Notes under the pieces: model-generated | Told to the model about the DNA's origin: nothing | Databases searched by the model: none | Seen by the model: the letters and a program-made list of their open reading frames with translations, nothing else | Position numbers and translations under genes: made by a program | Source of the DNA: Flavobacterium cauense R2A-7 | GTDB lineage: Bacteria; Bacteroidota; Bacteroidia; Flavobacteriales; Flavobacteriaceae | Direction: 5' to 3' | Assembly: GCF_000498475.1 (NCBI RefSeq) | Contig: NZ_AVBI01000024.1 | Location: 62,001 to 126,000, forward strand | Length of the DNA: 64,000 nt | Shown: positions 1-64,000 of the stretch, one piece after another | Layout: each line of letters opens with the position of its first letter | Numbering within the stretch: the stretch's first letter is position 1

Positions 1-773
1 CACGATTACTGCAAAATGTTCCGACAGAATACTCCATTAAATTTATCAATTTCAGTGGTGAGGAAGATGGACTAATCGGAAGTCAACACTTTGTTTCTTC
101 AGTAGTTAACGGTACCACGCCTAAAATGAATATAAAATTAGTTTTCAATTTAGACGAAGTGGGTGGTGTTGCCGGGATGACCAATAACAACATCACTTGT
201 GAAAAAGATACCAATGCTTCACCGTCTACCAATAATGCGGCTTCTGCAACAATCACTAACGAGTTAATTGCTTGCGTAGGATTGTATTCTCCGCTTCAAA
301 CGACATTGTCTTACGCATATGCATCAGATTATATGCCTTTCCAAGCCAATAACGAAATCATTACCGGTTTTTTTGAAACCAATGAAACTTCCCATAAGCA
401 TACAAGTACCGATTTATTGGTTAATATGGATCCGGTATATAATTATAAAGTAGCCAAAGCTGCAGCCGGTGCCACTTTGCATTTTGCCAATGCAAGCACT
501 ACATTGAGCAATGAAGAATTTAATGCCGATTTTCAAATCAGTTTTTTTCCTAATCCTACAAAAGAGAAACTCAATATTAATTTAGGAATGTTACCTCAAA
601 ATAGTTATACGTTTTCATTGATGGACATTCAGGGGAAACAAGTTTATACAAATTCGATTTCAAATGCCAAGCAAATCGAAACCATTGATGTATCTCAATT
701 AAGCAAAGGGATGTATATGGGGATTTTAGAATCGGGGGCTAACCGAATTACTAAAAAGATTGTTATTGAATAA
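1..773 (+). CDS. M28-family metallopeptidase with T9SS sorting domain (5' truncated)
   Basis: The reading frame is open from the left edge (first full codon at base 3) and gives 256 visible residues; the start lies outside the window. Near visible residues 14-27 is the signature FINFSGEEDGLIGS, which carries the adjacent Glu pair (E20/E21: catalytic base and zinc ligand) of M28 aminopeptidases. It is followed by NLDEVGG with a further candidate Asp ligand (D51). From about residue 180 the tail has FFPNPTKEKL, a middle strand block and a final KGMY...KKIVIE pattern. This is the type A C-terminal sorting domain used by the type IX secretion system, so the enzyme is probably exported across the outer membrane and released or surface-anchored. 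Family-level call is firm; substrate is unknown. Confidence 0.85.
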   Translation, partial: RLLQNVPTEYSIKFINFSGEEDGLIGSQHFVSSVVNGTTPKMNIKLVFNLDEVGGVAGMTNNNITCEKDTNASPSTNNAASATITNELIACVGLYSPLQTTLSYAYASDYMPFQANNEIITGFFETNETSHKHTSTDLLVNMDPVYNYKVAKAAAGATLHFANASTTLSNEEFNADFQISFFPNPTKEKLNINLGMLPQNSYTFSLMDIQGKQVYTNSISNAKQIETIDVSQLSKGMYMGILESGANRITKKIVIE

Positions 774-776
774 AAC

Positions 777-816
777 AAAAAACGGTAATTGAGATTTTCA
801 ACTACCGTTTTTTTAT
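777..816 (+). terminator. Rho-independent terminator after the M28 peptidase
   Basis: AACGGTA (781-787) pairs with TACCGTT (803-809) and a T-run follows directly, 8 bases after the peptidase stop codon. Confidence 0.75.
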
Positions 817-827
817 TGTTATTATTT

Positions 828-1020
828 GGGCGTGCCCTTTCAGGTCGGGCTATCCGTTGCAAACGAAGTTCACGGAACACAAATTAAAATAGAAATAAAG
901 TGAAGTAATCTTTTTTGTTACAACGTTTACGTTGAAATTTGAATATAGTGAAAACAAAAAAGGATTTCCACTGCTATCCCTCACGCAGTTATACCTGAAA
1001 GTCACTGGCTGTCCTCCTTT
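828..1020. repeat. Candidate Flavobacterium-type intergenic repeat element
   Basis: The stretch begins with the small inverted repeat GGGCGTGCCC (828-837), runs into GGTCGGGCTATCCG (843-856), and after an AT-rich middle has GGATTTCCACTGCTATCCC (962-980) and a GTCCTCC end. It is more GC-rich and more structured than its surroundings. From memory, similar GGGCGTGCCC...GGTCGGGCTATCCG and GGATTTCC...TATCCCTCACGC words recur between genes in many Bacteroidota genomes. Only one copy is visible here, so its repeat status is inference. The overlapping reverse-strand reading frame (695-880) is not considered a gene. Confidence 0.45.
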
Positions 1021-1049
1021 TAATTTCAAATTTCACGCAGCCCTGTTTG

Positions 1050-3836
1050 TTATAACTTCTCTTTCAGGTATTTCCCTGTAACGGATTTTGCATTTTTAGC
1101 AATTTCTTCCGGTGTGCCAAACGCCATTAAATTCCCTCCGTTTTCACCACCTTCCGGACCAATGTCGATAATATAATCGGCACATTTAATTAAATCCAGA
1201 TTGTGTTCAATCACAATAATGGAATGTCCTTTTTCGATTAAAGCATCAAACGAAGCCAATAATTTTTTGATGTCGTGGAAATGCAATCCGGTTGTAGGTT
1301 CGTCAAAAACGAATAATGCTTTTTCTTTGGTAGCGCCTTTCACTAAAAAAGAAGCCAGTTTAATACGCTGTGCCTCACCACCGGAAAGGGTAGAAGAGGA
1401 TTGCCCCAATTGCACATAACCCAAACCAACATCCTGAAGCGGCTGCAATTTTTGCGTGATTTTGGTTTGTTTGTGATTGTTGAAAAACGCGATGGCATCA
1501 TCAATGGTCATCGTTAAAATGTCATCGATGTTTTTATTTTCATAATTGACTTCCAGAATTTCTTTCTTGAAGCGTTTTCCGCCACAGGTTTCACATTCCA
1601 GATGTACGTCGGCCATGAATTGCATTTCGATTGTCACTTCACCATCGCCTTTACAGGTTTCACAACGACCGCCTTCTACATTAAAGGAGAAATGTTTCGG
1701 TTGATACCCGCGCATTTTCGACAACTGCTGTTTCGAAAACAAATCACGAATATCGTCATACGCTTTAATGTACGTCACCGGATTCGAACGCGAACTTCTG
1801 CCAATCGGATTCTGATCCACGTATTCAATATGTTTCACATGCGAATAACTTCCTGCTAATTCGGTGAACTGACCGGCTTTTTCACCCACACCTTCCAGTT
1901 TTTTCTGAATGGCGGGGAATAATATTTTTTTAACCAGCGTACTTTTTCCACTTCCTGAAACGCCGGTAATTACCGTTAAACATTCCAAAGGGAAAGTCAC
2001 GTTGATGTTTTTTAAGTTGTTTTCACGCGCACCGATTACATCAATATGATTTTTGAATTTCCGACGTTTTTTCGGGACTTCAATTTCCATTTTTCCGTTG
2101 AGATATTGTGCGGTAAGGGAATCGGCTTTCAGAATTTCTTCGTAAGTGCCCTGTGCCACCAATTCACCGCCTAACGTTCCGGCTTCCGGTCCGATATCGA
2201 TAATCATATCTGCCGCTTTCATGATGTCCTCATCGTGTTCCACCACAATTACGGTATTTCCTAAATTGCGTAAATCTTCGAGTACTTTTATCAGTCGTTC
2301 CGTATCTTTAGGATGTAAGCCTATACTCGGTTCGTCCAGTATATACATCGAACCCACCAAACTACTGCCTAACGAAGTTGCCAAATTGATTCGTTGCGAT
2401 TCTCCTCCGGAAAGCGTTGCCGAATTTCGGTTCAGAGTCAGATAATTCAAACCCACTTCATCCAAAAAGCGCAAACGGTTGTTGATTTCCAATAAAAGAC
2501 GTTTGGCTACCTTTTCGTCGTATTCGGATAAGGTTAAGGCTTTGAAAAATTCAATCAGGTTTTTAATCGGTAAATCGACCAAATCGGAAATGGTTTTGCC
2601 TCCGATTTTGATGTAATTAGCTTCAGGACGCAAGCGTTTTCCTTTGCAGCTGTTGCATTTCGTTTTTCCGCGGTAACGCGATAACATTACGCGGTTTTGA
2701 ATTTTATAGTTCTTCTCTTCAAGCTCCTGAAAGAAGTCGTCGAGTCCTACAAAATATTTGTTACCTTTCCAGATCAGCGCTTTGTGTTCGTCACTTAACT
2801 CGAAAAAGGGTTTGTGAATCGGGAAATCAAAATGATGACTGTTGTTTACCAATTGGTCGCGGTACCAACCCATACTTTCGCCACGCCAAGGATAAATGGC
2901 ATTTTCGTAAACGGAAAGTGCAGTATTCGGAATCACTAATTCTTCATCAATGCCGATGACATTTCCGTAGCCTTCACATTTCGGACAAGCGCCGTAAGGA
3001 TTGTTAAAACTGAACAAATGTACATTCGGCTCCAGAAATGTAATACCGTCCAATTCGAAATTATTGCTGAAAACCAATCGTTTATCCGAACCCAATTCCT
3101 GTAAATAACATTCGCCTTTTCCTTCGTAGAACGCGGTTTGAATCGCATCGGCCAATCGATTGAAGAATTCTTCTTCTTCTTTCACTACAATTCGGTCAAT
3201 AATTAGCAATACGTCTTTATTATCTAGGGAATGCTGGTCGATTTCATCCAGACGAACCATTTCATTGTTCACCAAAATACGTGCAAAACCTTGTTGTAAC
3301 AATACTTTTAATTTGTCTTCCAACGCTCTGCCTTGTTCCAGATGAATAGGGGAGAGTAACAGCCATTTGCTTTCTAAATCGAAACTTTTTACTTCGTTGA
3401 TGACATCACTAACGGTATGTTTTTTGACTTCATTGCCGGAAACTGGAGAAAATGTTTTCCCGATTCGGGCGTATAATAATTTAAGATAATCGTAAATTTC
3501 AGTAGAAGTTCCTACCGTTGAGCGAGCATTTGTTGTATTTACTTTCTGCTCGATGGCAATAGCAGGCGCAATACCTTTGATGTATTCTACTTTTGGTTTG
3601 TCCAATCGACCTAGGAACTGACGGGCATACGAAGATAAACTTTCTACATAGCGGCGTTGTCCTTCAGCATAAAGCGTGTCGAATGCCAAACTGGATTTTC
3701 CGGAGCCTGAAAGTCCGGTGATAACCACAAGTTTGTTTCGCGGAATCGCTACATCCACATTCTTAAGATTGTGAAGTTGCGCTCCTTTTATAATGATATT
3801 TTTCTTCGGTTCGAGTGTTGTGATGTCGGTTTTCAT
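1050..3836 (-). CDS. uvrA: UvrABC system protein A (excinuclease ABC subunit A)
   Basis: UvrA is the damage-sensing dimeric ATPase of nucleotide excision repair. The 928-residue protein has the expected tandem ABC architecture: Walker [10 protein letters not shown] (residues 41-49) and a second one, GVSGSGKST, near residue 622; two ABC signatures of the form LSGGE; and DEPSIGLH and DEPTTGLH Walker B regions. Zinc-binding CxxC pairs are seen (CPKC, CNSC, CETC, CETCGG). Length matches the family (about 940). The frame extends 11 codons further upstream, but the Met at 3836 was chosen because [10 protein letters not shown] begins the conserved N-terminus and a -7-like element lies just upstream. 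It is transcribed alone, divergently from the sigma factor gene. Confidence 0.96.
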
Positions 3837-3856
3837 AGAACTAAGTCGGTGAAATG

Positions 3857-3864
3857 CAAAGATA
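3857..3864 (-). promoter_or_regulatory. Putative uvrA -7 promoter element
   Basis: Read on the reverse strand this is TATCTTTG, matching the Bacteroidota -7 consensus TAnnTTTG, 20 bases upstream of the chosen uvrA start. No convincing -33 TTTG is seen at the usual distance. Confidence 0.4.
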
Positions 3865-4024
3865 GTCAAAAACCAATTTTTAAAGAATTTGTTTCGGGAT
3901 TATTACGCACAGAATTACGGGATTAAGATCTGTTCGTTTGATTTCTCTAAACTGATTATTTTGTTGATTTTAATGCGATATTTAAGATTTATTGTGTGAA
4001 AATATGTTAAATTTTAAATTTTTA

Positions 4025-4057
4025 TTTGTCAGATAAAAATATTTATTGCTATATTTG
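4025..4057 (+). promoter_or_regulatory. Putative promoter of the sigma factor gene
   Basis: TTTG at 4025-4028 (-33), a 21-base spacer, then TATATTTG at 4050-4057 (-7) fit the Bacteroidota primary promoter consensus. The predicted leader is about 95 bases. Confidence 0.55.
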
Positions 4058-4157
4058 GATATAATTAATCAACCAAAAATAACATTTGCCTATCGTATAA
4101 AAATACTTTTTAGAGATTTTTAATCTATTCCCAAACCAAAAACTAAAAGGTATTATT

Positions 4158-4742
4158 ATGGCTAATGTTGTACTTCCGGACGCAGTCCTAGTGAAAAATT
4201 ATGTAGGTGGAGACGAAATTGCTTTAGCTACATTAATAGAAAGACACCAATCTAAGATTTACGGTTTCATTTATTCTAAGGTAATGGACAGAGATGTTAC
4301 CGAGGATATCTTTCAGGACACTTTTATTAAGGTTATCAAAACTTTAAAGACGAAAAATTATAACGAAGAAGGTAAATTTTTGCCTTGGGTTATGAGAATT
4401 GCCCATAATTTAATTGTGGATCATTTTCGTAAAACCAAAAAAATGCCTTTCAACAGAGATACGGAGGAATATTCTGTTTTTTCGATTATGACGGATAACA
4501 GTCCGAATATTGAGAGCAGAATCATTTCCGAACAAGTAGAAGTTGATTTGCAACGTTTGATAAACGAATTGCCGGACGATCAGCGCGAAGTTTTGGTGAT
4601 GCGTATTTATGACGACTTGAGTTTCAAGGAAATAGCCGACTTAACAGGGGTGAGTATCAATACCGCGTTGGGTAGAATGCGTTATGCTTTAATGAATCTG
4701 AGAAAGGTTATCGAAAAAAATCAAATTATTTTAACCAATTAA
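4158..4742 (+). CDS. RNA polymerase sigma-70 family (ECF-type) sigma factor
   Basis: The 194-residue protein has sigma region 2 at about residues 20-95, including IYGFIYSKV, DVTEDIFQDTFIKV and the LPWVMRIAHNLIVDHFRK segment that contacts the -10 region. Region 4 lies at about 130-185 (LPDDQREVLVMRIYDDLSF, then a helix-turn-helix GVSINTALGRMRYAL). No region 3 or region 1.1 is present, as expected for an ECF-type factor. No classical transmembrane anti-sigma factor follows; a 47-residue basic protein does. Its regulon is not readable from the sequence. The leader carries a good housekeeping-type promoter, which suggests constitutive expression (inference). Confidence 0.88.
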   Translation: MANVVLPDAVLVKNYVGGDEIALATLIERHQSKIYGFIYSKVMDRDVTEDIFQDTFIKVIKTLKTKNYNEEGKFLPWVMRIAHNLIVDHFRKTKKMPFNRDTEEYSVFSIMTDNSPNIESRIISEQVEVDLQRLINELPDDQREVLVMRIYDDLSFKEIADLTGVSINTALGRMRYALMNLRKVIEKNQIILTN

Positions 4743-4793
4743 ACAATATTTGGATTGCTGTTGCGTTATTGTATTAAATTTAAAGCACATACA

Positions 4794-4937
4794 ATGGCAA
4801 AACTCTACTCTAAGAAGAAAAAAGCAAGTCCGAAAATGTTACCAAAAAAAGAAACAGTAAGTTTTCTGCTCAGCTACTCTAAAGCATTGAGCATTACAAA
4901 AGCAGGTGACTTAACTTTTGAGACCATTGCTAATTAG
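4794..4937 (+). CDS. Small basic conserved protein downstream of the sigma factor
   Basis: A 47-residue protein starting MAKLYSKKKKASPK: a very lysine-rich N-terminal third, then a more hydrophobic helical stretch (ETVSFLLSYSKALSIT) and the end FETIAN. The Met at 4794 was preferred to an in-frame Met at 4755 because the upstream residues look like read-through leader. It lies 51 bases after the sigma factor stop, with a perfect terminator directly behind it, so the two genes are probably one transcript. No function is recognised. A role in modulating the sigma factor or RNA polymerase is only a guess from position and charge. Confidence 0.65.
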   Translation: MAKLYSKKKKASPKMLPKKETVSFLLSYSKALSITKAGDLTFETIAN

Positions 4938-4940
4938 GAA

Positions 4941-4976
4941 AATGCCCCGAGATGATAATTTCGGGGCATTTTTTAT
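4941..4976 (+). terminator. Rho-independent terminator, shared by convergent genes
   Basis: A perfect 10-bp stem, AATGCCCCGA (4941-4950) with TCGGGGCATT (4961-4970), and a T-run on the right. It sits between the small sigma-linked gene and the convergent nth gene and partly overlaps the nth stop region. Confidence 0.85.
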
Positions 4977-5626
4977 TTATTTTTAAAGTATTCGTCCAAA
5001 ACCGATTTTCTTCCAATGGTTTTTGTAATGATATCTTTTTCCAGATTCCAACCGCGAGCCGGCGAATATTCCCTACCGTACCAGATAATTTGAAGGTGTA
5101 AATCGTTCCATAATGCTTCGGGAAAAATGCGTTTAGCATCTTTTTCGGTTTGTTGTACGTTTTTGCCGTTGGTTAAATTCCAGCGGTACATTAAGCGATG
5201 AATGTGGGTATCAACCGGGAAAGCCGGAACTCCGAATGCCTGGCTCATCACTACACTTGCCGTTTTGTGTCCCACAGCCGGTAAGGCCTCTAAATGTTCA
5301 AAACTTTGTGGGACTTTGCCACCGTGTTTTTCAATCAGAATTTGCGATAAACCGTGAATTCCTTTTGATTTCATTGGCGAAAGTCCGCATGGTTTGATAA
5401 TTTCCCTGATTTCTTCCACAGATAATTTCACCATATCATACGGATTGTCCGCTTTAGCGAAAAGCAACGGCGTAATCTGATTCACACGAACATCGGTACA
5501 CTGCGCCGAAAGCAAAACGGCTATCAGTAAGGTATATGCATCTTTGTGATCTAGCGGAATCGGGATTTCGGGATATATTTCGTTTAAAGTGTTTATTACG
5601 AATTGTACTTTTTCGTCTTTGGTCAT
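4973..5626 (-). CDS. nth: Endonuclease III (DNA glycosylase/AP lyase), Fe-S-less variant
   Basis: Endonuclease III removes oxidised pyrimidines in base excision repair. The 217-residue protein has the helix-hairpin-helix LPAVGHKTA with the catalytic Lys (K121) and the catalytic Asp in FPVDTHIHR (D139). The C-terminal four-cysteine Fe-S motif of classical enzymes is absent: where the first Cys is expected the sequence reads GREYSPARG (S188), and no Cys follows. Otherwise the length matches the family. Flavobacterial homologues, as far as I recall, share this variant, so it is probably a functional lineage form rather than a decayed gene. It is transcribed alone, convergent with the sigma factor unit. 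Confidence 0.92.
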   Translation of the reverse strand: MTKDEKVQFVINTLNEIYPEIPIPLDHKDAYTLLIAVLLSAQCTDVRVNQITPLLFAKADNPYDMVKLSVEEIREIIKPCGLSPMKSKGIHGLSQILIEKHGGKVPQSFEHLEALPAVGHKTASVVMSQAFGVPAFPVDTHIHRLMYRWNLTNGKNVQQTEKDAKRIFPEALWNDLHLQIIWYGREYSPARGWNLEKDIITKTIGRKSVLDEYFKNK

Positions 5627-5691
5627 GGCAATTGTAAATAGTAATTACAGATAGCGAAAATACTACTTTAATCTTAAACTAATGCTGGTTT

Positions 5692-5734
5692 TTTGGACAC
5701 AAAAACTTTGTAACTTTGGTACTTTGTAACTTTG
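5692..5734 (+). promoter_or_regulatory. Putative promoter region of bcp with tandem TAACTTTG
   Basis: Two copies of the -7-like TAACTTTG occur at 5711-5718 and 5727-5734. TTTG sits at 5692-5695 and 5707-5710, giving 15- and 16-base spacers, slightly short for the family. The duplication of ACTTTGTAACTTTG makes it unclear which copy is used. Confidence 0.4.
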
Positions 5735-5745
5735 AAACTAAAGAA

Positions 5746-6198
5746 ATGACAACATTAAAAAAAGGGGATCAAGCGCCCAATTTTTCAGGAGTGGATCAGG
5801 ATGGAAAATTACATTCGTTAGCAGATTATGTCGGAAAAAAATTAGTTGTATTTTTTTATCCGAAGGCCAATACCCCGGGTTGTACGGCAGAAGCTTGTGA
5901 TTTAAGAGATAATTTTGAGCGTTTTCAGGCCAATAATTACGCTTTGTTGGGCGTTAGTGCCGACAGCCAGAAAGCACAAGGAAAATTTAAAGACAAATTT
6001 GCGTTTCCGTTTCCGCTGTTAGCCGATGAAGACAAAAAAGTGATTGAAGCTTTTGGCGTTTGGGGACCGAAGAAATTTATGGGCAGGGAGTACGATGGCA
6101 TTCACAGAACCACTTTTGTAATTGACGAAAAAGGAATTATTGAAGAGGTAATTTCTGATGTCAAAACCAAAGCACATGCGGCTCAGATATTGGGTTAG
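5746..6198 (+). CDS. bcp: Thioredoxin-dependent thiol peroxidase (BCP/PrxQ peroxiredoxin)
   Basis: A 150-residue peroxiredoxin of the BCP/PrxQ class, which reduces hydrogen and organic peroxides with electrons from thioredoxin. The active-site segment PKANTPGCTAEAC places the peroxidatic Cys at 46 and the resolving Cys at 51, the five-residue spacing typical of this class. No signal peptide is seen, so it is cytoplasmic. The Met at 5746 is preferred over an upstream in-frame Met at 5716 because the intervening codons lie within the promoter-like TAACTTTG repeats and MTTLKKGD is the usual N-terminus. It is a single-gene unit followed by a strong bidirectional terminator. Confidence 0.93.
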   Translation: MTTLKKGDQAPNFSGVDQDGKLHSLADYVGKKLVVFFYPKANTPGCTAEACDLRDNFERFQANNYALLGVSADSQKAQGKFKDKFAFPFPLLADEDKKVIEAFGVWGPKKFMGREYDGIHRTTFVIDEKGIIEEVISDVKTKAHAAQILG

Positions 6199-6231
6199 TG
6201 CTCAGCATTTTTGTAATAAATGTTAGAGATA

Positions 6232-6273
6232 AAAAAAGAGTTAGACTGAATGTATTTCATCTAACTCTTTTTT
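6232..6273 (+). terminator. Bidirectional rho-independent terminator after bcp
   Basis: A perfect 11-bp stem, AAAGAGTTAGA (6235-6245) with TCTAACTCTTT (6260-6270), flanked by A and T runs, so it can act on both bcp and the convergent gene. Confidence 0.85.
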
Positions 6274-6313
6274 ATTTTTTATAATATACAAACTGCGTTC
6301 TGCAATCTGCCAA

Positions 6314-7786
6314 CTATTTTGGTTGTTCTTCCAGTAATTTTTTCTCGTCGTAACCGAAAAGATGATTTTTCTTGATGAGTTCAGCAATACCTTCCGGCAG
6401 CATTTCTTCCCATCCTTTTTTCCCTTTACTGATCATTTTCAATACTTCACGGGAGAAAATTTTAAGGTGGTCTTTATCGAAATCGGTTATGTCAATCACT
6501 TTTCCGTTGTAGGCGAAGAATTTATACAATTCTTTCATGCGCGGATGAACCTTAAGGTTTTGTGAGTTGATGATTGCTCCGTTTTCATCTTCCATCGGAT
6601 ACAAGAATACTTTTAAATCACGATAGAATAATTTACCGAACGCTTCCAAGATTCCTCCGCTCAAATGACGGTAGTATTTCTCGTCGAAAATATCAATTAA
6701 GTTGCTCACACCCATGGCTAATCCCATGCGGGCTTTGGTATATTCGGAGAAATATTCCACTACTTTGTAATATTCCTGGAAGTTTGAAATCATTACGGTT
6801 TGCCCTAAAGAACAAAGTAATTCGGCTCTGTCCATGAAGTCTAATTCGTCGATTTCGCCTTCAGAGCGTAAATTGGAAAGTGTAATTTCAAACACCACTA
6901 AGGCATTTTCTTTTTCCACTTTCTTTTCCTGAAGGAACATTTCCAGTGATTTCTCATACATGTCCATGTTCACTTTGGTTACCGGACGGAAACTTCCGCG
7001 CAATGCCAAAATGTTTTTCTTGTATAAAATCGCCGCTGGTAATACGTTTTTTCCATCGGGACCAAACATTACCGCATCGGTCATTCCGTTTTTAACCAAT
7101 TGTAAACTCATCAATCGGTTGTCTACATCTTTAAAACGGGGGCCGGAGAAGTTAATGGTGTCGATTTCCAATTGGTCTTTGTCCAAATGGTCGTATAAGT
7201 AGCGTAATAATTTTTTAGGATCGTTGTATTTGTAAAACGCTCCGTAAATCAGGTTAACCCCTAAAATTCCTAATGTTTCCTGTTGTAATTTGGAGTCGTT
7301 TTCTTTGAAACGGATGTGTAAAATAATCTCATTGTAGTCTTCACCGGGCTCTACCTGAAAATTGATTCCTACCCAGCCATGACCTTTAAATTGTTTGGCA
7401 AAGTCAATAGTAGCCACGGTATTGGCATAACTGAAAAAGATTTTGTCCGGATGTTTTTCGCGATCCAAACGCTCTTCAATCAATCGGGTTTCATGGGTAA
7501 GCATTTTTCTAAGACGACTTTCTGTAACATAACGACCGTCATCTTCAACACCATAAATAGCATCACTGAAGTCTTTGTCGTATGCTGACATCGCTTTTGC
7601 AATGGTTCCTGAAGAACCTCCCGTTCGGAAAAAATGTCTTACCGTTTCCTGTCCGGCACCAATTTCAGCAAAAGTTCCGTAGATATTTTTGTTAAGGTTT
7701 ATTCGTAGTGCCTTATCTGCTATAGCGGGTATAACTTCAATTTCGCGATCTCCTTTTAATTTGATTTCGCTTCCTATATTCTTCAT
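6314..7786 (-). CDS. Conserved protein of unknown function (490 aa)
   Basis: I recognise this as a conserved flavobacterial cytoplasmic protein but cannot assign a function. It begins MKNIGSEIKLKGDREIEVIP and contains INLNKNIYGTFAEIGAGQE, a block with repeated YDHLDKDQLEID and NFSGPRF segments, and a C-terminal KGWEEMLP region. No signal peptide or membrane segment is seen. Homologues sometimes carry a nicotinate-nucleotide adenylyltransferase label, as I recall, but the HxGH motif of that enzyme class is not present, so I do not adopt it. The Met at 7786 was chosen over one 26 codons upstream because a clean promoter occupies the upstream stretch. It is transcribed alone and divergently from the next gene. 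Confidence 0.85.
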   Translation of the reverse strand: MKNIGSEIKLKGDREIEVIPAIADKALRINLNKNIYGTFAEIGAGQETVRHFFRTGGSSGTIAKAMSAYDKDFSDAIYGVEDDGRYVTESRLRKMLTHETRLIEERLDREKHPDKIFFSYANTVATIDFAKQFKGHGWVGINFQVEPGEDYNEIILHIRFKENDSKLQQETLGILGVNLIYGAFYKYNDPKKLLRYLYDHLDKDQLEIDTINFSGPRFKDVDNRLMSLQLVKNGMTDAVMFGPDGKNVLPAAILYKKNILALRGSFRPVTKVNMDMYEKSLEMFLQEKKVEKENALVVFEITLSNLRSEGEIDELDFMDRAELLCSLGQTVMISNFQEYYKVVEYFSEYTKARMGLAMGVSNLIDIFDEKYYRHLSGGILEAFGKLFYRDLKVFLYPMEDENGAIINSQNLKVHPRMKELYKFFAYNGKVIDITDFDKDHLKIFSREVLKMISKGKKGWEEMLPEGIAELIKKNHLFGYDEKKLLEEQPK

Positions 7787-7803
7787 AATTCCGTTTATAT
7801 TGA

Positions 7804-7833
7804 CAAAGTTAACAAAATAGCTATTTTTACAAA
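7804..7833 (-). promoter_or_regulatory. Putative promoter of the 490-aa conserved protein
   Basis: On the reverse strand, TTTG (7833-7830), an 18-base spacer and TAACTTTG (7811-7804) match the Bacteroidota -33/-7 consensus. The -7 ends 17 bases before the chosen start, which supports the start at 7786. Confidence 0.6.
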
Positions 7834-7871
7834 AGATAAATAATCCTATTTTTGTAAAAAACAATACGATT

Positions 7872-8636
7872 TTGAAAGTATATTTTTTAGGAACCGGAAC
7901 TTCACAGGGAATTCCCGTAATCGGAAGCCATCATTCGGTATGTTTGAGTAATGATTTTAAAGACAAGCGTTTGAGGGTTTCCATTTGGATTCACTGGGAT
8001 GACTTCTCATTTGTGGTGGATTGTGGTCCCGATTTTCGTCAGCAGATGTTGGCCGCCAATTGTCATGATTTGGACGGAATTCTGTTTACACACGAACATG
8101 CTGATCATACGGCCGGTTTGGATGATATTCGTCCGTATAATTTCAGAAAGGGACCTTTACCGATTTTTGCACACGAACGGGTACTTAAAAGTCTGAAAAG
8201 ACGTTTTGATTATATTTTTGAAACCGAAAACCGATATCCGGGAGCGCCTTCGGTTGCAGTGAATGAAATAGAAAACAATAAGCCATTTGCGATAGGAAAC
8301 AAAACTGCCATCCCGATATCCGTTTGGCACGGCGATTTGCAGGTTTTCGGATTCAGAATCGACGATTTTGCCTATCTCACGGATGTGAAAACGATTGATG
8401 AGTCGGAAATTGAGAAATTAAAAGGGGTTAAGGTCTTGGTAGTCAATGCGCTTAGGGAAGAACCGCATGCAACGCATTTTAATTTGCAGGAAGCGTTGGA
8501 TTTTATAGCTTTGGTACAGCCGGAAAGCGCTTATTTAACGCATATCAGTCACCTTTTGGGATTCCATGAAGAAGTGGCTAAAAAATTGCCAAAGAATGTA
8601 TTTTTGGCTTACGATAACCTAGAAATCACAGTGTAA
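7872..8636 (+). CDS. MBL-fold metallohydrolase, PhnP-like
   Basis: A 254-residue metallo-beta-lactamase-fold hydrolase. It starts KVYFLGTGTSQGIP and has the metal motif THEHADH (H74, H76, D78, H79), the later ligand region SVWHGD, an Asp in YLTDVK, and LTHISH near the C-terminus. The LGTGTSxGIP opening and overall layout resemble PhnP-type phosphodiesterases, but no phn genes are nearby, so the substrate is unknown. The start codon appears to be TTG (7872), since no ATG or GTG precedes the conserved start in frame at a sensible distance. TATTTTTG at 7847-7854 is a possible -7 element. The next gene begins 2 bases after its stop. Confidence 0.87.
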   Translation: MKVYFLGTGTSQGIPVIGSHHSVCLSNDFKDKRLRVSIWIHWDDFSFVVDCGPDFRQQMLAANCHDLDGILFTHEHADHTAGLDDIRPYNFRKGPLPIFAHERVLKSLKRRFDYIFETENRYPGAPSVAVNEIENNKPFAIGNKTAIPISVWHGDLQVFGFRIDDFAYLTDVKTIDESEIEKLKGVKVLVVNALREEPHATHFNLQEALDFIALVQPESAYLTHISHLLGFHEEVAKKLPKNVFLAYDNLEITV

Positions 8637-8638
8637 AA

Positions 8639-9142
8639 ATGAAAAAAGCAGTATTATATTTATTTATTCTGTCCTTATTGTTCAACGTGTTTCAGTACAT
8701 GAATTCCACAAAAATCCTGAAAACACAAAGCAAAGAAATCGAGAATGCCAAAGCGAAAATCAAAATGGTAAGGGATTCTTCGAATATTGTTTACAATCAG
8801 ATGTTGGATGCAAATTATTTCTCTTTGGAAATGAACGATGAATCGATGGATTATTTTGAGAATTACAGCATTCCGGAATTAACAGAGAAAATTAAAAACG
8901 AATTATTGGCGTTAAATGATAATCCGAAAGGAAATCCACTGGTTCCTTATGACGCAATTGACGGAAACAAATTCATTATCAATAAAATAAAAATAATCAA
9001 CCACCGTTGGATTATTGCCGATGTTTATTCCGGAACGCTTAGAGGTGAAATTCTGATCAAGTATTTTGTCAACGAAAATAAGCCTACTGATTTTGAAACC
9101 ATAGAAACGATTTTATTTCCCAAAGTGAAAAATGTACAATAA
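8639..9142 (+). CDS. Membrane-anchored protein of unknown function
   Basis: A 167-residue protein with one N-terminal hydrophobic helix (residues 4-20) and no clear cleavage site, followed by a charged coiled-coil-like stretch (KTQSKEIENAKAKIKMV) and a soluble C-terminal domain rich in beta-prone sequence. It probably faces the periplasm from an inner-membrane anchor. It starts 2 bases after the MBL hydrolase stop, so the two are almost certainly co-transcribed. I do not recognise a family or catalytic motif. Confidence 0.75.
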   Translation: MKKAVLYLFILSLLFNVFQYMNSTKILKTQSKEIENAKAKIKMVRDSSNIVYNQMLDANYFSLEMNDESMDYFENYSIPELTEKIKNELLALNDNPKGNPLVPYDAIDGNKFIINKIKIINHRWIIADVYSGTLRGEILIKYFVNENKPTDFETIETILFPKVKNVQ

Positions 9143-9193
9143 AATTGTAGTAATTTAGTTTTTATTATCCGACTTAACGATAACCACCACCAC

Positions 9194-9697
9194 ATGAAAA
9201 CAATTTTACATACTATTTTAGCAGTTTTGTTGCTCACGTCCTGTGATTTCATTTTTAAGGATCATTCGAAGGATGATGCTGTTGTTTTGGATCAAAAACC
9301 TGTAGTGTTAGGTAATGATAAAGACGATAAAGGATGCGTTGCTTCGGCAGGCTATATGTGGTCAGAAACCCGTAAAGGTTGTATCCGTGTGTTTGAAGAA
9401 GGATTTCGATTGACACCTTATAAAAGTCCGGCCGATTCCATAGATGTTGACGGTGAGCAGGCTACACTTAATGCTTATGTTGTGTTCAGTGAGGATAAAG
9501 CGGTAGCCGAATTATTCTTGCCGAATGCCAAAAAATCCATGTTGCTGAAAAGAGAAAGTGAAGGAAAGCCTTATGTACAAGCCGATTGGATGCTGGAAGC
9601 ATGGAAAGGTTATGTGCTGAAAAAAGGAAATAAGATTGAATATGTCTCAGCAGTTGCTGTAGAAAAGAAAATAACCGGCAGTGATGTTGGGGAATAA
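9194..9697 (+). CDS. Putative lipoprotein of unknown function
   Basis: A 167-residue protein with a short signal peptide ending in the lipobox LLTSC (Cys17), then an Asp/Lys-rich linker (FKDHSKDDAV) typical of a surface or periplasmic lipoprotein tether. A conserved-looking motif GCVASAGYMWSETRKGCIR contains two cysteines that may form a disulfide. It follows the previous gene by 51 bases and ends at a strong terminator, so it may close the three-gene unit. Function is unknown. Confidence 0.78.
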   Translation: MKTILHTILAVLLLTSCDFIFKDHSKDDAVVLDQKPVVLGNDKDDKGCVASAGYMWSETRKGCIRVFEEGFRLTPYKSPADSIDVDGEQATLNAYVVFSEDKAVAELFLPNAKKSMLLKRESEGKPYVQADWMLEAWKGYVLKKGNKIEYVSAVAVEKKITGSDVGE

Positions 9698-9698
9698 A

Positions 9699-9724
9699 AA
9701 AAGCTCCGTTCGGAGCTTTTTTTA
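9699..9724 (+). terminator. Rho-independent terminator after the lipoprotein gene
   Basis: AAAAGCTCCG (9699-9708) pairs with CGGAGCTTTT (9711-9720), with a T-run after it. It lies between convergent genes and could serve both. Confidence 0.85.
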
Positions 9725-10372
9725 TTTGCTGTTTTCCAGCCAATTCTTAAAATCATAAAAATTCTGAGGTGCCACGCCGTGACCTACAGGGTATTCTTTG
9801 TAAACCACATCCAAGCCTAAACTCTTGAAAAATTCAGGAGCTTTTCGGGCCCAGTCCACCGGAATTACCTGATCGACTGTTCCGTGTGAAATGAAGAATT
9901 TCAGTTTACTGATGTCGTTGTTTTTATACTCTTCTTTTACGATATCCAAATTCAGATAACCGCTCAAGGCTACCACACGCTGTACTTTTTCAGGATACGA
10001 AAGTGCTACCGAATAGCTCAGAATCGAACCCTGACTGAAACCAATCAGTGTTACGTTTTCGGCATCAATCGGATACGCAGCTATTAATTCACCAATAAAA
10101 TTCGCAATCAAATCGCGTGAAGCTCTGGCTTCGTCATTGTCGGAGAATTTGTTTTCATCGGCATCAAAATGAATCGCATACCAAGCGTTTCCATAAGGCG
10201 GAAGCGGGTAGGGTGCACGAGCTGAAATCACAAAGTATTCCTCTGGTAATTCCTGTGCGAAGGAAAATAAATCTTCTTCGTTACTGCCGTAACCGTGCAA
10301 TAACAATAGTAAAGGATTTTTCTCTTTTTTTACTTTCGGTTCTCTAACGAGATGATATAAAGATAAACTCAT
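9722..10372 (-). CDS. Alpha/beta-hydrolase, carboxylesterase/phospholipase type
   Basis: A 216-residue serine hydrolase of the carboxylesterase/phospholipase (YpfH-like) type. The oxyanion-hole region LLLLLHGYGSNEED is at residues 21-34, the nucleophile elbow is GFSQG (S113), and the probable triad partners are D167 (SHGTVDQVIP) and H198 (YPVGHGVAP). No signal peptide, so it is cytoplasmic. It follows the Tic20-like gene by one base, as the last gene of a leftward run that begins with the BatA-like protein. Substrate is not readable; small-ester or lysophospholipid hydrolysis is typical of the family. Confidence 0.86.
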   Translation of the reverse strand: MSLSLYHLVREPKVKKEKNPLLLLLHGYGSNEEDLFSFAQELPEEYFVISARAPYPLPPYGNAWYAIHFDADENKFSDNDEARASRDLIANFIGELIAAYPIDAENVTLIGFSQGSILSYSVALSYPEKVQRVVALSGYLNLDIVKEEYKNNDISKLKFFISHGTVDQVIPVDWARKAPEFFKSLGLDVVYKEYPVGHGVAPQNFYDFKNWLENSK

Positions 10373-10373
10373 G

Positions 10374-10703
10374 TTATGCTAAATTTTTAAACCATTTCTG
10401 GAAATGTTCTCCTAATAGCGGAATCACTTTCATTTCGCCCTGAACGGCTCCGAGAAATCCATAAATCCAAAGTACAAAAATGAACACATAGAAAGCCGAA
10501 GAAACCATCCAACTGTCGAAATAACCAATAAAATAGGCTAAAATGTAAAACGTGATGTTAATTCCGAAAGCCTGACGAATATGAAAACCCGCAAACGAAT
10601 TTTTAGGTTCCAGATTCATGAAAATAGCGATGATACTTCCTAAAATGGTGAAGTAACTTATAATCGCGGTCGTTTTTCCTTCTTGTACTGAATTGTTTTC
10701 CAT
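10374..10703 (-). CDS. Tic20/DUF4870-like small membrane protein
   Basis: A 109-residue protein with about four hydrophobic helices (near residues 13-30, 47-61, 66-80 and 82-92). FAGFHIRQAFGINIT and a final LLGEHFQKWFKNLA resemble the Tic20-like/DUF4870 family of small integral membrane proteins found across Bacteroidota. The name is by homology to a chloroplast import component; no import role is shown for bacterial members. It lies 9 bases downstream of the dihydroorotase-like gene and 1 base before the esterase gene, so they are likely co-expressed. Confidence 0.78.
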   Translation of the reverse strand: MENNSVQEGKTTAIISYFTILGSIIAIFMNLEPKNSFAGFHIRQAFGINITFYILAYFIGYFDSWMVSSAFYVFIFVLWIYGFLGAVQGEMKVIPLLGEHFQKWFKNLA

Positions 10704-10712
10704 GACGAAATT

Positions 10713-11966
10713 TTAGTTTAAAATCAATTGTCGGTTATTGTAAATGCCGTAAGCGTGTCCTTTCATCGGTTGCCCTAAAAATGCGGAGTTTTTCGATTTT
10801 GAAAGGATATTTTCTTTGCTGAATTCCCAGTTTCCTTCGGTTGTAAATAACGTTAATGAAGCGACATTTCCTTCTTTAATAGGTTGCTTTTCAATTCCGA
10901 AAACGTTCTTGCCATTGATTAATTTTTCAACGATAATTTCCGTTGGTAAAATCGTCTGCAAGGCACCAAAAGCACTTTCCAATCCGATAGTTCCGTTTTT
11001 AGCATTGTCGAATTCCATTTTCTTGTGTTCTACATCCAACGGATTATGATCGGAAGTAATGAAATCAATCGTTCCGTTCAAAACGCCTTCAATCAAAGCT
11101 TTTTTATGGTTTTCATCGCGTAAAGGCGGCGTAACTTTATATCTTGTGTCGAATCCCGTTAAAACTTCATCCGTCAAAACCAGATTATGAACCGCAACAC
11201 TGCAGGTTACGTTCAAGCCTTTAGCTTTGGCTTCTTGTATTAATTGTACTGATTTTGCTGTGGATATCGTAGGAATGTGCATTTTTCCACCGGTATATTC
11301 CAGTAAAAACAGGTTTCGTGCCACTTCTAATTCTTCAGCTAATGACGGGATGCCTTTCAAACCTAATTTTGTACTAACAATGCCTTCATGAACCACGCCG
11401 TTTCCTTTGATGGTTTTGTCCTGACAATACGCCAGTACCAATCCGTCAAAATCCTGAACATATTGCAATCCGATTTTCAACAGGTTAGCATTGTCGGAAT
11501 TTTTATTATAATCGCCAAAAGCAATCGCTCCGGCATTTTTCATATCAAACATTTCGGCTAAATCGTTGCCTTCGCTGTTTTTGGTGAACGCACCAATCGG
11601 GTGTAATTGCGTAGCAAATCCGTTCGCCTTATTCAATACAAAACTCACTTGCGACTGGTTGTCAATTACCGGAAGGGAATTCGGTTGCAAAGCCACATTG
11701 GTAAAACCACTTTTTGCCGCTGTTGTCAATCCGTTTGCAATGGTTTCGCGGTCTTCAAATCCGGGTTCGCCAAAAGAAACCGAAGCGTCAAACCAACCTT
11801 GTGAAACGTGAAGGTTTTCCAGTTCAACAACCTGAAGGTTTTCTTCGTTGGTAAGATTTTGACCAATTTTTGTTATGATGCCATCGATAATTTTAATGTC
11901 GGCTTTCTGGTTGTGAAAAGCACTTTCTTTATCGATAATAGTTGTGTTTTTTAAAATTACGTTCAT
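10713..11966 (-). CDS. Dihydroorotase homologue, probably catalytically inactive
   Basis: The 417-residue amidohydrolase follows the type I dihydroorotase pattern along its length, but by eye most zinc ligands are missing. The DxHxH motif reads D60-A-S-V-S, the His of the HAED motif is Y180 (LAYCQD), and the ligand His of the later HVST motif is T233 (MHIPTIST). D152 and D306 (SDHNP) are kept. Such proteins in other bacteria are non-catalytic partners of aspartate transcarbamoylase (pyrC-prime/PyrX type). Here the start overlaps the upstream BatA-like gene by 4 bases, which points to translational coupling outside a pyrimidine operon. Automatic annotation would call it pyrC; activity should not be assumed. 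Confidence 0.85.
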   Translation of the reverse strand: MNVILKNTTIIDKESAFHNQKADIKIIDGIITKIGQNLTNEENLQVVELENLHVSQGWFDASVSFGEPGFEDRETIANGLTTAAKSGFTNVALQPNSLPVIDNQSQVSFVLNKANGFATQLHPIGAFTKNSEGNDLAEMFDMKNAGAIAFGDYNKNSDNANLLKIGLQYVQDFDGLVLAYCQDKTIKGNGVVHEGIVSTKLGLKGIPSLAEELEVARNLFLLEYTGGKMHIPTISTAKSVQLIQEAKAKGLNVTCSVAVHNLVLTDEVLTGFDTRYKVTPPLRDENHKKALIEGVLNGTIDFITSDHNPLDVEHKKMEFDNAKNGTIGLESAFGALQTILPTEIIVEKLINGKNVFGIEKQPIKEGNVASLTLFTTEGNWEFSKENILSKSKNSAFLGQPMKGHAYGIYNNRQLILN

Positions 11967-13891
11967 TTTACGAATTTTTGGATCAGTAGTTCGAGTAATA
12001 AAAATAGTAGTGTTGCAATTATAAAATATTTCCAGATTTCGTTGCCGGTTCGTGTCGAATGGATATCGTTAAAAACCGCTTCCACCGAAGATACGGAAGT
12101 AAATTTATCAAATAGATTGTCGTTGATCAGGCTCAAATCGCTTTCGGTTCGGGCGTGATTGAAACTGATGTTTTTCAAAACTTCTTTGTTCTTCATCACC
12201 GAAAAATTACCCGATTGTTCCGGATAATCGCCAAAAGCCAATTTGATTTTATTGTTCAGAATCTGTTGCATCGGAATGAAATCGGAAGTTTCGTTGGTAA
12301 TGGTAACCACTTCGTCTTTTGACAGTAAAACATCCAAAACCAGATTTTGATTTTCTCCGATGGTATAGGCTGAAATTCCGGTTTTCTGATTGTTCTGTGC
12401 CATGTTGTAAAACGTCGGAACAATTAAAGGAGAATTCTGGAAGTTGCTATTGTTTTTATTTATCGGTGCCGAGAAAACATACAGATGTCCGATTTTGTTG
12501 GTTGTTGAACCCAAGAAAAAGGATTGGTCGGCATAATTTAAAACGCTAGCAATAGCGCCACTCGTGCTGAAAGCTGTACTGACTTTAGGATACTGGAAAT
12601 TATCGGTTTTCTTTTCAAAAACGGTTTGGTACAACGGGTGACTGAACGCAATTTTAGTAACCTGTTTTTCCTGATTTTGCAGGGAACCGAACTTGATTCC
12701 ACTAAAATTGTTTAAAAAGGAGTTCAGATTTTGCGCCGAACTTTCCGAAGACGGAATCAAAACTACATTGCCGCCTTTTTCATAAAACGCTTTCAGTGTG
12801 GTTGTTAAGGCTTGCGGAATGTCTTTGATTTCGTTCAGCACAATGGCGTCTTGTTTGTCGATTGCATTATAATCGACCGCATTTAATTCGGAACTCGTAT
12901 AGTTGAATTCGTCCGGAGTATAAATTCGAGATAAGAATTCGTTTTTCGGGTTTTCGCCGATGACGATCACATTCGACTTTTCCGGTTTGGAAATGCTGAA
13001 ATAATAAGTGTTATCGTAAGTCAGACTTTTATCTTCAATGGAAACATAGCCGTGAAAATCTTTTTTAGGTAGGGAAAACTGAACCGATTTTTTGTTGTTT
13101 TCCAATTTTACCACAGTTTTGGCGATTAGATTTTTACCGTTGTAAACCGACATGGGAATATCGTTTTCAATGGCTCCAAAACCGTTCACGTCGACTTTAA
13201 TTTCATAAAACGTTTCCGATTGACCGCTGATGGAAACTGCATCAATGCTTACATTGTTTTGGTTTTCGGCTTTCGGAATCCAATAATAAACTGGTGAATT
13301 TTCGTTTAGTTTTTCAAGACTTTTCGATTGCGCATTAACCGCATCGGTAATGATGAAAATGTCTTTCGGAGTATTGTGTTTTTTGGTTTCGATTTTGGTC
13401 AGCAGAAAATCCAACTGAAACGGTGTAGCACTGTATTGTAGGTTTTGCAGGTCTTTTTGAATCGATTTTATATCGGTATCCCAAAACGTTTCGGTATTGG
13501 TTACCAAAGAAAAACGTTGGTTTTCGGGAGTGTTTTCAAGTAATTCCTGTACCGCACGTTTTAACAATTCGCCACGGTTGCCTTTGGCCTGCATCGAAAA
13601 GGAATTGTCCAAAATAATGACCATTTCGTTGCCGCTGTTCTGACTGTCTTTGGCTTTAAAAAAAGGCTGTGCAAAGGCAATAATCAGACAGGCTAATAAA
13701 AGCAATCGGGTAGCCAGCAGTAACCATTTTTTGATTTTGGAACTCTTTCGGGTTTGAATGCTGAGTTCTTTCAGGAAGCGAACATTGGTGAAATATTCGG
13801 TCTTAAAACGTCGTAATTGAAATAAATGCACCAAAATTGGTATCACCAATAAAAAAAGGAAATACAGAATTTCGGGATGTTTGAATTGCAT
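11963..13891 (-). CDS. BatA-like protein with N-terminal double-TM and vWA-type domain
   Basis: The 642-residue protein begins with the BatA N-terminal double-transmembrane region (helices near residues 9-25 and 56-77; KHPEILYFLFLLVIPILVHL and LLLATRLLLLACLIIAF). It continues with a von Willebrand A-like domain whose MIDAS motif is DNSFSM (about residues 95-100). A long extracytoplasmic stretch and a final hydrophobic helix (IWKYFIIATLLFLLLELLI) follow. Family members are envelope proteins associated with aerotolerance or cell-envelope clusters, without a defined biochemical role. It is the first gene of a leftward operon with the dihydroorotase homologue (4-base overlap), Tic20-like protein and esterase. 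Confidence 0.85.
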   Translation of the reverse strand: MQFKHPEILYFLFLLVIPILVHLFQLRRFKTEYFTNVRFLKELSIQTRKSSKIKKWLLLATRLLLLACLIIAFAQPFFKAKDSQNSGNEMVIILDNSFSMQAKGNRGELLKRAVQELLENTPENQRFSLVTNTETFWDTDIKSIQKDLQNLQYSATPFQLDFLLTKIETKKHNTPKDIFIITDAVNAQSKSLEKLNENSPVYYWIPKAENQNNVSIDAVSISGQSETFYEIKVDVNGFGAIENDIPMSVYNGKNLIAKTVVKLENNKKSVQFSLPKKDFHGYVSIEDKSLTYDNTYYFSISKPEKSNVIVIGENPKNEFLSRIYTPDEFNYTSSELNAVDYNAIDKQDAIVLNEIKDIPQALTTTLKAFYEKGGNVVLIPSSESSAQNLNSFLNNFSGIKFGSLQNQEKQVTKIAFSHPLYQTVFEKKTDNFQYPKVSTAFSTSGAIASVLNYADQSFFLGSTTNKIGHLYVFSAPINKNNSNFQNSPLIVPTFYNMAQNNQKTGISAYTIGENQNLVLDVLLSKDEVVTITNETSDFIPMQQILNNKIKLAFGDYPEQSGNFSVMKNKEVLKNISFNHARTESDLSLINDNLFDKFTSVSSVEAVFNDIHSTRTGNEIWKYFIIATLLFLLLELLIQKFVK

Positions 13892-13927
13892 TTAGTTGTA
13901 AAGATTTTTCAAAGATAACTATTTTTA

Positions 13928-14055
13928 GTGTTCAGTATTCAGTATTCAGTGTTCAGAGTACAGTTTTTTTCTGATTACCGTCAACCTAATCACTGGCTAC
14001 TGTCTACTACTTTTTCTGCAATCTGCAATTTGCCAACTGATTACTGACTACTACC
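13928..14055. repeat. Degenerate short-period intergenic repeat tract
   Basis: The gap between the BatA-like gene and the helicase gene contains tandem-like words: TTCAGTATTCAGTATTCAG with TTCAG variants at 13928-13963, and CTGCAATCTGCAATTTGCCAACTGATTACTGACTACTACC at 14016-14055 (split here as CTGCAATCTGCAATTTGCC plus AACTGATTACTGACTACTACC). A related word, CTGCAATCTGCCAACT, lies at 6300-6315. No gene, terminator or RNA is recognised. Confidence 0.5.
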
Positions 14056-14057
14056 TA

Positions 14058-15404
14058 TTATTTCTTCTTTCTCTTAGCAGCACGTTTTCTTTCGACTTCT
14101 CTGTTTCTTGGTGCTGTTTTTCTTGGCTTAGTTTTTCCGGGACCACCAAGATTAACCTGTTTGTTTTTATCCGATTTTTCATGAAAAGCCGCGCCACCTT
14201 CCAGTTTGACTTTCTTCATCAGGAATTTGACTTTCTTCTTGTCTTTTTCAAATTCCAAACGTTTTTCTTCAATTTTTATACCTTCCGGCACCGGTAAGAT
14301 TTCGAGTTCTTTTTCCATTAAAAGTTCGGCTTCTACCTGGAATTCTTCTTCTGTCGGTGCAATTAAACTTATCGCGATTCCTTCTTTATCGGCACGACCG
14401 GTACGACCGATTCGGTGAATGTATTGTTCCGGAGTTTCCGAAAATTGCATGTTGATAACGTGTGTAATATCGGAAATATCCAAACCACGCGCCATGATAT
14501 CGGTAGTTACGATGCCGCGAATTTCTCCGGCCTGAAAACTGGCCATCGTATTCAAACGGTAATTTTGGGATTTATTGGAATGAATTACTCCGAATTGACC
14601 CGGGAAATCTTCTTCCAAAAGATCCATTAAAATGTCGGCAACTCTTTTGTTGTTGATGAAAATGAGGATGCGTTCCAAAGCTTCGTCCTGCGATAATAAA
14701 TGTTTTAAGACATTGACTTTCGTAAGGAAATTGGGAACGTGATACGCAAATTGCTGTATTTTTTCCAAAGGTGTTCCGGATTGTGCCAGCGAAACTTCTT
14801 CGGGAAAATCGAAATATTCGTCCAAAAGTTCGTCTACTTCATCGGTCATCGTGGCTGAAAACAGTATGTTTTGGCGTTTCGGACGCATCATTGAAAGGAT
14901 GGAAGTGATTTGGAATCGGAATCCTAAATTCAGAATTTCATCGAATTCGTCAATAACCAATTTCTGCATTTCGTCGAAACGAACTACGTTGTCTAACGCC
15001 AGGTCCATCATACGACCCGGAGTTCCCACTAATACGTCAACCCCTTGGTAAACCGATGTTTTTTGAGTATTGATGTTCACTCCACCGTACACTCCTAAAA
15101 CACGAACCGACATGTATTTGGTCAGTTTTTCGACTTCTTCAGCCACTTGAACCACCAATTCACGAGTGGGAACGATAATTACCACTTTTGGCGTGTGCGT
15201 TGGCGTGAACTTCCATTGTTTTAGGATAGGAAGCAGGTAAGCGTAGGTTTTACCCGTACCGGTTTGGGCAATTCCCATAACATCGCGTCCCGACATGATT
15301 ACCGGAAATGATTTCACCTGAATAGGCGTAGGCGTGGTTAAGCCCAAATCATAAATGGCTTTTTGTAAGGATTTCGGAAGATTGAATTGCTCAAAAGTAC
15401 TCAT
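14058..15404 (-). CDS. DEAD-box ATP-dependent RNA helicase (RhlE/SrmB-like)
   Basis: A 448-residue superfamily 2 RNA helicase, likely acting in ribosome assembly or mRNA turnover. Motifs in order: Q-motif region near FEQFNLPKSLQKAI, motif I AQTGTGKT, motif Ia PTRELV, motif II DEFD (a variant of DEAD), motif III SAT, motif V/VI region TDIMARGLDI and HRIGRTGR. The C-terminus is a highly basic tail (KPRKTAPRNREVERKRAAKRKKK, about 23 residues, quoted in part: KPRKTAPRNREVERKR) suited to RNA binding. It is transcribed alone. The exact subfamily is uncertain, so no symbol is given. Confidence 0.9.
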   Translation of the reverse strand: MSTFEQFNLPKSLQKAIYDLGLTTPTPIQVKSFPVIMSGRDVMGIAQTGTGKTYAYLLPILKQWKFTPTHTPKVVIIVPTRELVVQVAEEVEKLTKYMSVRVLGVYGGVNINTQKTSVYQGVDVLVGTPGRMMDLALDNVVRFDEMQKLVIDEFDEILNLGFRFQITSILSMMRPKRQNILFSATMTDEVDELLDEYFDFPEEVSLAQSGTPLEKIQQFAYHVPNFLTKVNVLKHLLSQDEALERILIFINNKRVADILMDLLEEDFPGQFGVIHSNKSQNYRLNTMASFQAGEIRGIVTTDIMARGLDISDITHVINMQFSETPEQYIHRIGRTGRADKEGIAISLIAPTEEEFQVEAELLMEKELEILPVPEGIKIEEKRLEFEKDKKKVKFLMKKVKLEGGAAFHEKSDKNKQVNLGGPGKTKPRKTAPRNREVERKRAAKRKKK

Positions 15405-15507
15405 AAAACGTATATTTTGTGCAAAGATACAATTTCTGAGTCAGTTATTGCTAATTGACTAATATCGATGTAATCAGTTAGTCTTCGGAAATAAGTGTAA
15501 AGTAGAA

Positions 15508-15879
15508 TTATACCAAATTCGTTTGCAATAAATGTTTTACTTTTTTAACTAATTCTGTCGGATCAAAAGGTTTAGCTATGAAATCGTCAACGCCTAAATT
15601 GGAAACTTCCACAACGGTTTGATCTTCTTTTCCCAACGAGGAAATCATGATTATTGGAATGTTCGGATAATTGGTTTTTGAAAACAGTGTAATTTCCAAA
15701 CCGGATTTGAAAGGCATCATAATATCCGAAATGATTAAATCGGGAAGTACCGTTTCTATTTTTTCGATTCCCTGAATCCCGTCTGTGGCGATATGGGTTT
15801 CAAATCCTTCCTTTTTCAGAAGAAAATCCAAAATATTGATGATAATCTTATCATCTTCAATAAGTAATATTTTTTTCAT
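15508..15879 (-). CDS. Stand-alone response regulator (receiver domain only)
   Basis: A 123-residue CheY-like receiver with no output domain. It has the acidic pair D9/D10, the phospho-acceptor D52 (IISDIMMPFKSG), the switch Ser S80 and K103 (FIAKPFDP). It lies 27 bases downstream of the YaiO-like gene and closes the glycosyltransferase operon. No histidine kinase is present in the window, so its partner is unknown. In context it most plausibly controls, by protein-protein contact, the polysaccharide machinery encoded upstream; this is inference. Confidence 0.88.
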   Translation of the reverse strand: MKKILLIEDDKIIINILDFLLKKEGFETHIATDGIQGIEKIETVLPDLIISDIMMPFKSGLEITLFSKTNYPNIPIIMISSLGKEDQTVVEVSNLGVDDFIAKPFDPTELVKKVKHLLQTNLV

Positions 15880-15906
15880 GCTTATGCGGTATTTAATTTT
15901 AGAGAT

Positions 15907-17157
15907 TTAAAATTTGTACTGAATTGAAAAAAACAAATCGAATTCGTTTTGAAAAGCATTTGGAGTGTATTCCTGACGGTTAACCATTCCTTGTAAACCC
16001 ACACAATAATGTTCCCATAACAGTTTGTAATATCCGGCTCCGATTCTGTAGGAACTTAAGGCAACTCTTTGTTGAAATTGTCCCAAAGTTACTCTTTCGT
16101 CTGGAGAAGTTCCATAACCGGCAATTACAGTTGCATAATCGTATTTGGTATCGAAATAATAGCGTGTCGTAGCGGTAAAAGCCGGATACATTTTACTGTT
16201 TTCCCATTGCCAATACGATTTCAGATTGAACCAATACGAACCAACATATTTCCCAATGCCTACTACTCCGGTTCCTAAATCTTTATCTACAGTTCTTGTA
16301 TAACGTACGCCTAAATCGCCTTCCCAGCTTTTTCCTAACGTGTGAAAAAAGGAATAAGCGGCGCGAAGTGTTGGAAAAACAGTATTGTCACCCAAAGCAA
16401 CATTGGCAAACGAATAACTTTTTTTGCCATGAGTGAAATAGGTTTCAAACTCCGATTGGAATCCCGAATTCACACTTTCCCCGAAATAACGACGATCAGC
16501 AAAGTTGACGCGGCCGATTAAGGTCAGCTTTTTTCGTTCTCGGATGTATTGTAATCCTATTAAATGCCACGGTCCAACGCCATTGCGACTGAAAGTGGTG
16601 AAATTGTAATTCAACCCGATGCGGTCGGAAACGGATTTCAGTTTTAATTCGGTTAGCTGATTTTGTAAATTTTTATCATCAGGAAATTTTTCGGCAACGG
16701 AATTCAGGTATTGGATGGATTTTTCATCGTCTTTTTCCAAAGCAATGGCATCCGATTTCAACAGATAGAATTCTTTTTCCTCCGGATAAAAAGTGATGGC
16801 TTTGTCTAAAACAACAATAGCATTGTTGCTGTTTTTTTCCTCGATTTCCAATTTCGAAAGATAACTGAACGCCTCTTTGTATTTTGGATTTTCGGTTATG
16901 ACATGATTGAAATAAAACCGCGCACTGTCTTTTTGTTGTGTCATCCAAAAGGCTCTTCCCAAAACCAGGTGAAAGTCTAAATAATTAGGCGCTTTTTTGA
17001 TGCCTAAACGCGACAACTCGATTGTTTTTGCGTAATTTTTATTGGTATTTAATTCGAATGCAGTTTTTACCAAAAGACTGTCTGTATCTATTTTTTGGGC
17101 TTGTAAACCGATTGAATATATAAGATTGAAAATTAGTATGAATACTACTTTTTTCAT
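15907..17157 (-). CDS. YaiO-like outer-membrane beta-barrel protein with TPR region
   Basis: A 416-residue protein with a signal peptide (first 20 residues, ending GLQAQ), a TPR-like helical region at about residues 25-165 (repeats around NYAKTIELSRLGIKKAP and DKAITFYPEEKEFYLL), and a C-terminal domain of about 240 residues. That domain has alternating aromatic strands and ends in FDLFFSIQYKF, a typical outer-membrane barrel terminus. The layout is that of YaiO and recalls PgaA (TPR plus porin) of poly-GlcNAc export. Its start overlaps the glycosyltransferase stop by 4 bases, so the two are coupled. The likely role is passage of polymer through the outer membrane (inference). Confidence 0.82.
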   Translation of the reverse strand: MKKVVFILIFNLIYSIGLQAQKIDTDSLLVKTAFELNTNKNYAKTIELSRLGIKKAPNYLDFHLVLGRAFWMTQQKDSARFYFNHVITENPKYKEAFSYLSKLEIEEKNSNNAIVVLDKAITFYPEEKEFYLLKSDAIALEKDDEKSIQYLNSVAEKFPDDKNLQNQLTELKLKSVSDRIGLNYNFTTFSRNGVGPWHLIGLQYIRERKKLTLIGRVNFADRRYFGESVNSGFQSEFETYFTHGKKSYSFANVALGDNTVFPTLRAAYSFFHTLGKSWEGDLGVRYTRTVDKDLGTGVVGIGKYVGSYWFNLKSYWQWENSKMYPAFTATTRYYFDTKYDYATVIAGYGTSPDERVTLGQFQQRVALSSYRIGAGYYKLLWEHYCVGLQGMVNRQEYTPNAFQNEFDLFFSIQYKF

Positions 17158-18587
17158 GGTTTCTGATTTGAATTAATAAATCCTTTGCGCGACATAACAC
17201 CCCATTTTTGTTCTTTTCTTCTCAGGAAATTCCAATATCCTTTTAAGGAAGCATACACGTTTAACGGATGGTAAATAAACGGTTCCAGAAACACCATTAC
17301 AATTAAGGTAAGCATTTCTTTAATGTTTGAATAATGCTGGTACACCAACTGATCCAAAAGCACTGATAATAATGTGATTGCGGTGTAAAACAAATAAATG
17401 AAAACGCTCACAATCAGTAAGAAATGGTAATTAATGTCGAAAAACAGTAAATCTAATACCAATACCGTAAGTCCGATAACCTCTAATATTGGAACGGCAA
17501 ATTCAAAGAATACAAAATAAGGAAAGGCGAGCAATCCGGTTTTGCCGTATTTCGGATTCAGAAAGACTTTTTTGTGTAAAGTTAGGGTCTGAATCAGTCC
17601 GCGCGCCCATCTTGTACGCTGTTTCATGAACAATTCCATGCTACTGGGAACTTCTGTCCAACACAAGGTCTCGGGAATGTATTTGATTAGGAAATTTTCC
17701 TTTTTCTCATGCATGTATTTTCGCATACGGGTAATCAGTTCGATATCTTCTCCCAACGATTTATGCCAATAACCACCTACTTTAATTACGGTTTCTTTGT
17801 CGAACATTCCGAGTCCGCCGGATACTAAAAGTAAGCTGTTCATTTTACTCCATGCCATTCTTCCGAAAATAAAGGCACGGATGTATTCCAATTCCTGAAA
17901 TCGTGCAAAAAAGTTATCCGGATAATGCGATTGGTACAATTCACCGTCTTTAAATTCACAAGAATTAGAAATTCGTATGGTGGCTCCGGTTGCGATAACT
18001 TTTTCGGTATTTTCAATGAAAGGTTTGGCTAAGATGGCGACCGCATCTTTTCGTAAAATACAATCCACATCGGTACAAAGGAAAAGCGAATATTTTGCAG
18101 AATTGATTCCGGCATTCGAAGCATCGGCTTTGCTGTTACCATTCACTTTATCGATAACCAATAATTTTGAATAGATAGGGTTGGTTGATTTATAATGTCC
18201 TCTAACGGGTTGTGTATGAATCTTTTCCTGATAAAAAAAGTCGACTTTCACCAGGCTGAATTCGGAAATAAGCAAATCTAAAGAGTTGTCTGTACTGCCA
18301 TCGTTAATGATAATGACTTCGAATTTCGGGTATTCCTGTGACAATAAGGATTTTACGTTGTAAACAATTGTTGCCGATTCATTAAAAGCCGGTGCAATGA
18401 TGGAAACGCCAACCGTATGGTTCGATTTCACCAATACGCCTTTGTGCAGATAATATTTTGAATTGTAATATTTCTTAATCGCTAAATACGACAATAGTGC
18501 CAAAAGCAAATACAAAATCACATAGCTTATCGAATAATAAGCCGCAAAAGTTTCGTAATGTTTTATAAAAAATTCTAACGTTTTCAA
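17154..18587 (-). CDS. Processive-type GT2 glycosyltransferase, membrane-bound
   Basis: A 477-residue inner-membrane family 2 glycosyltransferase. After an N-terminal helix (about 20-37) the GT-A domain shows the nucleotide-sugar Asp motif NDGSTD (95-100), DVD (173-175), GED (279-281) and QRTRW (323-327), the D,D,D,QxxRW set of processive enzymes such as PgaC, hyaluronan synthase and cellulose synthase. Several helices follow from about 352 to 440. It overlaps both neighbours by 4 bases (HEAT-repeat protein upstream, YaiO-like protein downstream). It probably polymerises and extrudes a polysaccharide; the sugar is unknown. No deacetylase (PgaB-like) is encoded beside it. Confidence 0.88.
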   Translation of the reverse strand: MKTLEFFIKHYETFAAYYSISYVILYLLLALLSYLAIKKYYNSKYYLHKGVLVKSNHTVGVSIIAPAFNESATIVYNVKSLLSQEYPKFEVIIINDGSTDNSLDLLISEFSLVKVDFFYQEKIHTQPVRGHYKSTNPIYSKLLVIDKVNGNSKADASNAGINSAKYSLFLCTDVDCILRKDAVAILAKPFIENTEKVIATGATIRISNSCEFKDGELYQSHYPDNFFARFQELEYIRAFIFGRMAWSKMNSLLLVSGGLGMFDKETVIKVGGYWHKSLGEDIELITRMRKYMHEKKENFLIKYIPETLCWTEVPSSMELFMKQRTRWARGLIQTLTLHKKVFLNPKYGKTGLLAFPYFVFFEFAVPILEVIGLTVLVLDLLFFDINYHFLLIVSVFIYLFYTAITLLSVLLDQLVYQHYSNIKEMLTLIVMVFLEPFIYHPLNVYASLKGYWNFLRRKEQKWGVMSRKGFINSNQKP

Positions 18588-19798
18588 TTCAGATAGGGAT
18601 TAGTAACGTGTAACACGATCTTTTTAATGGTATTGTTTTCAGTTTCATTTTCTGCGGTAAAATTGTCAAAATAAGTTTTGTCAATTTTATTGATGCAGTT
18701 TACGATTTCGAATTTGATTTCCAGATCGTTTTCCGAGGTTAAAATTTCAGTGGCGAATTGCAGCGTTTTAGTATTTCCGATGATTCCCAGCGTTTTTAAA
18801 CAGGAAATCCGGTTTCGTTTGTTGCTTTCTGTTGGATAATGATCAATCAGTGTTTCGTTGGCTTCACGCAATTCCAGTTCTCTGATGGCCAATAAGGTTT
18901 CTTTACGAACCAGAACATCGTTGTTTTGTAAAAGATGATTTATTTGAGTAATGGTCAGTTGTTCTTTATATCGAATTATAAGTTTCAACGCCAGAATTAC
19001 GATGGAATTGTTTTCGTGGTAAATCCATTTCACGATATTTTCGGGAAGTTTGGATTTTTTCTGATAAATGATATCCAGAATTTTTAGTTCGTCGGCTCTT
19101 GAAATTTTTTCGGTGTAATTGTCCAAAACACCGAATTTTTCATCGGATAACGCAATGGTAGCAATTAAAGCGTTCGAACGTAGGTATTTATTTTTATGAT
19201 GTAAAAAGGATTTGAGCTGTCCTTTTTTAATTTTATAATCTAAAACCTGATAATGGTATATGCCCAGCGATTTGAAATACCATCTTCGGTCATTGATTAA
19301 ACGCTGACTGTAACTTTGCAAGCCAAAATATTTGTAAACTAATAAAATCTGATTCTGATCGAAACCGTGAATGTTTTGTTTGAAATGGATTAGTTTATTA
19401 AGGATTACATAACGGCACCATTTTTCGTCGTATGGGATTTGGGTTTTGAAATCGGCTATTTTTTCCTTCATTTCTTTTCCGCTGTAACTGGAGAAAATAA
19501 TTTCAGTTAAAAAATCATTTACTAAAGTGTCGATTTCTCTTTTTTTAAGTGCTAATTGTTCATGTTTATAGCGGTTGATAACCAATGAGAAAACCAGTAG
19601 TGTAATAAATAATACAAAAAGCGGAATTACTATGAATTTCAAAACACTTACTATGAATTCGGGGGAAAATGAAGTGTCCGATAAAGTAGGTATAAGATTG
19701 TTAAAATAATCGAATTCTGACAGAGAATTTAAATTCCCGATTTCACGAATCAGATTTCGGGTTTCATCTTTAGATAAGACTAAAAAAGGATTAATCAT
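18584..19798 (-). CDS. HEAT-repeat membrane protein
   Basis: A 404-residue protein with a single transmembrane helix at about residues 52-72 (FIVIPLFVLFITLLVFSLVI), preceded by a short N-terminal part and followed by a long cytoplasmic-type region of alpha-helical repeats. Repeats such as KNKYLRSNALIATIALSDE, NSIVILALKLIIRYKE and NDVLVRKETLLAIRELEL have the HEAT pattern. It is the first gene of the operon and overlaps the glycosyltransferase start by 4 bases. A scaffold or regulatory partner for the synthase is likely, but no biochemical role is established. Confidence 0.75.
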   Translation of the reverse strand: MINPFLVLSKDETRNLIREIGNLNSLSEFDYFNNLIPTLSDTSFSPEFIVSVLKFIVIPLFVLFITLLVFSLVINRYKHEQLALKKREIDTLVNDFLTEIIFSSYSGKEMKEKIADFKTQIPYDEKWCRYVILNKLIHFKQNIHGFDQNQILLVYKYFGLQSYSQRLINDRRWYFKSLGIYHYQVLDYKIKKGQLKSFLHHKNKYLRSNALIATIALSDEKFGVLDNYTEKISRADELKILDIIYQKKSKLPENIVKWIYHENNSIVILALKLIIRYKEQLTITQINHLLQNNDVLVRKETLLAIRELELREANETLIDHYPTESNKRNRISCLKTLGIIGNTKTLQFATEILTSENDLEIKFEIVNCINKIDKTYFDNFTAENETENNTIKKIVLHVTNPYLN

Positions 19799-19931
19799 AA
19801 AAAATTATCACAATGTCAAGGTTATTTAGGTTTTTATATAACAGATTTGGGGGAATCCTTGAATAAAAATCAAAATTTCGCTCAAATATAGATAAAAAAT
19901 TGGTTAATAGTTAGTTGAATGTTTTAATTGA

Positions 19932-20696
19932 TTAAAATTCTTCAAAAACACCTAATCCAAATAAGGCAAAGTCGTATTTTACCGGGTCGTTTGCATCTAA
20001 TAAACGAAGGTTTGTATCCAATTCAAATAACGCTTTGGCATCGTTTTGTTTTCGGGTAAGCAATTCCAGTTTTCGGGCTACGTTTCCGGAATGCACATCT
20101 AAAGGGCAGGAAAGTGTTGCCGGAGAAATACTTTTCCAAATTCCCAAATCCACGCCTTTGTTGTCTTGGCGGCACATCCATCGCAGGTACATATTGATGC
20201 GTTTGGCTGCCGAACCGTTCATTGGATCGGAAATGTGTTTTTCTGTTCGGGGTAAATGGTTGATTTCAAAAAAGGTTTTCTTAAACTCCGAAATACTTTT
20301 CTGCATGGAATTCGGTTCCTGATGGGCTCCAAATACGGCTTCAAGTCCGTTATGATTTTGGTAAATGTGTTGCAGACTTTTAATAAATCCAACGAAATCC
20401 TGACTGTTGAAGGTGCGGTGTACAAAAGTAGAAAAGCGTTCCAAATCATCCTCGTTATGCGACATGATGAAATCGTATGGTGCATTTCCCATCAAATCCA
20501 TCATTTTTTTAGCGTTGTTGATAATCATTTTGCGGTTTCCCCATGCAATGGTGGCAGCTAGAAAACCGGCAATCTCAATATCTTCTTTTTGCGTAAAAAG
20601 ATGCGGAATCTGTATCGGATCACTTTCGATAAAATCCGGACGGTTGTATACTTCGACTTTTTCGTCGAGAAAAGACTTTAACTCGGAAATATCCAT
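19932..20696 (-). CDS. TIGR02757/DUF2400 family protein
   Basis: A 254-residue protein matching the conserved TIGR02757 family: DPIQIPHLFTQKEDIEIAGFLAATIAWGNR near the N-terminus (given in part: IEIAGFLAATIAWGNR), RWMCRQDNKGVDLGIW in the middle and CPLDVHSGNVARKLELL near residue 215. No signal or membrane segment. Biochemical function is not established. The PLDxHxxxxxRK element resembles the VDTHxxR element of helix-hairpin-helix glycosylases, but that is a by-eye likeness only. It follows the LolD-like ATPase gene immediately (stop and start adjacent), so they are co-transcribed. Confidence 0.85.
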   Translation of the reverse strand: MDISELKSFLDEKVEVYNRPDFIESDPIQIPHLFTQKEDIEIAGFLAATIAWGNRKMIINNAKKMMDLMGNAPYDFIMSHNEDDLERFSTFVHRTFNSQDFVGFIKSLQHIYQNHNGLEAVFGAHQEPNSMQKSISEFKKTFFEINHLPRTEKHISDPMNGSAAKRINMYLRWMCRQDNKGVDLGIWKSISPATLSCPLDVHSGNVARKLELLTRKQNDAKALFELDTNLRLLDANDPVKYDFALFGLGVFEEF

Positions 20697-21374
20697 TTAA
20701 TTTTTCACTACTTCGTTTCGGATATCGCCATCCACCATAATCAGTTTTCGGTCGGCCATATTTGCTAAGTCTTCATTGTGGGTCACAATTACAAAAGTCT
20801 GCCCGAATTCGTCACGAAGTTTAAAGAATAATTGGTGTAAATTTTCGGCAGAATGGGTGTCGAGATTCCCGGAAGGCTCATCGGCAAAAATAACAGCCGG
20901 TTTGTTGATTAATGCTCTGGCAACCGCAACACGTTGTTGTTCCCCGCCGGAAAGTTCTCCCGGTTTATGATCGTAACGATGTGATAATCCCAAATAATCC
21001 AATAGTTTTTTGGCTTCTTCTTCGGTTTCCTTTTTGTCTTTTCCTGCTATGAAAGCGGGAATGCAAACATTCTCCAACGCTGTAAATTCAGGTAAAAGCT
21101 GATGAAACTGAAAAATGAATCCCAATTGTAAATTTCGGAATCGGGATAAAGCTTTGTCATTCATTTTTAAGACATCTTCGCCATTAATTACCAAAGAAGA
21201 ATTTTTCTCTGTAGTTGGTTTGTCCAGCGTTCCCATAATTTGCAAAAGAGTTGTTTTTCCGGCACCGGAAGCACCAACGATAGAAACGATTTCTCCTTTT
21301 TGGATATGAAGGTTTACACCTTTTAAAACATGAAGTTTGTCGAAATATTTATGAATGTTGTTAGCCTTAATCAT
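20697..21374 (-). CDS. ABC transporter ATP-binding protein, LolD/MacB-like
   Basis: A 225-residue ABC ATPase. Walker A is GASGAGKTT (about 34-42), the Q-loop region [18 protein letters not shown] is diagnostic of the LolD/MacB/FtsE branch, the signature is [15 protein letters not shown], Walker B is [12 protein letters not shown] and the switch His is in VTHNEDLA. It would energise a FtsX-like permease for lipoprotein release or efflux, but no permease gene is adjacent; the partner must be elsewhere. It is the first gene of a two-gene unit with the TIGR02757 gene. Confidence 0.9.
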
Positions 21375-21493
21375 GGTATTCGTTTTGACAAAGAAACAAA
21401 TTAAATGATGAAAAATTAAATCTCATAGAGCATAAAATACGTATGTAAAGTAATAAAGTTTCGTTAAAGAAAAATTAGTGTTTAATTATTTGG

Positions 21494-21501
21494 TATATTT
21501 G
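21494..21501 (+). promoter_or_regulatory. Putative msrA -7 promoter element
   Basis: TATATTTG matches TAnnTTTG and ends 18 bases before the chosen msrA start. No clear -33 TTTG is seen. Confidence 0.4.
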
Positions 21502-21519
21502 TTAAACAAAATAAAGGTT

Positions 21520-22164
21520 ATGAAAAATTTATTTATATGTTGTTTAGCCCTCATTACTTTTGCGTGTGAAGGCAAAGAAAATAAAAGCAAAGCCGGTATG
21601 GAAACAGAAAAAAAAGTTACAGAAGATCAGAATTTAGAAAAAGCTACGTTTGCCGGAGGTTGTTTTTGGTGTACAGAAGCATTGTTTTTAGAAATAAAAG
21701 GGGTGGAGAAAGTTCTTCCGGGTTACACTGGAGGTAAAGTTAAGAATCCAACCTACGAAGAGGTGTGCGAGGGAACAACCGGTCATGCCGAGGCTATCGA
21801 AATTACCTATAATCCGGAGTTGATTTCCTATGAGGATTTGCTGGAAGTGTTTTTCGGAACACACGATCCAACAACTTTAAACCGTCAGGGAGCCGACGTG
21901 GGAACGCAATACCGCAGTGAAATTTTTTACCATTCAGAAGCACAGAAAAAAGCGGCTGAAAACTTTATCAGTCTGTTGAATACACAAAATATTTACGGAA
22001 AAAAAGTAGTTACAAAGATTTCTCCTGCCGTGACGTTTTATGTTGCTGAAGACTATCATAAGAATTATTACAACCGAAATAAAAATCAGGGCTATTGTAT
22101 GGCGGTTATCGCTCCTAAATTGGATAAATTGAAAAAGAACTACAAATCGAAACTTAAAAACTAA
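21520..22164 (+). CDS. msrA: Peptide-methionine (S)-S-oxide reductase MsrA, probable lipoprotein
   Basis: MsrA repairs S-form methionine sulfoxide in proteins. The 214-residue protein has the active site GGCFWC (C48 nucleophile, C51) and the conserved GYTGG, EVCEGTTGHAE and DPTTLNRQGADVGTQYRS blocks. A GYC motif near the C-terminus can supply a resolving Cys. The N-terminus MKNLFICCLALITFAC is a lipoprotein-like signal with the modified Cys at 16, so the enzyme is probably periplasmic and membrane-tethered. The start at 21520 is preferred over an upstream Met (21478) because the signal peptide begins there and a -7 element precedes it. folE follows after 20 bases. Confidence 0.93.
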   Translation: MKNLFICCLALITFACEGKENKSKAGMETEKKVTEDQNLEKATFAGGCFWCTEALFLEIKGVEKVLPGYTGGKVKNPTYEEVCEGTTGHAEAIEITYNPELISYEDLLEVFFGTHDPTTLNRQGADVGTQYRSEIFYHSEAQKKAAENFISLLNTQNIYGKKVVTKISPAVTFYVAEDYHKNYYNRNKNQGYCMAVIAPKLDKLKKNYKSKLKN

Positions 22165-22184
22165 TCCTAAAAAGCACTTCTTTC

Positions 22185-22856
22185 ATGGAAAACGTAACAG
22201 AAAAAGAACTTTTTGAAATCATAGGTGACGATCATCAGATGACTTCTATAGAAACACCACTTCGACCCGATGCATTTTTGAAATCCGACGAAGAGAAAAT
22301 GGTTGTGATTGAACAGCATTTTAAAGCAATTATGGAAGAGTTGGGTTTGGATTTAACCGATGACAGTTTGAAGGGAACACCACATCGGGTAGCGAAAATG
22401 TATGTTCAGGAAATATTCAGTGGTCTGCATCCGGACAACCGACCAAAGATTTCGGTTTTCGAAAACAGTTACAATTATGACAAAATGCTGGTAGAGGCAA
22501 ACATTAATTTTAATTCTACTTGCGAACATCATTTTTTACCCATTATCGGTAAAGCGCACATAGCTTATGTGTCTGGCGGAAAAGTGATAGGGCTGTCGAA
22601 ATTAAACCGTATCGTGGATTACTTTGCACGTCGCCCGCAGGTACAGGAGCGCATGACTGTTCAGATCTATAATGAATTATGTGATGTTTTAAATACCGAG
22701 GATGTGATAGTGGTTCTTGAAGCTACTCATCTTTGTGTCTCAAGTCGCGGCATCAAAGATGCGTCCAGTTATACAACGACTTTACAATATGGAGGCGTTT
22801 TTGAAGAAAAGGAAATGCGGAACGATTTTTTTAATTTATTGAAGAAAGAGCAATAA
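22185..22856 (+). CDS. folE: GTP cyclohydrolase I
   Basis: FolE converts GTP to 7,8-dihydroneopterin triphosphate, the first step of folate and pterin synthesis. The 223-residue protein has GTPHRVAKMYVQEIFSGL, the zinc/catalytic motif CEHHFLP, GLSKLNRIVDYFARRPQVQERMT (in part: GLSKLNRIVDYFARR) and the second zinc Cys in ATHLCVSSRGI. About 40 extra N-terminal residues precede the catalytic domain. It lies 20 bases downstream of msrA. Cytoplasmic. Length and motifs are normal for the family. Confidence 0.95.
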   Translation: MENVTEKELFEIIGDDHQMTSIETPLRPDAFLKSDEEKMVVIEQHFKAIMEELGLDLTDDSLKGTPHRVAKMYVQEIFSGLHPDNRPKISVFENSYNYDKMLVEANINFNSTCEHHFLPIIGKAHIAYVSGGKVIGLSKLNRIVDYFARRPQVQERMTVQIYNELCDVLNTEDVIVVLEATHLCVSSRGIKDASSYTTTLQYGGVFEEKEMRNDFFNLLKKEQ

Positions 22857-22898
22857 TTGGCATTGATTTTGAGGTCATTGTGATACTAAATACAAATA

Positions 22899-23204
22899 AT
22901 GATGTCACAAGAGATAGTGGTACAAACTTCAAAATCCAATAAAACAAAGCACTTGATTTTAAGTCTGCTTTTTGATGCCATTGGCTATGTCTCTTACGGC
23001 ATTCCGTTTGTGGCAGAACTAACCGATATAGTGTGGGCGCCAATAGCGGGTTTTCTTCTTGCGCGAATGTATAAAGGTACGGTGGGAACTGTGGGTGGAA
23101 TAACGGTTTTTGTGGAAGAATTGCTTCCCGGACTCGATTTTATTCCAACGTTTACACTTACGTGGGTGTATACTTATTTGATAAAGAAAGAGAATACAAT
23201 ATAG
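22899..23204 (+). CDS. Small conserved membrane protein of unknown function
   Basis: A 101-residue protein with two or three hydrophobic segments (about residues 21-40, 46-56 and 64-95), including DAIGYVSYGIPFVAELTDIVWAP (given in part: YVSYGIPFVAELTDIVWAP) and FVEELLPGLDFIPTFTLTWVY. I know such proteins as conserved hypotheticals in Flavobacterium. Two adjacent Met codons (22899, 22902) are both possible starts. It follows folE by 42 bases in the same direction and ends just before a terminator. Function is unknown. Confidence 0.75.
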   Translation: MMSQEIVVQTSKSNKTKHLILSLLFDAIGYVSYGIPFVAELTDIVWAPIAGFLLARMYKGTVGTVGGITVFVEELLPGLDFIPTFTLTWVYTYLIKKENTI

Positions 23205-23211
23205 AAGACAG

Positions 23212-23242
23212 AAAAGGGGTTTATAGTTTAAACTCCTTTTTT
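23212..23242 (+). terminator. Rho-independent terminator overlapping the end of a convergent gene
   Basis: AAAAGGGGTTTA (23212-23223) pairs with TAAACTCCTTTT (23229-23240), with one G-U pair, and is followed by T residues. It covers the stop codon of the convergent DUF6787 gene. Confidence 0.7.
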
Positions 23243-23554
23243 ATTTCCGAATAAATCGGCAATAAATCCCAATTTCATGCCGCGAAGCATCTTGAAAACA
23301 AAGTTTTTAAAGAAGGTATGTTGCCCAAAAATAGTACCGATAGTTACCAAAAGCACTTTGTAAACAGGAAGGATAATCAAAATATAAAGGATCCAGTATA
23401 AAACAGGATGTAAATTGTCTTTTGTAATACCAAGCCAAGCCAAAATGGGCTTTGAAAGATAAGAAGCGGTAGTTCCGGTAATGGCAAAAACGACAAAAAT
23501 AATTGCCATCTGCCAATTGCTTTTAATATTCCAGCGCTCTTTTAAATTTGACAT
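23228..23554 (-). CDS. DUF6787-like small membrane protein
   Basis: A 108-residue protein with two transmembrane helices (about 15-35 and 49-71), opening LKERWNIKSNWQMAIIFVVFA and ending with a basic, Gly-rich tail (MLRGMKLGFIADLFGNKKG). This pattern is the flavobacterial DUF6787 family, as I recall it; the function is unknown. It lies 28 bases downstream of the DUF6146-like lipoprotein gene and is probably co-transcribed with it. Confidence 0.72.
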   Translation of the reverse strand: MSNLKERWNIKSNWQMAIIFVVFAITGTTASYLSKPILAWLGITKDNLHPVLYWILYILIILPVYKVLLVTIGTIFGQHTFFKNFVFKMLRGMKLGFIADLFGNKKGV

Positions 23555-23582
23555 TTTTTTGAAATATGGTCAAAAATACAAA

Positions 23583-24020
23583 TTATGGACGAGGCGTAAA
23601 ACCTCCAAGGCGAATATTATTTTTTATTTGAAAATATACCAGATAATTATAAATCAAGTAATTTACTTCATAGCCATAATTGATCCCGTTTTGGTAATTT
23701 ACCTCCATTTGAAATAAATCCCTGTCCCGACTGTTTTTTGGGGAACGGGCACGGTTATTCCATTCGATTATCCAGGGAATATTGCGGCTTTCCAGATGAG
23801 CTTGTGTGTAAAAACCTCGTGGTCTGGCTGTAGATTGTAACCACGAATTGAAACCCGGATCTATAATTGTTACTTCGTAATCCAGTTCTTTATTGACAAT
23901 GCGAACCGTATCGTTCAAAGCTTTAACAGAACTGTTATCGCTAATGGGTTTTGTACTGGAATCACAACCGAAAAGCAACGCCATAAAAAGAAAAATTACT
24001 AAAAGAACACCGTTTTTCAT
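23583..24020 (-). CDS. DUF6146-like lipoprotein
   Basis: A 145-residue protein with a lipoprotein signal (hydrophobic core followed by LLFGC, Cys19). The mature part contains DYEVTIIDPGFNSWL, RPRGFYTQAHLESRNIPWI and EVNYLIYNYLVYF, which I associate with the DUF6146 family of Flavobacteriia. Probably periplasmic or outer-membrane anchored. No function is known. Expressed leftward with the DUF6787-like gene. Confidence 0.75.
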   Translation of the reverse strand: MKNGVLLVIFLFMALLFGCDSSTKPISDNSSVKALNDTVRIVNKELDYEVTIIDPGFNSWLQSTARPRGFYTQAHLESRNIPWIIEWNNRARSPKNSRDRDLFQMEVNYQNGINYGYEVNYLIYNYLVYFQIKNNIRLGGFTPRP

Positions 24021-24080
24021 CGTAATGGGTTTTCTATAAAGTTACTGAAATTCATTTAAAATAAAACGCTATTTAACAAA

Positions 24081-24112
24081 AAAGCCAAACATTGGTTTGC
24101 TTGGCTTTCTAA
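24081..24112 (-). terminator. Terminator downstream of the DUF937 gene
   Basis: AAAGCCAA (24081-24088) pairs with TTGGCTTT (24101-24108); on the reverse strand a T-run follows. It lies between the DUF937 stop and the start of the next leftward gene. Confidence 0.65.
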
Positions 24113-24124
24113 ATTATCTTGGCT

Positions 24125-24676
24125 TTATTTTCCGAAAAGTTTTCCGAGCAAACCGCCTAAAAAACCGCCACTTTTTCCAGATAGTGCGGCCGTGGCATCG
24201 CTCATGTCTACTTTTCCGTCTTTATTTTGATCTAAGCCGAATTGCCCGCCGTATTTGGAAACGGCATCCATCAGTCCGGAATTTCCACCAATAGAATTTA
24301 CAATATCGGAAACATTGAAACCCGGTTGGTTCGGGTCGTTCGCTTTACCGATTAGAGAGCCTAAAACTTTCGGAATCATATTTCCGGCAACGCCTGAAGC
24401 TGCATCGTTGCTTAAACCGAATTTCTCACCCAAATTACCCGAAAGTTGTTGTGTTAACTGCTGCACAACAGGATTTGAAGCATCAATATTTCCGTTTTTT
24501 AATAACCCGGCAACATCGTTTACGTTTCCCTGAGCTACTATGTTTTTTAATCCGGACAAAATGGAATTGCTGGTTTCATTCATAACAGCCTCATTATGCT
24601 CGTTTGGAACGGATTGGTTGTTAACAATAGCTTCGCCTCCAAACTGTTTCACTAATTCTGATATCTGATCTAACAT
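24125..24676 (-). CDS. DUF937 family protein with an EF-hand-like loop
   Basis: A 183-residue protein of the DUF937 type: LDQISELVKQFGGEAIVNN at the start, Asn/Gly-rich helical repeats (NPVVQQLTQQLSGNLGEKFG, AGNMIPKVLGSLIGKAND) and a Gly-rich end (GGFLGGLLGKLFGK). Near residue 151 the stretch DQNKDGKVDMSD follows the DxNxDGxVxxxD pattern of a calcium-binding EF-hand or dockerin loop. No signal peptide is visible. Function is unknown. It is a single-gene unit with its own terminator. Confidence 0.82.
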   Translation of the reverse strand: MLDQISELVKQFGGEAIVNNQSVPNEHNEAVMNETSNSILSGLKNIVAQGNVNDVAGLLKNGNIDASNPVVQQLTQQLSGNLGEKFGLSNDAASGVAGNMIPKVLGSLIGKANDPNQPGFNVSDIVNSIGGNSGLMDAVSKYGGQFGLDQNKDGKVDMSDATAALSGKSGGFLGGLLGKLFGK

Positions 24677-24751
24677 GGGAATATTATTTAAGGTTGAATA
24701 TCAAATTTAAGCAAAAAAAGGTTACAGATTTTAAGATGTTAGCTGCTAAAT

Positions 24752-24798
24752 AAAAAAACGTGCATTTGCAGCGGTTATTTTTTGCTACAAATGCACGT
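24752..24798 (-). terminator. Rho-independent terminator of the serine biosynthesis genes
   Basis: A perfect 11-bp stem, ACGTGCATTTG (24758-24768) with CAAATGCACGT (24788-24798), with a run of seven T on the reverse strand. It lies 27 bases beyond the serA stop. Confidence 0.8.
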
Positions 24799-24824
24799 GT
24801 TGTAAGATTTTGTATTTCAGTGAA

Positions 24825-25781
24825 TTAGTTGTTTTTCAACAAGCCAATTATCTGCTCGGCTAATTCGGTTCCGATTCTGTCCTGGGCTTCCAAAGTCGCA
24901 GCACCAATGTGTGGCGTCATTGAAATTTTCGGATTCATTAAAACCTGAATGGCCGGTGTTGGTTCTTCTTCAAAAACATCTAGGCCTGCGAACAGTACTT
25001 TGCCCTCGTCTAAGGCATCGATTAACGCGACTTCATCAATTACACCGCCACGTGCACAGTTTACAATTCCTACACCGTCTTTCATCAGACTGATTTCTTC
25101 TTTGCCGATTACATAACCGTCCTGAGCCGGAACGTGAAGGGTAATGAAATCCGAATGTTTTAAAATATCTTCTATCGGTTCGGTTTCAATGTCCACATTG
25201 ATGAACTGTCCGTTGTAAAAATCTACTTTAATAGTAGCTTCATCCACATATTTGTCGGAAGCAATTACTTTCATTCCCAATCCTAAAGCCATTCTTGCCA
25301 CTTCACGGCCAATACGTCCGAAACCTATGATTCCAATAGTTTTTCCGCGAAGTTCAATACCGTTGGCATATGCTTTTTTAAGGTTGTTGAATTGCGAATC
25401 ACCGTCTAAAGGCATGTTTCTGTTGGCATCGTGTAAAAAACGTGCTCCGGAGAACAAGTGTGCAAAAACCAATTCGGCCACCGATTCTGAAGAAGAAGCA
25501 GGGGTGTTGATCACGTGAATTCCTTTTTCCACGGCATATTTTACATCGATATTGTCCATACCCACACCACCGCGACCGATGATTTTTAAAGACGGACAAC
25601 TGTCGATAATATCCTGACGTACTTTGGTTGCACTACGCACCAAAATAACACTTACGTTATTGGTATTGATATAATTGGCTACCTGTTCCTGAGCCACTTT
25701 GGTTGTTATAACTTCAAATCCGGCTTTTTCTAGAGCAGCTATTCCGCTTTGAGAAAGTCCGTCGTTTGCTAATACTTTCAT
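24825..25781 (-). CDS. serA: D-3-phosphoglycerate dehydrogenase (short, no ACT domain)
   Basis: SerA oxidises 3-phosphoglycerate, the first step of serine synthesis. The 318-residue protein has the NAD-binding GIIGFGRIGREVA motif, CARGGVIDE with the substrate Arg, a catalytic Glu region (FEEEP) and MTPHIGAAT with the catalytic His. It ends soon after, so it lacks the C-terminal ACT domain used for serine feedback in longer forms. The start at 25781 (MKVLANDGLSQ) is preferred to an upstream Met that would place the start inside the serC-serA hairpin region. It follows serC by 66 bases. Confidence 0.93.
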   Translation of the reverse strand: MKVLANDGLSQSGIAALEKAGFEVITTKVAQEQVANYINTNNVSVILVRSATKVRQDIIDSCPSLKIIGRGGVGMDNIDVKYAVEKGIHVINTPASSSESVAELVFAHLFSGARFLHDANRNMPLDGDSQFNNLKKAYANGIELRGKTIGIIGFGRIGREVARMALGLGMKVIASDKYVDEATIKVDFYNGQFINVDIETEPIEDILKHSDFITLHVPAQDGYVIGKEEISLMKDGVGIVNCARGGVIDEVALIDALDEGKVLFAGLDVFEEEPTPAIQVLMNPKISMTPHIGAATLEAQDRIGTELAEQIIGLLKNN

Positions 25782-25804
25782 TGTGTTGATTTGTTGATTT
25801 GATA

Positions 25805-25844
25805 ATTTGGTTATTTGCTTAATCGAAGAAACAAATAACCAAAT
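25805..25844. promoter_or_regulatory. Long inverted repeat between serC and serA
   Basis: ATTTGGTTATTTG (25805-25817) and CAAATAACCAAAT (25832-25844) are perfect 13-base complements separated by 14 bases. No T-run follows on either strand, so it is not a standard terminator. It could be an RNA processing or translation-control hairpin in the serC-serA transcript, or a degenerate repeat. Confidence 0.5.
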
Positions 25845-25847
25845 CAA

Positions 25848-26918
25848 CTATATTTTGTTTTCTAATTCTTTCATTACGTCTACTAAAACCTGAACGCTTT
25901 CAATCGGTAAGGCATTGTACATTGAAGCACGATAACCACCAACCGAACGGTGTCCGTTAATTCCTGAAATTCCGGCTGCTTTCCACATTGAGTCGAATAC
26001 TTCTTTGTGCGCTTCATCGTTTAAAAGGAAAGTCGCGTTCATGTTTGAACGGTCTTCTTTTACGGTGGTGCCTTTGAATAACGGGTTTCTGTCGATTTCG
26101 TTATAAAGTAACTGCGCTTTGGCTTCGTTTCGTTTTTCGATTGCCGGAATTCCGCCTAGATTTTTCAGCCACTGCATGGTTAAAAGTGAGGTGTACACCG
26201 CAAAAACAGCCGGAGTATTGTACATACTTTCTTTTTCGATATGTTGCTGATAGTTCATGATGTTCGGAATCGTTCTTCCGGTTTTACCAAGAATTTCTTC
26301 TTTAACTACGATAAGCGTCACTCCGGCAGGGCCCATGTTTTTCTGAGCACCGGCGTAAATCAAATCGAATTTTGAAAAATCTAAAGTTCTGGAAAAAATA
26401 TCCGAACTCATATCGCAAACCATCGGAACATTCGTTTCCGGAAAACTTTTCATTTGTGTTCCGAAAATGGTATTGTTGCTGGTACAGTGAAAATAATTGG
26501 CATCAGACGGAATGCTGTATTCTTTTGGAATATGGTTGTAGTTTTCCGGTTTGGAGGAAGCTACTACAATGGTTTCACCAAAAGCTTTGGCTTCTTTTAT
26601 GGCTCCGTTTGCCCAGGTTCCGGTGTCCAGATAAGCTGCTTTTCCGTCGATTTTCATTAGGTTGTACGGAATTCTTAAAAACTCCATACTGGCGCCACCT
26701 TGTAAAAACAAAGCCTGATAGCCTTTTCCGGTTAAACCTAAAAGCTCCAAAGCCAAAGCTCTGGCATCTTCCATAACGGCTACAAATGCTTTATCGCGGT
26801 GGGAAATTTCTAAAATGGATAAACCGGAATTATTGAAATTTAAAACGGCCTGTGCTGCTTTCTCAAAAACTTCCTGAGGTAAAATGCACGGGCCGGCGCT
26901 AAAATTATGTTTTTTCAT
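25848..26918 (-). CDS. serC: Phosphoserine aminotransferase
   Basis: SerC transfers an amino group from glutamate to 3-phosphohydroxypyruvate in serine synthesis and serves the matching pyridoxine step where that pathway exists. The 356-residue fold type I PLP enzyme starts KKHNFSAGPCILP, has the substrate segments LQGGASMEF and CDMSSDI, and the PLP Lys in YAGAQKNMGPAG. GHRSVGGYRASMYNA near the C-terminus is diagnostic of SerC. It is between the HAD phosphatase gene (3-base gap upstream) and serA, forming a serine operon. Confidence 0.95.
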   Translation of the reverse strand: MKKHNFSAGPCILPQEVFEKAAQAVLNFNNSGLSILEISHRDKAFVAVMEDARALALELLGLTGKGYQALFLQGGASMEFLRIPYNLMKIDGKAAYLDTGTWANGAIKEAKAFGETIVVASSKPENYNHIPKEYSIPSDANYFHCTSNNTIFGTQMKSFPETNVPMVCDMSSDIFSRTLDFSKFDLIYAGAQKNMGPAGVTLIVVKEEILGKTGRTIPNIMNYQQHIEKESMYNTPAVFAVYTSLLTMQWLKNLGGIPAIEKRNEAKAQLLYNEIDRNPLFKGTTVKEDRSNMNATFLLNDEAHKEVFDSMWKAAGISGINGHRSVGGYRASMYNALPIESVQVLVDVMKELENKI

Positions 26919-26921
26919 TAC

Positions 26922-27323
26922 TTAATCTTTAAAAACCTGAATTACTACTTCTTTTTCTACCAAGTCGGTAAATTTCCCGGTATAACGGGTTGCTTTTACC
27001 AAATGATTGTCGATCCAATGGTAATTTCCGCCACGTGGTTTGCCTACTAAAAGGCTGTGGAATTTAAATCCGTGTTTGTTAAGCCATTCTAAGGTTACTT
27101 CACGGTGTTCTTCGGTTCTGGAGGTAAAAAAACAAATCTGATGGCCTTCGTCGTACCATTTGTTGATGGTTTCCAAGGCGTCTGGAAACGGTTCGCAGGT
27201 TGCCATTCTCTCGGGTTGTTCGTTGGGAACGTCTTCCGTGATTGTACCGTCAATGTCAATGAGGTAGTTCTTAATCCCGTCTTTTAAAACCGGACTAATG
27301 TTGTCTTTGTGTTCTAATTGCAT
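26922..27323 (-). CDS. HAD-superfamily phosphatase in the serine operon
   Basis: A 133-residue small HAD protein. Motif I is YLIDIDGT (nucleophile and general-acid Asp), motif II is FFTSRTEE, a Lys follows in LVGKPRGG and the acidic motif is WIDNH. There is no room for a large cap domain. It is the first gene of the leftward unit HAD-serC-serA, separated from serC by 3 bases. Phosphoserine phosphatase would be the missing third step, so a link to serine synthesis is tempting, but classical SerB is longer and carries a cap; substrate is therefore unproven. Confidence 0.8.
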   Translation of the reverse strand: MQLEHKDNISPVLKDGIKNYLIDIDGTITEDVPNEQPERMATCEPFPDALETINKWYDEGHQICFFTSRTEEHREVTLEWLNKHGFKFHSLLVGKPRGGNYHWIDNHLVKATRYTGKFTDLVEKEVVIQVFKD

Positions 27324-27423
27324 TATGTTGTGTGTTTAATGCAAGCAAATTTCCAAAAAAAAAATGACTTCAGCACTAAAAAAATGCGAAAGGGACGATT
27401 AATATGGTTTTAGGGATTTAAAG

Positions 27424-28482
27424 CTATATTTTTAATAAAAATGAAATGGTATCGACATTATCGGCATAATCCCATAATTTTGGTTTTTGCGATGAACCGA
27501 AAGAAATACTGTCATTAATTAAATTATTGGACACGATACACTGGATTTTTTCCGAATCTTCTAACAGTTTGGTTTTTACAGTTTCCAAATCGTCGTAAAA
27601 TTCATAGAAAACGGATGAAATGGGAGAAGCATAACTTTCGTCTTCTTTCAGCGTTAAAAATTCATTGTCTAACAGTGGAAACAGGCTCATTAAGAAAACA
27701 GCTTTGTTGTAATCGTAATTGTTGGCATATTTTTCATAGTAAATGATGTCGCCGTATTCGTAAATCGCATCAAAAAACAGTTTGAAATCGTAACCTCTCG
27801 GAACAAACAATTTTGAAACATTACGACAACCCAATCCGAAATAACGGAAAATATCTTCGCCTAACCCAATCAAATCTTCTTTAGATTCCTGTCCGTTTAA
27901 AACCGCAACCGAATTTCTGTTTTTGCGGATGATGCTTGGTTTGTCTTTAAAATAATATTCGAAATAACGAGCGGTGTTGTTGCTTCCGGTCGCAATTACA
28001 GCATCAAAATTTTCCAGTTTTCCTTCCGCGAAAGTGATGCTTTCCGCAAGATTTGGTTCTACGGCAATCAGATATTCGGCTAAAAAAGGCAATAATTTCT
28101 GATCGTTGGAAGAGGTTTTAACCATGACGTTATGCCCTGAAATCAAAACCGATAAAAAATCGTGAAAACCTACCAACGGAATATTTCCGGCAAGAATAAG
28201 TCCGATTGTTTTGGGCTGAACAGTTGAGAAATCATAGTTTGATAACCATTGGTTCAGGTTTTCTTCCGTTAAGGCTTCTGCCCATGAAGTTATTGAAAAA
28301 TGAACCTGTTCCGGCGTAAACCAACCGTTGTGGCTCTGTGACAATGCGATTAAATCCAAAAACCGGTCGAAAAACAAATCATTATAAAGAACGCTTTCTT
28401 TTTTAGCGGAGTTGTCCAATGAAAATTGGCTTAAAAACTGACCTAAAGCAATAAAAGCTGTTTTTTTCTGATTGAGGTTCAT
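27424..28482 (-). CDS. LuxC-type acyl-CoA reductase
   Basis: A 352-residue protein of the LuxC acyl-CoA reductase family, related to aldehyde dehydrogenases. It has IGLILAGNIPLVGFHDFLSVL, SGHNVMVKTSSND, AVIATGSNNTARYFEYYF and IIRKNRNSVAVL, with the putative catalytic Cys in FGLGCRNVSKLF. LuxC makes fatty aldehydes in luminous bacteria; no lux genes are nearby and the role in Bacteroidota is not established. It is divergent from a ferredoxin gene with a shared 68-base promoter region. Confidence 0.88.
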   Translation of the reverse strand: MNLNQKKTAFIALGQFLSQFSLDNSAKKESVLYNDLFFDRFLDLIALSQSHNGWFTPEQVHFSITSWAEALTEENLNQWLSNYDFSTVQPKTIGLILAGNIPLVGFHDFLSVLISGHNVMVKTSSNDQKLLPFLAEYLIAVEPNLAESITFAEGKLENFDAVIATGSNNTARYFEYYFKDKPSIIRKNRNSVAVLNGQESKEDLIGLGEDIFRYFGLGCRNVSKLFVPRGYDFKLFFDAIYEYGDIIYYEKYANNYDYNKAVFLMSLFPLLDNEFLTLKEDESYASPISSVFYEFYDDLETVKTKLLEDSEKIQCIVSNNLINDSISFGSSQKPKLWDYADNVDTISFLLKI

Positions 28483-28486
28483 ATAA

Positions 28487-28518
28487 TTTGTTTATGAAAG
28501 GTTTTGATTGTAATTTTG
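28487..28518 (+). promoter_or_regulatory. Putative ferredoxin promoter
   Basis: TTTG (28487-28490), a 20-base spacer and TAATTTTG (28511-28518) match the Bacteroidota consensus. On the other strand TAAATTTG (28528-28521) is a possible -7 element for the divergent LuxC-type gene. Confidence 0.55.
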
Positions 28519-28550
28519 TGCAAATTTACAGCTAAAAATTAATATACGCT

Positions 28551-28901
28551 ATGGCAATTATTATAACAGACGAATGTATTAACTGCGGAGCCTGCGAACC
28601 GGAGTGTCCGAATACAGCAATATATGAAGGTGCAGACGATTGGCGCTGGAAAGACGGAACCCGTTTATCCGGAAAAATTGTGTTACCTGACGGAACTGAA
28701 GTTGATTCTGATGCTGCTCAAACTCCGATTTCTGATGATATTTATTACATCGTTCCCGGAAAATGTACGGAATGTAAAGGTTTCCATGAAGAGCCACAAT
28801 GTGCTGCCGTTTGTCCGGTAGATTGTTGCGTGCCGGATGATAACCACGTAGAATCAGAAGAAACGTTACTGAACAGACAAGCCTTTTTGCATAACGAATA
28901 A
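28551..28901 (+). CDS. 2x[4Fe-4S] ferredoxin
   Basis: A 116-residue ferredoxin with two Cys-cluster motifs: [16 protein letters not shown] near the N-terminus and [21 protein letters not shown] at about residues 73-93 (in part: [20 protein letters not shown]). A 40-residue insert separates them ([13 protein letters not shown]...), as in the bacterial-type ferredoxins of Bacteroidota and the YfhL/Fdx family. Cytoplasmic electron carrier; partner enzymes are not known. The pairing with a divergent acyl-CoA reductase may be functional. Confidence 0.93.
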
Positions 28902-28902
28902 A

Positions 28903-28934
28903 AAAAATCCCGAGTTGTTCTCGGGATTTTTTTA
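28903..28934 (+). terminator. Bidirectional rho-independent terminator after the ferredoxin gene
   Basis: AAAAATCCCGAG (28903-28914) and CTCGGGATTTTT (28920-28931) form a perfect 12-bp stem with a TTGTT loop. It also lies 10 bases beyond the stop of the convergent gene. Confidence 0.88.
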
Positions 28935-28943
28935 TTTTGAAGT

Positions 28944-29480
28944 TTACTTGATTAATTCTGCTTTTTCTTTCATTATGGAGTCGGTTTTTTCATCATAGCT
29001 TTCAATTACAAGATTACCGTCGTTGTCAAAATGCCCCATTGATATTCTGGTTTTTCCTTTCACTATAAACCCATTGTTGGAAGTTTCTCTTAAAACCGCC
29101 AGTTGTTTTTTGGTTGTGGGATTCATTATGGTATATCCGACTTTATCCAAAAGCATCTGGTATTTTTCACCTTTATACATATAATAACCGGAGCGGTCTT
29201 TATCGACATAGCGGCTAACACCATCTACAGTAACCTGAATTTTTTCCGTAACCTGAGCCGGAGCCAGCGTCATCTCTTTGTTTATTTTTTTTGATTCGGC
29301 ATCTTTAAGTTCAACATCCTGAACCTCTTTAAGTTCTTTTGTTGAAATGATTTTTTTCTCCCCGTCAGAATCTTTAATAGTGGTGACAGTGGTTTTTACT
29401 TCCTGTTGAACGTTAGTGTTCTGAGCAAAACAATTTCCTGAAAACACTATTGCTACTACTCCTAAAAATACTTTTTTCAT
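28944..29480 (-). CDS. Secreted/periplasmic protein of unknown function
   Basis: A 178-residue protein with a cleavable signal peptide (KKVFLGVVAIVFSGNCFAQ, cut after about residue 20). The mature part starts with a Lys/Thr/Glu-rich stretch (VKTTVTTIKDSDGEKKIIS) and then a beta-rich domain with YVDKDRSGYYMYKGEKYQML and RISMGHFDNDGNLVIESYD. I recognise no family. It is a single-gene unit. Export to the periplasm is likely. Confidence 0.75.
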   Translation of the reverse strand: MKKVFLGVVAIVFSGNCFAQNTNVQQEVKTTVTTIKDSDGEKKIISTKELKEVQDVELKDAESKKINKEMTLAPAQVTEKIQVTVDGVSRYVDKDRSGYYMYKGEKYQMLLDKVGYTIMNPTTKKQLAVLRETSNNGFIVKGKTRISMGHFDNDGNLVIESYDEKTDSIMKEKAELIK

Positions 29481-29651
29481 AATGTAATTATTTAAAAATT
29501 AGTACATTACAAATTTACATTAAATATTTTTCTGTCAATTACATAATTTCACTTTTAAATTATAGTATTAACATATTAGATGTATTTACCGAAACTTATC
29601 GTCAGCATATTTCTTGATTGGCTATCAGTTTTATACTTGCGAATAATAAAC

Positions 29652-29659
29652 TATATTTG
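29652..29659 (+). promoter_or_regulatory. Putative ychF -7 promoter element
   Basis: TATATTTG followed by CACTC is a strong -7-like site 71 bases before ychF. A -33 TTTG at the usual distance is not clear. Confidence 0.45.
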
Positions 29660-29730
29660 CACTCCCGAAATCAGGGATATAACAGAATAGCGAATTAGTA
29701 GTCGGTACACCGATTGTAAACTTATAGAAA

Positions 29731-30825
29731 ATGAAAGCAGGAATTGTAGGATTGCCAAACGTAGGTAAATCAACTTTATTCAATTGTTTATCCAATGCAA
29801 AAGCGCAAAGTGCTAACTTTCCGTTTTGTACCATCGAGCCGAATATCGGTGTGGTAAACGTACCCGATCCGAGAATTAACCGTTTGGAAGAATTGGTAAA
29901 ACCGGAGCGCGTGCAAATGGCGACTGTAGATATCGTAGATATTGCAGGATTGGTTAAAGGAGCAAGTAAAGGAGAAGGTTTGGGAAATCAATTCCTTGGA
30001 AACATCAGAGAATGTAATGCTATCATTCATGTTTTGCGTTGTTTTGATAACGATAATATTGTGCACGTTGATGGTAATGTAAATCCAATCCGTGATAAAG
30101 AAACCATCGATATCGAATTGCAGTTGAAAGACTTGGAAACGATTGATAAGCGTTTGGAAAAAGTAAACCGCGCTGCCAAAACCGGAAACAAAGAAGCGCA
30201 GGCTGAAAAAGCTTTGTTAGACAGAATCCGTGAAGCGTTAATGCAAGCAAAATCGGCGCGTACGATAGTTCCTCAAAATCAGGATGAAATTGATTTGATG
30301 GAAGATTTCCAATTGATTACCACAAAACCGGTATTGTATGTTTGTAACGTTGACGAAGCTTCGGCGGTTAACGGAAACAAATATGTAGATCAGGTTCGTG
30401 AAATGGTAAAAGACGAACAAGCCGAAGTAATCGTACTTTCGGTAGGAGCAGAAGCCGATATCACCGAATTGGAAAGTTACGAAGAACGTCAGGTGTTTCT
30501 GGAAGATATGGGATTAACAGAACCAGGTTCCGCAGTATTGATTCGTGCAGCATACAAATTATTAAACCTGCAAACGTATTTTACAGCAGGAGTGAAAGAA
30601 GTACGTGCGTGGACTATCAAAATCGGAGATACCGCGCCAAAAGCAGCCGGAGTAATCCATACTGATTTCGAAAAAGGATTCATCCGCGCGGAAGTTATTG
30701 CTTTCGAGGATTTCTCTAATTTCGGTTCCGAAGCAAAAGTGAAAGAAGCCGGAAAATTAAGAGTGGAAGGAAAAGAATATATCGTTAAAGATGGTGATGT
30801 GATGCATTTCCGTTTTAATGTGTAA
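29731..30825 (+). CDS. ychF: Redox-regulated ATPase YchF (Obg family)
   Basis: A 364-residue Obg-family P-loop ATPase that binds ribosomes. The P-loop is GLPNVGKSTLFN (residues 6-17), the switch region has DIVDIAGLVKGASKGEGLGN, and the base-recognition motif is NVDE in place of NKxD, which explains the ATP preference of this family. The C-terminal TGS domain begins around residue 280 (YFTAGVKEVRAWTI) and ends VKDGDVMHFRFNV. Length and motifs are typical. Single-gene unit with its own terminator. Confidence 0.95.
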   Translation: MKAGIVGLPNVGKSTLFNCLSNAKAQSANFPFCTIEPNIGVVNVPDPRINRLEELVKPERVQMATVDIVDIAGLVKGASKGEGLGNQFLGNIRECNAIIHVLRCFDNDNIVHVDGNVNPIRDKETIDIELQLKDLETIDKRLEKVNRAAKTGNKEAQAEKALLDRIREALMQAKSARTIVPQNQDEIDLMEDFQLITTKPVLYVCNVDEASAVNGNKYVDQVREMVKDEQAEVIVLSVGAEADITELESYEERQVFLEDMGLTEPGSAVLIRAAYKLLNLQTYFTAGVKEVRAWTIKIGDTAPKAAGVIHTDFEKGFIRAEVIAFEDFSNFGSEAKVKEAGKLRVEGKEYIVKDGDVMHFRFNV

Positions 30826-30850
30826 TTAAAGAAAATAGAGAATAGAATAC

Positions 30851-30888
30851 AGAAACCTGCAAACGTAATTTTGCAGGTTTTCTTTTTT
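30851..30888 (+). terminator. Rho-independent terminator after ychF
   Basis: AAACCTGCAAA (30853-30863) pairs with TTTGCAGGTTT (30870-30880), followed by a T-rich run. Confidence 0.82.
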
Positions 30889-30955
30889 AATTCATATTGC
30901 AAGTTTCGCCTTTGCGTTGAATTTTATTACTTTAGACAAATCAAACATAATAATC

Positions 30956-31483
30956 ATGAAAATCATAGCCTTCGGAGCAAGTAACAGCAGGAATTCCATT
31001 AATAAAAAATTAGCGACGTATGTTTCGCATTTGTTCGAAAATGCTGAGGTTGAAGTTTTGGATTTAAACGATTTTACCATACCACTGTTTAGTGTCGATT
31101 TGGAAAAAGAAATCGGGCAACCGCAACAGGCTCAGGATTTTCTGGATAAAATTGCTTCCGCCGATATGTTGGTGGTTTCCATGGCTGAAAATAACAGCAA
31201 TTATACCGCCGCTTTTAAAAGCTTATTTGATTGGGCTTCCAGAATAAACGGAAAAGTGTTTCAGCAGAAACCGATGCTGTTAATGGCAACTTCGCCCGGC
31301 GGCAGAGGAGGAGCTAATGTACTTGAAATTGCTAAAAATGCCTTTCCGCGTTATGGTGCTGATATTAAGGCAACTTTTTCGCTACCCCTTTTTGATCAAA
31401 ACTTTGATTTAGAGCAACATAAAATTTCAAATCCGGATTTTGACAATCAAATAAAAGATATTGTAAGAAATTTTAGTTTTTGA
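30956..31483 (+). CDS. NADPH-dependent FMN reductase family protein
   Basis: A 175-residue flavodoxin-like fold protein. It starts MKIIAFGASNSRNSINKKLA, the FMN-phosphate loop of the NADPH:FMN reductase family, and continues with VEVLDLNDFTIPLFSVD and the segment NNSNYTAAFKSLFDWASRI, where the substrate and flavin bind; TSPGGRGG follows. It probably reduces FMN or quinones in the cytoplasm. The Met at 30956 was chosen since it opens the flavin-binding strand; the upstream in-frame Met (30917) would add an unlikely leader. Confidence 0.85.
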   Translation: MKIIAFGASNSRNSINKKLATYVSHLFENAEVEVLDLNDFTIPLFSVDLEKEIGQPQQAQDFLDKIASADMLVVSMAENNSNYTAAFKSLFDWASRINGKVFQQKPMLLMATSPGGRGGANVLEIAKNAFPRYGADIKATFSLPLFDQNFDLEQHKISNPDFDNQIKDIVRNFSF

Positions 31484-31569
31484 TTTCTTTTTGGCTTGAA
31501 AATTGTAATTGCTTACTAAAGAATTCAGAAAAATGGAATTCGTAGTATCAATTCAACAAAGTGTCAAAA

Positions 31570-32253
31570 ATGAAAGCAATTAAGAGGAGTTTTAAAGTTC
31601 TGTTTTGGACGGTTTCAGGAATTATCGGTTTCCTATTAGTATATATTATTGCTGTCTTGTTGCTTTCAAGGATTGCCGTCAATAACAATGCTTTTCAGCA
31701 ACCCAAAGAAGTTGAAATTTTCCTTTTGTCGAACGGAGTGCATACGGATATCGTAGTTCCGTTGCAAAATGAAGTTAAAGACTGGTCTGAATCCGTACGC
31801 ATCGAAAATACTAAAGCTAAAGATTTTTCGGCTAAATATGTAGCTTTCGGATGGGGAGACAAAGGATTTTATCTGGAAACGCCAACTTGGGCCGATTTAA
31901 AAATGAGTACCGCTTTAAAAGCCGCTACCGGATTAAGTTCCAGTGCCATTCATACCACATTTTATAAAAACATGAGGGAAGATGAATCGTGTAAAAAGAT
32001 CCTCATATCAAAGGAGAATTACGCTAAATTGGTTTCTTATATTGAGGCATCTTTCCAGATTAAAAATGAACGTCTGCTACAAATCGCGACAAATTATACT
32101 TATGGAAATAACGATGCTTTTTACGAAGCAAAAGGAAGTTACAGTTTGTTTTATACCTGTAATACCTGGGCTAACAGCGCGTTAAAAGCCGCACGTCAAA
32201 AAGCCAGTTTGTGGACGGTTTACGATAAAGGAATTTTTTACCATTATCAATAA
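31570..32253 (+). CDS. TIGR02117/DUF2459 family membrane-anchored protein
   Basis: A 227-residue protein with one N-terminal transmembrane helix (about residues 9-33) and an extracytoplasmic domain. It carries the family features: FLLSNGVHTDIVVPL, YVAFGWGDKGFYLETPTWADL (in part: VAFGWGDKGFYLETPTWAD), SSAIHTTFY and YTCNTWANSALKAA. Conserved Cys and His residues (CNTW, GVHTD) hint at a papain-like hydrolase arrangement, but no activity is established. GTG at 31561 is an alternative start three codons upstream. Single-gene unit ending at a strong terminator. Confidence 0.85.
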   Translation: MKAIKRSFKVLFWTVSGIIGFLLVYIIAVLLLSRIAVNNNAFQQPKEVEIFLLSNGVHTDIVVPLQNEVKDWSESVRIENTKAKDFSAKYVAFGWGDKGFYLETPTWADLKMSTALKAATGLSSSAIHTTFYKNMREDESCKKILISKENYAKLVSYIEASFQIKNERLLQIATNYTYGNNDAFYEAKGSYSLFYTCNTWANSALKAARQKASLWTVYDKGIFYHYQ

Positions 32254-32295
32254 AAAAATCCCGTCTTGTTTTAAACGAGACGGGATTTTTGTTTT
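32254..32295 (+). terminator. Bidirectional rho-independent terminator
   Basis: AAAATCCCGTCTTGTTT pairs with AAACGAGACGGGATTTT over about 17 bp with one G-U pair; A-runs and T-runs flank it. It lies between the TIGR02117 gene and the convergent TonB receptor gene. Confidence 0.88.
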
Positions 32296-32296
32296 T

Positions 32297-34906
32297 TTAG
32301 AATTTGAAGTTAAGCCTTGCAAATCCAAAAGTTCCGTTCGAACCCATTTGTACGGAGTCAAAATTACCTCCGGTTTCTGTTTCAGTATCCTGAATATCAG
32401 GATAAATGTTTAAAAGATTGTTGGCACCGATAGTCAGTCCTATTTTTGAAGTGAACTGATATCCGAAAGATAAGTCGGTTACAATTTTTGCGCCATAATG
32501 ATCCACAGTATCCAACCAGTCAATTAATTCTACCGATCCGAAACGGGTAAATCTCAAATTGGTGTTGAACTTCTTGTTGTAGTTGTAGTTTAGGTTCCAA
32601 CCGAATTTGCTTTGTGGCGCAGACGCTAATAAGAAATACTTTTCACGTTTTCCAAACAACGTTTCTTTGTCTTCTTCTGTGTTTAAAATTTCGTTTCCTT
32701 TTACTTCTCCGATAAACATTTTGTTTAAGTTTCCGATAAGGGAAGTACTGATAGTGCTTTTTCCAAACGATTTGTCATACGACATAACCATGTCCAAACC
32801 AATAGTTCTGGTACTGATGGCATTGGCAAAAAACTGAACGTTTGCTACATTTAAACCTAAGCTGCTTCCGTCAAACTGACCTGTTAAAACGATACGGTCT
32901 TTTACATTTACAAAGTAACCGTCAACAGTCGCCGTGAATTTTCCTTTTTTGTACGTATAGCCTAAACTCGCATTGAAGGCTTTTTCCTGTTTTAATTTGT
33001 CAACACCAAAAGCTGCTGTAATCGGACTGTCATTGTTAGCCAATAATGTTTCTGAAGCCACACCGCTTACATAATCCGTAAATTTCAGATTGTAATATTT
33101 TTGCGCCAAAGAAGGTGCTCTGAAACCGGAACTTAAAGAGTAACGAATACCGGATGCTTCCGATAATTTGAAACGCTGTGCCCATTTCATGTTGAAGGTG
33201 CTTCCGAAATCGCTGTAGTTTTCATAGCGAACGGCTGCTGCTGCGGTTACCACATCGGAAATATCCAATTCGGTGTCAAGGTATGCGGCAAAATTTCCTC
33301 TCGATTTGTTTACCTCGTTGTCCGGACTATATCCCGGGAACCCTTGTGAGCCGCCGGGACGAGGATCTCCGTTTCCATCGTATACATAATCTGCCGGATT
33401 GGTAGCAGTAGTTACAACATCACCGTTTACATCATACAAAGAGTAAGAAGCCTGTTCGCCGGCAAAAATTTTGAAATTCTCTACACGATATTCAGTACCG
33501 AAAGCTACGTTAAGTCCGTTTCTAACGTTGTCAAAATGTCTTGTAAAATGAATTCCGGTTGTGTTTTGCATTAACTGGTGTCCACCTGCATCAAATGAAG
33601 TAGGGGAATTGGTTTGTAATGAAGCGTTTAGAGTATTGTGAATGTCATACATGAAACGGTTCATCCCGAAAGTGTTGTTAAAGTCGACATCCCATTTTGC
33701 TAATTTTGTTCGGAAACCCGCAGATAGTGAATTGTCCATGATTTTCGTACCTATAATCGGATTGAAGCCATTCGGATAAATTTCCGGAATGTTTCTCGGG
33801 CTGTCGGCTGATCGTGTATAGGCAAAAGCATCCGAATCCCTGTAGCTGGTTCCGCCAAAGAAATAAAAATCAGAGTTTGTTCCCGTGGCGATGGATCCGT
33901 TTAAAAATAAACTGGCATTTTTAGCTTCCGCATCACCAAACTGTTCTCTGTAAATACTGTATTTGTCAGCATTGGCAGGACGATTGGTGTGGTCTTTTTT
34001 CATTACATCCACCGTTGCATTTAAGAATCCTTTTTCTTTAATTTTGAATCCGTAATTTCCGTTAATCTGAACGGTGTTACCATCAATTCCACTCGATTTT
34101 ATATCTCCGGAATAAGGGGTGGAAGCGTTGAAAGCACCATAGGTAACATTTCCGTTGAATTCACCCACATTGTCTTTTAAAACAATATTGATAACTCCGG
34201 CAATAGCATCAGAACCGTATTGCGCAGAAGCACCGTCTCTTAAAACTTCAATTCTTTTGATGGAAGCCGCCGGAATTGCGTTCATATCGGTACCGGTATT
34301 TCCACGTCCTCTGGAACCGAAAAGGTTAACCAAAGAAGACTGATGGCGTCTTTTTCCGTTAATCAAAACTAAGGTCTGATCCGGACCTAAACCTCTTAAA
34401 GTTGCAGGGTCAATGTGGTCGGCACCGTCAGATCCCGATTGTTTACTGGCATTAAACGAAGGCGCTGCATATTGTAATAACTGATTGATTTCAACTTGAC
34501 CGGTTTTATTCACCACGTCACTTACGTTAATAATATCTACCGCAACCGGAGAGTCAACCACTGTTCTTTTGGTATTTCTCGAACCTACCGTTTGGATTTG
34601 GACTTCCTGAAGTTCCTGTCCTTCTTCTTCCAATACTACCGAAACGGAATTTCCTGAAGCTTTAACTTCCGTTTTTTTGTAACCTAATGAACTGATTACC
34701 AATACGGCGTTTTCGGTTTTTACTTTGATGGAAAAGTTTCCGCCATCATCTGCAGTTGTACCGTTTTGTGTTCCTTTTTCGAGGATAGTGGCTCCTGCGA
34801 CCGGTTGCCCTTTTTGATCACTGACATTTCCGGTGATGGTTTTCTGGGCATGTCCCATAATGGAAATCCCCAGTGTTAATAAAAGCATTAAGATGTGTTT
34901 TTTCAT
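32297..34906 (-). CDS. TonB-dependent receptor with N-terminal carboxypeptidase-regulatory-like domain
   Basis: An 869-residue outer-membrane active transporter. It has a signal peptide (cut after MGHAQ, about residue 20), a carboxypeptidase D regulatory-like beta-sandwich (ITGNVSDQKGQPVAGATI, about 23-110), and a plug domain with INQLLQYAAPSFN, LRGLGPDQTLVLINGKRRHQ and IEVLRDGASAQYGSDAIAGVINIVLK (in part: RDGASAQYGSDAIAGVIN). The 22-strand barrel ends FGFARLNFKF. No SusD-like partner follows, so glycan import of the Sus type is unlikely. The substrate (siderophore, metal or other) cannot be read. Single-gene unit divergent from parE. Confidence 0.93.
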   Translation of the reverse strand: MKKHILMLLLTLGISIMGHAQKTITGNVSDQKGQPVAGATILEKGTQNGTTADDGGNFSIKVKTENAVLVISSLGYKKTEVKASGNSVSVVLEEEGQELQEVQIQTVGSRNTKRTVVDSPVAVDIINVSDVVNKTGQVEINQLLQYAAPSFNASKQSGSDGADHIDPATLRGLGPDQTLVLINGKRRHQSSLVNLFGSRGRGNTGTDMNAIPAASIKRIEVLRDGASAQYGSDAIAGVINIVLKDNVGEFNGNVTYGAFNASTPYSGDIKSSGIDGNTVQINGNYGFKIKEKGFLNATVDVMKKDHTNRPANADKYSIYREQFGDAEAKNASLFLNGSIATGTNSDFYFFGGTSYRDSDAFAYTRSADSPRNIPEIYPNGFNPIIGTKIMDNSLSAGFRTKLAKWDVDFNNTFGMNRFMYDIHNTLNASLQTNSPTSFDAGGHQLMQNTTGIHFTRHFDNVRNGLNVAFGTEYRVENFKIFAGEQASYSLYDVNGDVVTTATNPADYVYDGNGDPRPGGSQGFPGYSPDNEVNKSRGNFAAYLDTELDISDVVTAAAAVRYENYSDFGSTFNMKWAQRFKLSEASGIRYSLSSGFRAPSLAQKYYNLKFTDYVSGVASETLLANNDSPITAAFGVDKLKQEKAFNASLGYTYKKGKFTATVDGYFVNVKDRIVLTGQFDGSSLGLNVANVQFFANAISTRTIGLDMVMSYDKSFGKSTISTSLIGNLNKMFIGEVKGNEILNTEEDKETLFGKREKYFLLASAPQSKFGWNLNYNYNKKFNTNLRFTRFGSVELIDWLDTVDHYGAKIVTDLSFGYQFTSKIGLTIGANNLLNIYPDIQDTETETGGNFDSVQMGSNGTFGFARLNFKF

Positions 34907-35019
34907 AGTTGGTTTAGTTAAATTTTAATCAAAAATATAAAAAAATGTTAAAAAATAAACGTTTTTGAAAATTTGTTGTAAGATTTTTATTTTTAAAATA
35001 ATTCGCCTTTTTTATCGGT

Positions 35020-35035
35020 AAGTTATTGATAACTT
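35020..35035. promoter_or_regulatory. Perfect palindrome in the TonB receptor/parE intergenic region
   Basis: AAGTTAT-TG-ATAACTT is a perfect 7-base inverted repeat with a 2-base centre, located between two divergent genes. It could be an operator; no regulator is identified. Confidence 0.35.
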
Positions 35036-35100
35036 TCCCGGTATAGTATTTCAAATTTTCGAGAATTCCTTTATATTAGCAGAAATTCCAAAAATTCTAT

Positions 35101-36957
35101 ATGCTAGAGCAAAATCAGTACACCGAAGACAATATCCGTTCCCTCGACTGGAAAGAGCATATCCGTATGCGTCCCGGAATGTACATCGGGAAATTAGGCG
35201 ACGGTTCTTCCCCGGATGATGGTATTTACATCCTTCTGAAAGAGGTGCTTGATAACTGTATCGATGAGTTTGTAATGGGCGCCGGTAAAACCATTGAAGT
35301 TACCGTGAAAGACAAAACCGTATCCGTTCGCGATTACGGTCGTGGTATCCCGTTAGGGAAAGTGGTTGATGTGGTTTCCAAAATGAATACGGGAGGAAAG
35401 TACGATTCCAAAGCATTTAAGAAATCGGTCGGTCTGAATGGGGTCGGAACCAAAGCGGTGAACGCCTTATCGAATTATTTCCGAGTGGAATCCGTACGGG
35501 ATAACCAACAGAAAGCGGCGGAATTCTCAGCAGGAAACCTTACGTTGGAGGAAGATATCACCGAAACTACCAAACGTAAAGGAACCAAGGTGACTTTCGT
35601 AGCCGATGAAGCCATCTTTAAAAACTACAAATACCGAAACGAGTACATCGTTAAGATGCTCAAAAATTATTGTTACCTGAATACAGGTTTAACAATAATC
35701 TACAATGGTGAAAAATACTATTCCGATAACGGACTGAAGGATTTATTGGAAGAAACCATTTCCGAAGAAGACATGGTGTATCCGATTATCCATCTTTTGG
35801 GTGATGATATCGAAATAGCCTTAACGCACAGTAAAACACAGTATTCCGAAGAATATTATTCCTTTGTAAACGGACAAAATACGACGCAGGGTGGAACGCA
35901 TTTAGGTGCTTTCCGTGAAGCGGTTGTCCGTACGATTAAAGAATTCTACAACAAACCTTTCGAGGCGTCGGATATCCGTAAGTCGATTGTTTCGGCGATT
36001 TCTGTGAAAGTGGAAGAGCCGGTTTTCGAATCGCAGACCAAAACGAAATTGGGTTCAACGGATATGGGACCGAATTCGCCATCCGTTCGAACATTCGTAA
36101 ACGATTTTATCAAAACCAAATTAGACAATTTCCTTCATAAAAACCCGGAAGTGGCCGATGCGTTATTACGCAAAATTTTACAGGCCGAAAGAGAGCGTAA
36201 AGAGCTTTCCGGTATTCGTAAGTTAGCCAAAGACAGAGCAAAAAAAGCAAGTCTTCACAATAAGAAATTACGCGATTGCCGCGTGCATTTAACCGATGCC
36301 AAAAACCCGCGAAGCCTGGAAAGTACGCTTTTCATCACCGAGGGAGATTCCGCATCCGGTTCGATAACCAAATCGCGTGATGTGAATACCCAGGCGGTTT
36401 TCAGTTTGCGTGGTAAGCCGTTGAACTCTTACGGAATGACCAAGAAGATTGTGTATGAGAATGAGGAATTCAACTTACTTCAGGCGGCTTTGAACATTGA
36501 AGAAAGCATGGAAGATTTACGATACAACAATATCGTAATCGCCACCGATGCCGATGTCGATGGTATGCACATCCGTTTGTTGTTGATTACTTTTTTTCTG
36601 CAATTTTTCCCGGAATTAATCAAAGAAGGGCATTTGTATATTTTACAGACGCCGTTGTTCCGTGTGCGTAACCGTAAAGAAACAATTTACTGTTACAGCG
36701 AACAGGAGCGTATCGATGCCATCGAAAAATTAAAGCCAAAACCGGAAATCACGCGATTCAAGGGATTGGGAGAGATTTCACCGGATGAGTTCAAGAATTT
36801 CATCGGAGAAAGCATTCGCTTGGATCCTGTTATGTTAGACAAAGCGACCTCTATCGAAACCTTATTGGAATTCTATATGGGTAAAAACACGCCGGACCGT
36901 CAGGAATTTATCATTAATAACCTGAAAGTGGAACTGGATGTTGTGGAAGAGGCTTAA
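35101..36957 (+). CDS. parE: DNA topoisomerase IV subunit B
   Basis: ParE is the ATPase and TOPRIM subunit of the type IIA enzyme that decatenates daughter chromosomes. The 618-residue protein has the GHKL motifs [17 protein letters not shown] and [14 protein letters not shown], a transducer domain, and TOPRIM motifs [11 protein letters not shown] and [15 protein letters not shown]. The C-terminal tail [13 protein letters not shown]-like segment ([15 protein letters not shown]) is the usual end. It is followed by parC after 48 bases, so they form an operon. It is shorter than many GyrB proteins, consistent with ParE. Confidence 0.94.
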
Positions 36958-37005
36958 AAGTACTATTTAAATAAACCGTTAACCGAAAATTGTTAACTGT
37001 AGACT

Positions 37006-39711
37006 ATGAACGAAGACGAAGAAAATATCATACCCGAAAACGAAGACGAAAATCTCGACAATCAAAACGAATCCACTAACGAGGAAGGTTTTGACGATAT
37101 TCGTGTTTCGAGCGGACATCATTTTTACGAAAACAACGAAAGTTCCGATGAAACGATTACCAAAGTAACCGGAATGTACAAAGACTGGTTTCTGGATTAC
37201 GCTTCTTATGTAATTCTGGAGCGTGCCGTACCTGCTATCGAGGACGGATTCAAACCGGTGCAGCGTCGTATTATGCACTCCATGAAAGAGTTGGACGACG
37301 GTCGTTATAATAAAGTGGCGAACGTAGTCGGTCATACGATGCAGTATCACCCTCACGGAGATGCGAGTATCGGGGATGCGATGGTGCAAATCGGGCAGAA
37401 AGATTTATTAATCGATTGCCAAGGAAACTGGGGGAATATCCTAACAGGTGACGGTGCTGCGGCTTCCCGTTATATCGAGGCGCGTATCAGTAAACTTGGT
37501 CATGATATTTTGTATTCACCAAAAATTACCGAATGGGGCGTTTCCTATGACGGTCGTCGTGCGGAACCGATTAATCTTCCGGTAAAGTTTCCGCTATTGT
37601 TAGCGCAGGGTGGAGAAGGTATTGCTGTAGGTTTATCAACCAAAATTTTACCGCACAACTTTAATGAGCTGATTGATGCTTCCATTAAAATATTAAAAGG
37701 GAAACCGTTTACACTTTTCCCTGATTTCCCAACTGCCGGAATTGCAGATGTTTCCAATTACAACGACGGTTTGCGTGGCGGACGTGTGCGTGTGCGTGCG
37801 AAAATTGGTCAGTTAGACAAACAGACATTGGTGATTTCCCAGATTCCGTTTTCCACTAATACGTCTTCGTTGATTGACAGTATTCTGAAAGCAAACGAAA
37901 AAGGGAAAATCAAAGTCAAAAAAATTGAAGATAATACCGCCGCTGAGGTTGAAATTTTAATTCATCTTCCGCCAGGCGTTTCTCCGGATAAAACCATCGA
38001 TGCTTTATACGCTTTTACCGCTTGTGAGACTTCGATTGCACCGTTAGGATGTGTAATTGAAAACCATAAGCCGTTGTTTATCGGAGTTTCTGCCATGCTG
38101 AAAATATCTACCGAAAGAACGGTTCAGCTGTTAAAACGTGAGTTGGAAATTCATCTGGAGGAATTGGAAGCCAAGTGGCATTTTTCAACCTTGGAAAAAA
38201 TATTCATCCGCGAAGAAATGTACATCGATTTCAAATTGTATTCGAATAAGGAAGAATTATTTGAATACATGTACAAGCGTTTTGAATCGTTCCGAAAAAT
38301 ATTGGTGCGTGATATTGTTGATGAAGATTTGCAGAAATTAACGCAAATTCCGATGATTCGTATTACCCGTTTTGATTCTGATAAAGCTGATGAGCACATC
38401 GCGAAGTTGGAAGAGGAAATGGAAAAGGTAAAATACAATTTGGAACACCTGATTGATTTTGCGGTCGATTATTTTTCAAAATTGAAAGAGAAATACGGAA
38501 AAGGGCGTGAACGCCAAACGGAATTGAGAAGTTTCGATAATATTGAGGCGACAAAAGTAGTGTTACGTAACACAAAATTATACGTAAACCGTGAAGAAGG
38601 TTTCATCGGAACCGGACTGAAAAAAGACGAATACGTTGCGGATTGTTCGGATATTGATGACGTGATTGTCTTCCTTCGTGACGGAAAAATGATGATTTCA
38701 AAAGTGGATGATAAGAAGTTCGTTGGGAAAGACATTATTCACGTGGCGGTTTTCGACAAAAACGACAAGCGGACGATTTACAACATGATTTACCGCGACG
38801 GAAAATCGGGTTCTTCGTTTATCAAACGATTCAATGTTTCGGGTGTTACACGTGATAAAGCGTACGATCTGACGCAGGAAAAACCGGGTTCGCAAGTCTT
38901 GTATTTCTCCCACAACCCGAATGGTGAAGCCGAAGTGGTTACCGTTTTGCTACGACAAGTCGGCAGCGTGAAAAAACTGAAATGGGACATCGATTTCGCC
39001 GACATTGCCATCAAAGGCCGTGCTTCCAAAGGAAATACTGTTTCGAAATATCCAATCAAGAAAATCGAACTGAAAGAAAAAGGGATTTCGACCTTGCGTC
39101 CGCGTAAGATTTGGTTTGACGATACCGTACAGCGACTGAATGTGGATGGAAGAGGCGAGTTGTTGGGCGAATTCCGTCCGAACGACCGTTTGCTGATTAT
39201 CAACCAATCGGGAAAACTCAAAACGATTATTCCGGAGTTAACCACGCATTTCGATGAAGATATGGTGGTTTTGGAAAAATGGCATCCGAAAAAGCCGATA
39301 TCTGCGATTTATTACGATGGCGAAAAAGAGCGTTATTATATCAAACGTTTCTTAGTTGAAAACGAAAACAAAGAGGAAATTTTTATATCGGAGCACGAGA
39401 AGTCACAACTGGAAATTGTTTCCACCGATTGGCGTCCGGTTGCAGAACTTGTTTTTGCTAAAGTGAAAGGCGTTCAGAAAGAAAACCAGACCATTGATAT
39501 GGAACAGTTTATTGCCGTTAAAGGTATTAAAGCGTTAGGGAATCAATTAACGACAGACAAACTGAAACAGGTGAATCTGTTGGAATCCTTGCCGTATGAA
39601 GAACCTGTTGAGGTTGTTCCGGAAGAACTGGAGGTTAACCAAGATGTTGAATTAACCGATTATAATATTGAATTAGACGAAGACGGTCAGATAACCTTAT
39701 CGTTGGAATAA
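37006..39711 (+). CDS. parC: DNA topoisomerase IV subunit A
   Basis: ParC is the DNA-cleaving subunit of topoisomerase IV. The 901-residue protein has an acidic N-terminal extension of about 45 residues (NEDEENIIPENEDENLDNQN), then the breakage-reunion domain with YASYVILERAVP, VVGHTMQYHPHGDASIGDAMVQIGQ (in part: VGHTMQYHPHGDASIGDAM) and the catalytic Tyr in AASRYIEARIS (Y156). A coiled coil follows, then a C-terminal beta-pinwheel that lacks an obvious GyrA box QRRGGKG, and a second acidic tail. Downstream is a strong terminator. The acidic ends are typical of Bacteroidota ParC as far as I know. Confidence 0.94.
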   Translation: MNEDEENIIPENEDENLDNQNESTNEEGFDDIRVSSGHHFYENNESSDETITKVTGMYKDWFLDYASYVILERAVPAIEDGFKPVQRRIMHSMKELDDGRYNKVANVVGHTMQYHPHGDASIGDAMVQIGQKDLLIDCQGNWGNILTGDGAAASRYIEARISKLGHDILYSPKITEWGVSYDGRRAEPINLPVKFPLLLAQGGEGIAVGLSTKILPHNFNELIDASIKILKGKPFTLFPDFPTAGIADVSNYNDGLRGGRVRVRAKIGQLDKQTLVISQIPFSTNTSSLIDSILKANEKGKIKVKKIEDNTAAEVEILIHLPPGVSPDKTIDALYAFTACETSIAPLGCVIENHKPLFIGVSAMLKISTERTVQLLKRELEIHLEELEAKWHFSTLEKIFIREEMYIDFKLYSNKEELFEYMYKRFESFRKILVRDIVDEDLQKLTQIPMIRITRFDSDKADEHIAKLEEEMEKVKYNLEHLIDFAVDYFSKLKEKYGKGRERQTELRSFDNIEATKVVLRNTKLYVNREEGFIGTGLKKDEYVADCSDIDDVIVFLRDGKMMISKVDDKKFVGKDIIHVAVFDKNDKRTIYNMIYRDGKSGSSFIKRFNVSGVTRDKAYDLTQEKPGSQVLYFSHNPNGEAEVVTVLLRQVGSVKKLKWDIDFADIAIKGRASKGNTVSKYPIKKIELKEKGISTLRPRKIWFDDTVQRLNVDGRGELLGEFRPNDRLLIINQSGKLKTIIPELTTHFDEDMVVLEKWHPKKPISAIYYDGEKERYYIKRFLVENENKEEIFISEHEKSQLEIVSTDWRPVAELVFAKVKGVQKENQTIDMEQFIAVKGIKALGNQLTTDKLKQVNLLESLPYEEPVEVVPEELEVNQDVELTDYNIELDEDGQITLSLE

Positions 39712-39714
39712 ATA

Positions 39715-39745
39715 AAAAAAGCGCTCAATTTTGAGCGCTTTTTTG
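39715..39745 (+). terminator. Bidirectional terminator after parC
   Basis: AAAAAGCGCTCAA and TTGAGCGCTTTTT form a 13-bp stem around TT (39729-39730), with T-runs on both strands. It overlaps the 3' end of the convergent small gene. Confidence 0.85.
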
Positions 39746-39982
39746 TTTAAAATATCTTCTGAAAAGATTTATAATCGTTAATGTTGAATACCCGAACATG
39801 AAAATAAGTATGATGTCAGGTTTCATGGATTTATTAAATGGATTTTCAGTAAACAAATCCGTCATCGCAGTTAATAGTAACAGATTTCCAATTAGCCAAA
39901 GTAATCCGAAAGTCCACAATGTCTTTTTTGTTGGATTCAGAGCAAAATTACGGCTGCTATTTGATTTGTTCATCATTTTCAA
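39725..39982 (-). CDS. Small membrane protein of unknown function
   Basis: An 85-residue protein with two hydrophobic helices (about 23-42 and 55-70) and basic ends (KSNSSRNFALNPTKKT and FRRYFKQKSAQN). It starts directly after the terC stop (adjacent bases), so it is probably translated from the same transcript. Three Met codons near the start (39982, 39976, 39973) make the exact start uncertain. Its last codons lie within the terminator hairpin. No family is recognised. Confidence 0.65.
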   Translation of the reverse strand: MKMMNKSNSSRNFALNPTKKTLWTFGLLWLIGNLLLLTAMTDLFTENPFNKSMKPDIILIFMFGYSTLTIINLFRRYFKQKSAQN

Positions 39983-40840
39983 TTAATTCGTAACGTCTGT
40001 ATCTTCCAACTTTTTATCCATAATGGTACTGTTGTGTAACTGTACCGGTTTTTTGCCTTTCTTCATTTTTAAATTCAGGAATTCCACGAATAGAGAGAAG
40101 AAAATAGAGAAATACAAATAGCCTTTCGGAATACTGTGCACCTCTTCGCCACCGAAGAATTTAAAATGCGCCAAATGCGAACCTTCTGCCAAAAGCATTA
40201 CACCAATTAAAATAAGGAACGATAAACCAAGAATCTGGATTGTTGGATGTTCGTTTACGAATTTGCTCACCGGTCCGGCAAAAATCATCATAATAGCAAT
40301 TGAAATAATGATGGATAAAATCATAATAGCCAATGCGCCTTCATAGCCAAATCCTCCCTGGGAAGGATCTTTCATGCTGATTAACCCTACTGCAGTTAAA
40401 ATACTGTCGAAAGAGAACACTAGATTTAACAAAGCAATCTGAATAATTGCATTGGAAAGTGAGTTGCTGGCTTTTCCTTTTTCGCTTTCTTCTTCACCTT
40501 CCAGTTTGTGGTGAATTTCGGAAACCGATTTGTACAATAGGAACAAACCACCACCAAAAATAATTAAACTTTGTCCGGTTACTCCGGCACTAAAGAAATC
40601 GGTGTTGATATGGAACAATACATCTTGTAAACTTAAAACCCAGGTAATTCCGAAAAGCAATACAATTCTGAACGCCATTGCCAGCAAAAGACCTATTCTT
40701 CTGGCTTTTGGTTGGTCTTCGGCTTTTAGTTTTCCGGAAACGATGGAAAGGAATACGATGTTATCGATTCCGAGAATGATTTCAAGAAAGGTTAAGGTTA
40801 ATAAAGCAATCCAAGCATCCGGGTTGAGTAATAATTCCAT
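39983..40840 (-). CDS. TerC family integral membrane protein
   Basis: A 285-residue polytopic membrane protein of the TerC family, linked in other bacteria to metal (Mn) export and tellurite resistance. It has the two signature acidic repeats, LTFLEIILGIDNIVFLSI near the N-terminus and LLNLVFSFDSILTAVGL near residue 145, whose Asp/Glu residues lie within membrane helices. About seven to eight helices are present, with a charged loop (EGEEESEKGK) in the middle. It lies within the leftward train that starts at murQ. No riboswitch-like leader was recognised upstream. Confidence 0.92.
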   Translation of the reverse strand: MELLLNPDAWIALLTLTFLEIILGIDNIVFLSIVSGKLKAEDQPKARRIGLLLAMAFRIVLLFGITWVLSLQDVLFHINTDFFSAGVTGQSLIIFGGGLFLLYKSVSEIHHKLEGEEESEKGKASNSLSNAIIQIALLNLVFSFDSILTAVGLISMKDPSQGGFGYEGALAIMILSIIISIAIMMIFAGPVSKFVNEHPTIQILGLSFLILIGVMLLAEGSHLAHFKFFGGEEVHSIPKGYLYFSIFFSLFVEFLNLKMKKGKKPVQLHNSTIMDKKLEDTDVTN

Positions 40841-40881
40841 TTTTTGTTTTTTATATTTAAAATTCTGCTGTTAAACGTAAG

Positions 40882-41253
40882 TTAATCGATTTTTGTTACA
40901 GTGCCGCGTTGTTTTTTTGCATCACCCACAAAAGCATATTCAAATGTGTACCCTTTGTTGCTGGTAGTCAGTATTTTCATACCGATAGCTTTTTTTTCCT
41001 GCATGTTTTTCGGATGTAATTTTTGAAGGACAAATTCGCAATCGCTTACCCAACGCACGGAAGCTGAATCGGTTTTTCCGTTGAACGTTTCGATTTGAAG
41101 GTTTTCGGTCCGTTCGAAAACTGATTTTTTCTGTTGTCCGTCGATATCCTGTATAAATTCGAATTTTCCGGTTTTATAATCTTTACAGTTGCGCTCCTGA
41201 TTGTAGCAGGAAGCAAGAAGAGCCAATATTGGAAGTAAGTATATTTTTTTCAT
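40882..41253 (-). CDS. Small lipoprotein of unknown function
   Basis: A 123-residue protein with a lipoprotein signal (LALLASC, Cys16). The mature part has paired cysteines (NCKDYKTGKF and SDCEFVLQ) and ends in a basic beta-rich stretch (FEYAFVGDAKKQRGTVTKID). From memory, homologues sometimes carry the label DNA topoisomerase IV, evidently copied from the nearby parEC genes; nothing in the protein supports that. It overlaps the DUF1572 gene by 4 bases, indicating translational coupling. Function is unknown. Confidence 0.75.
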   Translation of the reverse strand: MKKIYLLPILALLASCYNQERNCKDYKTGKFEFIQDIDGQQKKSVFERTENLQIETFNGKTDSASVRWVSDCEFVLQKLHPKNMQEKKAIGMKILTTSNKGYTFEYAFVGDAKKQRGTVTKID

Positions 41254-41825
41254 TTCAGTTTGTTAAGTTCGTCATCCGTGAAATGCTTGGTGCTTTTCTC
41301 TTTTGAAAATTTTTCGGCATTGTAATCGTTGGATTTGTTTTTAGGTATGGAAAGACTCGTCCAATCTGATTTTTTTAGCATTTTGGCATAAAACACAATT
41401 TGTCCCACATGATACGGATAATGTGCCAGTTGTCGGTTTATCGCTTCCATCACGGTATGGCCTTCGTTTCGAATGTAAATGATTTGCGAAAGTTGTTCCG
41501 GAGTTAAAGCGTTTATCGCCTCAAAAAAACAATTCCAGCCTTTATCCCAAAGCGTCATTAGTTCTTCTTTGGTTTTTAGGGTTTGTTCGAATTCATCGTC
41601 ACGGTTTCGCCATTCTTTTTCGCCGTCGGAAGTTAGAAAATCGGTCCAACGCGAAAGCATGTTTCCGGACAAATGTTTTACAATTACCGAAATCGAATTG
41701 GTGTCTTCGTTTATTGAAACAAACAATTGTTCCGGTTCGAGTTGGTGCATCGCTTTTTCTCCGATGGTTTTATAGTAGAGAAACTGTTTTTTTACACTTT
41801 CTAGGTATTGATTATCCGTTTCCAT
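41250..41825 (-). CDS. DUF1572 family protein (DinB-like fold)
   Basis: A 191-residue protein of the DUF1572/DinB-like four-helix superfamily. Three His residues in the pattern expected for the metal site are visible: VKHLSGNM near residue 50, and RQLAHYPYHVGQIVFY near residues 132-147. No signal peptide; cytoplasmic. Superfamily members include thiol transferases (bacillithiol or mycothiol), but this branch is uncharacterised. It overlaps the preceding DUF6095-like gene by 14 bases and the next lipoprotein gene by 4. Confidence 0.84.
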   Translation of the reverse strand: METDNQYLESVKKQFLYYKTIGEKAMHQLEPEQLFVSINEDTNSISVIVKHLSGNMLSRWTDFLTSDGEKEWRNRDDEFEQTLKTKEELMTLWDKGWNCFFEAINALTPEQLSQIIYIRNEGHTVMEAINRQLAHYPYHVGQIVFYAKMLKKSDWTSLSIPKNKSNDYNAEKFSKEKSTKHFTDDELNKLK

Positions 41826-42039
41826 CGAATATCCCTTTCATCATGGTTTGTATTCCTTTATACATCAAGAAACCGGATCCGAGGCAGAATATAATGCCTA
41901 TTCCTAAAATCGGAATGTAAAACGGATGGTTTTGGTTTTTAAACGAACTGTGAATTATAGAGGGTCCGATAAACATCAGTGGTAATGCATACGCCAGATA
42001 GCGAACACCTTTTACTAAAAGAGTTTTATTTGTTCCCAT
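41812..42039 (-). CDS. DUF6095-like small membrane protein
   Basis: A 75-residue protein with two transmembrane helices (about 14-30 and 42-60). The sequence GVRYLAYALPLMFIGPSIIHSSFKNQNHP (in part: YLAYALPLMFIGPSIIHSSF) matches what I recall of the flavobacterial DUF6095 family. Function is unknown. It lies 2 bases downstream of the preceding gene and overlaps the DUF1572 gene by 14 bases, so it is part of a tightly coupled unit. Confidence 0.74.
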   Translation of the reverse strand: MGTNKTLLVKGVRYLAYALPLMFIGPSIIHSSFKNQNHPFYIPILGIGIIFCLGSGFLMYKGIQTMMKGIFDGNG

Positions 42040-42041
42040 GG

Positions 42042-42497
42042 TTAAAAGGTGATTTGAATTCCGTATCCGTTATTGTTAGCCAGAATATTCATGTTGAAAT
42101 CGGTCGTGCCTGTTGATTTCAGTCCGTTATTATAAAGTTCGATTGCCTTTTCAAGTCTTTTCTTTCTACCAATCATTACCGGAATCGAAGCAGCGATACA
42201 ACCAGCACCTACATAAGTAAATCCGGATGGGTAATCAGCATCAGAAACCAATCCTTTTACAACATCGCCCACTGTTAAACCAATTCCTAAACCCAATAAA
42301 AAACCTCCAACACCTTCTTTGGTTTTGGCGCTTTTAAAATAACCATAGGCTTCATTGTTTGATTTCAGCAGGTTTTTAGTTTCATAACTTGAAATCTGAA
42401 CACCGTTTTGGTAAAATTTGCCTCTTTCCATTTTGATTTCCTGCGCCGAAGCCACTGTCAGAAGGAAAAAGCATAGTAAAGTAAGTACGTTTTTCAT
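42042..42497 (-). CDS. Exported protein of unknown function
   Basis: A 151-residue protein with a signal peptide (KNVLTLLCFFLLTVASAQ, cut after about residue 19). The mature part has a Gly-rich hydrophobic hairpin (GGFLLGLGIGLTVGDVVKGL, then FTYVGAGCIAASIPVMIG) and a polar C-terminal segment ending NNNGYGIQITF. It may insert into the membrane. It lies 10 bases downstream of murQ. I recognise no family. Confidence 0.72.
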   Translation of the reverse strand: MKNVLTLLCFFLLTVASAQEIKMERGKFYQNGVQISSYETKNLLKSNNEAYGYFKSAKTKEGVGGFLLGLGIGLTVGDVVKGLVSDADYPSGFTYVGAGCIAASIPVMIGRKKRLEKAIELYNNGLKSTGTTDFNMNILANNNGYGIQITF

Positions 42498-42507
42498 GGT
42501 ATTTTGT

Positions 42508-43332
42508 TTAAAGATTGTTTTGGGATAAATAGAAATCTACTGCTTTTCGAACACTTCCGTAAGTTTCCAAAAGAAGTTTTGCTTCGTCATACGAAACGGG
42601 AATTTCGCCCATTATCATGCGAACGCCGCGGTCAATCAGTTTTACGTTACTCAATTGCATGTCGACCATCTTGTTGCCTTTCACTTTTCCTAACTGAATC
42701 ATCGTAGCTGTGGAAATCATGTTTAAAACCAATTTCTGAGCCGTTCCGGCTTTCATTCTCGAGCTTCCGGTTACGAATTCCGGTCCTACAACCACTTCGA
42801 TTGGAAAGGTTGCAGTTTGTGAAAGCGGACTTCCTTCGTTACAGGTAATACAGCCCGTTGTGATATTGTTTGCATTGCATTTTTCCAATCCACCGATAAC
42901 GTACGGAGTGGTTCCTGAAGCGGCAATTCCGATGACTACATCTTTTTTGTTGATGTTCCATTCGGATAAGTCTTTCCAGGCTTGATTTCTGTCGTCTTCA
43001 GCGAATTCCACCGCTTTTCGGATAGCGGTATCGCCACCGGCAATCAGTCCGATAACCATATCAAACGGAACGCCGAAAGTAGGCGGACATTCGGAAGCAT
43101 CTACAATACCCAACCGACCGGAAGTTCCGGCTCCGATATAAAACAAACGTCCGCCATTTTTCATTTGTTCCACAATTTTAGAAACCAAAGTTTCAATTTG
43201 CGGTAATGCTTTTTCTACGGCAAGCGGAACGGTTTTATCTTCGTTGTTGATGTTGGTCAGTAAATCCTGTACCGACATTTTTTCCAGATGTTCGTATTTC
43301 GAGGATTGTTCGGTGGTTTTGGTAAATGACAT
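42508..43332 (-). CDS. murQ: N-acetylmuramic acid 6-phosphate etherase
   Basis: MurQ cleaves the lactyl ether of MurNAc-6-phosphate during peptidoglycan recycling. The 274-residue SIS-domain protein has the family motif FYIGAGTSGRLGIVDASECPPTFG (in part: GAGTSGRLGIVDASECPPTF), IGLIAGGD, IGIAASGTTPYVIGGL and the catalytic Glu region. GPEFVTGSSRMKAGTAQKLVLN closes the active site. It is slightly shorter than E. coli MurQ (298). It heads the leftward train and is preceded by the word AACTTTGTAACTTTG on its own strand (43376-43362), which contains a -7-like TAACTTTG. Confidence 0.93.
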   Translation of the reverse strand: MSFTKTTEQSSKYEHLEKMSVQDLLTNINNEDKTVPLAVEKALPQIETLVSKIVEQMKNGGRLFYIGAGTSGRLGIVDASECPPTFGVPFDMVIGLIAGGDTAIRKAVEFAEDDRNQAWKDLSEWNINKKDVVIGIAASGTTPYVIGGLEKCNANNITTGCITCNEGSPLSQTATFPIEVVVGPEFVTGSSRMKAGTAQKLVLNMISTATMIQLGKVKGNKMVDMQLSNVKLIDRGVRMIMGEIPVSYDEAKLLLETYGSVRKAVDFYLSQNNL

Positions 43333-43361
43333 GTTTTTTTAGTTGCTAAGTGGCTTAGGTT

Positions 43362-43376
43362 CAAAGTTACAAAGTT
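43362..43376 (-). promoter_or_regulatory. Possible murQ -7 promoter element in an ACTTTGTAACTTTG word
   Basis: Reverse strand TAACTTTG (43369-43362) matches TAnnTTTG, 30 bases before murQ. The same 14-base word occurs upstream of bcp. No -33 TTTG lies at standard spacing. Confidence 0.35.
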
Positions 43377-43403
43377 TTTGCTTATGGCTTACCGGATAAA
43401 GTG

Positions 43404-44102
43404 TTACATAAAATATGCCAACACAATTCCCAATACTATCGCGGTAAGTTTGGCCAAATTGAATTTATGGCCTTCACTGGTTTCGAAAATAATAGTGGAG
43501 GAAATATGAAACAGGATTCCGATTACAAAAGCAGTAATTTCTGCCTGATAATGAACGATAAAGGGCAGTTTTTCAGAAAATATGGTTCCCAATGGCGTCA
43601 TGATAGCAAAAGTAAGCATGAACAGTAAAATCGATTGTTTGTTTAAATGCGACGTACTGAAAAACGTGGTTAAAATAATCGCGATAGGGAAGTGGTGTAC
43701 TGCAATTCCCCAAGCCAAATCGTTGTTCTGGCTCACCGGCATGCCCTCCAACAATGCGTGCAGACACAAACTGATGAACAGCGACCACGGAATGTGATGC
43801 ATGGTGTCATGCCCGTGTACGTGCCCGTGTTCAGCACCCTGTGAAAAGTATTCCAGCACAATCTGAAACACAATTCCGAACATGATAAAAAATCCGATGC
43901 CTCCGTGAACATGTCCGTCGGCTTCCACATGATGGGTTGATTCGTAAACGGTTGGTAATAAATGCGAAACGGTTAACGCCAATAAGAAGGAACCGCTGAA
44001 AGCCAATAAAATCCTCAGACTTTTTTTGCTTTTAGGTCGGAAAAAAGTAGCGATCAGGTAACCGAAAATTACTGAAAGTAATGGCAGTAGTAAGTACAGC
44101 AT
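43404..44102 (-). CDS. ZIP family divalent metal transporter
   Basis: A 232-residue integral membrane protein with eight predicted helices and ZIP features. A His-rich cytoplasmic-type loop (HHVEADGHVHGG and EHGHVHGHDTMHH) lies between helices, LCLHALLEGMPV holds the helix IV metal-site His and Glu, and AVHHFPIAIIL holds the helix V site. ZIP proteins import zinc, iron or other divalent cations. It begins 1 base after the methyltransferase stop, so the two are co-transcribed. The metal cannot be told from sequence. Confidence 0.88.
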   Translation of the reverse strand: MLYLLLPLLSVIFGYLIATFFRPKSKKSLRILLAFSGSFLLALTVSHLLPTVYESTHHVEADGHVHGGIGFFIMFGIVFQIVLEYFSQGAEHGHVHGHDTMHHIPWSLFISLCLHALLEGMPVSQNNDLAWGIAVHHFPIAIILTTFFSTSHLNKQSILLFMLTFAIMTPLGTIFSEKLPFIVHYQAEITAFVIGILFHISSTIIFETSEGHKFNLAKLTAIVLGIVLAYFM

Positions 44103-44103
44103 A

Positions 44104-44847
44104 TTATTTAAAAATCATAATCAGACGTTCCGAATCGTTTTTATAGAATTTGCGCAGTTTGTAATCGCCAAAAACATCCAGAAGATAAATTCCGGCTTCT
44201 TCCATCATCTGCTCAAAATCGCTTAAAGTTAAGGCTTTTACCTTTTCCGTGAAATGAAATTTTTGTCCTTTATCCTCAAAATCAATTTCCTTAAAAATAT
44301 GATTGTCTTTTACGTAGCGTTTTATATGAAAATCAATGCCTTCTACGGTTTTCACTTCTACGGGAACCAGATTGTTAATCACATAATTGGTATTCATAAA
44401 GTCAATCACCGCAAAACCGTATTCTGAAAGGCTGTCGTGAATGGCTTTTAGTGTAGTCAGATTGTCTTCATCATTTTCGAAATAACCAAAACTCGTGAAC
44501 AAATTAAAAACCGCATCAAACTTTTCTTCAAACGGTAAACGCATGTCGTGGACTTTAAAATGCAGTTTTTCATTGGCTGCAGCCGAAGCTTCTGCGATAC
44601 TGTTTTCGGATAAATCGGCACCGGTTACATCAAAACCTAAGGTATTAAGATACATGGAATGGCGTCCTTTTCCACAGGCCAAATCCAGAATTTTTGCATC
44701 TTCGGGAAGATTTAAATAATGCGTAAGATTGTCCATGAAATGCTGGGCTTCTGCTTCATCACGCTCTTTGTATAAAATATGATAGTAAGGAGTGTCGAAC
44801 CAGGAGGCAAACCAGTTTTCGGTTGATTTATTTTGTATGTCTGACAT
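44104..44847 (-). CDS. Class I SAM-dependent methyltransferase
   Basis: A 247-residue methyltransferase with motif I ILDLACGKGRHSMYL (about residues 54-68), the acidic residue closing strand 2 in VTGADLSENSI, and FDAVFNLFTSFGYF as motif post-II. The N-terminus WFASWFDTPYYHILYKERD is typical of a family of bacterial small-molecule or tellurite/quinone-type methyltransferases. The substrate is not identifiable. It is cytoplasmic and the first gene of a two-gene unit with the ZIP transporter; divergent from the THUMP methyltransferase gene. Confidence 0.88.
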   Translation of the reverse strand: MSDIQNKSTENWFASWFDTPYYHILYKERDEAEAQHFMDNLTHYLNLPEDAKILDLACGKGRHSMYLNTLGFDVTGADLSENSIAEASAAANEKLHFKVHDMRLPFEEKFDAVFNLFTSFGYFENDEDNLTTLKAIHDSLSEYGFAVIDFMNTNYVINNLVPVEVKTVEGIDFHIKRYVKDNHIFKEIDFEDKGQKFHFTEKVKALTLSDFEQMMEEAGIYLLDVFGDYKLRKFYKNDSERLIMIFK

Positions 44848-44989
44848 GTATTCTTCTGTTGGAGGATAATTAATCTTGCAAATTTAACGTATTTTTGCCG
44901 ATGCAATCAAGAAGAGGCAAGAAAATAGAAACAAGAAAAAAGAAGTTTCTCAAGAAGGAGTGTATTGCCTTTACGATTGAATTTAAATT

Positions 44990-46159
44990 ATGGAACAGAA
45001 TTTTAAAATGATTGCCAAAACTTTTTTTGGCTTCGAAGAGATATTAGCAAAAGAGTTGCAGCAACTGGGTGCGCAGAATGTCGAAATGGGAACCCGAATG
45101 GTAAGTTTTGTAGGCGATAAAGGGTTTATGTACAAGGCGAATTTAGCGTTGCGTACGGCTTTAAAAATCCTGAAACCTATTTACCATTTCCGTGCGTTTA
45201 ATGAAGTTAGTTTGTATAAAGGCATTCAGGGCATTGATTGGTCGCAGTATCTTAATGCGCATCAGGCTTTTGTGGTGGATGTTACATTGCATTCGGAACA
45301 TTTTAACCATTCGCAATTCGTTGCTTTGAAAACAAAAGATGCGATAGTGGATCAGTTTCGCGATAAATTCGGAAAACGTCCGAATATTGATAAGGATTTT
45401 CCCGATTTGCGTATTAATATTCACATCGACCGAGACCAATGTTCGGTTTCTTTAGACAGTTCCGGAGATTCGTTACACCACCGTGGTTACAAAACCGCTA
45501 CGAATATCGCACCAATTAATGAAGTGTTGGCAGCAGGAATGCTATTGCTTTCCGGTTGGGACGGACAAGGAGATTTTATCGATCCGATGTGTGGTTCGGG
45601 AACGATTTTGGCAGAAGCTGCGATGATTGCCTGTAACATTCCGGCCAATATCAACCGAAAAGAATTCGCCTTCGAGCGTTGGAGTGACTGGGACAACGAG
45701 TTGTTCGATCAGATCATGAATTCGCTGATGAAGAAAGTTAAAGAGTTTCATTATACGATTACGGGTTATGATAAAGCGCCGTCTGCGGTAATGAAAGCGA
45801 AAGACAATATCAGAAATGCGAATCTTGATGAATATGTGAAGATTTACGAACGCAATTTCTTCGATACGGAAAAAGAAACCCGAGGACCGTTGCATATGGT
45901 TTTCAATCCGCCTTACGGAGAACGTTTGGATATTGAAATGGAACGTTTTTACAGAGAAATCGGTGATACCTTAAAACAAAGTTATCCGGGAACAAACGCT
46001 TGGTTCATTACGGCGAATCTTGAAGCATTGAAATTTGTTGGTTTAAAACCATCCCGAAAAATCAAACTGTTCAACGGAAAACTGGAAGCTCGTTTGGTGA
46101 AATACGAAATGTATGAAGGAAGCAAGCGAACGAAGTTTCAGAACAGAGATAGTGAGTAA
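44990..46159 (+). CDS. THUMP-domain RNA guanine-N2 methyltransferase, RlmL-N/K-like
   Basis: A 389-residue RNA methyltransferase. The N-terminal THUMP region (about 1-165) contains FGFEEILAKELQQLGAQNVE and ends near SLDSSGDSLHHRGYK, the conserved linker to the catalytic part. The catalytic domain has motif I DPMCGSGTILAEAAMIA, the acidic GYDKAPSAV and the catalytic motif NPPYGERL. This corresponds to the first half of E. coli RlmKL, which makes m2G2445 in 23S rRNA, without the RlmK half. Single-gene unit. Confidence 0.9.
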   Translation: MEQNFKMIAKTFFGFEEILAKELQQLGAQNVEMGTRMVSFVGDKGFMYKANLALRTALKILKPIYHFRAFNEVSLYKGIQGIDWSQYLNAHQAFVVDVTLHSEHFNHSQFVALKTKDAIVDQFRDKFGKRPNIDKDFPDLRINIHIDRDQCSVSLDSSGDSLHHRGYKTATNIAPINEVLAAGMLLLSGWDGQGDFIDPMCGSGTILAEAAMIACNIPANINRKEFAFERWSDWDNELFDQIMNSLMKKVKEFHYTITGYDKAPSAVMKAKDNIRNANLDEYVKIYERNFFDTEKETRGPLHMVFNPPYGERLDIEMERFYREIGDTLKQSYPGTNAWFITANLEALKFVGLKPSRKIKLFNGKLEARLVKYEMYEGSKRTKFQNRDSE

Positions 46160-46219
46160 TCAGTGTTCACTGGTAGATTCAATTTATACTCATAAATTAT
46201 TAATTCATTAACTTAAAAT

Positions 46220-46456
46220 ATGACTTTAAAAACAAAATCAATCGTATATAATTTTTTAGGCTTTGCCGTATTGTTTACCATTATCCGTTTTGCCGTTTTG
46301 CCTGAGTTTACAAATCTTACAGGTATTCTGTTACCTTTAACTGCATTTGTGGTTGCAACCTTATTGGCACCGAAATTTCAGGCCATTCAAACCAATGAAG
46401 GCGAAAAGTTGTTTATGAAATGGTTGTTTATAAAAGGAGTGAAGCAGATTAAATAA
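46220..46456 (+). CDS. Small membrane protein of unknown function
   Basis: A 78-residue protein with two hydrophobic helices (about 9-26 and 34-50) and an amphipathic basic C-terminus (KLFMKWLFIKGVKQIK). It starts 60 bases after the THUMP methyltransferase gene in the same direction, and its stop is only 7 bases from that of a convergent gene. I recognise no family, but Met, composition and position look like a real gene. Confidence 0.65.
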   Translation: MTLKTKSIVYNFLGFAVLFTIIRFAVLPEFTNLTGILLPLTAFVVATLLAPKFQAIQTNEGEKLFMKWLFIKGVKQIK

Positions 46457-46463
46457 TACTGCA

Positions 46464-47039
46464 TTATTTATAATCAACAGAAGAAAGAATATCATCGATG
46501 ATGATTCTTGTTTCGCGATTCTGAATATTATATAACATGAAAATATAAACTTCTCCTACCGAATCCTTTCTGATAGCAGCGGCCAAGCAGTATTTATAGC
46601 CTTCTGCAAACTTCGATTTCGGTTCAAAAAAGGAATTTAATCCGTAATCGGCATTCATATCATATTTTACATATTCCGGTTTTATAATGTCAATGTGTGG
46701 ATATTCCGGTAATATGTATCCGGATACATTTAATAAAGAACTGACGAAAAAGTTATACGTCATTGGGTTTTCTTTATAGGTAACATCATTTTTAGGAAAA
46801 AATAGCGCATAAGGTTTGATATAATATCGAGCCTCAAAACCTGTGGCGGAATCTTTAATGGCCAACTGATAAAGATGTCCGTTATTTTTGATGATTTTGG
46901 TTTCCTTAAACCCTCGCGGCATTTTAAAAGACAAATTGCTAACTTTTAAAAGTTCCTGAAAAGTATACTCCCCAAATTTCTTCTCCTGCGCATTGGACAA
47001 TGTAGCAATGAAAAAGATAAAGGAAAAGATATATTTCAT
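46464..47039 (-). CDS. Exported protein of unknown function
   Basis: A 191-residue protein with a signal peptide (KYIFSFIFFIATLSNAQ, cut after about residue 17). The mature part has LSFKMPRGFKETKII, ARYYIKPYALFFPKND and DYGLNSFFEPKSKFAEGYKYC (in part: NSFFEPKSKFAEGYKYC), consistent with a small periplasmic or surface domain. No family is recognised. It lies 12 bases downstream of the DUF6048-like gene, so it is probably the last gene of the rlmD-DUF6452-DUF6048 run. Confidence 0.75.
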   Translation of the reverse strand: MKYIFSFIFFIATLSNAQEKKFGEYTFQELLKVSNLSFKMPRGFKETKIIKNNGHLYQLAIKDSATGFEARYYIKPYALFFPKNDVTYKENPMTYNFFVSSLLNVSGYILPEYPHIDIIKPEYVKYDMNADYGLNSFFEPKSKFAEGYKYCLAAAIRKDSVGEVYIFMLYNIQNRETRIIIDDILSSVDYK

Positions 47040-47051
47040 CCGATAAATAAT

Positions 47052-47762
47052 TTATTTGGAGCCAGTCTTTTTGTATATCGGAATAAAATAACTCAGCGTA
47101 TAATTAAATCCTGCGCCAAATTTACCGTCATACGTTCGGTTGAATCCCGGAATGTACAAATTGTCGAAGTTCTCCGGTTTTTTTTCGGAGACTAAGTAAT
47201 TAATGCGTACTGAAACTCCTAAGTATAGATTATTGAACAGTTCCGCTTTCATTCCGCCTACCAATTCAATCCAACTCGCGTTTAAACCATCAAATTTTGT
47301 TCCGGGAGTTACTGTTGTTTGTCCGAAATACGGATTGGTATTGTAAATAGTATAACTGTTAAGTTCCTGTGAAAAAGAACCTACGCCATAACGCATTCCG
47401 GCATAAATCATGTTTTCCATGTCCAGCCAGTTTTCGTAGGTGTTATAATCAAAACCGACTTTAAAATAGCTTCCCTTTGTGGTAAAATTCAATTGGTCGT
47501 CGTTAACCGTTTTGTTTTCATTTCCCAATTCTCCGGCGATATAGATTTTTTTGGTCAGACGATAATCGCCAACCACTTCAAATCCTTTATAATCTTTATC
47601 GTAAAATGATTTCGTCAATCGGTGTAAATCAACCCCAACACGAAGTCCGTAACGTTCGGTTCGCGCTTGTTTAACGGTATCTTTTGTCTGTTTTTGCGCA
47701 AATGTTGATAAGGAAACCAACATTAAAGCCATACTAAAAATAGATTTTAATGTGTGTTTCAT
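47052..47762 (-). CDS. DUF6048-like outer-membrane beta-barrel protein
   Basis: A 236-residue protein with a signal peptide (KHTLKSIFSMALMLVSLSTFAQ, in part: IFSMALMLVSLSTFAQ) and a mature domain of alternating aromatic strands (YGLRVGVDLHRL, SYFKVGFDYNTYENWLD, AGMRYGVGSFS, FGAGFNYTLSYFIPIY). This is the DUF6048 family pattern and looks like a small outer-membrane barrel. The start at 47762 is the signal-peptide Met; an in-frame Met 24 codons upstream lies in the previous gene. The two coding regions overlap by 29 bases. Function is unknown. Confidence 0.82.
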   Translation of the reverse strand: MKHTLKSIFSMALMLVSLSTFAQKQTKDTVKQARTERYGLRVGVDLHRLTKSFYDKDYKGFEVVGDYRLTKKIYIAGELGNENKTVNDDQLNFTTKGSYFKVGFDYNTYENWLDMENMIYAGMRYGVGSFSQELNSYTIYNTNPYFGQTTVTPGTKFDGLNASWIELVGGMKAELFNNLYLGVSVRINYLVSEKKPENFDNLYIPGFNRTYDGKFGAGFNYTLSYFIPIYKKTGSK

Positions 47763-48243
47763 TTTCGTTTTGAATATTGGGTTGTGAGGCTTCAATAGGT
47801 GTTGTGGTGGAAATCCATAGACTGGAATCACCATCCGTTAAAACCGGATTATTGGCATCCAATTGAAATAAGGTTTTATAGCCACAAGCTCTTGAAATAA
47901 AAACATCGGTTCTTGAATAATTGAAGGTTATGATGTCAATATTGTCATTAGTAGCATCTTCATCGTTACCGTTTTGGATGAATTGAAACGTTGTGGTGTC
48001 TTCGTTCGTTTTCAACGGAATTTTCATCTTGCTGACGCCGTTTGCCGGTATGCCTGAATAACCTGTAGCGATTACTTTCAGATTGGTTACCGCTTTCAGA
48101 TTGGCCGGATTCAGTACATCATAAAACTCAATTACAACATTTGGCGTTGTTGGCGTTCCTTCGGTACAGATATCATCTTTCTCGCAACCCCAAAAGGAAT
48201 AGGCGATTAAGAACGAAAGGGCAACTATCTTGATTTTTTTCAT
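47734..48243 (-). CDS. DUF6452-like lipoprotein
   Basis: A 169-residue lipoprotein (signal ending SFWGC, Cys20) followed by EKDDICTEGTPTTPNVVIEFYDV and a beta-sandwich-like domain with VIATGYSGIPANGVSKMKIPL (in part: GYSGIPANGVSKMKIPL) and ISRACGYKTLFQLD. The pattern fits the DUF6452 family. It lies between rlmD and the DUF6048-like gene and overlaps the latter by 29 bases. The two families are often neighbours in flavobacteria, as I recall, so a joint envelope role is likely. The start at 48243 is preferred to a Met 10 codons upstream. Confidence 0.8.
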   Translation of the reverse strand: MKKIKIVALSFLIAYSFWGCEKDDICTEGTPTTPNVVIEFYDVLNPANLKAVTNLKVIATGYSGIPANGVSKMKIPLKTNEDTTTFQFIQNGNDEDATNDNIDIITFNYSRTDVFISRACGYKTLFQLDANNPVLTDGDSSLWISTTTPIEASQPNIQNENETHIKIYF

Positions 48244-48277
48244 CTTCAAATTTTCAAATCTGTAAATTTTCAAATTG
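48244..48277. repeat. Short-period CAAATTTTCAAAT-type tract between rlmD and DUF6452
   Basis: TTCAAATTTTCAAATCTGTAAATTTTCAAATTG is an imperfect repeat of TTTTCAAAT. It fills the 36-base gap between two leftward genes. Similar tracts occur at other gene borders in the window. Confidence 0.45.
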
Positions 48278-48279
48278 AT

Positions 48280-49692
48280 TTATCGTTTTTCCAAAAGTAC
48301 AACATTTTCCACATGATGTGTTTGCGGGAACATATCTACCGGACGCACACGGGTAACTTTGTACATTTCATCCATCAAGGCCAAATCACGTGCCTGTGTA
48401 GCCGAGTTACAGCTTACATACACCACTTTTTCAGGAGCAATACTTAAAATCTGTTTTACGACATCAGCATGCATTCCGTCACGCGGCGGATCGGTAATGA
48501 TTACATCCGGATGGCCATGTGTTTTGATGAAATCGTCGTTGAAAACATTTTTCATATCCCCAACAAAGAACTCACAATTCGTGATGTTATTGCGTTTTGC
48601 GTTTTCTTTCGCATCGGCAATCGCTTCAGGAACGGCTTCCACACCAATTACTTTTTTCGCTTTTTTAGAAACGAATTGAGCAATGGTTCCGGTTCCGGTG
48701 TATAAATCGTATACCAATTCTTCTCCGGTTAATCCGGCGAATTCTCTGGTAATTGAGTATAATTCGTAGGCTTGAGCGGAATTGGTCTGATAGAATGATT
48801 TCGCATTGATGCTGAAGTTCAAACCTTCCATTTCTTCCAAAATATAATCTCTTCCTTTGAACAGAATGATGTCTTGGTCGTATAAAGTATCGTTAGCTTT
48901 CTGATTGATAACGTATTGAAGCGAAGTGATTTCCGGAAAACGTTCTGCTAAGAAATTCAGCAGTAATTCACGTTTTGCCTTGTCGTCTTCAAAAAACTGA
49001 ATCAAAACCATGATTTCTCCGGTGGAAGCGGTACGAATCATTAACGTACGCAACAAACCTTCGTGGTTTCTCGGATTGAAGAACGATAAATCGTTTTCAT
49101 TCGCAAATCTTCGGATTTCATTTCGGATATCATTTGATGGGTCTTGCTGTAAATGACATTTTTGGATATCTAGGATCTTATCCCACATTTTAGGGATATG
49201 GAAACCAACAGCATTTTTATTGTCCAATTCGGCGCCACTATCTACTTCTTCCTGAGTCATCCAACGGGAGCTGGAGAAACCGAATTCCATTTTATTTCGG
49301 TAGAAAAACTGTTCTTTTGAACCTAAAATTGGTTCGAAATCCGGTAATTCAATCTTTCCGATTCTTTTTAAATGATTGTAAACTTCCTGATTTTTATAGA
49401 ACAACTGTTGTTCATATTTCATATTCTGCCATTTACAGCCACCACAAACGCCGAAATGTTCGCAAACCGGAGTTGTTCTGTGTTCTGAAAATTCGTGGAA
49501 TTTTATTGCTTTTCCTTCAAAATAGGATTTACGCTTTTTGAATGTCTGAACGTCGACTACGTCACCAGGAACCACATTAGGTATAAAGATAACCTGACCT
49601 TCCGGGGCTTTTGCCACCGATACGCCTTTTGCACCTGCATCAAGGACTTTTACGTTTTCGAATACGATTTTGTCTGTTTTTTTTCTTCCCAT
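48280..49692 (-). CDS. rlmD: 23S rRNA (uracil-5-)-methyltransferase RlmD/RumA-type
   Basis: A 470-residue RNA m5U methyltransferase. The N-terminal TRAM domain (about 1-70) contains VLDAGAKGVSVAKAPEG and IPNVVPGDVVDV; a Fe-S cluster site follows as CEHFGVCGGCKW, with a fourth Cys expected further on (IQKCHL). The SAM domain has VYDLYTGTGTIAQF and the catalytic motif DPPRDGMH with a following VYVSCNSATQARDL carrying the nucleophilic Cys. The start at 49692 (MGRKKTDKIVFENV) was chosen because it opens the TRAM domain. TACTTTTG, a -7-like element, sits only 4 bases upstream, suggesting a very short or absent leader. Confidence 0.92.
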   Translation of the reverse strand: MGRKKTDKIVFENVKVLDAGAKGVSVAKAPEGQVIFIPNVVPGDVVDVQTFKKRKSYFEGKAIKFHEFSEHRTTPVCEHFGVCGGCKWQNMKYEQQLFYKNQEVYNHLKRIGKIELPDFEPILGSKEQFFYRNKMEFGFSSSRWMTQEEVDSGAELDNKNAVGFHIPKMWDKILDIQKCHLQQDPSNDIRNEIRRFANENDLSFFNPRNHEGLLRTLMIRTASTGEIMVLIQFFEDDKAKRELLLNFLAERFPEITSLQYVINQKANDTLYDQDIILFKGRDYILEEMEGLNFSINAKSFYQTNSAQAYELYSITREFAGLTGEELVYDLYTGTGTIAQFVSKKAKKVIGVEAVPEAIADAKENAKRNNITNCEFFVGDMKNVFNDDFIKTHGHPDVIITDPPRDGMHADVVKQILSIAPEKVVYVSCNSATQARDLALMDEMYKVTRVRPVDMFPQTHHVENVVLLEKR

Positions 49693-49696
49693 GGGG

Positions 49697-49704
49697 CAAA
49701 AGTA
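49697..49704 (-). promoter_or_regulatory. Putative rlmD -7 promoter element, very close to the start codon
   Basis: Reverse strand TACTTTTG matches TAnnTTTG, 4 bases before the rlmD ATG. If used, the transcript would start near the ATG. Confidence 0.35.
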
Positions 49705-49868
49705 AGGATTGTATTTTGAAACGAGAAATTGAAAACTATAAACTTGAAGGGTGACTGGATGCAAATACTCAAGTTTTTAATAAAATTTAATAAACATATT
49801 AACAGAATATTAATAGTAATTGGCAAATGGATGAAGTAACTTAGAAGAACATTTAAAAGAGTCAAAAT

Positions 49869-50591
49869 ATGAAACGATTTATTATATTTTTCACACTTTT
49901 TTTATTTCACTCCGCTATTTTCGGTCAATCCAATTTGCATGGTCTTGTTCGCAGTAACGGTAATGCCATAGCCAATGTTGACGTGGTAAATGTTACCAAG
50001 AAAATTGCTAAAAAAACAAACGATAAAGGAGTCTTTTCGATTGCTGCCGTAGCGGGTGATGAAATTGTTTTTGTACTGAAGGATTACTATGAGAAAAAGA
50101 TAAGAGTCTCCCCCGAACAATTGAATTCCAATGTTGCGTTCGAATTGGAGAAAAGAGGAATAGAACTTCAAGAGCTTGAAATTGATAAAAGCCCCAAAAT
50201 TAACACTGATATGAGTTATGAGTCGGTAAAAAAAGCAAAATTGGAGAACGAGCAATCAAAAGCCAAAGTTATTGGTGTTTATACCGGTGAAATAGAATAC
50301 GGAGTCGATTTTGTAGAAATAGGCAATAAGGTCATTAAATTCCTCGATCGACAATTGGCAAGAAAATTCGAGAAAGATGCGCCATCGAAAGGAGAAAGTT
50401 TTAAAAATTATGTCAAAAGGGAGTTTCCAAATGATTTTTTCATCACCAAATTAAATCTCAAAGAAAATGAAATCGATTCCTTTATCGATTTTTGTGAAAA
50501 TGATTTAAAAGCTAAGCATGTTACCGATAAAAACGGCGTTCTTGACGTACTTGATTTTTTAATTGAAAAACGAAAACAATTCAAAAATTGA
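49869..50591 (+). CDS. Exported protein with carboxypeptidase-regulatory-like domain
   Basis: A 240-residue protein with a signal peptide (RFIIFFTLFLFHSAIFGQ, cut near residue 19). Residues 22-95 form a carboxypeptidase-regulatory-like beta-sandwich (LHGLVRSNGNAIANVDVVN, DKGVFSIAAVAGDEIVF), the domain that also starts TonB receptors. A charged helical C-terminal region follows (KKAKLENEQSKAKVIG, FIDFCENDLKAKHVTDKNG), and no barrel is present. Homologous proteins are common in Bacteroidota; function unknown. Single-gene unit, followed by the DUF1697 gene after 69 bases. Confidence 0.8.
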   Translation: MKRFIIFFTLFLFHSAIFGQSNLHGLVRSNGNAIANVDVVNVTKKIAKKTNDKGVFSIAAVAGDEIVFVLKDYYEKKIRVSPEQLNSNVAFELEKRGIELQELEIDKSPKINTDMSYESVKKAKLENEQSKAKVIGVYTGEIEYGVDFVEIGNKVIKFLDRQLARKFEKDAPSKGESFKNYVKREFPNDFFITKLNLKENEIDSFIDFCENDLKAKHVTDKNGVLDVLDFLIEKRKQFKN

Positions 50592-50645
50592 TAAAAAATA
50601 CAATATTGTTGCAAAAACATCTGCAAATCTCGTACTTCGTATTTC

Positions 50646-50653
50646 TAATTTTG
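50646..50653 (+). promoter_or_regulatory. Putative -7 element of the DUF1697 gene
   Basis: TAATTTTG matches TAnnTTTG and ends 7 bases before the start codon. Confidence 0.35.
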
Positions 50654-50660
50654 AAATAGT

Positions 50661-51212
50661 ATGTATCGTCACTTAGCGCTTTTATGCGGAATAAACGTTT
50701 CCGGCCACAACATGATTAAAATGGATGCTTTGAAAACCTTACTTGAAAATGCCGGTTTTCACAATGTGCAAACTTACATTCAGTCGGGAAATGTTTTTGT
50801 AGATTCGGAAGACGAAAATCCATCTGCTGTCGGATTTAAAATCAAGCAGGAAATATTTAAAACCTTCGGGCATGAGGTTCCCGTAGTTGTTATCGGTAAA
50901 GCGGATTTGGAAGCCTGTTTTAAGAACAACCATTATTTAAATGAATCCAATGCCGACAGTAAAAAATTATACGTGGCTTTTATTTCCAGAGAATTGTCAG
51001 ATGGCGCTTTGAACGATTTAAAAATCAGTCAGTTCAAACCCGACGAAGCTCGTATCGACAAGAGTCGGATTTACATCAAATACGCAGAAGGCGCAGGAAA
51101 AACAAGGTTGGATCAGAAATACATCGAAAAAAAACTAAATGTAACGGCAACCATCAGAAACTGGAATACCGTTACAAATTTACTTTCCCTGTTTGAAGAA
51201 CGCAACGTCTAA
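50661..51212 (+). CDS. DUF1697 domain protein
   Basis: A 183-residue protein of the DUF1697 family. The start YRHLALLCGINVSGHNMIKM and LLENAGFHNVQTYIQSGNVFVDS (in part: AGFHNVQTYIQSGNVFV) are characteristic, and the C-terminus has the usual ARIDKSRIYIKYAEGAGKT and NVTATIRNWNTVTNLLSL. No signal or membrane segment; cytoplasmic. Function is not established. It is separated from rocD by a 331-base gene-free region. Confidence 0.88.
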   Translation: MYRHLALLCGINVSGHNMIKMDALKTLLENAGFHNVQTYIQSGNVFVDSEDENPSAVGFKIKQEIFKTFGHEVPVVVIGKADLEACFKNNHYLNESNADSKKLYVAFISRELSDGALNDLKISQFKPDEARIDKSRIYIKYAEGAGKTRLDQKYIEKKLNVTATIRNWNTVTNLLSLFEERNV

Positions 51213-51543
51213 CAATTTGGTTTGATTTCCGAATTATTGTGTGTTTTTTATAAAAACAATCAAATACAGATCCAGCTCAGAATTTGAATGTTAGGAAAAA
51301 TTTTACCTGACATTCTTAAATTGTTGTTTTTTACAACAATTTTACCGCTTTTTGTTAACTGTCTGTAAAATAATTGATTCACTCATTGTTTGTTATATTT
51401 TTATAAATCAAAGGGTTTTTGTTATAAAAATATTAAATTATGGTGTTAAAGTTTATTTTTTTCAATTTGAATTGTTAACTTGCACAGAAATTAACCATTA
51501 AATAGTTACGTATAAAACAAAACTACTAAACCCCAATTTAATA
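51213..51543. other. Gene-free AT-rich region upstream of rocD
   Basis: No credible gene is seen in these 331 bases. A 9-bp hairpin with a 7-base loop lies at 51318-51342 (AAATTGTTG and CAACAATTT), 106 bases beyond the DUF1697 stop. A weak -7-like TAACTTGC (51475-51482) lies about 60 bases before rocD. Nothing else is recognised. Confidence 0.5.
51318..51342. promoter_or_regulatory. Hairpin in the rocD upstream region
   Basis: AAATTGTTG (51318-51326), loop TTTTTTA, CAACAATTT (51334-51342). It may be a weak terminator or a regulatory structure; its distance from the DUF1697 stop leaves both open. Confidence 0.4.
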
Positions 51544-52788
51544 ATGCAAGTTTTAGAAAAAATGAGTTCAGCAGAAGCAATTCAGTTAGAAGACAAATTC
51601 GGTGCACACAATTACCATCCGCTGCCGGTTGTTTTAAGTAAAGGAGAAGGAGTATATGTGTGGGATGTCGAAGGGAAAAAATATTATGATTTTCTTTCGG
51701 CATATTCTGCTGTAAACCAAGGACATTGTCATCCGAAAATTGTTGGTGCGATGATGGAACAAGCTCAAACGCTTACGTTAACATCGCGTGCTTTTTATAA
51801 TGATAAATTGGGTGTTTATGAACAGTTTGTTACCAGTTATTTTGGTTTTGATAAAGTACTTCCGATGAATACCGGTGCCGAAGCTGTGGAAACAGCTTTG
51901 AAATTGTGCCGTAAATGGGCGTATGAGAAAAAAGGAATCCATGAGAATGAAGCGCAGATTATTGTTTGTGAAAATAATTTCCACGGAAGAACCACAACGA
52001 TTATTTCGTTTTCAAACGATGAAAATGCCCGTAAGAACTTTGGTCCGTATACAGCAGGATTTATAAAAATAGCTTACGATGATCTTGATGCTTTGGAAAA
52101 AGCAATCAGTTCTTCCTCAAACATTGCGGGATTCTTAGTGGAGCCAATTCAAGGTGAAGCTGGAGTTTACGTACCTTCTGAAGGATATTTGGCGAAAGCA
52201 AAAGCATTGTGTGAAAAACATAATGTACTTTTTATTGCGGATGAGGTTCAAACCGGAATTGCACGTACCGGAAAATTATTAGCGGTTCATCATGAAAATG
52301 TACAACCGGACATTTTGATTTTAGGAAAAGCCTTGTCAGGTGGTGTGTATCCGGTTTCAGCAGTATTGGCAAATGATGCTATTATGAATGTAATCAAACC
52401 GGGACAACACGGATCTACTTTTGGTGGAAACCCTATTGCGGCTGCAGTGGCTATCGCTGCTTTAGAAGTGGTAACAGATGAGAAATTAGCTGAAAATGCG
52501 GATAAATTAGGAAAGCTATTCCGTTCTGAGATTGGAAAATATATCGAAACATCCAATATTGCAACATTGGTACGCGGAAAAGGATTGCTTAATGCAATCG
52601 TAATTAATGATACAGAAGAAAGCGACACTGCTTGGAATATTTGTATGGCTTTGCGTGATAACGGATTATTGGCAAAACCAACCCACGGAAACATTATTCG
52701 TTTTGCACCGCCTTTAGTAATGAATGAAGAGCAGTTGTTAGATTGTGTACGCATCATTACAATGACATTGAAGCAATTTGAAAAATAA
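51544..52788 (+). CDS. rocD: Ornithine-oxo-acid transaminase
   Basis: RocD transfers the delta-amino group of ornithine to 2-oxoglutarate, giving glutamate-5-semialdehyde, in arginine/ornithine catabolism and proline synthesis. The 414-residue class III PLP aminotransferase has [20 protein letters not shown] near the start, [18 protein letters not shown], the cofactor Asp in [15 protein letters not shown], the PLP Lys in [17 protein letters not shown] and [14 protein letters not shown]. The motif set and length match RocD rather than ArgD. Single-gene unit with a strong terminator. Confidence 0.94.
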
Positions 52789-52803
52789 GAATCTATAGTT
52801 AAT

Positions 52804-52846
52804 AAAAAAAGACCGTCTTGTTGGTAAAACAAGACGGTCTTTTTAT
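52804..52846 (+). terminator. Bidirectional rho-independent terminator after rocD
   Basis: AAAGACCGTCTTGTT (52808-52822) and AACAAGACGGTCTTT (52828-52842) form a perfect 15-bp stem, with T-run after and A-run before. Confidence 0.9.
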
Positions 52847-53176
52847 TTATCGACCTTTCTGCATTTCTTCTAGCATCTGGATGTATTGCTCTTGCATTTC
52901 GTCATATTTTCCTGTCGCAACAAGATAAATCAGAATAAATACGAAAAGCGAACTGATAACCAGGCTGACAATGTTAATGATTTTCCATGTTTTTAAGGAA
53001 CCGGGCAAGTAGTTTTCTGGATTTTCAGCCAGAAGTTTTTCGTCTTTATTGGCTAGGTAGATTCCTATTCCGGATAATAGAACCCCAACGATTCCATTGG
53101 AACAACAACATCCTATATAGGAAAGTATTCCTAAAATCATTACGGCTTGTTGGTTTGGTAATTTTTGTTTCTCCAT
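52847..53176 (-). CDS. CCC-motif small membrane protein
   Basis: A 109-residue protein with two long hydrophobic segments (about 12-43 and 65-86). The first contains the triple-cysteine motif GILSYIGCCCSNGIVGVLL, which defines the CCC-motif membrane proteins of Flavobacteriia; LANKDEKLLAENPENY follows as the conserved loop, and the end is a charged helix (DEMQEQYIQMLEEMQKG). Function is unknown. It lies 24 bases downstream of the DUF2752 gene; such genes often sit together, as I recall. Confidence 0.82.
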   Translation of the reverse strand: MEKQKLPNQQAVMILGILSYIGCCCSNGIVGVLLSGIGIYLANKDEKLLAENPENYLPGSLKTWKIINIVSLVISSLFVFILIYLVATGKYDEMQEQYIQMLEEMQKGR

Positions 53177-53200
53177 GATTTGATAATTGGTTAACGATTG

Positions 53201-53485
53201 TTATAGGTAAAAATGTTTTATAAAATACGATACAACCATAATCACAGCATTAAGTATTCCTAAAGTGACTATCGGTTTATGGTAATTGCGGCTCTTGTCT
53301 ATAAAACTAAGCCCTGTGATGAAAAGAAAAGGGAGTAAGGTGTAAATTGCCGGAAACATGTAAAACGCTTCTGTAAAATCGCCTTTACAAAGCAAAACAA
53401 AAGCGCGTTGTGTTCCGCAACCAAAACATTCGATCCCGAAAAGTTTTTTGCTCAAACAAGGGAGCATGTATTCTTCCATATACAA
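53201..53485 (-). CDS. DUF2752 family membrane protein
   Basis: A 94-residue protein with CLSKKLFGIECFGCGTQRAFVLL at the N-terminus, the Cys-containing signature of DUF2752 (GxxCPxCGxxR-like; here ECFGCGTQRA), followed by three hydrophobic helices (near 26-38, 44-60, 70-90). Function is unknown. The start may be at the second or third Met (53479 or 53467). It is upstream of the CCC-motif gene in the same direction. Confidence 0.82.
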   Translation of the reverse strand: MYMEEYMLPCLSKKLFGIECFGCGTQRAFVLLCKGDFTEAFYMFPAIYTLLPFLFITGLSFIDKSRNYHKPIVTLGILNAVIMVVSYFIKHFYL

Positions 53486-53584
53486 GTTTTTTCCTTCAGC
53501 AATGTAATAAAAAAAACAGATAGTTTTAAAATAATCGTAGTGCTATTTTAAAGTTTGTTATTTTTGAAATCTTAATTTAAATCT

Positions 53585-53767
53585 ATGAAAACAATTTACA
53601 TCATACTTATTTTCGGACTCATGGGATGGGCGTTTTACGAGCAGACCAAACCGGTTCCAAATGTGTTTATTCAGGTGATAGGAGTGTTGGCTTTTTTCTT
53701 CTTAATGATGAAATTGATGTCTAAGGTTTCCAGTAATAATAAAGATAAAGAAGAGGAAGATGTTTAG
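53585..53767 (+). CDS. Small membrane protein preceding the Smr gene
   Basis: A 60-residue protein with two hydrophobic helices (about 3-18 and 28-45) separated by a short loop (EQTKPVPNVF), and a charged tail (SSNNKDKEEEDV). It overlaps the start of the Smr-domain gene by 8 bases, which strongly suggests it is a real, translationally coupled gene. It was judged real on this overlap, composition and standard ATG start. Function is unknown. Confidence 0.75.
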   Translation: MKTIYIILIFGLMGWAFYEQTKPVPNVFIQVIGVLAFFFLMMKLMSKVSSNNKDKEEEDV

Positions 53768-54314
53768 TATAGGAGATAAGGTTTTTGTTCTTGATGAAGA
53801 CTTCAGTGGAGTAGTGGTTGGCTTCCAAAAAGACCAGATTTTAGTGGAAACGGAAGATGGATTCATGATGACATATTTTGTCAATGAATTAATTAAGGAG
53901 CAGAATTCCAATGATTTGAAATCATTTACTTCAAGTCAAAGTATAAATCAGGTTTTAAAAGAAAAAGAGTTGCCGGAAAAGCGTTCTTTTGTGAAAGAAA
54001 AGAAATCCCGTAAGGATGAATTCGTGTTGGAAGTCGATTTACACATAGAAAAACTAGTGCCTTCCAAACGCGGAATGTCCAATTACGATATCTTAAATTT
54101 ACAAATGGAAACGGCAAAACGCCAACTCGATTTTGCCATCAGAAACAGAATGCCAAAAGTGGTTTTTATCCACGGTGTGGGTGAAGGTGTTTTAAAAGCG
54201 GAATTGGATTTTCTGTTAGGGCGATATGAAGGAATTTCATTTCAGGATGCCAACTATCAGAAATACGGATTGGGTGCTACCGAAGTGTACATTAAACAAA
54301 ATCCGAATCGATAA
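53760..54314 (+). CDS. Smr-domain protein (DUF2027-type N-terminus)
   Basis: A 184-residue protein with an N-terminal beta-rich domain (GDKVFVLDEDFSGVVVGF, about 1-45), a charged linker and a C-terminal Smr domain (about 95-180). The Smr part begins LEVDLHIEKL, continues with AKRQLDFAIRN and has the loop IHGVGEGVLKAELDFLL. The DxH and HGxG elements are those of the family, members of which nick DNA or RNA; the exact substrate is unknown. It is longer than a minimal Smr and shorter than MutS2, so it is a stand-alone Smr protein. Converges with a lipoprotein gene 5 bases away. Confidence 0.87.
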   Translation: MFSIGDKVFVLDEDFSGVVVGFQKDQILVETEDGFMMTYFVNELIKEQNSNDLKSFTSSQSINQVLKEKELPEKRSFVKEKKSRKDEFVLEVDLHIEKLVPSKRGMSNYDILNLQMETAKRQLDFAIRNRMPKVVFIHGVGEGVLKAELDFLLGRYEGISFQDANYQKYGLGATEVYIKQNPNR

Positions 54315-54319
54315 AAAAA

Positions 54320-54841
54320 TTATAAAGTGGTGGTGTAAGTTCCGTAAAGGTATTCGTCAAAAACAAAAGAATCCTGTGCGCCTACAAATTGAATGTTGAT
54401 GAATTTTATCTGATGATTGTATCCCGTAATGGTAACTTCTCCGGTAATTTCATCGGTTACGGTTCTCGCTGTGGTAATTATTTCGATGGAACCGCCATTT
54501 GCTGCTGTCCATTCGTTTGAAACAGTTGGTGAAGCAGGAGGAACATCACTACAAATGCTGCTGCTTGAAACATTGTCACTGTATTTTCTGTACAAAACTC
54601 GGTTTGTAGATGAAATTGTTACGATTCTTGGGGCTCCGTCAGGCGTAATTTCATTGGGAAAATAAACTGCCGGGATATCCAACAACAACATTTCTTCTTT
54701 ATTAATTTTAAACAAAACTTCTTTATCGCTGCATTTCTGAATAGCAACGTTGTTAAAGTTGAAGGATTGCAAAACGATATCGCCATCATCGCAAGAGGAT
54801 AAAAGCAGTGTACAAACCAATAATCCGAATAACTTTTTCAT
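54320..54841 (-). CDS. Lipoprotein of unknown function
   Basis: A 173-residue protein with a lipoprotein signal (LLVCTLLLSSC, Cys16) followed by DDGDIVLQSFNFNN. The mature domain is beta-rich and Thr/Ser-rich with AAVQ-type helical absence; conserved-looking parts are VLFKINKEEMLLLDIP and DEITGEVTITGYNHQIKFIN. The protein ends FDEYLYGTYTTTL. No family is recognised. The Met at 54841 is the signal-peptide Met; an in-frame Met 10 codons upstream is less likely. Confidence 0.76.
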   Translation of the reverse strand: MKKLFGLLVCTLLLSSCDDGDIVLQSFNFNNVAIQKCSDKEVLFKINKEEMLLLDIPAVYFPNEITPDGAPRIVTISSTNRVLYRKYSDNVSSSSICSDVPPASPTVSNEWTAANGGSIEIITTARTVTDEITGEVTITGYNHQIKFINIQFVGAQDSFVFDEYLYGTYTTTL

Positions 54842-54923
54842 AAGCAGAATTGTTTGGGACAAAAATAGCATTTTTAGATTGCAAAAGCCAATAAAAGAAA
54901 TACCGAAAATTCAGCAATATTGC

Positions 54924-54931
54924 TATATTTG
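54924..54931 (+). promoter_or_regulatory. Putative -7 element of the MFS transporter gene
   Basis: TATATTTG matches TAnnTTTG, 23 bases before the start codon. The -33 box is not clear. Confidence 0.45.
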
Positions 54932-54954
54932 AAATCCAAATGAAAAAATAATTT

Positions 54955-56733
54955 ATGTCATCTAAACATCAAACCAATTATCCTGCACTTTATACGTTGA
55001 TTACGGTCTTCTTTTTTTGGGGATTTATAGCTGCCGGAAACAGTATTTTTATTCCTTATTGTAAAATTAAATTCTCGCTGGATCAGTTTCAGTCGCAATT
55101 AGTTGATTTTGCGTTTTATACTGCTTACTATGTGGGCGCTTTACTGCTGTTCCTTTTCGGAACTTCAAAACAGAAGGATATTGTTGGAAGTTGGGGGTAT
55201 AAAAAAAGCATCGTGTTCGGATTGCTTTTTTCTGCTTTGGGAGCCGGAGCGATGATTATAGCGGTTGAAGCAAATATTTACGCAGGAATGTTGGCCGGAT
55301 TGTTTATCGTGGCTTTGGGCTTTTCACTTCAGCAAACTGCCGCAAATCCTTTTGCAATCTCATTGGGTAATCCGAAAACGGGCGCCGATCGCGTAAACCT
55401 TGGAGGTGGAATCAATTCTTTCGGAACAACAATAGGACCTTTGGTGGTTGGATTGGCTCTTTTCGGAACCACCGCATCGGTAACCGATGAGCAAATCAAA
55501 GGATTGCCGTTGGATAAGGCAATATTGCTTTATGTTTGTGTCGGATTATTATTCGTAGCTGCAGCGGCAATGTTTCGTTTTTCGAAAAAAGTTCCTGCCG
55601 GAATTTCCAATGAACCCATGGAAAAGGCAAATAAAGCGCTGCGTACCCTAGTAATTATGACCGGTTTGTTGGCGATTATGTTTACGCCGGTATTTAACAG
55701 TTATAAAAGTAAAGAAGCACTTCAGATAGCAGAGCTTGAAAATAGGATAGGTGTTATCAAAACCCAATTTTCCGGAAATGAATTAAGAGATTTTTCCGGT
55801 GATGAGCTGAATAATTTAAGAGCAGAAATGGCTATTCATGAAGCTGAAATAAAAACGATAAAACCAGGTTTGGAACAATACAGAATGTATTGGCTTTTGG
55901 GAGCACTTACAGTTGTTGTGGGAGGATTATTGTTTTCATACAAGGCCGCGCAGAAAAACAATGAGGGTTGGGGCGCAATGAAATATCCGCAATTGGTTTT
56001 GGGGATGTTGGCTATTTTTACTTATGTTGGTGTGGAAGTTGCTATCGGAAGTAATCTTACCGAATTATTGAAGCTGAAGGATTTTGGCGCTTTTAGTGTG
56101 TCAGACAGTGCTCCGTATATTTCGATGTATTGGGGAAGTCTTATGATTGGCCGTTGGGCGGGAGCTATCAGTGTTTTTCATTTGAATAATTCTAAAAAAA
56201 CCTTGGCTTTGATTATCATTCCATTAGTCGCTTTTGCTGTGATTATCGGTGTAAATACGCTGGCACAGAAGAACATGACGCCGTTATATTATTACGTAGT
56301 GTGTATCTTATTGCAAATCGGAGCTTTCTTTATCAGTAAAGACAAACCGGCGCGCACGTTAACGGTTTTTTCGATTTTTGGAGTTCTGGCGATGCTAATT
56401 GGTTTGTTTTCAACAGGAACGGTAGCTATCTATGCATTTTTAGCGGGCGGATTGGCGTGCAGTATCATGTGGCCGGCAATTTTCAGTTTGTCCATTATCG
56501 GATTAGGGAAATACACCTCTCAAGGTTCGGCTTTCTTGGTCATGATGATTTTAGGCGGTGGAATTATTCCTCCAATTCAAGGAAAATTGTCTGATATCAT
56601 CGGAATCCACCAATCTTATATTATTCCGGTGCTTTGTTTTGGTTATCTTTTGTTCTTTGCTGTAGCCGTGAAATCGATGCTTAAAAAACAAGGAATTGAT
56701 GTGGATGAAATCGAAACCGATGGCGCACATTAA
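54955..56733 (+). CDS. MFS sugar transporter, FucP/GluP-like, with a long central insert
   Basis: A 592-residue MFS protein of the FHS (fucose-galactose-glucose:H+ symporter) type. It has the N-terminal [19 protein letters not shown], the helix 4-5 motif [35 protein letters not shown] (in part: [16 protein letters not shown]) and [26 protein letters not shown] and [14 protein letters not shown] in the second half. Typical members have about 410-440 residues; here roughly 100 extra residues between the two halves include a charged coil ([32 protein letters not shown]). Sugar specificity is unknown. Next gene follows after 72 bases. Confidence 0.88.
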
Positions 56734-56805
56734 AGTCTTAATAAAATAATAATATCCAATTCGGAGCCGGGGAAATGCTTTACCTTTGCTCCGAATTTTT
56801 TTTAT

Positions 56806-57738
56806 ATGCGAATCAATAAATACTATCTGGCGGCCTTTACAGCCTTTGTGATATGGGGTTTTTTCAGCCTGGCATTAAAACCCATACATCATTATCCGTC
56901 GTTGGATATTTTGTTTTACCGGGTTTTTTTCAGTGTTGTGCTTATATCGGCAATTAATTTGTTTGTGAGACGCGGTATACTTTTAAAAGACTGGAGTAAC
57001 TATAAGTCAAAATCGAAATTCGACCGAAATAAAATCATCCGTGTTAATATCGGAGGTGGATTGTTGCTTACGGCCAATTGGTTTATTTTCATTTACGTAA
57101 TGAACCATATCAGCGTTAAAGCGGCTTCGTTTGCCTATTTGGTTTGTCCGATACTAACCACCGTTTTGGCCTTTATTATTCTGAAGGAAAAACTGAGTAA
57201 ATGGCAGTGGGTTGCTGTAGGAATAAGTGTTTTGGGCTGTGGATTGCTTTCGTTTAATAATTTTGCCGATATTTTTTACAGTCTGATTGTGGCGTTAACC
57301 TATGCCATGTATCTGATTTCGCAACGCAAGAATACCGAAGTGGATAAATTCGTAGGATTGAACATTCAGATTTTAACGGCCGGAATTATTTTATTGCCTT
57401 TTTTTCCGGCATTCAGCGGACCCGTTCCGGCAGAAAGTTTGTTTTATATTTGCCTTGTTTTCATTGTGATTTTGTTTACCATACTTCCGCTGTTCCTGAA
57501 TTTGTTTGCACTTAAAGGAGTAAATTCGTCTACGGTAGGAATCATGTTGTATATCAATCCTTTGATTAATTTCTTTTTAGCTGTTTTTTATTATAAAGAA
57601 GAAGTGAATACCGTACAGTTGATATCCTATTCTCTAATTCTGATTTCCATTATTGTTTTCAATGAAAAGCTTATCTTTAACAGAAAATTGAACCCACAGA
57701 AAGTTACTGAATCCCATGAAGAAAATATACCTCGATAA
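56806..57738 (+). CDS. rarD: EamA/RarD-type transporter
   Basis: A 310-residue integral membrane protein with ten helices and two EamA repeats. The N-terminus KYYLAAFTAFVIWGFFSLALK and FYRVFFSVVL resemble RarD, and LLLTANWFIFIYVMNHISVKAA plus SFAYLVCPILTTVLAFIILKE (in part: AYLVCPILTTVLAFIILKE) are typical of that subfamily. In E. coli RarD is a putative exporter (chloramphenicol-sensitive protein); the substrate is unknown. It overlaps the cysteine desulfurase gene by 23 bases, so the pair is probably co-expressed. Confidence 0.86.
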   Translation: MRINKYYLAAFTAFVIWGFFSLALKPIHHYPSLDILFYRVFFSVVLISAINLFVRRGILLKDWSNYKSKSKFDRNKIIRVNIGGGLLLTANWFIFIYVMNHISVKAASFAYLVCPILTTVLAFIILKEKLSKWQWVAVGISVLGCGLLSFNNFADIFYSLIVALTYAMYLISQRKNTEVDKFVGLNIQILTAGIILLPFFPAFSGPVPAESLFYICLVFIVILFTILPLFLNLFALKGVNSSTVGIMLYINPLINFFLAVFYYKEEVNTVQLISYSLILISIIVFNEKLIFNRKLNPQKVTESHEENIPR

Positions 57739-58837
57739 CGCTTCAACTACTCCAATTCGCCCTGAAGTGATTCAGGAAATGACCAAGGTGCTTTCGGAAG
57801 ATTTCGGAAATCCTTCTTCGACGCACAGTTTCGGACGAAGCGCTAAAGTACTGATCGAATCGGTGCGTAAATCCATTGCAAAACAGCTAAATGCAACTGC
57901 ATCTGAGATAATTTTCACTTCCTGCGGTACTGAAGCTAACAACTGGATTTTGCGTTCGGCGGTGAAAGACTTGAAAGTTAAACGTATTATTACCAGTAAA
58001 ATTGAGCATCATGCGGTGTTGCATACGGTGGAAATGCTGCAACACGAATTCGGAATTCAGGTAGACTTTGTAGCGATAAAACCAACCGGTGAAATCGATT
58101 TTACAGATTTGGTGGAATTACTTTCCGATACCAAAAAAACGTTGGTGAGTTTAATGCACGTGAACAACGAAATCGGTACGGTCTTGAATATGGAAAAAGC
58201 GGTAAGGCTTTGTCAGGCACACAATGCGTTGTTTCACACTGATACGGTACAATCTGTCGGAAAAACAGAAATCGACCTGCAAAACTGTCCTGTAGACTTT
58301 CTCGTGGCGAGTGCACACAAATTTCACGGACCAAAAGGAGCAGGATTCGCCTATGTTAAAAAGAACAGCGGTTTGCAGCCTTTGTTTTTTGGCGGTGAAC
58401 AGGAAAAAGGTTTCCGTGCCGGGACCGAAGCGGTACATCAGATTGTGGGAATGGCAAAAGCATTGGAATTAGCTTACGAGCATCTTGAGGAAGAAAGAAG
58501 TCATATTTCCGAATTGAAAAACTATATGATGGAACGTTTTGAAATCGAATTTCCGGAATGTAAGTTTAACGGAGAAGATACTTTTTATAATATTTTGAAT
58601 GTGAATTTACCGTTAGCAGAAGAAAAAACGGCTATGATTCTGTTCAATTTAGACATGAAAGGGATTGCAGTTTCCCGCGGAAGTGCCTGCCAAAGCGGAA
58701 GCGTAAAACCATCGCACGTTTTAGCCGAAATTCTGGATGATGAGGAATTGAAAAAACCGAGTTTGCGCATTTCGTTCAGCCATTACAATACCAAAGAGGA
58801 TGTTGATGCCTTATTGGATGCTTTAAAAACACTGTAA
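57716..58837 (+). CDS. Cysteine desulfurase (NifS/IscS-type)
   Basis: A 373-residue fold type I PLP enzyme that removes sulfur from cysteine. It begins KKIYLDNASTTPIRPEV, has EIIFTSCGTEANNW, the cofactor region THEDTVQS-like (FHTDTVQSVGK), the PLP Lys in ASAHKFHGPKGAG, and the nucleophilic Cys loop GSACQSGSVKPSHVL (Cys about residue 323). The standard IscS length is about 400. No isc or suf partner gene is adjacent, so its role (Fe-S assembly, tRNA thiolation or other) is open. It overlaps rarD at the 5' end and converges with the DUF1569 gene. Confidence 0.92.
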   Translation: MKKIYLDNASTTPIRPEVIQEMTKVLSEDFGNPSSTHSFGRSAKVLIESVRKSIAKQLNATASEIIFTSCGTEANNWILRSAVKDLKVKRIITSKIEHHAVLHTVEMLQHEFGIQVDFVAIKPTGEIDFTDLVELLSDTKKTLVSLMHVNNEIGTVLNMEKAVRLCQAHNALFHTDTVQSVGKTEIDLQNCPVDFLVASAHKFHGPKGAGFAYVKKNSGLQPLFFGGEQEKGFRAGTEAVHQIVGMAKALELAYEHLEEERSHISELKNYMMERFEIEFPECKFNGEDTFYNILNVNLPLAEEKTAMILFNLDMKGIAVSRGSACQSGSVKPSHVLAEILDDEELKKPSLRISFSHYNTKEDVDALLDALKTL

Positions 58838-58858
58838 TACGTTTGTAGATCGTTGCTT

Positions 58859-59311
58859 TTAGACTCCGAATTGTCTTAAATGATGGTCAAGGTGTTTCCA
58901 CTGAAAAACGGCCCATTCTTCGGGTGTGAATTTGCCAAAAAACGGGTGAGGGTAGGTCGTACATTGCGAAGGACCGCCTTCAAAAAATGAATTGATTGAT
59001 GCGATTACTTTTGATTTTTCAATTTCAAAATTGCTGTCTTCGGGGAAGATATAACTTTTGTCTGTTGGTGAATTTTTGCCAAACGGCTGTTCTCCAAGAA
59101 CTTTAGGTTTCAGGAAGGAAGCGATGATTCGACCAATAAAAAGCATTTTCATATAATTTTTTCCCATTGCCGTTTCTGTAGATTTGTTGCAATGCGCCAG
59201 CATTTGTGCCACGTTCATTTTTCCCCATTTTCGTTGGGATTCGGGCGTTAATTTTTCAATACGCTCTAAAATTTCGGAAACATCAGAGGAGTTGAATAAG
59301 CTTTTCATCAA
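58859..59311 (-). CDS. DUF1569 family protein (DinB-like)
   Basis: A 150-residue protein of DUF1569. It opens SLFNSSDVSEILERIEKLTPE, contains WGKMNVAQMLAHCNKSTETAMG (in part: KMNVAQMLAHCNKSTETAM) with a metal-site His, and ends AVFQWKHLDHHLRQFGV with the paired His residues of DinB-like proteins. Cytoplasmic, function unknown. It follows mlaD by 8 bases, so it may be the last gene of the lipid-transport cluster. ATG at 59308 is an alternative start one codon later. Confidence 0.85.
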   Translation of the reverse strand: MMKSLFNSSDVSEILERIEKLTPESQRKWGKMNVAQMLAHCNKSTETAMGKNYMKMLFIGRIIASFLKPKVLGEQPFGKNSPTDKSYIFPEDSNFEIEKSKVIASINSFFEGGPSQCTTYPHPFFGKFTPEEWAVFQWKHLDHHLRQFGV

Positions 59312-59319
59312 AATACGTA

Positions 59320-60285
59320 TTATTTTTTATTTGCTTTTTCCTGTTTTTTGAAATAACCTCTGAAAAAGAAATTGTGTTTCAAAGCTTCTAAATTCTGGTT
59401 CAGTTTGATGCTAGACTGATTGATGTTAGTCATGGTAGAGTCAATTTTTTGTACCAGTTCAGGGTTATTGGAAAGGTAATTGATGGCGCCTTTTCCTTCT
59501 TTGGCATTGGTAATGGTTGTGTTCAGATTTTCAATCACATTATCGATTTTAACACTCGATTTTTCCAAATTTACCACAATTTGTTTGATCTTATTAGCTA
59601 CGACTGTATCGTTTATGACACCAATCACATTGTCTTTTTGGTTTAATGATGCAATCAGTTGGTTTAAATTGGCTACTGATTCGGTTGTACCCTTACTTGT
59701 GATTTTAAGATACTGCAGCGTTTCCTTTAAGTCATTCGCCATACTGGTGTCGTTCAGCAGCATACCTACGGTTCCTTTGCCATCGGTGATTTCTTTGGTG
59801 ATTTTGATTAAATCGGCAGTTAAAATAGCAGCGTTTTCATTGGTTACACTCAGCGTTTTAAGTATGTCTTCGGTTCGCACCCTGCTGAAAGATTTTATCA
59901 CATCGCCAGCTTTTACAACGGGCGCATTTCCTTTTCCGGGCAGAATATTGATTATCATATTTCCAACCAAACCGTCGGAGCTTATCGTTGCAATAGCGTC
60001 TTTTTTGATGTGTGGAAGAATTTTATCGTTGATAATCATGTCGACACGAATCAGGGTGTCATTAATCATTTCAATTTCTTTCACGGTTCCCACATTAATA
60101 CCTGAATAGCGCACGTTGTTGCCAAGCTGCAATCCGTTTACATTGTTGAAAACGGTACTAATGTGCGATGTTTTTCCAAACATGTTTTGTTTTTTTCCAA
60201 TGAAATAAATTCCAATGACAAACAAGGACAGGCCGGTTAGAACAAATATTCCGAGTTTTATTTTTTGTGCATTTGTTTTTTCCAT
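59320..60285 (-). CDS. mlaD: MlaD-like MCE-domain lipid transport protein
   Basis: A 321-residue protein with one N-terminal transmembrane helix (about 10-27, KLGIFVLTGLSLFVIGIYF), an MCE domain (about 38-115: ISTVFNNVNGLQLGNNVRYSGI, in part NNVNGLQLGNNVRYSGI, then VGTVKEI and VGNMIINILPGKG), and a long helical C-terminal part (about 125-310), which in this family forms a periplasmic bridge. It works with MlaE and MlaF to move phospholipids between membranes. It lies 6 bases downstream of mlaF and is much longer than E. coli MlaD (about 183). Confidence 0.9.
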   Translation of the reverse strand: MEKTNAQKIKLGIFVLTGLSLFVIGIYFIGKKQNMFGKTSHISTVFNNVNGLQLGNNVRYSGINVGTVKEIEMINDTLIRVDMIINDKILPHIKKDAIATISSDGLVGNMIINILPGKGNAPVVKAGDVIKSFSRVRTEDILKTLSVTNENAAILTADLIKITKEITDGKGTVGMLLNDTSMANDLKETLQYLKITSKGTTESVANLNQLIASLNQKDNVIGVINDTVVANKIKQIVVNLEKSSVKIDNVIENLNTTITNAKEGKGAINYLSNNPELVQKIDSTMTNINQSSIKLNQNLEALKHNFFFRGYFKKQEKANKK

Positions 60286-60291
60286 ACCAAT

Positions 60292-61023
60292 TTATTTAAA
60301 GAAAGCTTTTACTTTAGGATCGGTTGAAGAAGCAAGTTCCTCAAAGGTTCCTTCGGCATAATTAATTCCGTCTACAAGCAGTATCATCCGGTTCGAAATT
60401 ACCCGCGCGCAATCTACATCGTGTGTTATAATCACCGAAGAGGTTTTGTATTTTTCCTGTACGGATTTCATCAGCATGATAATTTCTTTTGATGTTATAG
60501 GATCGAGTCCGGTTGTGGGTTCGTCGTATAATATTATTTTGGGTTGCAGTATTAAGGTTCGTGCCAAGGCAATACGACGTTTCATTCCACCTGATAATTC
60601 GTTTGGCATTAAATCGATGGCGTGTTCGAGTCCGACATTTCGTAATGCTTCTGTAACCAAAGGAGTCGTGTCTTCAATAATACCAAATTTTTTGGTGTGC
60701 CGGCGCAACGGAAATTCTAAGTTTTCTCTAACCGACATCGAATCGTAAAGAGCACTTCCCTGAAACAAAAAACCGATTTCGGTGCGTAAGTCGTCCATTT
60801 CTTCCTGTTCGAGTTTCAGAATGTCTTTTCCCATTACTTCGATACTGCCGCTGTCCGCATCTTCCAATCCGATTAGGCATTTAATCATCACTGATTTTCC
60901 TGAACCCGATTTTCCCATGATTACCAGATTCTCACCTTCATTTAATTCCATGTTGAAACCGTCCAATACATGATTCGAACCATAACTTTTTTTTAGATTT
61001 CGGATGATGATTATTGGCTTCAT
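60292..61023 (-). CDS. mlaF: MlaF-like ABC transporter ATPase
   Basis: A 243-residue ABC ATPase for phospholipid transport. Walker A is GKSGSGKSV (about 36-44), the Q-loop region reads FLFQGSALYDSMSVRENLEFP, the signature is LSGGMKRRIALARTL, Walker B is ILYDEPTTGLDPIT, and the switch His is in ITHDVDCA. The SALYDSMSVxENxxFP and LSGGMxxR segments are diagnostic of the MlaF family. It lies between mlaE (2 bases upstream) and mlaD (6 bases downstream). Confidence 0.93.
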   Translation of the reverse strand: MKPIIIIRNLKKSYGSNHVLDGFNMELNEGENLVIMGKSGSGKSVMIKCLIGLEDADSGSIEVMGKDILKLEQEEMDDLRTEIGFLFQGSALYDSMSVRENLEFPLRRHTKKFGIIEDTTPLVTEALRNVGLEHAIDLMPNELSGGMKRRIALARTLILQPKIILYDEPTTGLDPITSKEIIMLMKSVQEKYKTSSVIITHDVDCARVISNRMILLVDGINYAEGTFEELASSTDPKVKAFFK

Positions 61024-61025
61024 AG

Positions 61026-61808
61026 TTATAAATCATAAAAGATATCGGTTACAAAAACCGCGATAAAATCAATTATAAACAAGAGCATTGAGGTGTAGAC
61101 AACCGCTGAATTGGCGGCAAGCCCCACGCCGGCAGTTCCTTTTTTGCAATTGTAGCCTTTATAGCATCCAACTAAACCAATGGCAAAACCAAAGAAAAAA
61201 GATTTGATTGTAGCCGGAAGCAAATCGCCAAACTCCAACGCTTCAAACACCTGATTGAAATACAACTGGAAAGAGACGTTTCCTTTGAGGTTTTCAACCA
61301 GATAAGAGCCGTAAAGCGCAATACCATCGCCAATAATTACCAAAACAGGCAACATACAGATAGTGGCTAAAATTCGGGTTACGACCAAAAATTTAAAAGG
61401 ATTGGTTCCTGAAACTTCCATAGCGTCGATTTGCTCTGTTACGCGCATGGAGCCCAATTCGGCACCAATTCCTGAACCGATTCTGCCGGCACAGATTAAA
61501 GCTGTAATTATCGGACCGATTTCTCGGATAATGGAAATACTTACCATGGAAGGCATCCAGGAGACTGCACCAAATTCCTGAAGGGTAGGGCGCGACTGAA
61601 GCGTGAAAACCAAACCAATGATAAATCCGGTTACCGCTACCAGTAAGAGCGAACGGTTGCCCATCTGATAACATTGTCGGATGAATTCTTTGAATTCAAA
61701 AGGGCGCTTGAAGGCTTCTTTGAAAAATCGTCCGGAGAAATAGGACAAATCTCCAATTTCGGATAAAAAAGACTGGAACGATTCCGATATTTTTAAAACA
61801 GTATTCAT
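61026..61808 (-). CDS. mlaE: MlaE-like ABC transporter permease
   Basis: A 260-residue permease of the MlaE/YrbE family. It has IRQCYQMGNRSLLLVAVTGFIIGLVFTLQSRPTLQEFGA (in part: NRSLLLVAVTGFIIGLVFTL), the conserved block IREIGPIITALICAGRIGSGIGAELGSMRVTEQIDAM (in part: AGRIGSGIGAELGSMRVTEQ) and PGVRGxxTNS-like KGTAGVGLAANSAVV near the C-terminus. It forms the membrane core of the MCE transporter. The first gene of the unit; start at 61808 (MNTVLKISES) preferred to a Met 12 codons upstream. No MlaB or MlaC gene is seen alongside. Confidence 0.93.
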   Translation of the reverse strand: MNTVLKISESFQSFLSEIGDLSYFSGRFFKEAFKRPFEFKEFIRQCYQMGNRSLLLVAVTGFIIGLVFTLQSRPTLQEFGAVSWMPSMVSISIIREIGPIITALICAGRIGSGIGAELGSMRVTEQIDAMEVSGTNPFKFLVVTRILATICMLPVLVIIGDGIALYGSYLVENLKGNVSFQLYFNQVFEALEFGDLLPATIKSFFFGFAIGLVGCYKGYNCKKGTAGVGLAANSAVVYTSMLLFIIDFIAVFVTDIFYDL

Positions 61809-61884
61809 TCTAATGAATTTGTTTTTAAGTATAAAGCTACTCAAATATAAGCTTTTTCTGTAAGCGGAGGAAAACTAAGCACAT

Positions 61885-61923
61885 AAAAAAATCCGTTTTT
61901 GACAATACAATAACGGATTTTTT
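61885..61923 (-). terminator. Rho-independent terminator after the cupin gene
   Basis: AAAATCCGTT (61888-61897) pairs with AACGGATTTT (61912-61921); the A-run to the left forms a T-run on the reverse strand. It lies 30 bases beyond the cupin stop. Confidence 0.8.
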
Positions 61924-61952
61924 AAAATTATTGGTTTTAAAATGTATTCGAT

Positions 61953-62372
61953 TTATTTTTTTTCTGCCGCCATTTTGTTTTTCATTTTTTTCATCATCAT
62001 ATGTGGTTTTACTTCCGTAACAACCATTCGTATGGTGTTGGTACCGATGTTTTTAGCCATATGTGTTACAGCCGGAATGAATAATGCATCTCCTGCTTTG
62101 ATGTCATATACTACGCCCGCTTTTCCTTTGTCGGTAATTTCCAGTTTGCCGTCGGTTAAGGCATAGGCCACATGGTCCGGATGGTTGTGCCACGGACCCG
62201 TTTCGCCAGCGGCAAATTCAATTTCTATAACCCTTACTTTATCATTGTCGATAAGGACTTTTTTATAAATATTAGGAGCGGCAACTACCGGATCCTGTGC
62301 GTACAAAGAGTTACAGAACATTGGAAACAACCCAACAAACACAACAGTTGCAATTAGTTTTATTGTTTTCAT
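61953..62372 (-). CDS. Exported cupin-domain protein
   Basis: A 139-residue protein with a signal peptide (cut after about residue 25, SLYAQ) and a single cupin barrel. Motif 1 is represented by GPWHNHPDHVAYALTDGKLE (His pair, with the usual Glu replaced), and motif 2 by IPAVTHMAKNIGTN. The final segment is very Met/Lys-rich (PHMMMKKMKNKMAAEKK), which may bind metal or be disordered. Likely periplasmic. Reaction unknown. It is downstream of the DUF4242 gene by 65 bases and may share its transcript. Confidence 0.84.
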   Translation of the reverse strand: MKTIKLIATVVFVGLFPMFCNSLYAQDPVVAAPNIYKKVLIDNDKVRVIEIEFAAGETGPWHNHPDHVAYALTDGKLEITDKGKAGVVYDIKAGDALFIPAVTHMAKNIGTNTIRMVVTEVKPHMMMKKMKNKMAAEKK

Positions 62373-62437
62373 TGCTTTTGATTTAGATGATCATCGTTGT
62401 GTGGTATTTTCCTTTTCATTGCTTATTGCCGAAAATG

Positions 62438-62710
62438 TTATTCGGCAGTTACAGGGTCAATAATTTGGGATACTTTGCTAACGGAATTTGCCGGAAATCC
62501 TCCTTGTTTGGCATGTTCACGAACCATTTCTTCGTTTGGAGCATTGTACACACAATAAATTTTATCTGCGGTTACATAACTGTGAACCCATTGAATTTCA
62601 GGCCCCATTTTACTCAAAACACCACAGGATGTTTGCGAAATGGCTTTTAATTGTTCGGGAGTGAAGCTGCCTGCACCCGGTATTTCTCTTTCAATTACAT
62701 ATTTTGGCAT
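62438..62710 (-). CDS. DUF4242 family protein
   Basis: A 90-residue protein of DUF4242. It starts PKYVIEREIPGAGSFTPEQLKAISQTSC, given in part as PKYVIEREIPGAGSFTPEQL, and has WVHSYVTADKIYCVYNAPNEEMVREHA (in part: HSYVTADKIYCVYNAPNEE), the family's ferredoxin-like alpha/beta pattern. Some members bind nickel; no function is established here. Cytoplasmic. Upstream of the cupin gene in the same direction. Confidence 0.88.
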   Translation of the reverse strand: MPKYVIEREIPGAGSFTPEQLKAISQTSCGVLSKMGPEIQWVHSYVTADKIYCVYNAPNEEMVREHAKQGGFPANSVSKVSQIIDPVTAE

Positions 62711-62820
62711 AACTTTTTGGTTTTTGATTAATAAGTATTGTTATTTTAAGCGACATTAAAGGTACAAAAATACAAGGCTGAATTGAATTAAATGACTGAA
62801 AATCAATATTTTGTGAAATA

Positions 62821-62855
62821 AAAAATCCGCTTTGCTTTCACAAAACGGATTTTGA
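62821..62855 (-). terminator. Rho-independent terminator after the SPFH gene
   Basis: AAAATCCG (62822-62829) pairs with CGGATTTT (62846-62853), with a T-run on the reverse strand. It lies 20 bases beyond the SPFH gene's stop. Confidence 0.75.
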
Positions 62856-62874
62856 ACAGTTGTCGGAATACGAA

Positions 62875-64000
62875 TTAGTTTTCTTCCGGTTTTTGTTTGT
62901 CGGCGTTCATCATTTCCATGAGTTTCATGCCTAATAAACCACTGATACCGCCTTCGGAACCATTGTTGCCTGAAATTAAGACATCCGGCATCACTTTGAT
63001 GTTTCCTTTACCGATTTCTTCGGTGATTTTATATTTTGTAAAGTTGTCGCCACCCATTGCAGAAACCTGTAACTGATACGCTTCCGCAGTTGATTTACCG
63101 ATTGCCATAATTTTCTCTGCTTCTGCCAAACCGGTTTTGGAGATTTTTTCTGCTTCGGCGCTGGCGTTTAATTTTGTGGCTTCTGCTTGTGCTCCGGCTC
63201 TTGCTTTGGTTGCTTCTGCTTCTGCATTGGCACGCATTTTTGTGGCTTCTGCTTCAGCATTTACATTTAATTTTAAACTTGTGGCATCACCTTCCGCTTT
63301 TTTAACGGTTGCATCGGCGGTACGTTGTGCGATTTCCACACTTTGCGAAGCGCGAACAATTTCCTTTTGCATGTCGGCAATAGCGGTTTCTTTTTCCATT
63401 CCCTGACGTTGTTCCTGCGCCATTTTTTGGGTTTGATAGGTTTTTTGCTCTTCTTCCGCAATTTTACGGTCGGTTAACGTTTTCATTAACGAATCTGGAG
63501 GAACGATATCACCGATTAAAGTATCCACAGCATTCACGTTGTACTCATCCAAAACGGTTTTAATATGGTTTTTAGCGGATTCCTGACGTTCTTTACGCGT
63601 ACTCAAGAAAGAAATCACATCGCTGTCTTGTGCCGAGTTACGGAAATAGTTACCGATAGTTGGTTCTAAAACCTGCGAAACCAGATTGTTCATGCTCCCG
63701 AAACGGGCAATCACTTTTGGCGCTTCATTTGCCGGAACGTGAATAATTTGTGCCACATCTAAATTGAAAGGGAAACCGTCTTTGGAACGCACTGTAATGG
63801 TTGATAGATTTTTATCCAAATCATGTGATTCGCTTCTCGCATTCGCCCAGTTTAATACCAAGTTTGTGGTAGGAACCGGTTCCAATTTTGTAGTGTATTT
63901 ATTCAACGCGTATTTTCCTGGTCCAAGCGGTTCCATCCAAACGCCTCGTTGCCCTTTTGATACGATATTTCCGTGTTTGAAAGTATCTCCGGTTACATCC
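62875..64000 (-). CDS. SPFH/flotillin-like protein (5' end beyond the right edge)
   Basis: The frame is open to the right edge and gives 374 visible residues; the internal Met at 63936 is not taken as the start because VKGQRGVWMEPLGPGKY-like sequence (IVSKGQRGVWMEPLGPGKY) continues upstream. The SPFH (band 7) domain covers about 1-150, with TVRSKDGFPFNLDVAQIIHV and NYFRNSAQDSDVISFLSTRKE. A long coiled coil follows, with a repeated AEAEATK motif (about residues 240-290), and the C-terminus has EEIGKGNIKVMPDVLISG and GGISGLLGMKLMEMM. Such proteins form membrane-associated scaffolds. Family call is firm; role is not. Confidence 0.88.
   Translation of the reverse strand, partial: DVTGDTFKHGNIVSKGQRGVWMEPLGPGKYALNKYTTKLEPVPTTNLVLNWANARSESHDLDKNLSTITVRSKDGFPFNLDVAQIIHVPANEAPKVIARFGSMNNLVSQVLEPTIGNYFRNSAQDSDVISFLSTRKERQESAKNHIKTVLDEYNVNAVDTLIGDIVPPDSLMKTLTDRKIAEEEQKTYQTQKMAQEQRQGMEKETAIADMQKEIVRASQSVEIAQRTADATVKKAEGDATSLKLNVNAEAEATKMRANAEAEATKARAGAQAEATKLNASAEAEKISKTGLAEAEKIMAIGKSTAEAYQLQVSAMGGDNFTKYKITEEIGKGNIKVMPDVLISGNNGSEGGISGLLGMKLMEMMNADKQKPEEN

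Follow-up and report, generated by a model that had tools for sequence, protein, structure and literature searches.

The switches known for synthase-type polymers are mainly c-di-GMP receptors. In the Pga/Hms system (PgaABCD), the PgaCD pair binds c-di-GMP, and in the Bcs cellulose system BcsG decorates cellulose. Synthase-dependent exopolysaccharide systems have three core parts and exporter barrels of 16-18 strands, according to PMC9601211, and the TPR part of PgaA is described as binding the polymer in PMC9384988. For type IX secretion, PMC5005315 reports that PorX binds directly to the membrane machine and not to the promoters tested. Among the open-access papers listed in literature searches, judged by their titles and the opening lines of their abstracts, none describes a HEAT-GT2-receiver or HEAT-GT2-YaiO unit, in agreement with the initial annotation, which knew of no characterised system of such composition. 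The main text of PMC7112194 does not contain 'Bacteroid', 'Flavobacter', 'HEAT', 'receiver', 'response regulator' or 'sulfatase', and the sole HEAT passage of PMC12419801 concerns beta-catenin.

We analysed a 64,000-nucleotide stretch of Flavobacterium cauense R2A-7 DNA (the window), in which four open reading frames (ORFs) on the minus strand at 15508-19798 had been annotated as a candidate exopolysaccharide synthesis and export system. All four were found at these coordinates. They encode a HEAT-repeat adaptor (18584..19798, 404 aa), a GT2 polysaccharide synthase (17154..18587, 477 aa, TTG start), a YaiO-family outer-membrane protein (15907..17157, 416 aa) and a stand-alone CheY-like receiver (15508..15879, 123 aa). 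The earlier description of three genes overlapping by 4 bases is correct if taken as two overlaps among three genes: one joins the HEAT stop to the GT2 start (18584-18587, minus strand), where translational coupling is likely, and the other joins the GT2 stop to the YaiO start (17154-17157, minus strand). The receiver follows the YaiO gene after 27 bases. A weak candidate -7 element, TATATTTG, lies 5' of the operon on the minus strand (19883..19890); it matches what we take to be the Bacteroidota consensus, and TTG is absent from the 30 bases ahead of it. With 48 such words on the minus strand of the window, the chance of one in the 133-base gap is about one in ten, and the word was set aside as too common to serve as evidence. 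With a probability of about 0.6, we read the cluster as polysaccharide secretion machinery of the synthase type, built around a two-component control core; what the initial annotation observed was borne out, and its interpretation was supported in part.

The HEAT protein matched HEAT_2 (PF13646, 1.3e-7, Pfam) and has a single strong hydrophobic stretch at residues 56-74, as expected of the membrane protein first described. Its AlphaFold2 model (pLDDT 85.6) shows a helix at 46-102 followed by repeats up to residue 399. We read it as an adaptor with one membrane helix (~56-74) and an alpha-solenoid that is probably cytoplasmic. Foldseek and VIA-align comparisons returned generic HEAT/ARM proteins (best Z 14.1), which is within what repeats give by default; a known fold identity beyond a generic repeat solenoid was rejected.

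The GT2 protein matched Glycos_transf_2 (PF00535, 2.9e-19) and PF13641 (8.3e-15) in Pfam. The annotated motifs DxD, GED and QRTRW are present (D96, D173-V-D175, G279-E280-D281, Q323-RTRW), and taken column by column 102 to 111 of 111 aligned sequences retain their residues, with the Q and W of QxxRW in every one; the tree and the motif counts exclude L100 (broken GT2, HEAT not found) and L035, whose GT2 is split over two ORFs. Together with a single N-terminal hydrophobic stretch and several at the C-terminal end, these motifs point to the inner-membrane synthase of a synthase-dependent exopolysaccharide system. The best NCBIfam model was the PNAG synthase PgaC_IcaA (1.2e-36). At 126.5 bits versus a cut-off of 422.3, and 30 versus 699.1 bits for CelA, the protein falls well short of the thresholds set for the polymer synthase models that it matches.

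The YaiO protein exceeded the curated cut-offs of PF19413 (141.6 versus 23.9 bits, 3.3e-41) and TIGR04390 (81.5 versus 32). It has a signal-peptide-like start, TPR helices (TPR_19, 1.6e-7), which supply the periplasmic TPR part of synthase-dependent exopolysaccharide systems, and a C-terminal beta-barrel, so that the annotation as a TPR plus beta-barrel outer-membrane protein agrees with both profiles and model. The model (pLDDT 89.0, pTM 0.63) places nine helices at residues 25-173 after the signal-peptide helix, and a barrel of 14 strands; a further one or two could have been missed near residues 351-370, where pLDDT falls to 72-77. This is below the 16-18 strands of known synthase-dependent exporters given in PMC9601211. 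The best Foldseek match was BcsC (9b8a, 3.8e-10); with a TM of 0.46 and an rmsd of 10.2 the two superpose loosely, general porins score close behind, and BcsC is absent from the best 50 VIA-align matches listed.

Whether the genes form a conserved unit was determined by a neighbourhood survey across the phylum, in which 70 of 296 genomes carry this GT2. We read 76 loci from 78 places; the other two, without a locus of their own, are the window itself and one of two places in G142, which lies within L103. Immediately 5' of GT2, 75 of the 76 survey loci and 36/36 close loci have a homologous HEAT gene. Within reach of GT2, a receiver was found in 60 of the 76 (absent in 16) and a YaiO barrel in 49 (absent in 27), on the strand of GT2 in only 33 of these 49. 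In comparison, the outer neighbours of the window were rarely kept (DUF2400 4/76, DEAD helicase 6/76, ABC 9/76; HEAT scores 72/76 under the same BLAST clustering). The HEAT and GT2 ORFs overlap in 92/111 loci, by exactly 4 bases in 52/111, lengths that may be inflated because each start was taken as the first start codon. The adjacency of HEAT and GT2 is far beyond chance. The proposed unit is kept. Judged from gene neighbourhoods, its conserved core is receiver-HEAT-GT2, which is more widespread than the four-gene form of the window, with the barrel as the optional part.

The same survey bears on a reading without any exported polymer, in which GT2 modifies lipids or the envelope non-processively and YaiO serves as a general porin or envelope protein. 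Ten of the 76 loci have a receiver and neither a barrel nor an LtaS-type or DUF4838 gene in reach, and both the low GT2 scores against polymer synthase models and the near-equal porin matches would suit it. Against this stand the invariant Q and W of QxxRW, the PNAG synthase as best NCBIfam model, the adjoining of YaiO to GT2 in many families and the polymer-type neighbours, and we regard this reading as quite unlikely. In one of those ten loci, L067, a piece of YaiO lies at the contig end, just below threshold.

Stand-alone receivers often have distant targets, and this one could act by way of partner proteins on expression or some other process, lying in the operon merely for co-expression. 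In most close loci it does lie away from HEAT, at the end of the operon. Among same-strand receivers shorter than 160 aa, however, 50 ORFs lie within 3 kb 5' of GT2, 2 at 3-9 kb 5' (a zone to which only 55-72 of the 76 loci extend) and 6 on the 3' side, and the receiver stays beside HEAT-GT2 across phyla and in archaea despite shifting position and neighbours. We consider mere co-expression improbable, the least likely of the readings weighed here.

The window receiver is a single REC domain (PF00072, 3.9e-24, residues 4-115 of 123) with an intact phosphorylation site (D9, D10, D52, S80, K103) and no output domain detected by Pfam, as the term stand-alone receiver implied. Among 94 aligned receivers, each the best-scoring one within 6.5 kb of its locus and perhaps not the HEAT-adjacent one, the phospho-Asp position holds Asp in 71, Thr in 14 and A, S, E or N in 9. 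The receiver of an Emticicia plasmid has Asn there, in a plasmid site alignment that omits the receiver of Halosolutus and, for Devosia, the one nearest HEAT. A kinase lies directly 5' of the receiver in 17/76 survey loci, and 16 of the 17 are hybrid. All 11 hybrid kinases scanned (L056, L059, L063, L115 and L120 were left out) match HisKA, HATPase, REC and Hpt, with Hpt over the Pfam cut-off in 8; such kinases beside the receiver imply a phosphorelay that needs a downstream receiver. As for a cognate kinase in the source genome, one hybrid kinase had ten matches there (best 1.9e-79), so that several are candidates and no single one was picked.

The proposed phosphorylation switch fits most receivers and the adjoining hybrid kinases, and sits badly with one Flavobacterium clade. 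By alignment, this clade has Thr for phospho-Asp, so phosphorylation at that site cannot be needed there, yet its receiver gene is under constraint: eight T-type receivers gave a median dN/dS of 0.073 over 28 pairs versus 0.061 for GT2, rough figures owing to many synonymous changes. The clade counts against a plain phosphorylation switch. It favours a receiver that serves as a structural or localisation subunit, bridging HEAT and GT2 or marking a cell site regardless of phosphorylation, as do the loss of Asp in 15 of 33 close-set receivers (13 T, 1 S, 1 A) and a one-sequence search that found no adjoining kinase in the 36 close loci. Against this, the window receiver and 52 of 60 survey receivers retain the Asp, and the 17 loci above have an adjoining kinase; we find a purely structural role rather unlikely, although the most credible of the alternatives. 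In one relative family (4/4 loci) a REC-GGDEF-REC protein contains the receiver, so c-di-GMP is not alien to every system of this kind. In the four window proteins Pfam found no c-di-GMP receptor, as annotated.

Beyond the phylum, a search covering plasmids (hits H4 and H5, of the same species as H3, were left out) recovered the receiver-HEAT-GT2 core in Mesorhizobium, Erythrobacter, Devosia and three haloarchaea, the latter also on plasmids. HEAT-GT2 was kept in 12 of 13 plasmid loci read, including Alphaproteobacteria. Among these 12, a YaiO or TPR gene adjoins HEAT-GT2 in 7/7 outer-membrane organisms and in 0/5 archaea and Bacillota. In Halosolutus, GlmS and an archaeal GlmU-like gene lie directly 3' of GT2.

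The note of a missing deacetylase also held for the window: no deacetylase or glycoside hydrolase family (Pfam) was found in the four genes or in ten neighbours scanned at 9722-24676, a scan that left out three ORFs of 101-109 aa. Relatives do carry candidates for polymer modification, namely an LtaS-type transferase, which adjoins GT2 or, in two or more cases, is fused to it, or else a DUF4838 protein in the cluster. The cluster of the window has neither; the source genome has two LtaS-type matches elsewhere, outside the window, and no DUF4838 was found in it. C/SxPxR is the sulfatase motif. Because it is missing from 27 of 28 PF00884 domains near these GT2s, the one match looking like chance, sulfatases were rejected and the domains are read as LtaS/OpgB-type transferases. 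A sulfatase profile with TPRs over-called (15/36 close loci); the domain-only profile matched 1/36, L010, in a neighbouring second cluster.

The preferred reading of a polysaccharide secretion machine under two-component control draws on the conserved unit amid variable flanks, the crowding of short receivers 5' of GT2, the adjoining hybrid kinases, the receiver's lack of an output domain, the recurrence of the core outside the phylum, the YaiO or TPR genes of the outer-membrane organisms, BcsC as best Foldseek match, the DxD and QxxRW motifs and the polymer-type neighbours. Asp loss, loci without receiver or barrel, the 14 strands, the loose BcsC fit, the generic HEAT folds and the close loci in which no kinase was found beside the receiver count against it. 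In such a machine, GT2 would take a cytoplasmic nucleotide sugar, at a guess an amino sugar such as UDP-GlcNAc, add it processively to a growing polymer and move that polymer across the inner membrane; YaiO would guide the polymer through the periplasm with its TPR part and release it through its barrel. The HEAT protein would be anchored next to the synthase, its solenoid holding the synthase, the receiver or both. A hybrid-kinase phosphorelay, encoded elsewhere in the source genome, would feed the receiver, which may switch the synthase on or off by direct binding through the HEAT adaptor and not by gene regulation.

Recurrence of the core in distant bacteria and haloarchaea suggests a widespread and apparently undescribed direct two-component control of polymers. 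Somewhat short of even odds, we give a broader proposal: receiver-HEAT-GT2 may be an ancient portable control module of bacteria and archaea, by which histidine-kinase phosphorelays directly switch synthases post-translationally through a membrane-anchored HEAT adaptor, to which outer-membrane hosts add a YaiO/TPR exit and some lineages a phospho-group transferase or DUF4838, and whose switch one Flavobacterium clade froze as a receiver lacking the phospho-Asp. If so, Bacteroidota, rhizobia and haloarchaea would have a way to link a signal directly to a surface polymer. The natural Asp-to-Thr clade and its Asp-bearing sisters offer a sharp test of the switch, and the GT2-LtaS-type fusions are flagged as candidates for polymers bearing phospho-groups.

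Among known systems, yaiS-yaiP-yaiX-yaiO of E. coli K-12, the only one of 14 control genomes with PF19413, likewise clusters a YaiO barrel with a GT2 (YaiP). Unlike the window, it includes genes for a putative deacetylase and for an IS2-interrupted putative acyltransferase (yaiX), has no annotated HEAT or receiver gene, and its YaiP lacks QxxRW, with a match to the GT2 profile of only 6.7e-8. The parallel drawn with Pga holds in function and not in family: the window GT2 is nearest in NCBIfam to PgaC/IcaA, and both have TPRs with an outer-membrane barrel, whereas the missed PgaC_IcaA cut-off (126.5 versus 422.3 bits) and the lack of a PgaB-type deacetylase/hydrolase among the neighbours scanned led us to reject membership, and HEAT and receiver stand where Pga has its c-di-GMP-bound PgaCD pair. 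With Bcs the locus shares BcsC as best Foldseek match of the modelled YaiO, and the LtaS/OpgB-type domain fused to GT2 in relatives may resemble BcsG in role; membership was rejected on the missing PilZ (Pfam) and the missed CelA cut-off (30 versus 699.1 bits), and the barrel is modelled with 14 strands. PorX-PorL likewise has a CheY-like Bacteroidota regulator acting on a membrane machine; that machine is a motor for protein secretion rather than a glycan synthase, and to our knowledge the system includes neither a HEAT adaptor nor a GT2. If the broader proposal is true, the receiver-HEAT-GT2 module would be the two-component counterpart to c-di-GMP/PilZ control.

The four genes lie on the minus strand where the initial annotation had placed them, and a family scan backed each name: a HEAT-repeat protein (18584-19798; HEAT_2, 1.3e-7), a GT2 glycosyltransferase (17154-18587; Glycos_transf_2, 2.9e-19), a YaiO-like protein (15907-17157; YaiO, 3.3e-41, plus TPRs), and a receiver (15508-15879; Response_reg, 3.9e-24). 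The reported overlaps of 4 bases were present between HEAT and GT2 and between GT2 and YaiO, but YaiO and the receiver are 27 bases apart. Ten neighbours between 9722 and 24676 belong to unrelated Pfam families (helicase, BatA, DUF2400, ABC protein, Msr, GTP cyclohydrolase, and others) or, in two cases, gave no match at 1e-5. A scan of genome contigs, which also supplied 36 closely related loci, identified the GT2 of Flavobacterium limnosediminis as the nearest to that of the window (91%).

The initial annotation had proposed a neighbourhood survey as a check on the four-gene unit. We surveyed 296 Bacteroidota genomes of at least 90% completeness, counting GT2 at E <= 1e-60, and found it in 70 genomes at 78 places; 76 survey loci were read, covering every place except the window itself. 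HEAT homologues were called by iterating a HEAT-protein HMM over the full set of 3,420 ORFs in the loci. HEAT was located directly 5' of GT2 in all 36 close loci and in 75 of the 76 survey loci, where the sole other match was the HEAT gene of a neighbouring tandem cluster in locus L103. In the close loci, the HMM also matched a pair of ORFs lying 3' of the L027 receiver and, in L028, the front piece of a HEAT gene that is split. Of 111 loci, 92 have overlapping HEAT and GT2 ORFs, and in 52 the overlap is exactly 4 bases. A same-strand receiver was present within 6.5 kb in 33/36 close loci and in reach in 60/76 survey loci; in 56 of these 60 it lay in proteins of under 160 to 240 aa, every such locus having one or more below 160 aa, and in 4 inside a longer protein. 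Counting receivers under 160 aa on the GT2 strand gave 50 within 3 kb upstream of GT2, 2 between 3 and 9 kb upstream, and 6 downstream. YaiO was found within 6.5 kb in 34/36 close loci and in reach in 49/76 survey loci, on the GT2 strand in 33. As a control, homologues of the window's outer neighbours were sought as BLAST clusters within four genes of GT2. DUF2400, DEAD helicase and ABC protein genes, present in 26, 27 and 24 of the 36 close loci, respectively, remained in only 4, 6 and 9 of the 76 survey loci, compared with 72 for HEAT by the same clustering. The survey thus speaks for a conserved unit. Within the genus, 60 of 120 Flavobacterium genomes carry GT2, which is therefore common but not universal.

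Several loci depart from this pattern. L103 holds two complete, different tandem clusters (4237-17568), receiver-HEAT-GT2-LtaS type-YaiO and HEAT-GT2-YaiO-DUF4838-receiver. L008 and L020 are without YaiO, keeping HEAT, GT2, receiver, and DUF4838, the last at another place. Split or shortened genes, each in a single genome, affect GT2 (L035, L100, L130), HEAT (L028), and YaiO (L027), and look like decay or sequencing error. The two additional HEAT-profile ORFs of L027 (11389-12413) are possibly a second, broken HEAT copy. A protein of 928-930 aa is encoded between the DUF2400 gene and HEAT in L014 (1787-4579) and L016 (1794-4580).

A tblastn search with GT2 (E <= 1e-30) retrieved 15 plasmid records, of which 13 were read; the two left out come from a species already represented. 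HEAT was directly 5' of GT2 in 12 of 13 by annotation or profile. Some profile matches were weak (Halosolutus 8.6e-4, Deinococcus 2.4e-6, Planococcus 3.5e-7) and may owe part of their score to generic HEAT repeats; Pfam HEAT_2 was above cut-off in all eight plasmid HEAT proteins scanned. The locus without HEAT encodes a fusion of another kind (27.6% identity), a protein of Prevotella nigrescens in which GH18, polysaccharide deacetylase, and GT2 domains are combined (L135:3664-7071). A receiver precedes in seven loci, those of Emticicia, Mesorhizobium, Erythrobacter, Devosia, and the haloarchaea Haloarcula, Halosolutus, and Salinirubellus. The Mesorhizobium order is ATP-binding protein-receiver-receiver-YaiO-HEAT-GT2, and an Hpt gene lies opposite. 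A YaiO or TPR gene accompanies HEAT-GT2 in 7/7 organisms with an outer membrane, among which Deinococcus is counted, and in 0/5 archaea and Bacillota; the Deinococcus gene and two others of the seven are TPR proteins by annotation. Therefore, we can conclude that the core is receiver-HEAT-GT2, and that the barrel goes with the outer membrane. On the Planococcus plasmid (L133), the annotated neighbours of HEAT-GT2 include CotH kinase family, DUF4956, and polyphosphate polymerase domain genes, and a Qat anti-phage gene is close by.

The GT2 of the window has D96, D173xD175, GED (279-281), and QRTRW (323-327), the motif set of processive GT2s. D96, D173, D281, Q323, and W327 were invariant in 111 of 111 aligned sequences, and D175 (110), E280 and R326 (105 each), and G279 (102) nearly so. 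Its hydrophobic stretches, one N-terminal and several C-terminal, would fit a synthase that also translocates. The HEAT model (pLDDT 85.6) shows one membrane helix and then a solenoid, which matched generic HEAT/ARM scaffolds only and is probably cytoplasmic, because positive residues follow the helix. The AlphaFold2 model of YaiO (13 sequences; pLDDT 89.0, pTM 0.63) has a signal-peptide helix, nine helices forming about four TPRs, and 14 strands. Its best solved Foldseek match was E. coli BcsC, the cellulose exporter (3.8e-10; 548 columns, TM 0.46, rmsd 10.2), followed by OmpG and other porins, with the 'polysaccharide outer membrane secretin' 4y25, which we take to be PgaA, at rank 33. VIA-align matched the barrel to channels, for example TodX, OmpG, and CymA (Z 18.5-20.3), BcsC being absent among the 50 matches listed.

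In 17 of 76 survey loci, a kinase gene sits immediately 5' of the receiver, and 16 of these kinases are hybrid; the 11 hybrids scanned all match HisKA, HATPase, REC, and Hpt, the last above cut-off in 8. Relays of such make-up end on a separate receiver. A Pfam scan found no output domain in the receiver, which would act on the synthase through HEAT. Binding of a CheY-like protein to a membrane machine is already described in the phylum for PorX-PorL (PMC5005315). The phosphorylation switch initially proposed agrees with these kinases and with the phospho-Asp, which the window's receiver keeps as D52 and which 71 of 94 receivers have (survey 52/60, close only 18/33), as do six of seven aligned plasmid receivers (Asn in that of Emticicia). 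Against it, Thr replaces Asp in 14 of the 94 (Glu in 6; Ala, Ser, and Asn in one each); all 15 losses of the close set are in loci with DUF4838. Eight Thr-type receivers remain strongly constrained, with a median dN/dS of 0.073 over 28 pairs, compared with 0.061 for GT2; the ratio is rough given the many synonymous changes. Thr-type receivers thus do without phosphorylation on that residue, a point in favour of a physical role that makes a pure switch less likely. One family, with four loci (L084:6667-8454, L086:6907-8532, L087:6633-8195, L088:6895-8535), has its receiver 5' of HEAT-GT2 within a REC-GGDEF-REC protein, in which the best-scoring REC carries Glu instead of the Asp; this protein ties the core to c-di-GMP there.

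Relatives carry additional parts. Near GT2, 27/76 survey loci encode an LtaS/OpgB-type domain (PF00884); it shares the GT2 strand or is fused in 20, and 9 have it joined to the GT2 C-terminus. This fusion needs at least two changes on the GT2 tree, a quick tree with some forks open. As these domains lack the sulfatase motif, they could plausibly transfer a phosphoglycerol or phosphoethanolamine group to the polymer. DUF4838 (PF16126, 2e-89), in a protein also matching GH20 domain 2 below cut-off, occurs in 23/36 close and 8/76 survey loci, and was not found in the window's genome. The window's cluster, missing both parts, is therefore a minimal form. A conserved family of 383-396 aa (L081:13048-14217, minus strand), hydrophobic in one N-terminal stretch and bearing an 'IDKT'-like motif, occurs in clusters with GT2 and LtaS-type genes, with homologues in L048, L052, L053, L066, L085, L111, L113, and L117; the one member scanned had no Pfam or NCBIfam match. 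Neighbours may give thin hints to the polymer's sugar: 3' of GT2 in Halosolutus, GlmS (705 vs cut-off 418) and an archaeal GlmU-like gene (259 bits, below cut-off 292.1); in Legionella adelaidensis, a nucleotide sugar dehydrogenase (304.9 vs 189.8) and two epimerase/dehydratase family genes, below all model cut-offs.

A full-text search of the open-access literature found no description of the unit, in keeping with the initial view that no characterised system has exactly this composition. The parallel then drawn with Pga holds insofar as the cluster appears to work like a synthase-dependent system. Membership in Pga was ruled out, the GT2 scoring 126.5 vs 422.3 bits and no PgaB-type neighbour being found among those scanned (9722-24676), which also upholds the reported absence of a deacetylase. 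Membership in Bcs was likewise excluded by the lack of PilZ in the four proteins and a GT2 score of 30 vs 699.1 bits. The 16-18-stranded barrel is the single described trait of synthase-dependent systems that the analysis did not confirm: the YaiO model shows 14 strands, and one or two may be missing from it where pLDDT falls to 72-77, around residues 351-370. E. coli yaiS-P-X-O also pairs YaiO with a GT2 but, unlike the window's cluster, is without HEAT and receiver. The control core may be new in itself.
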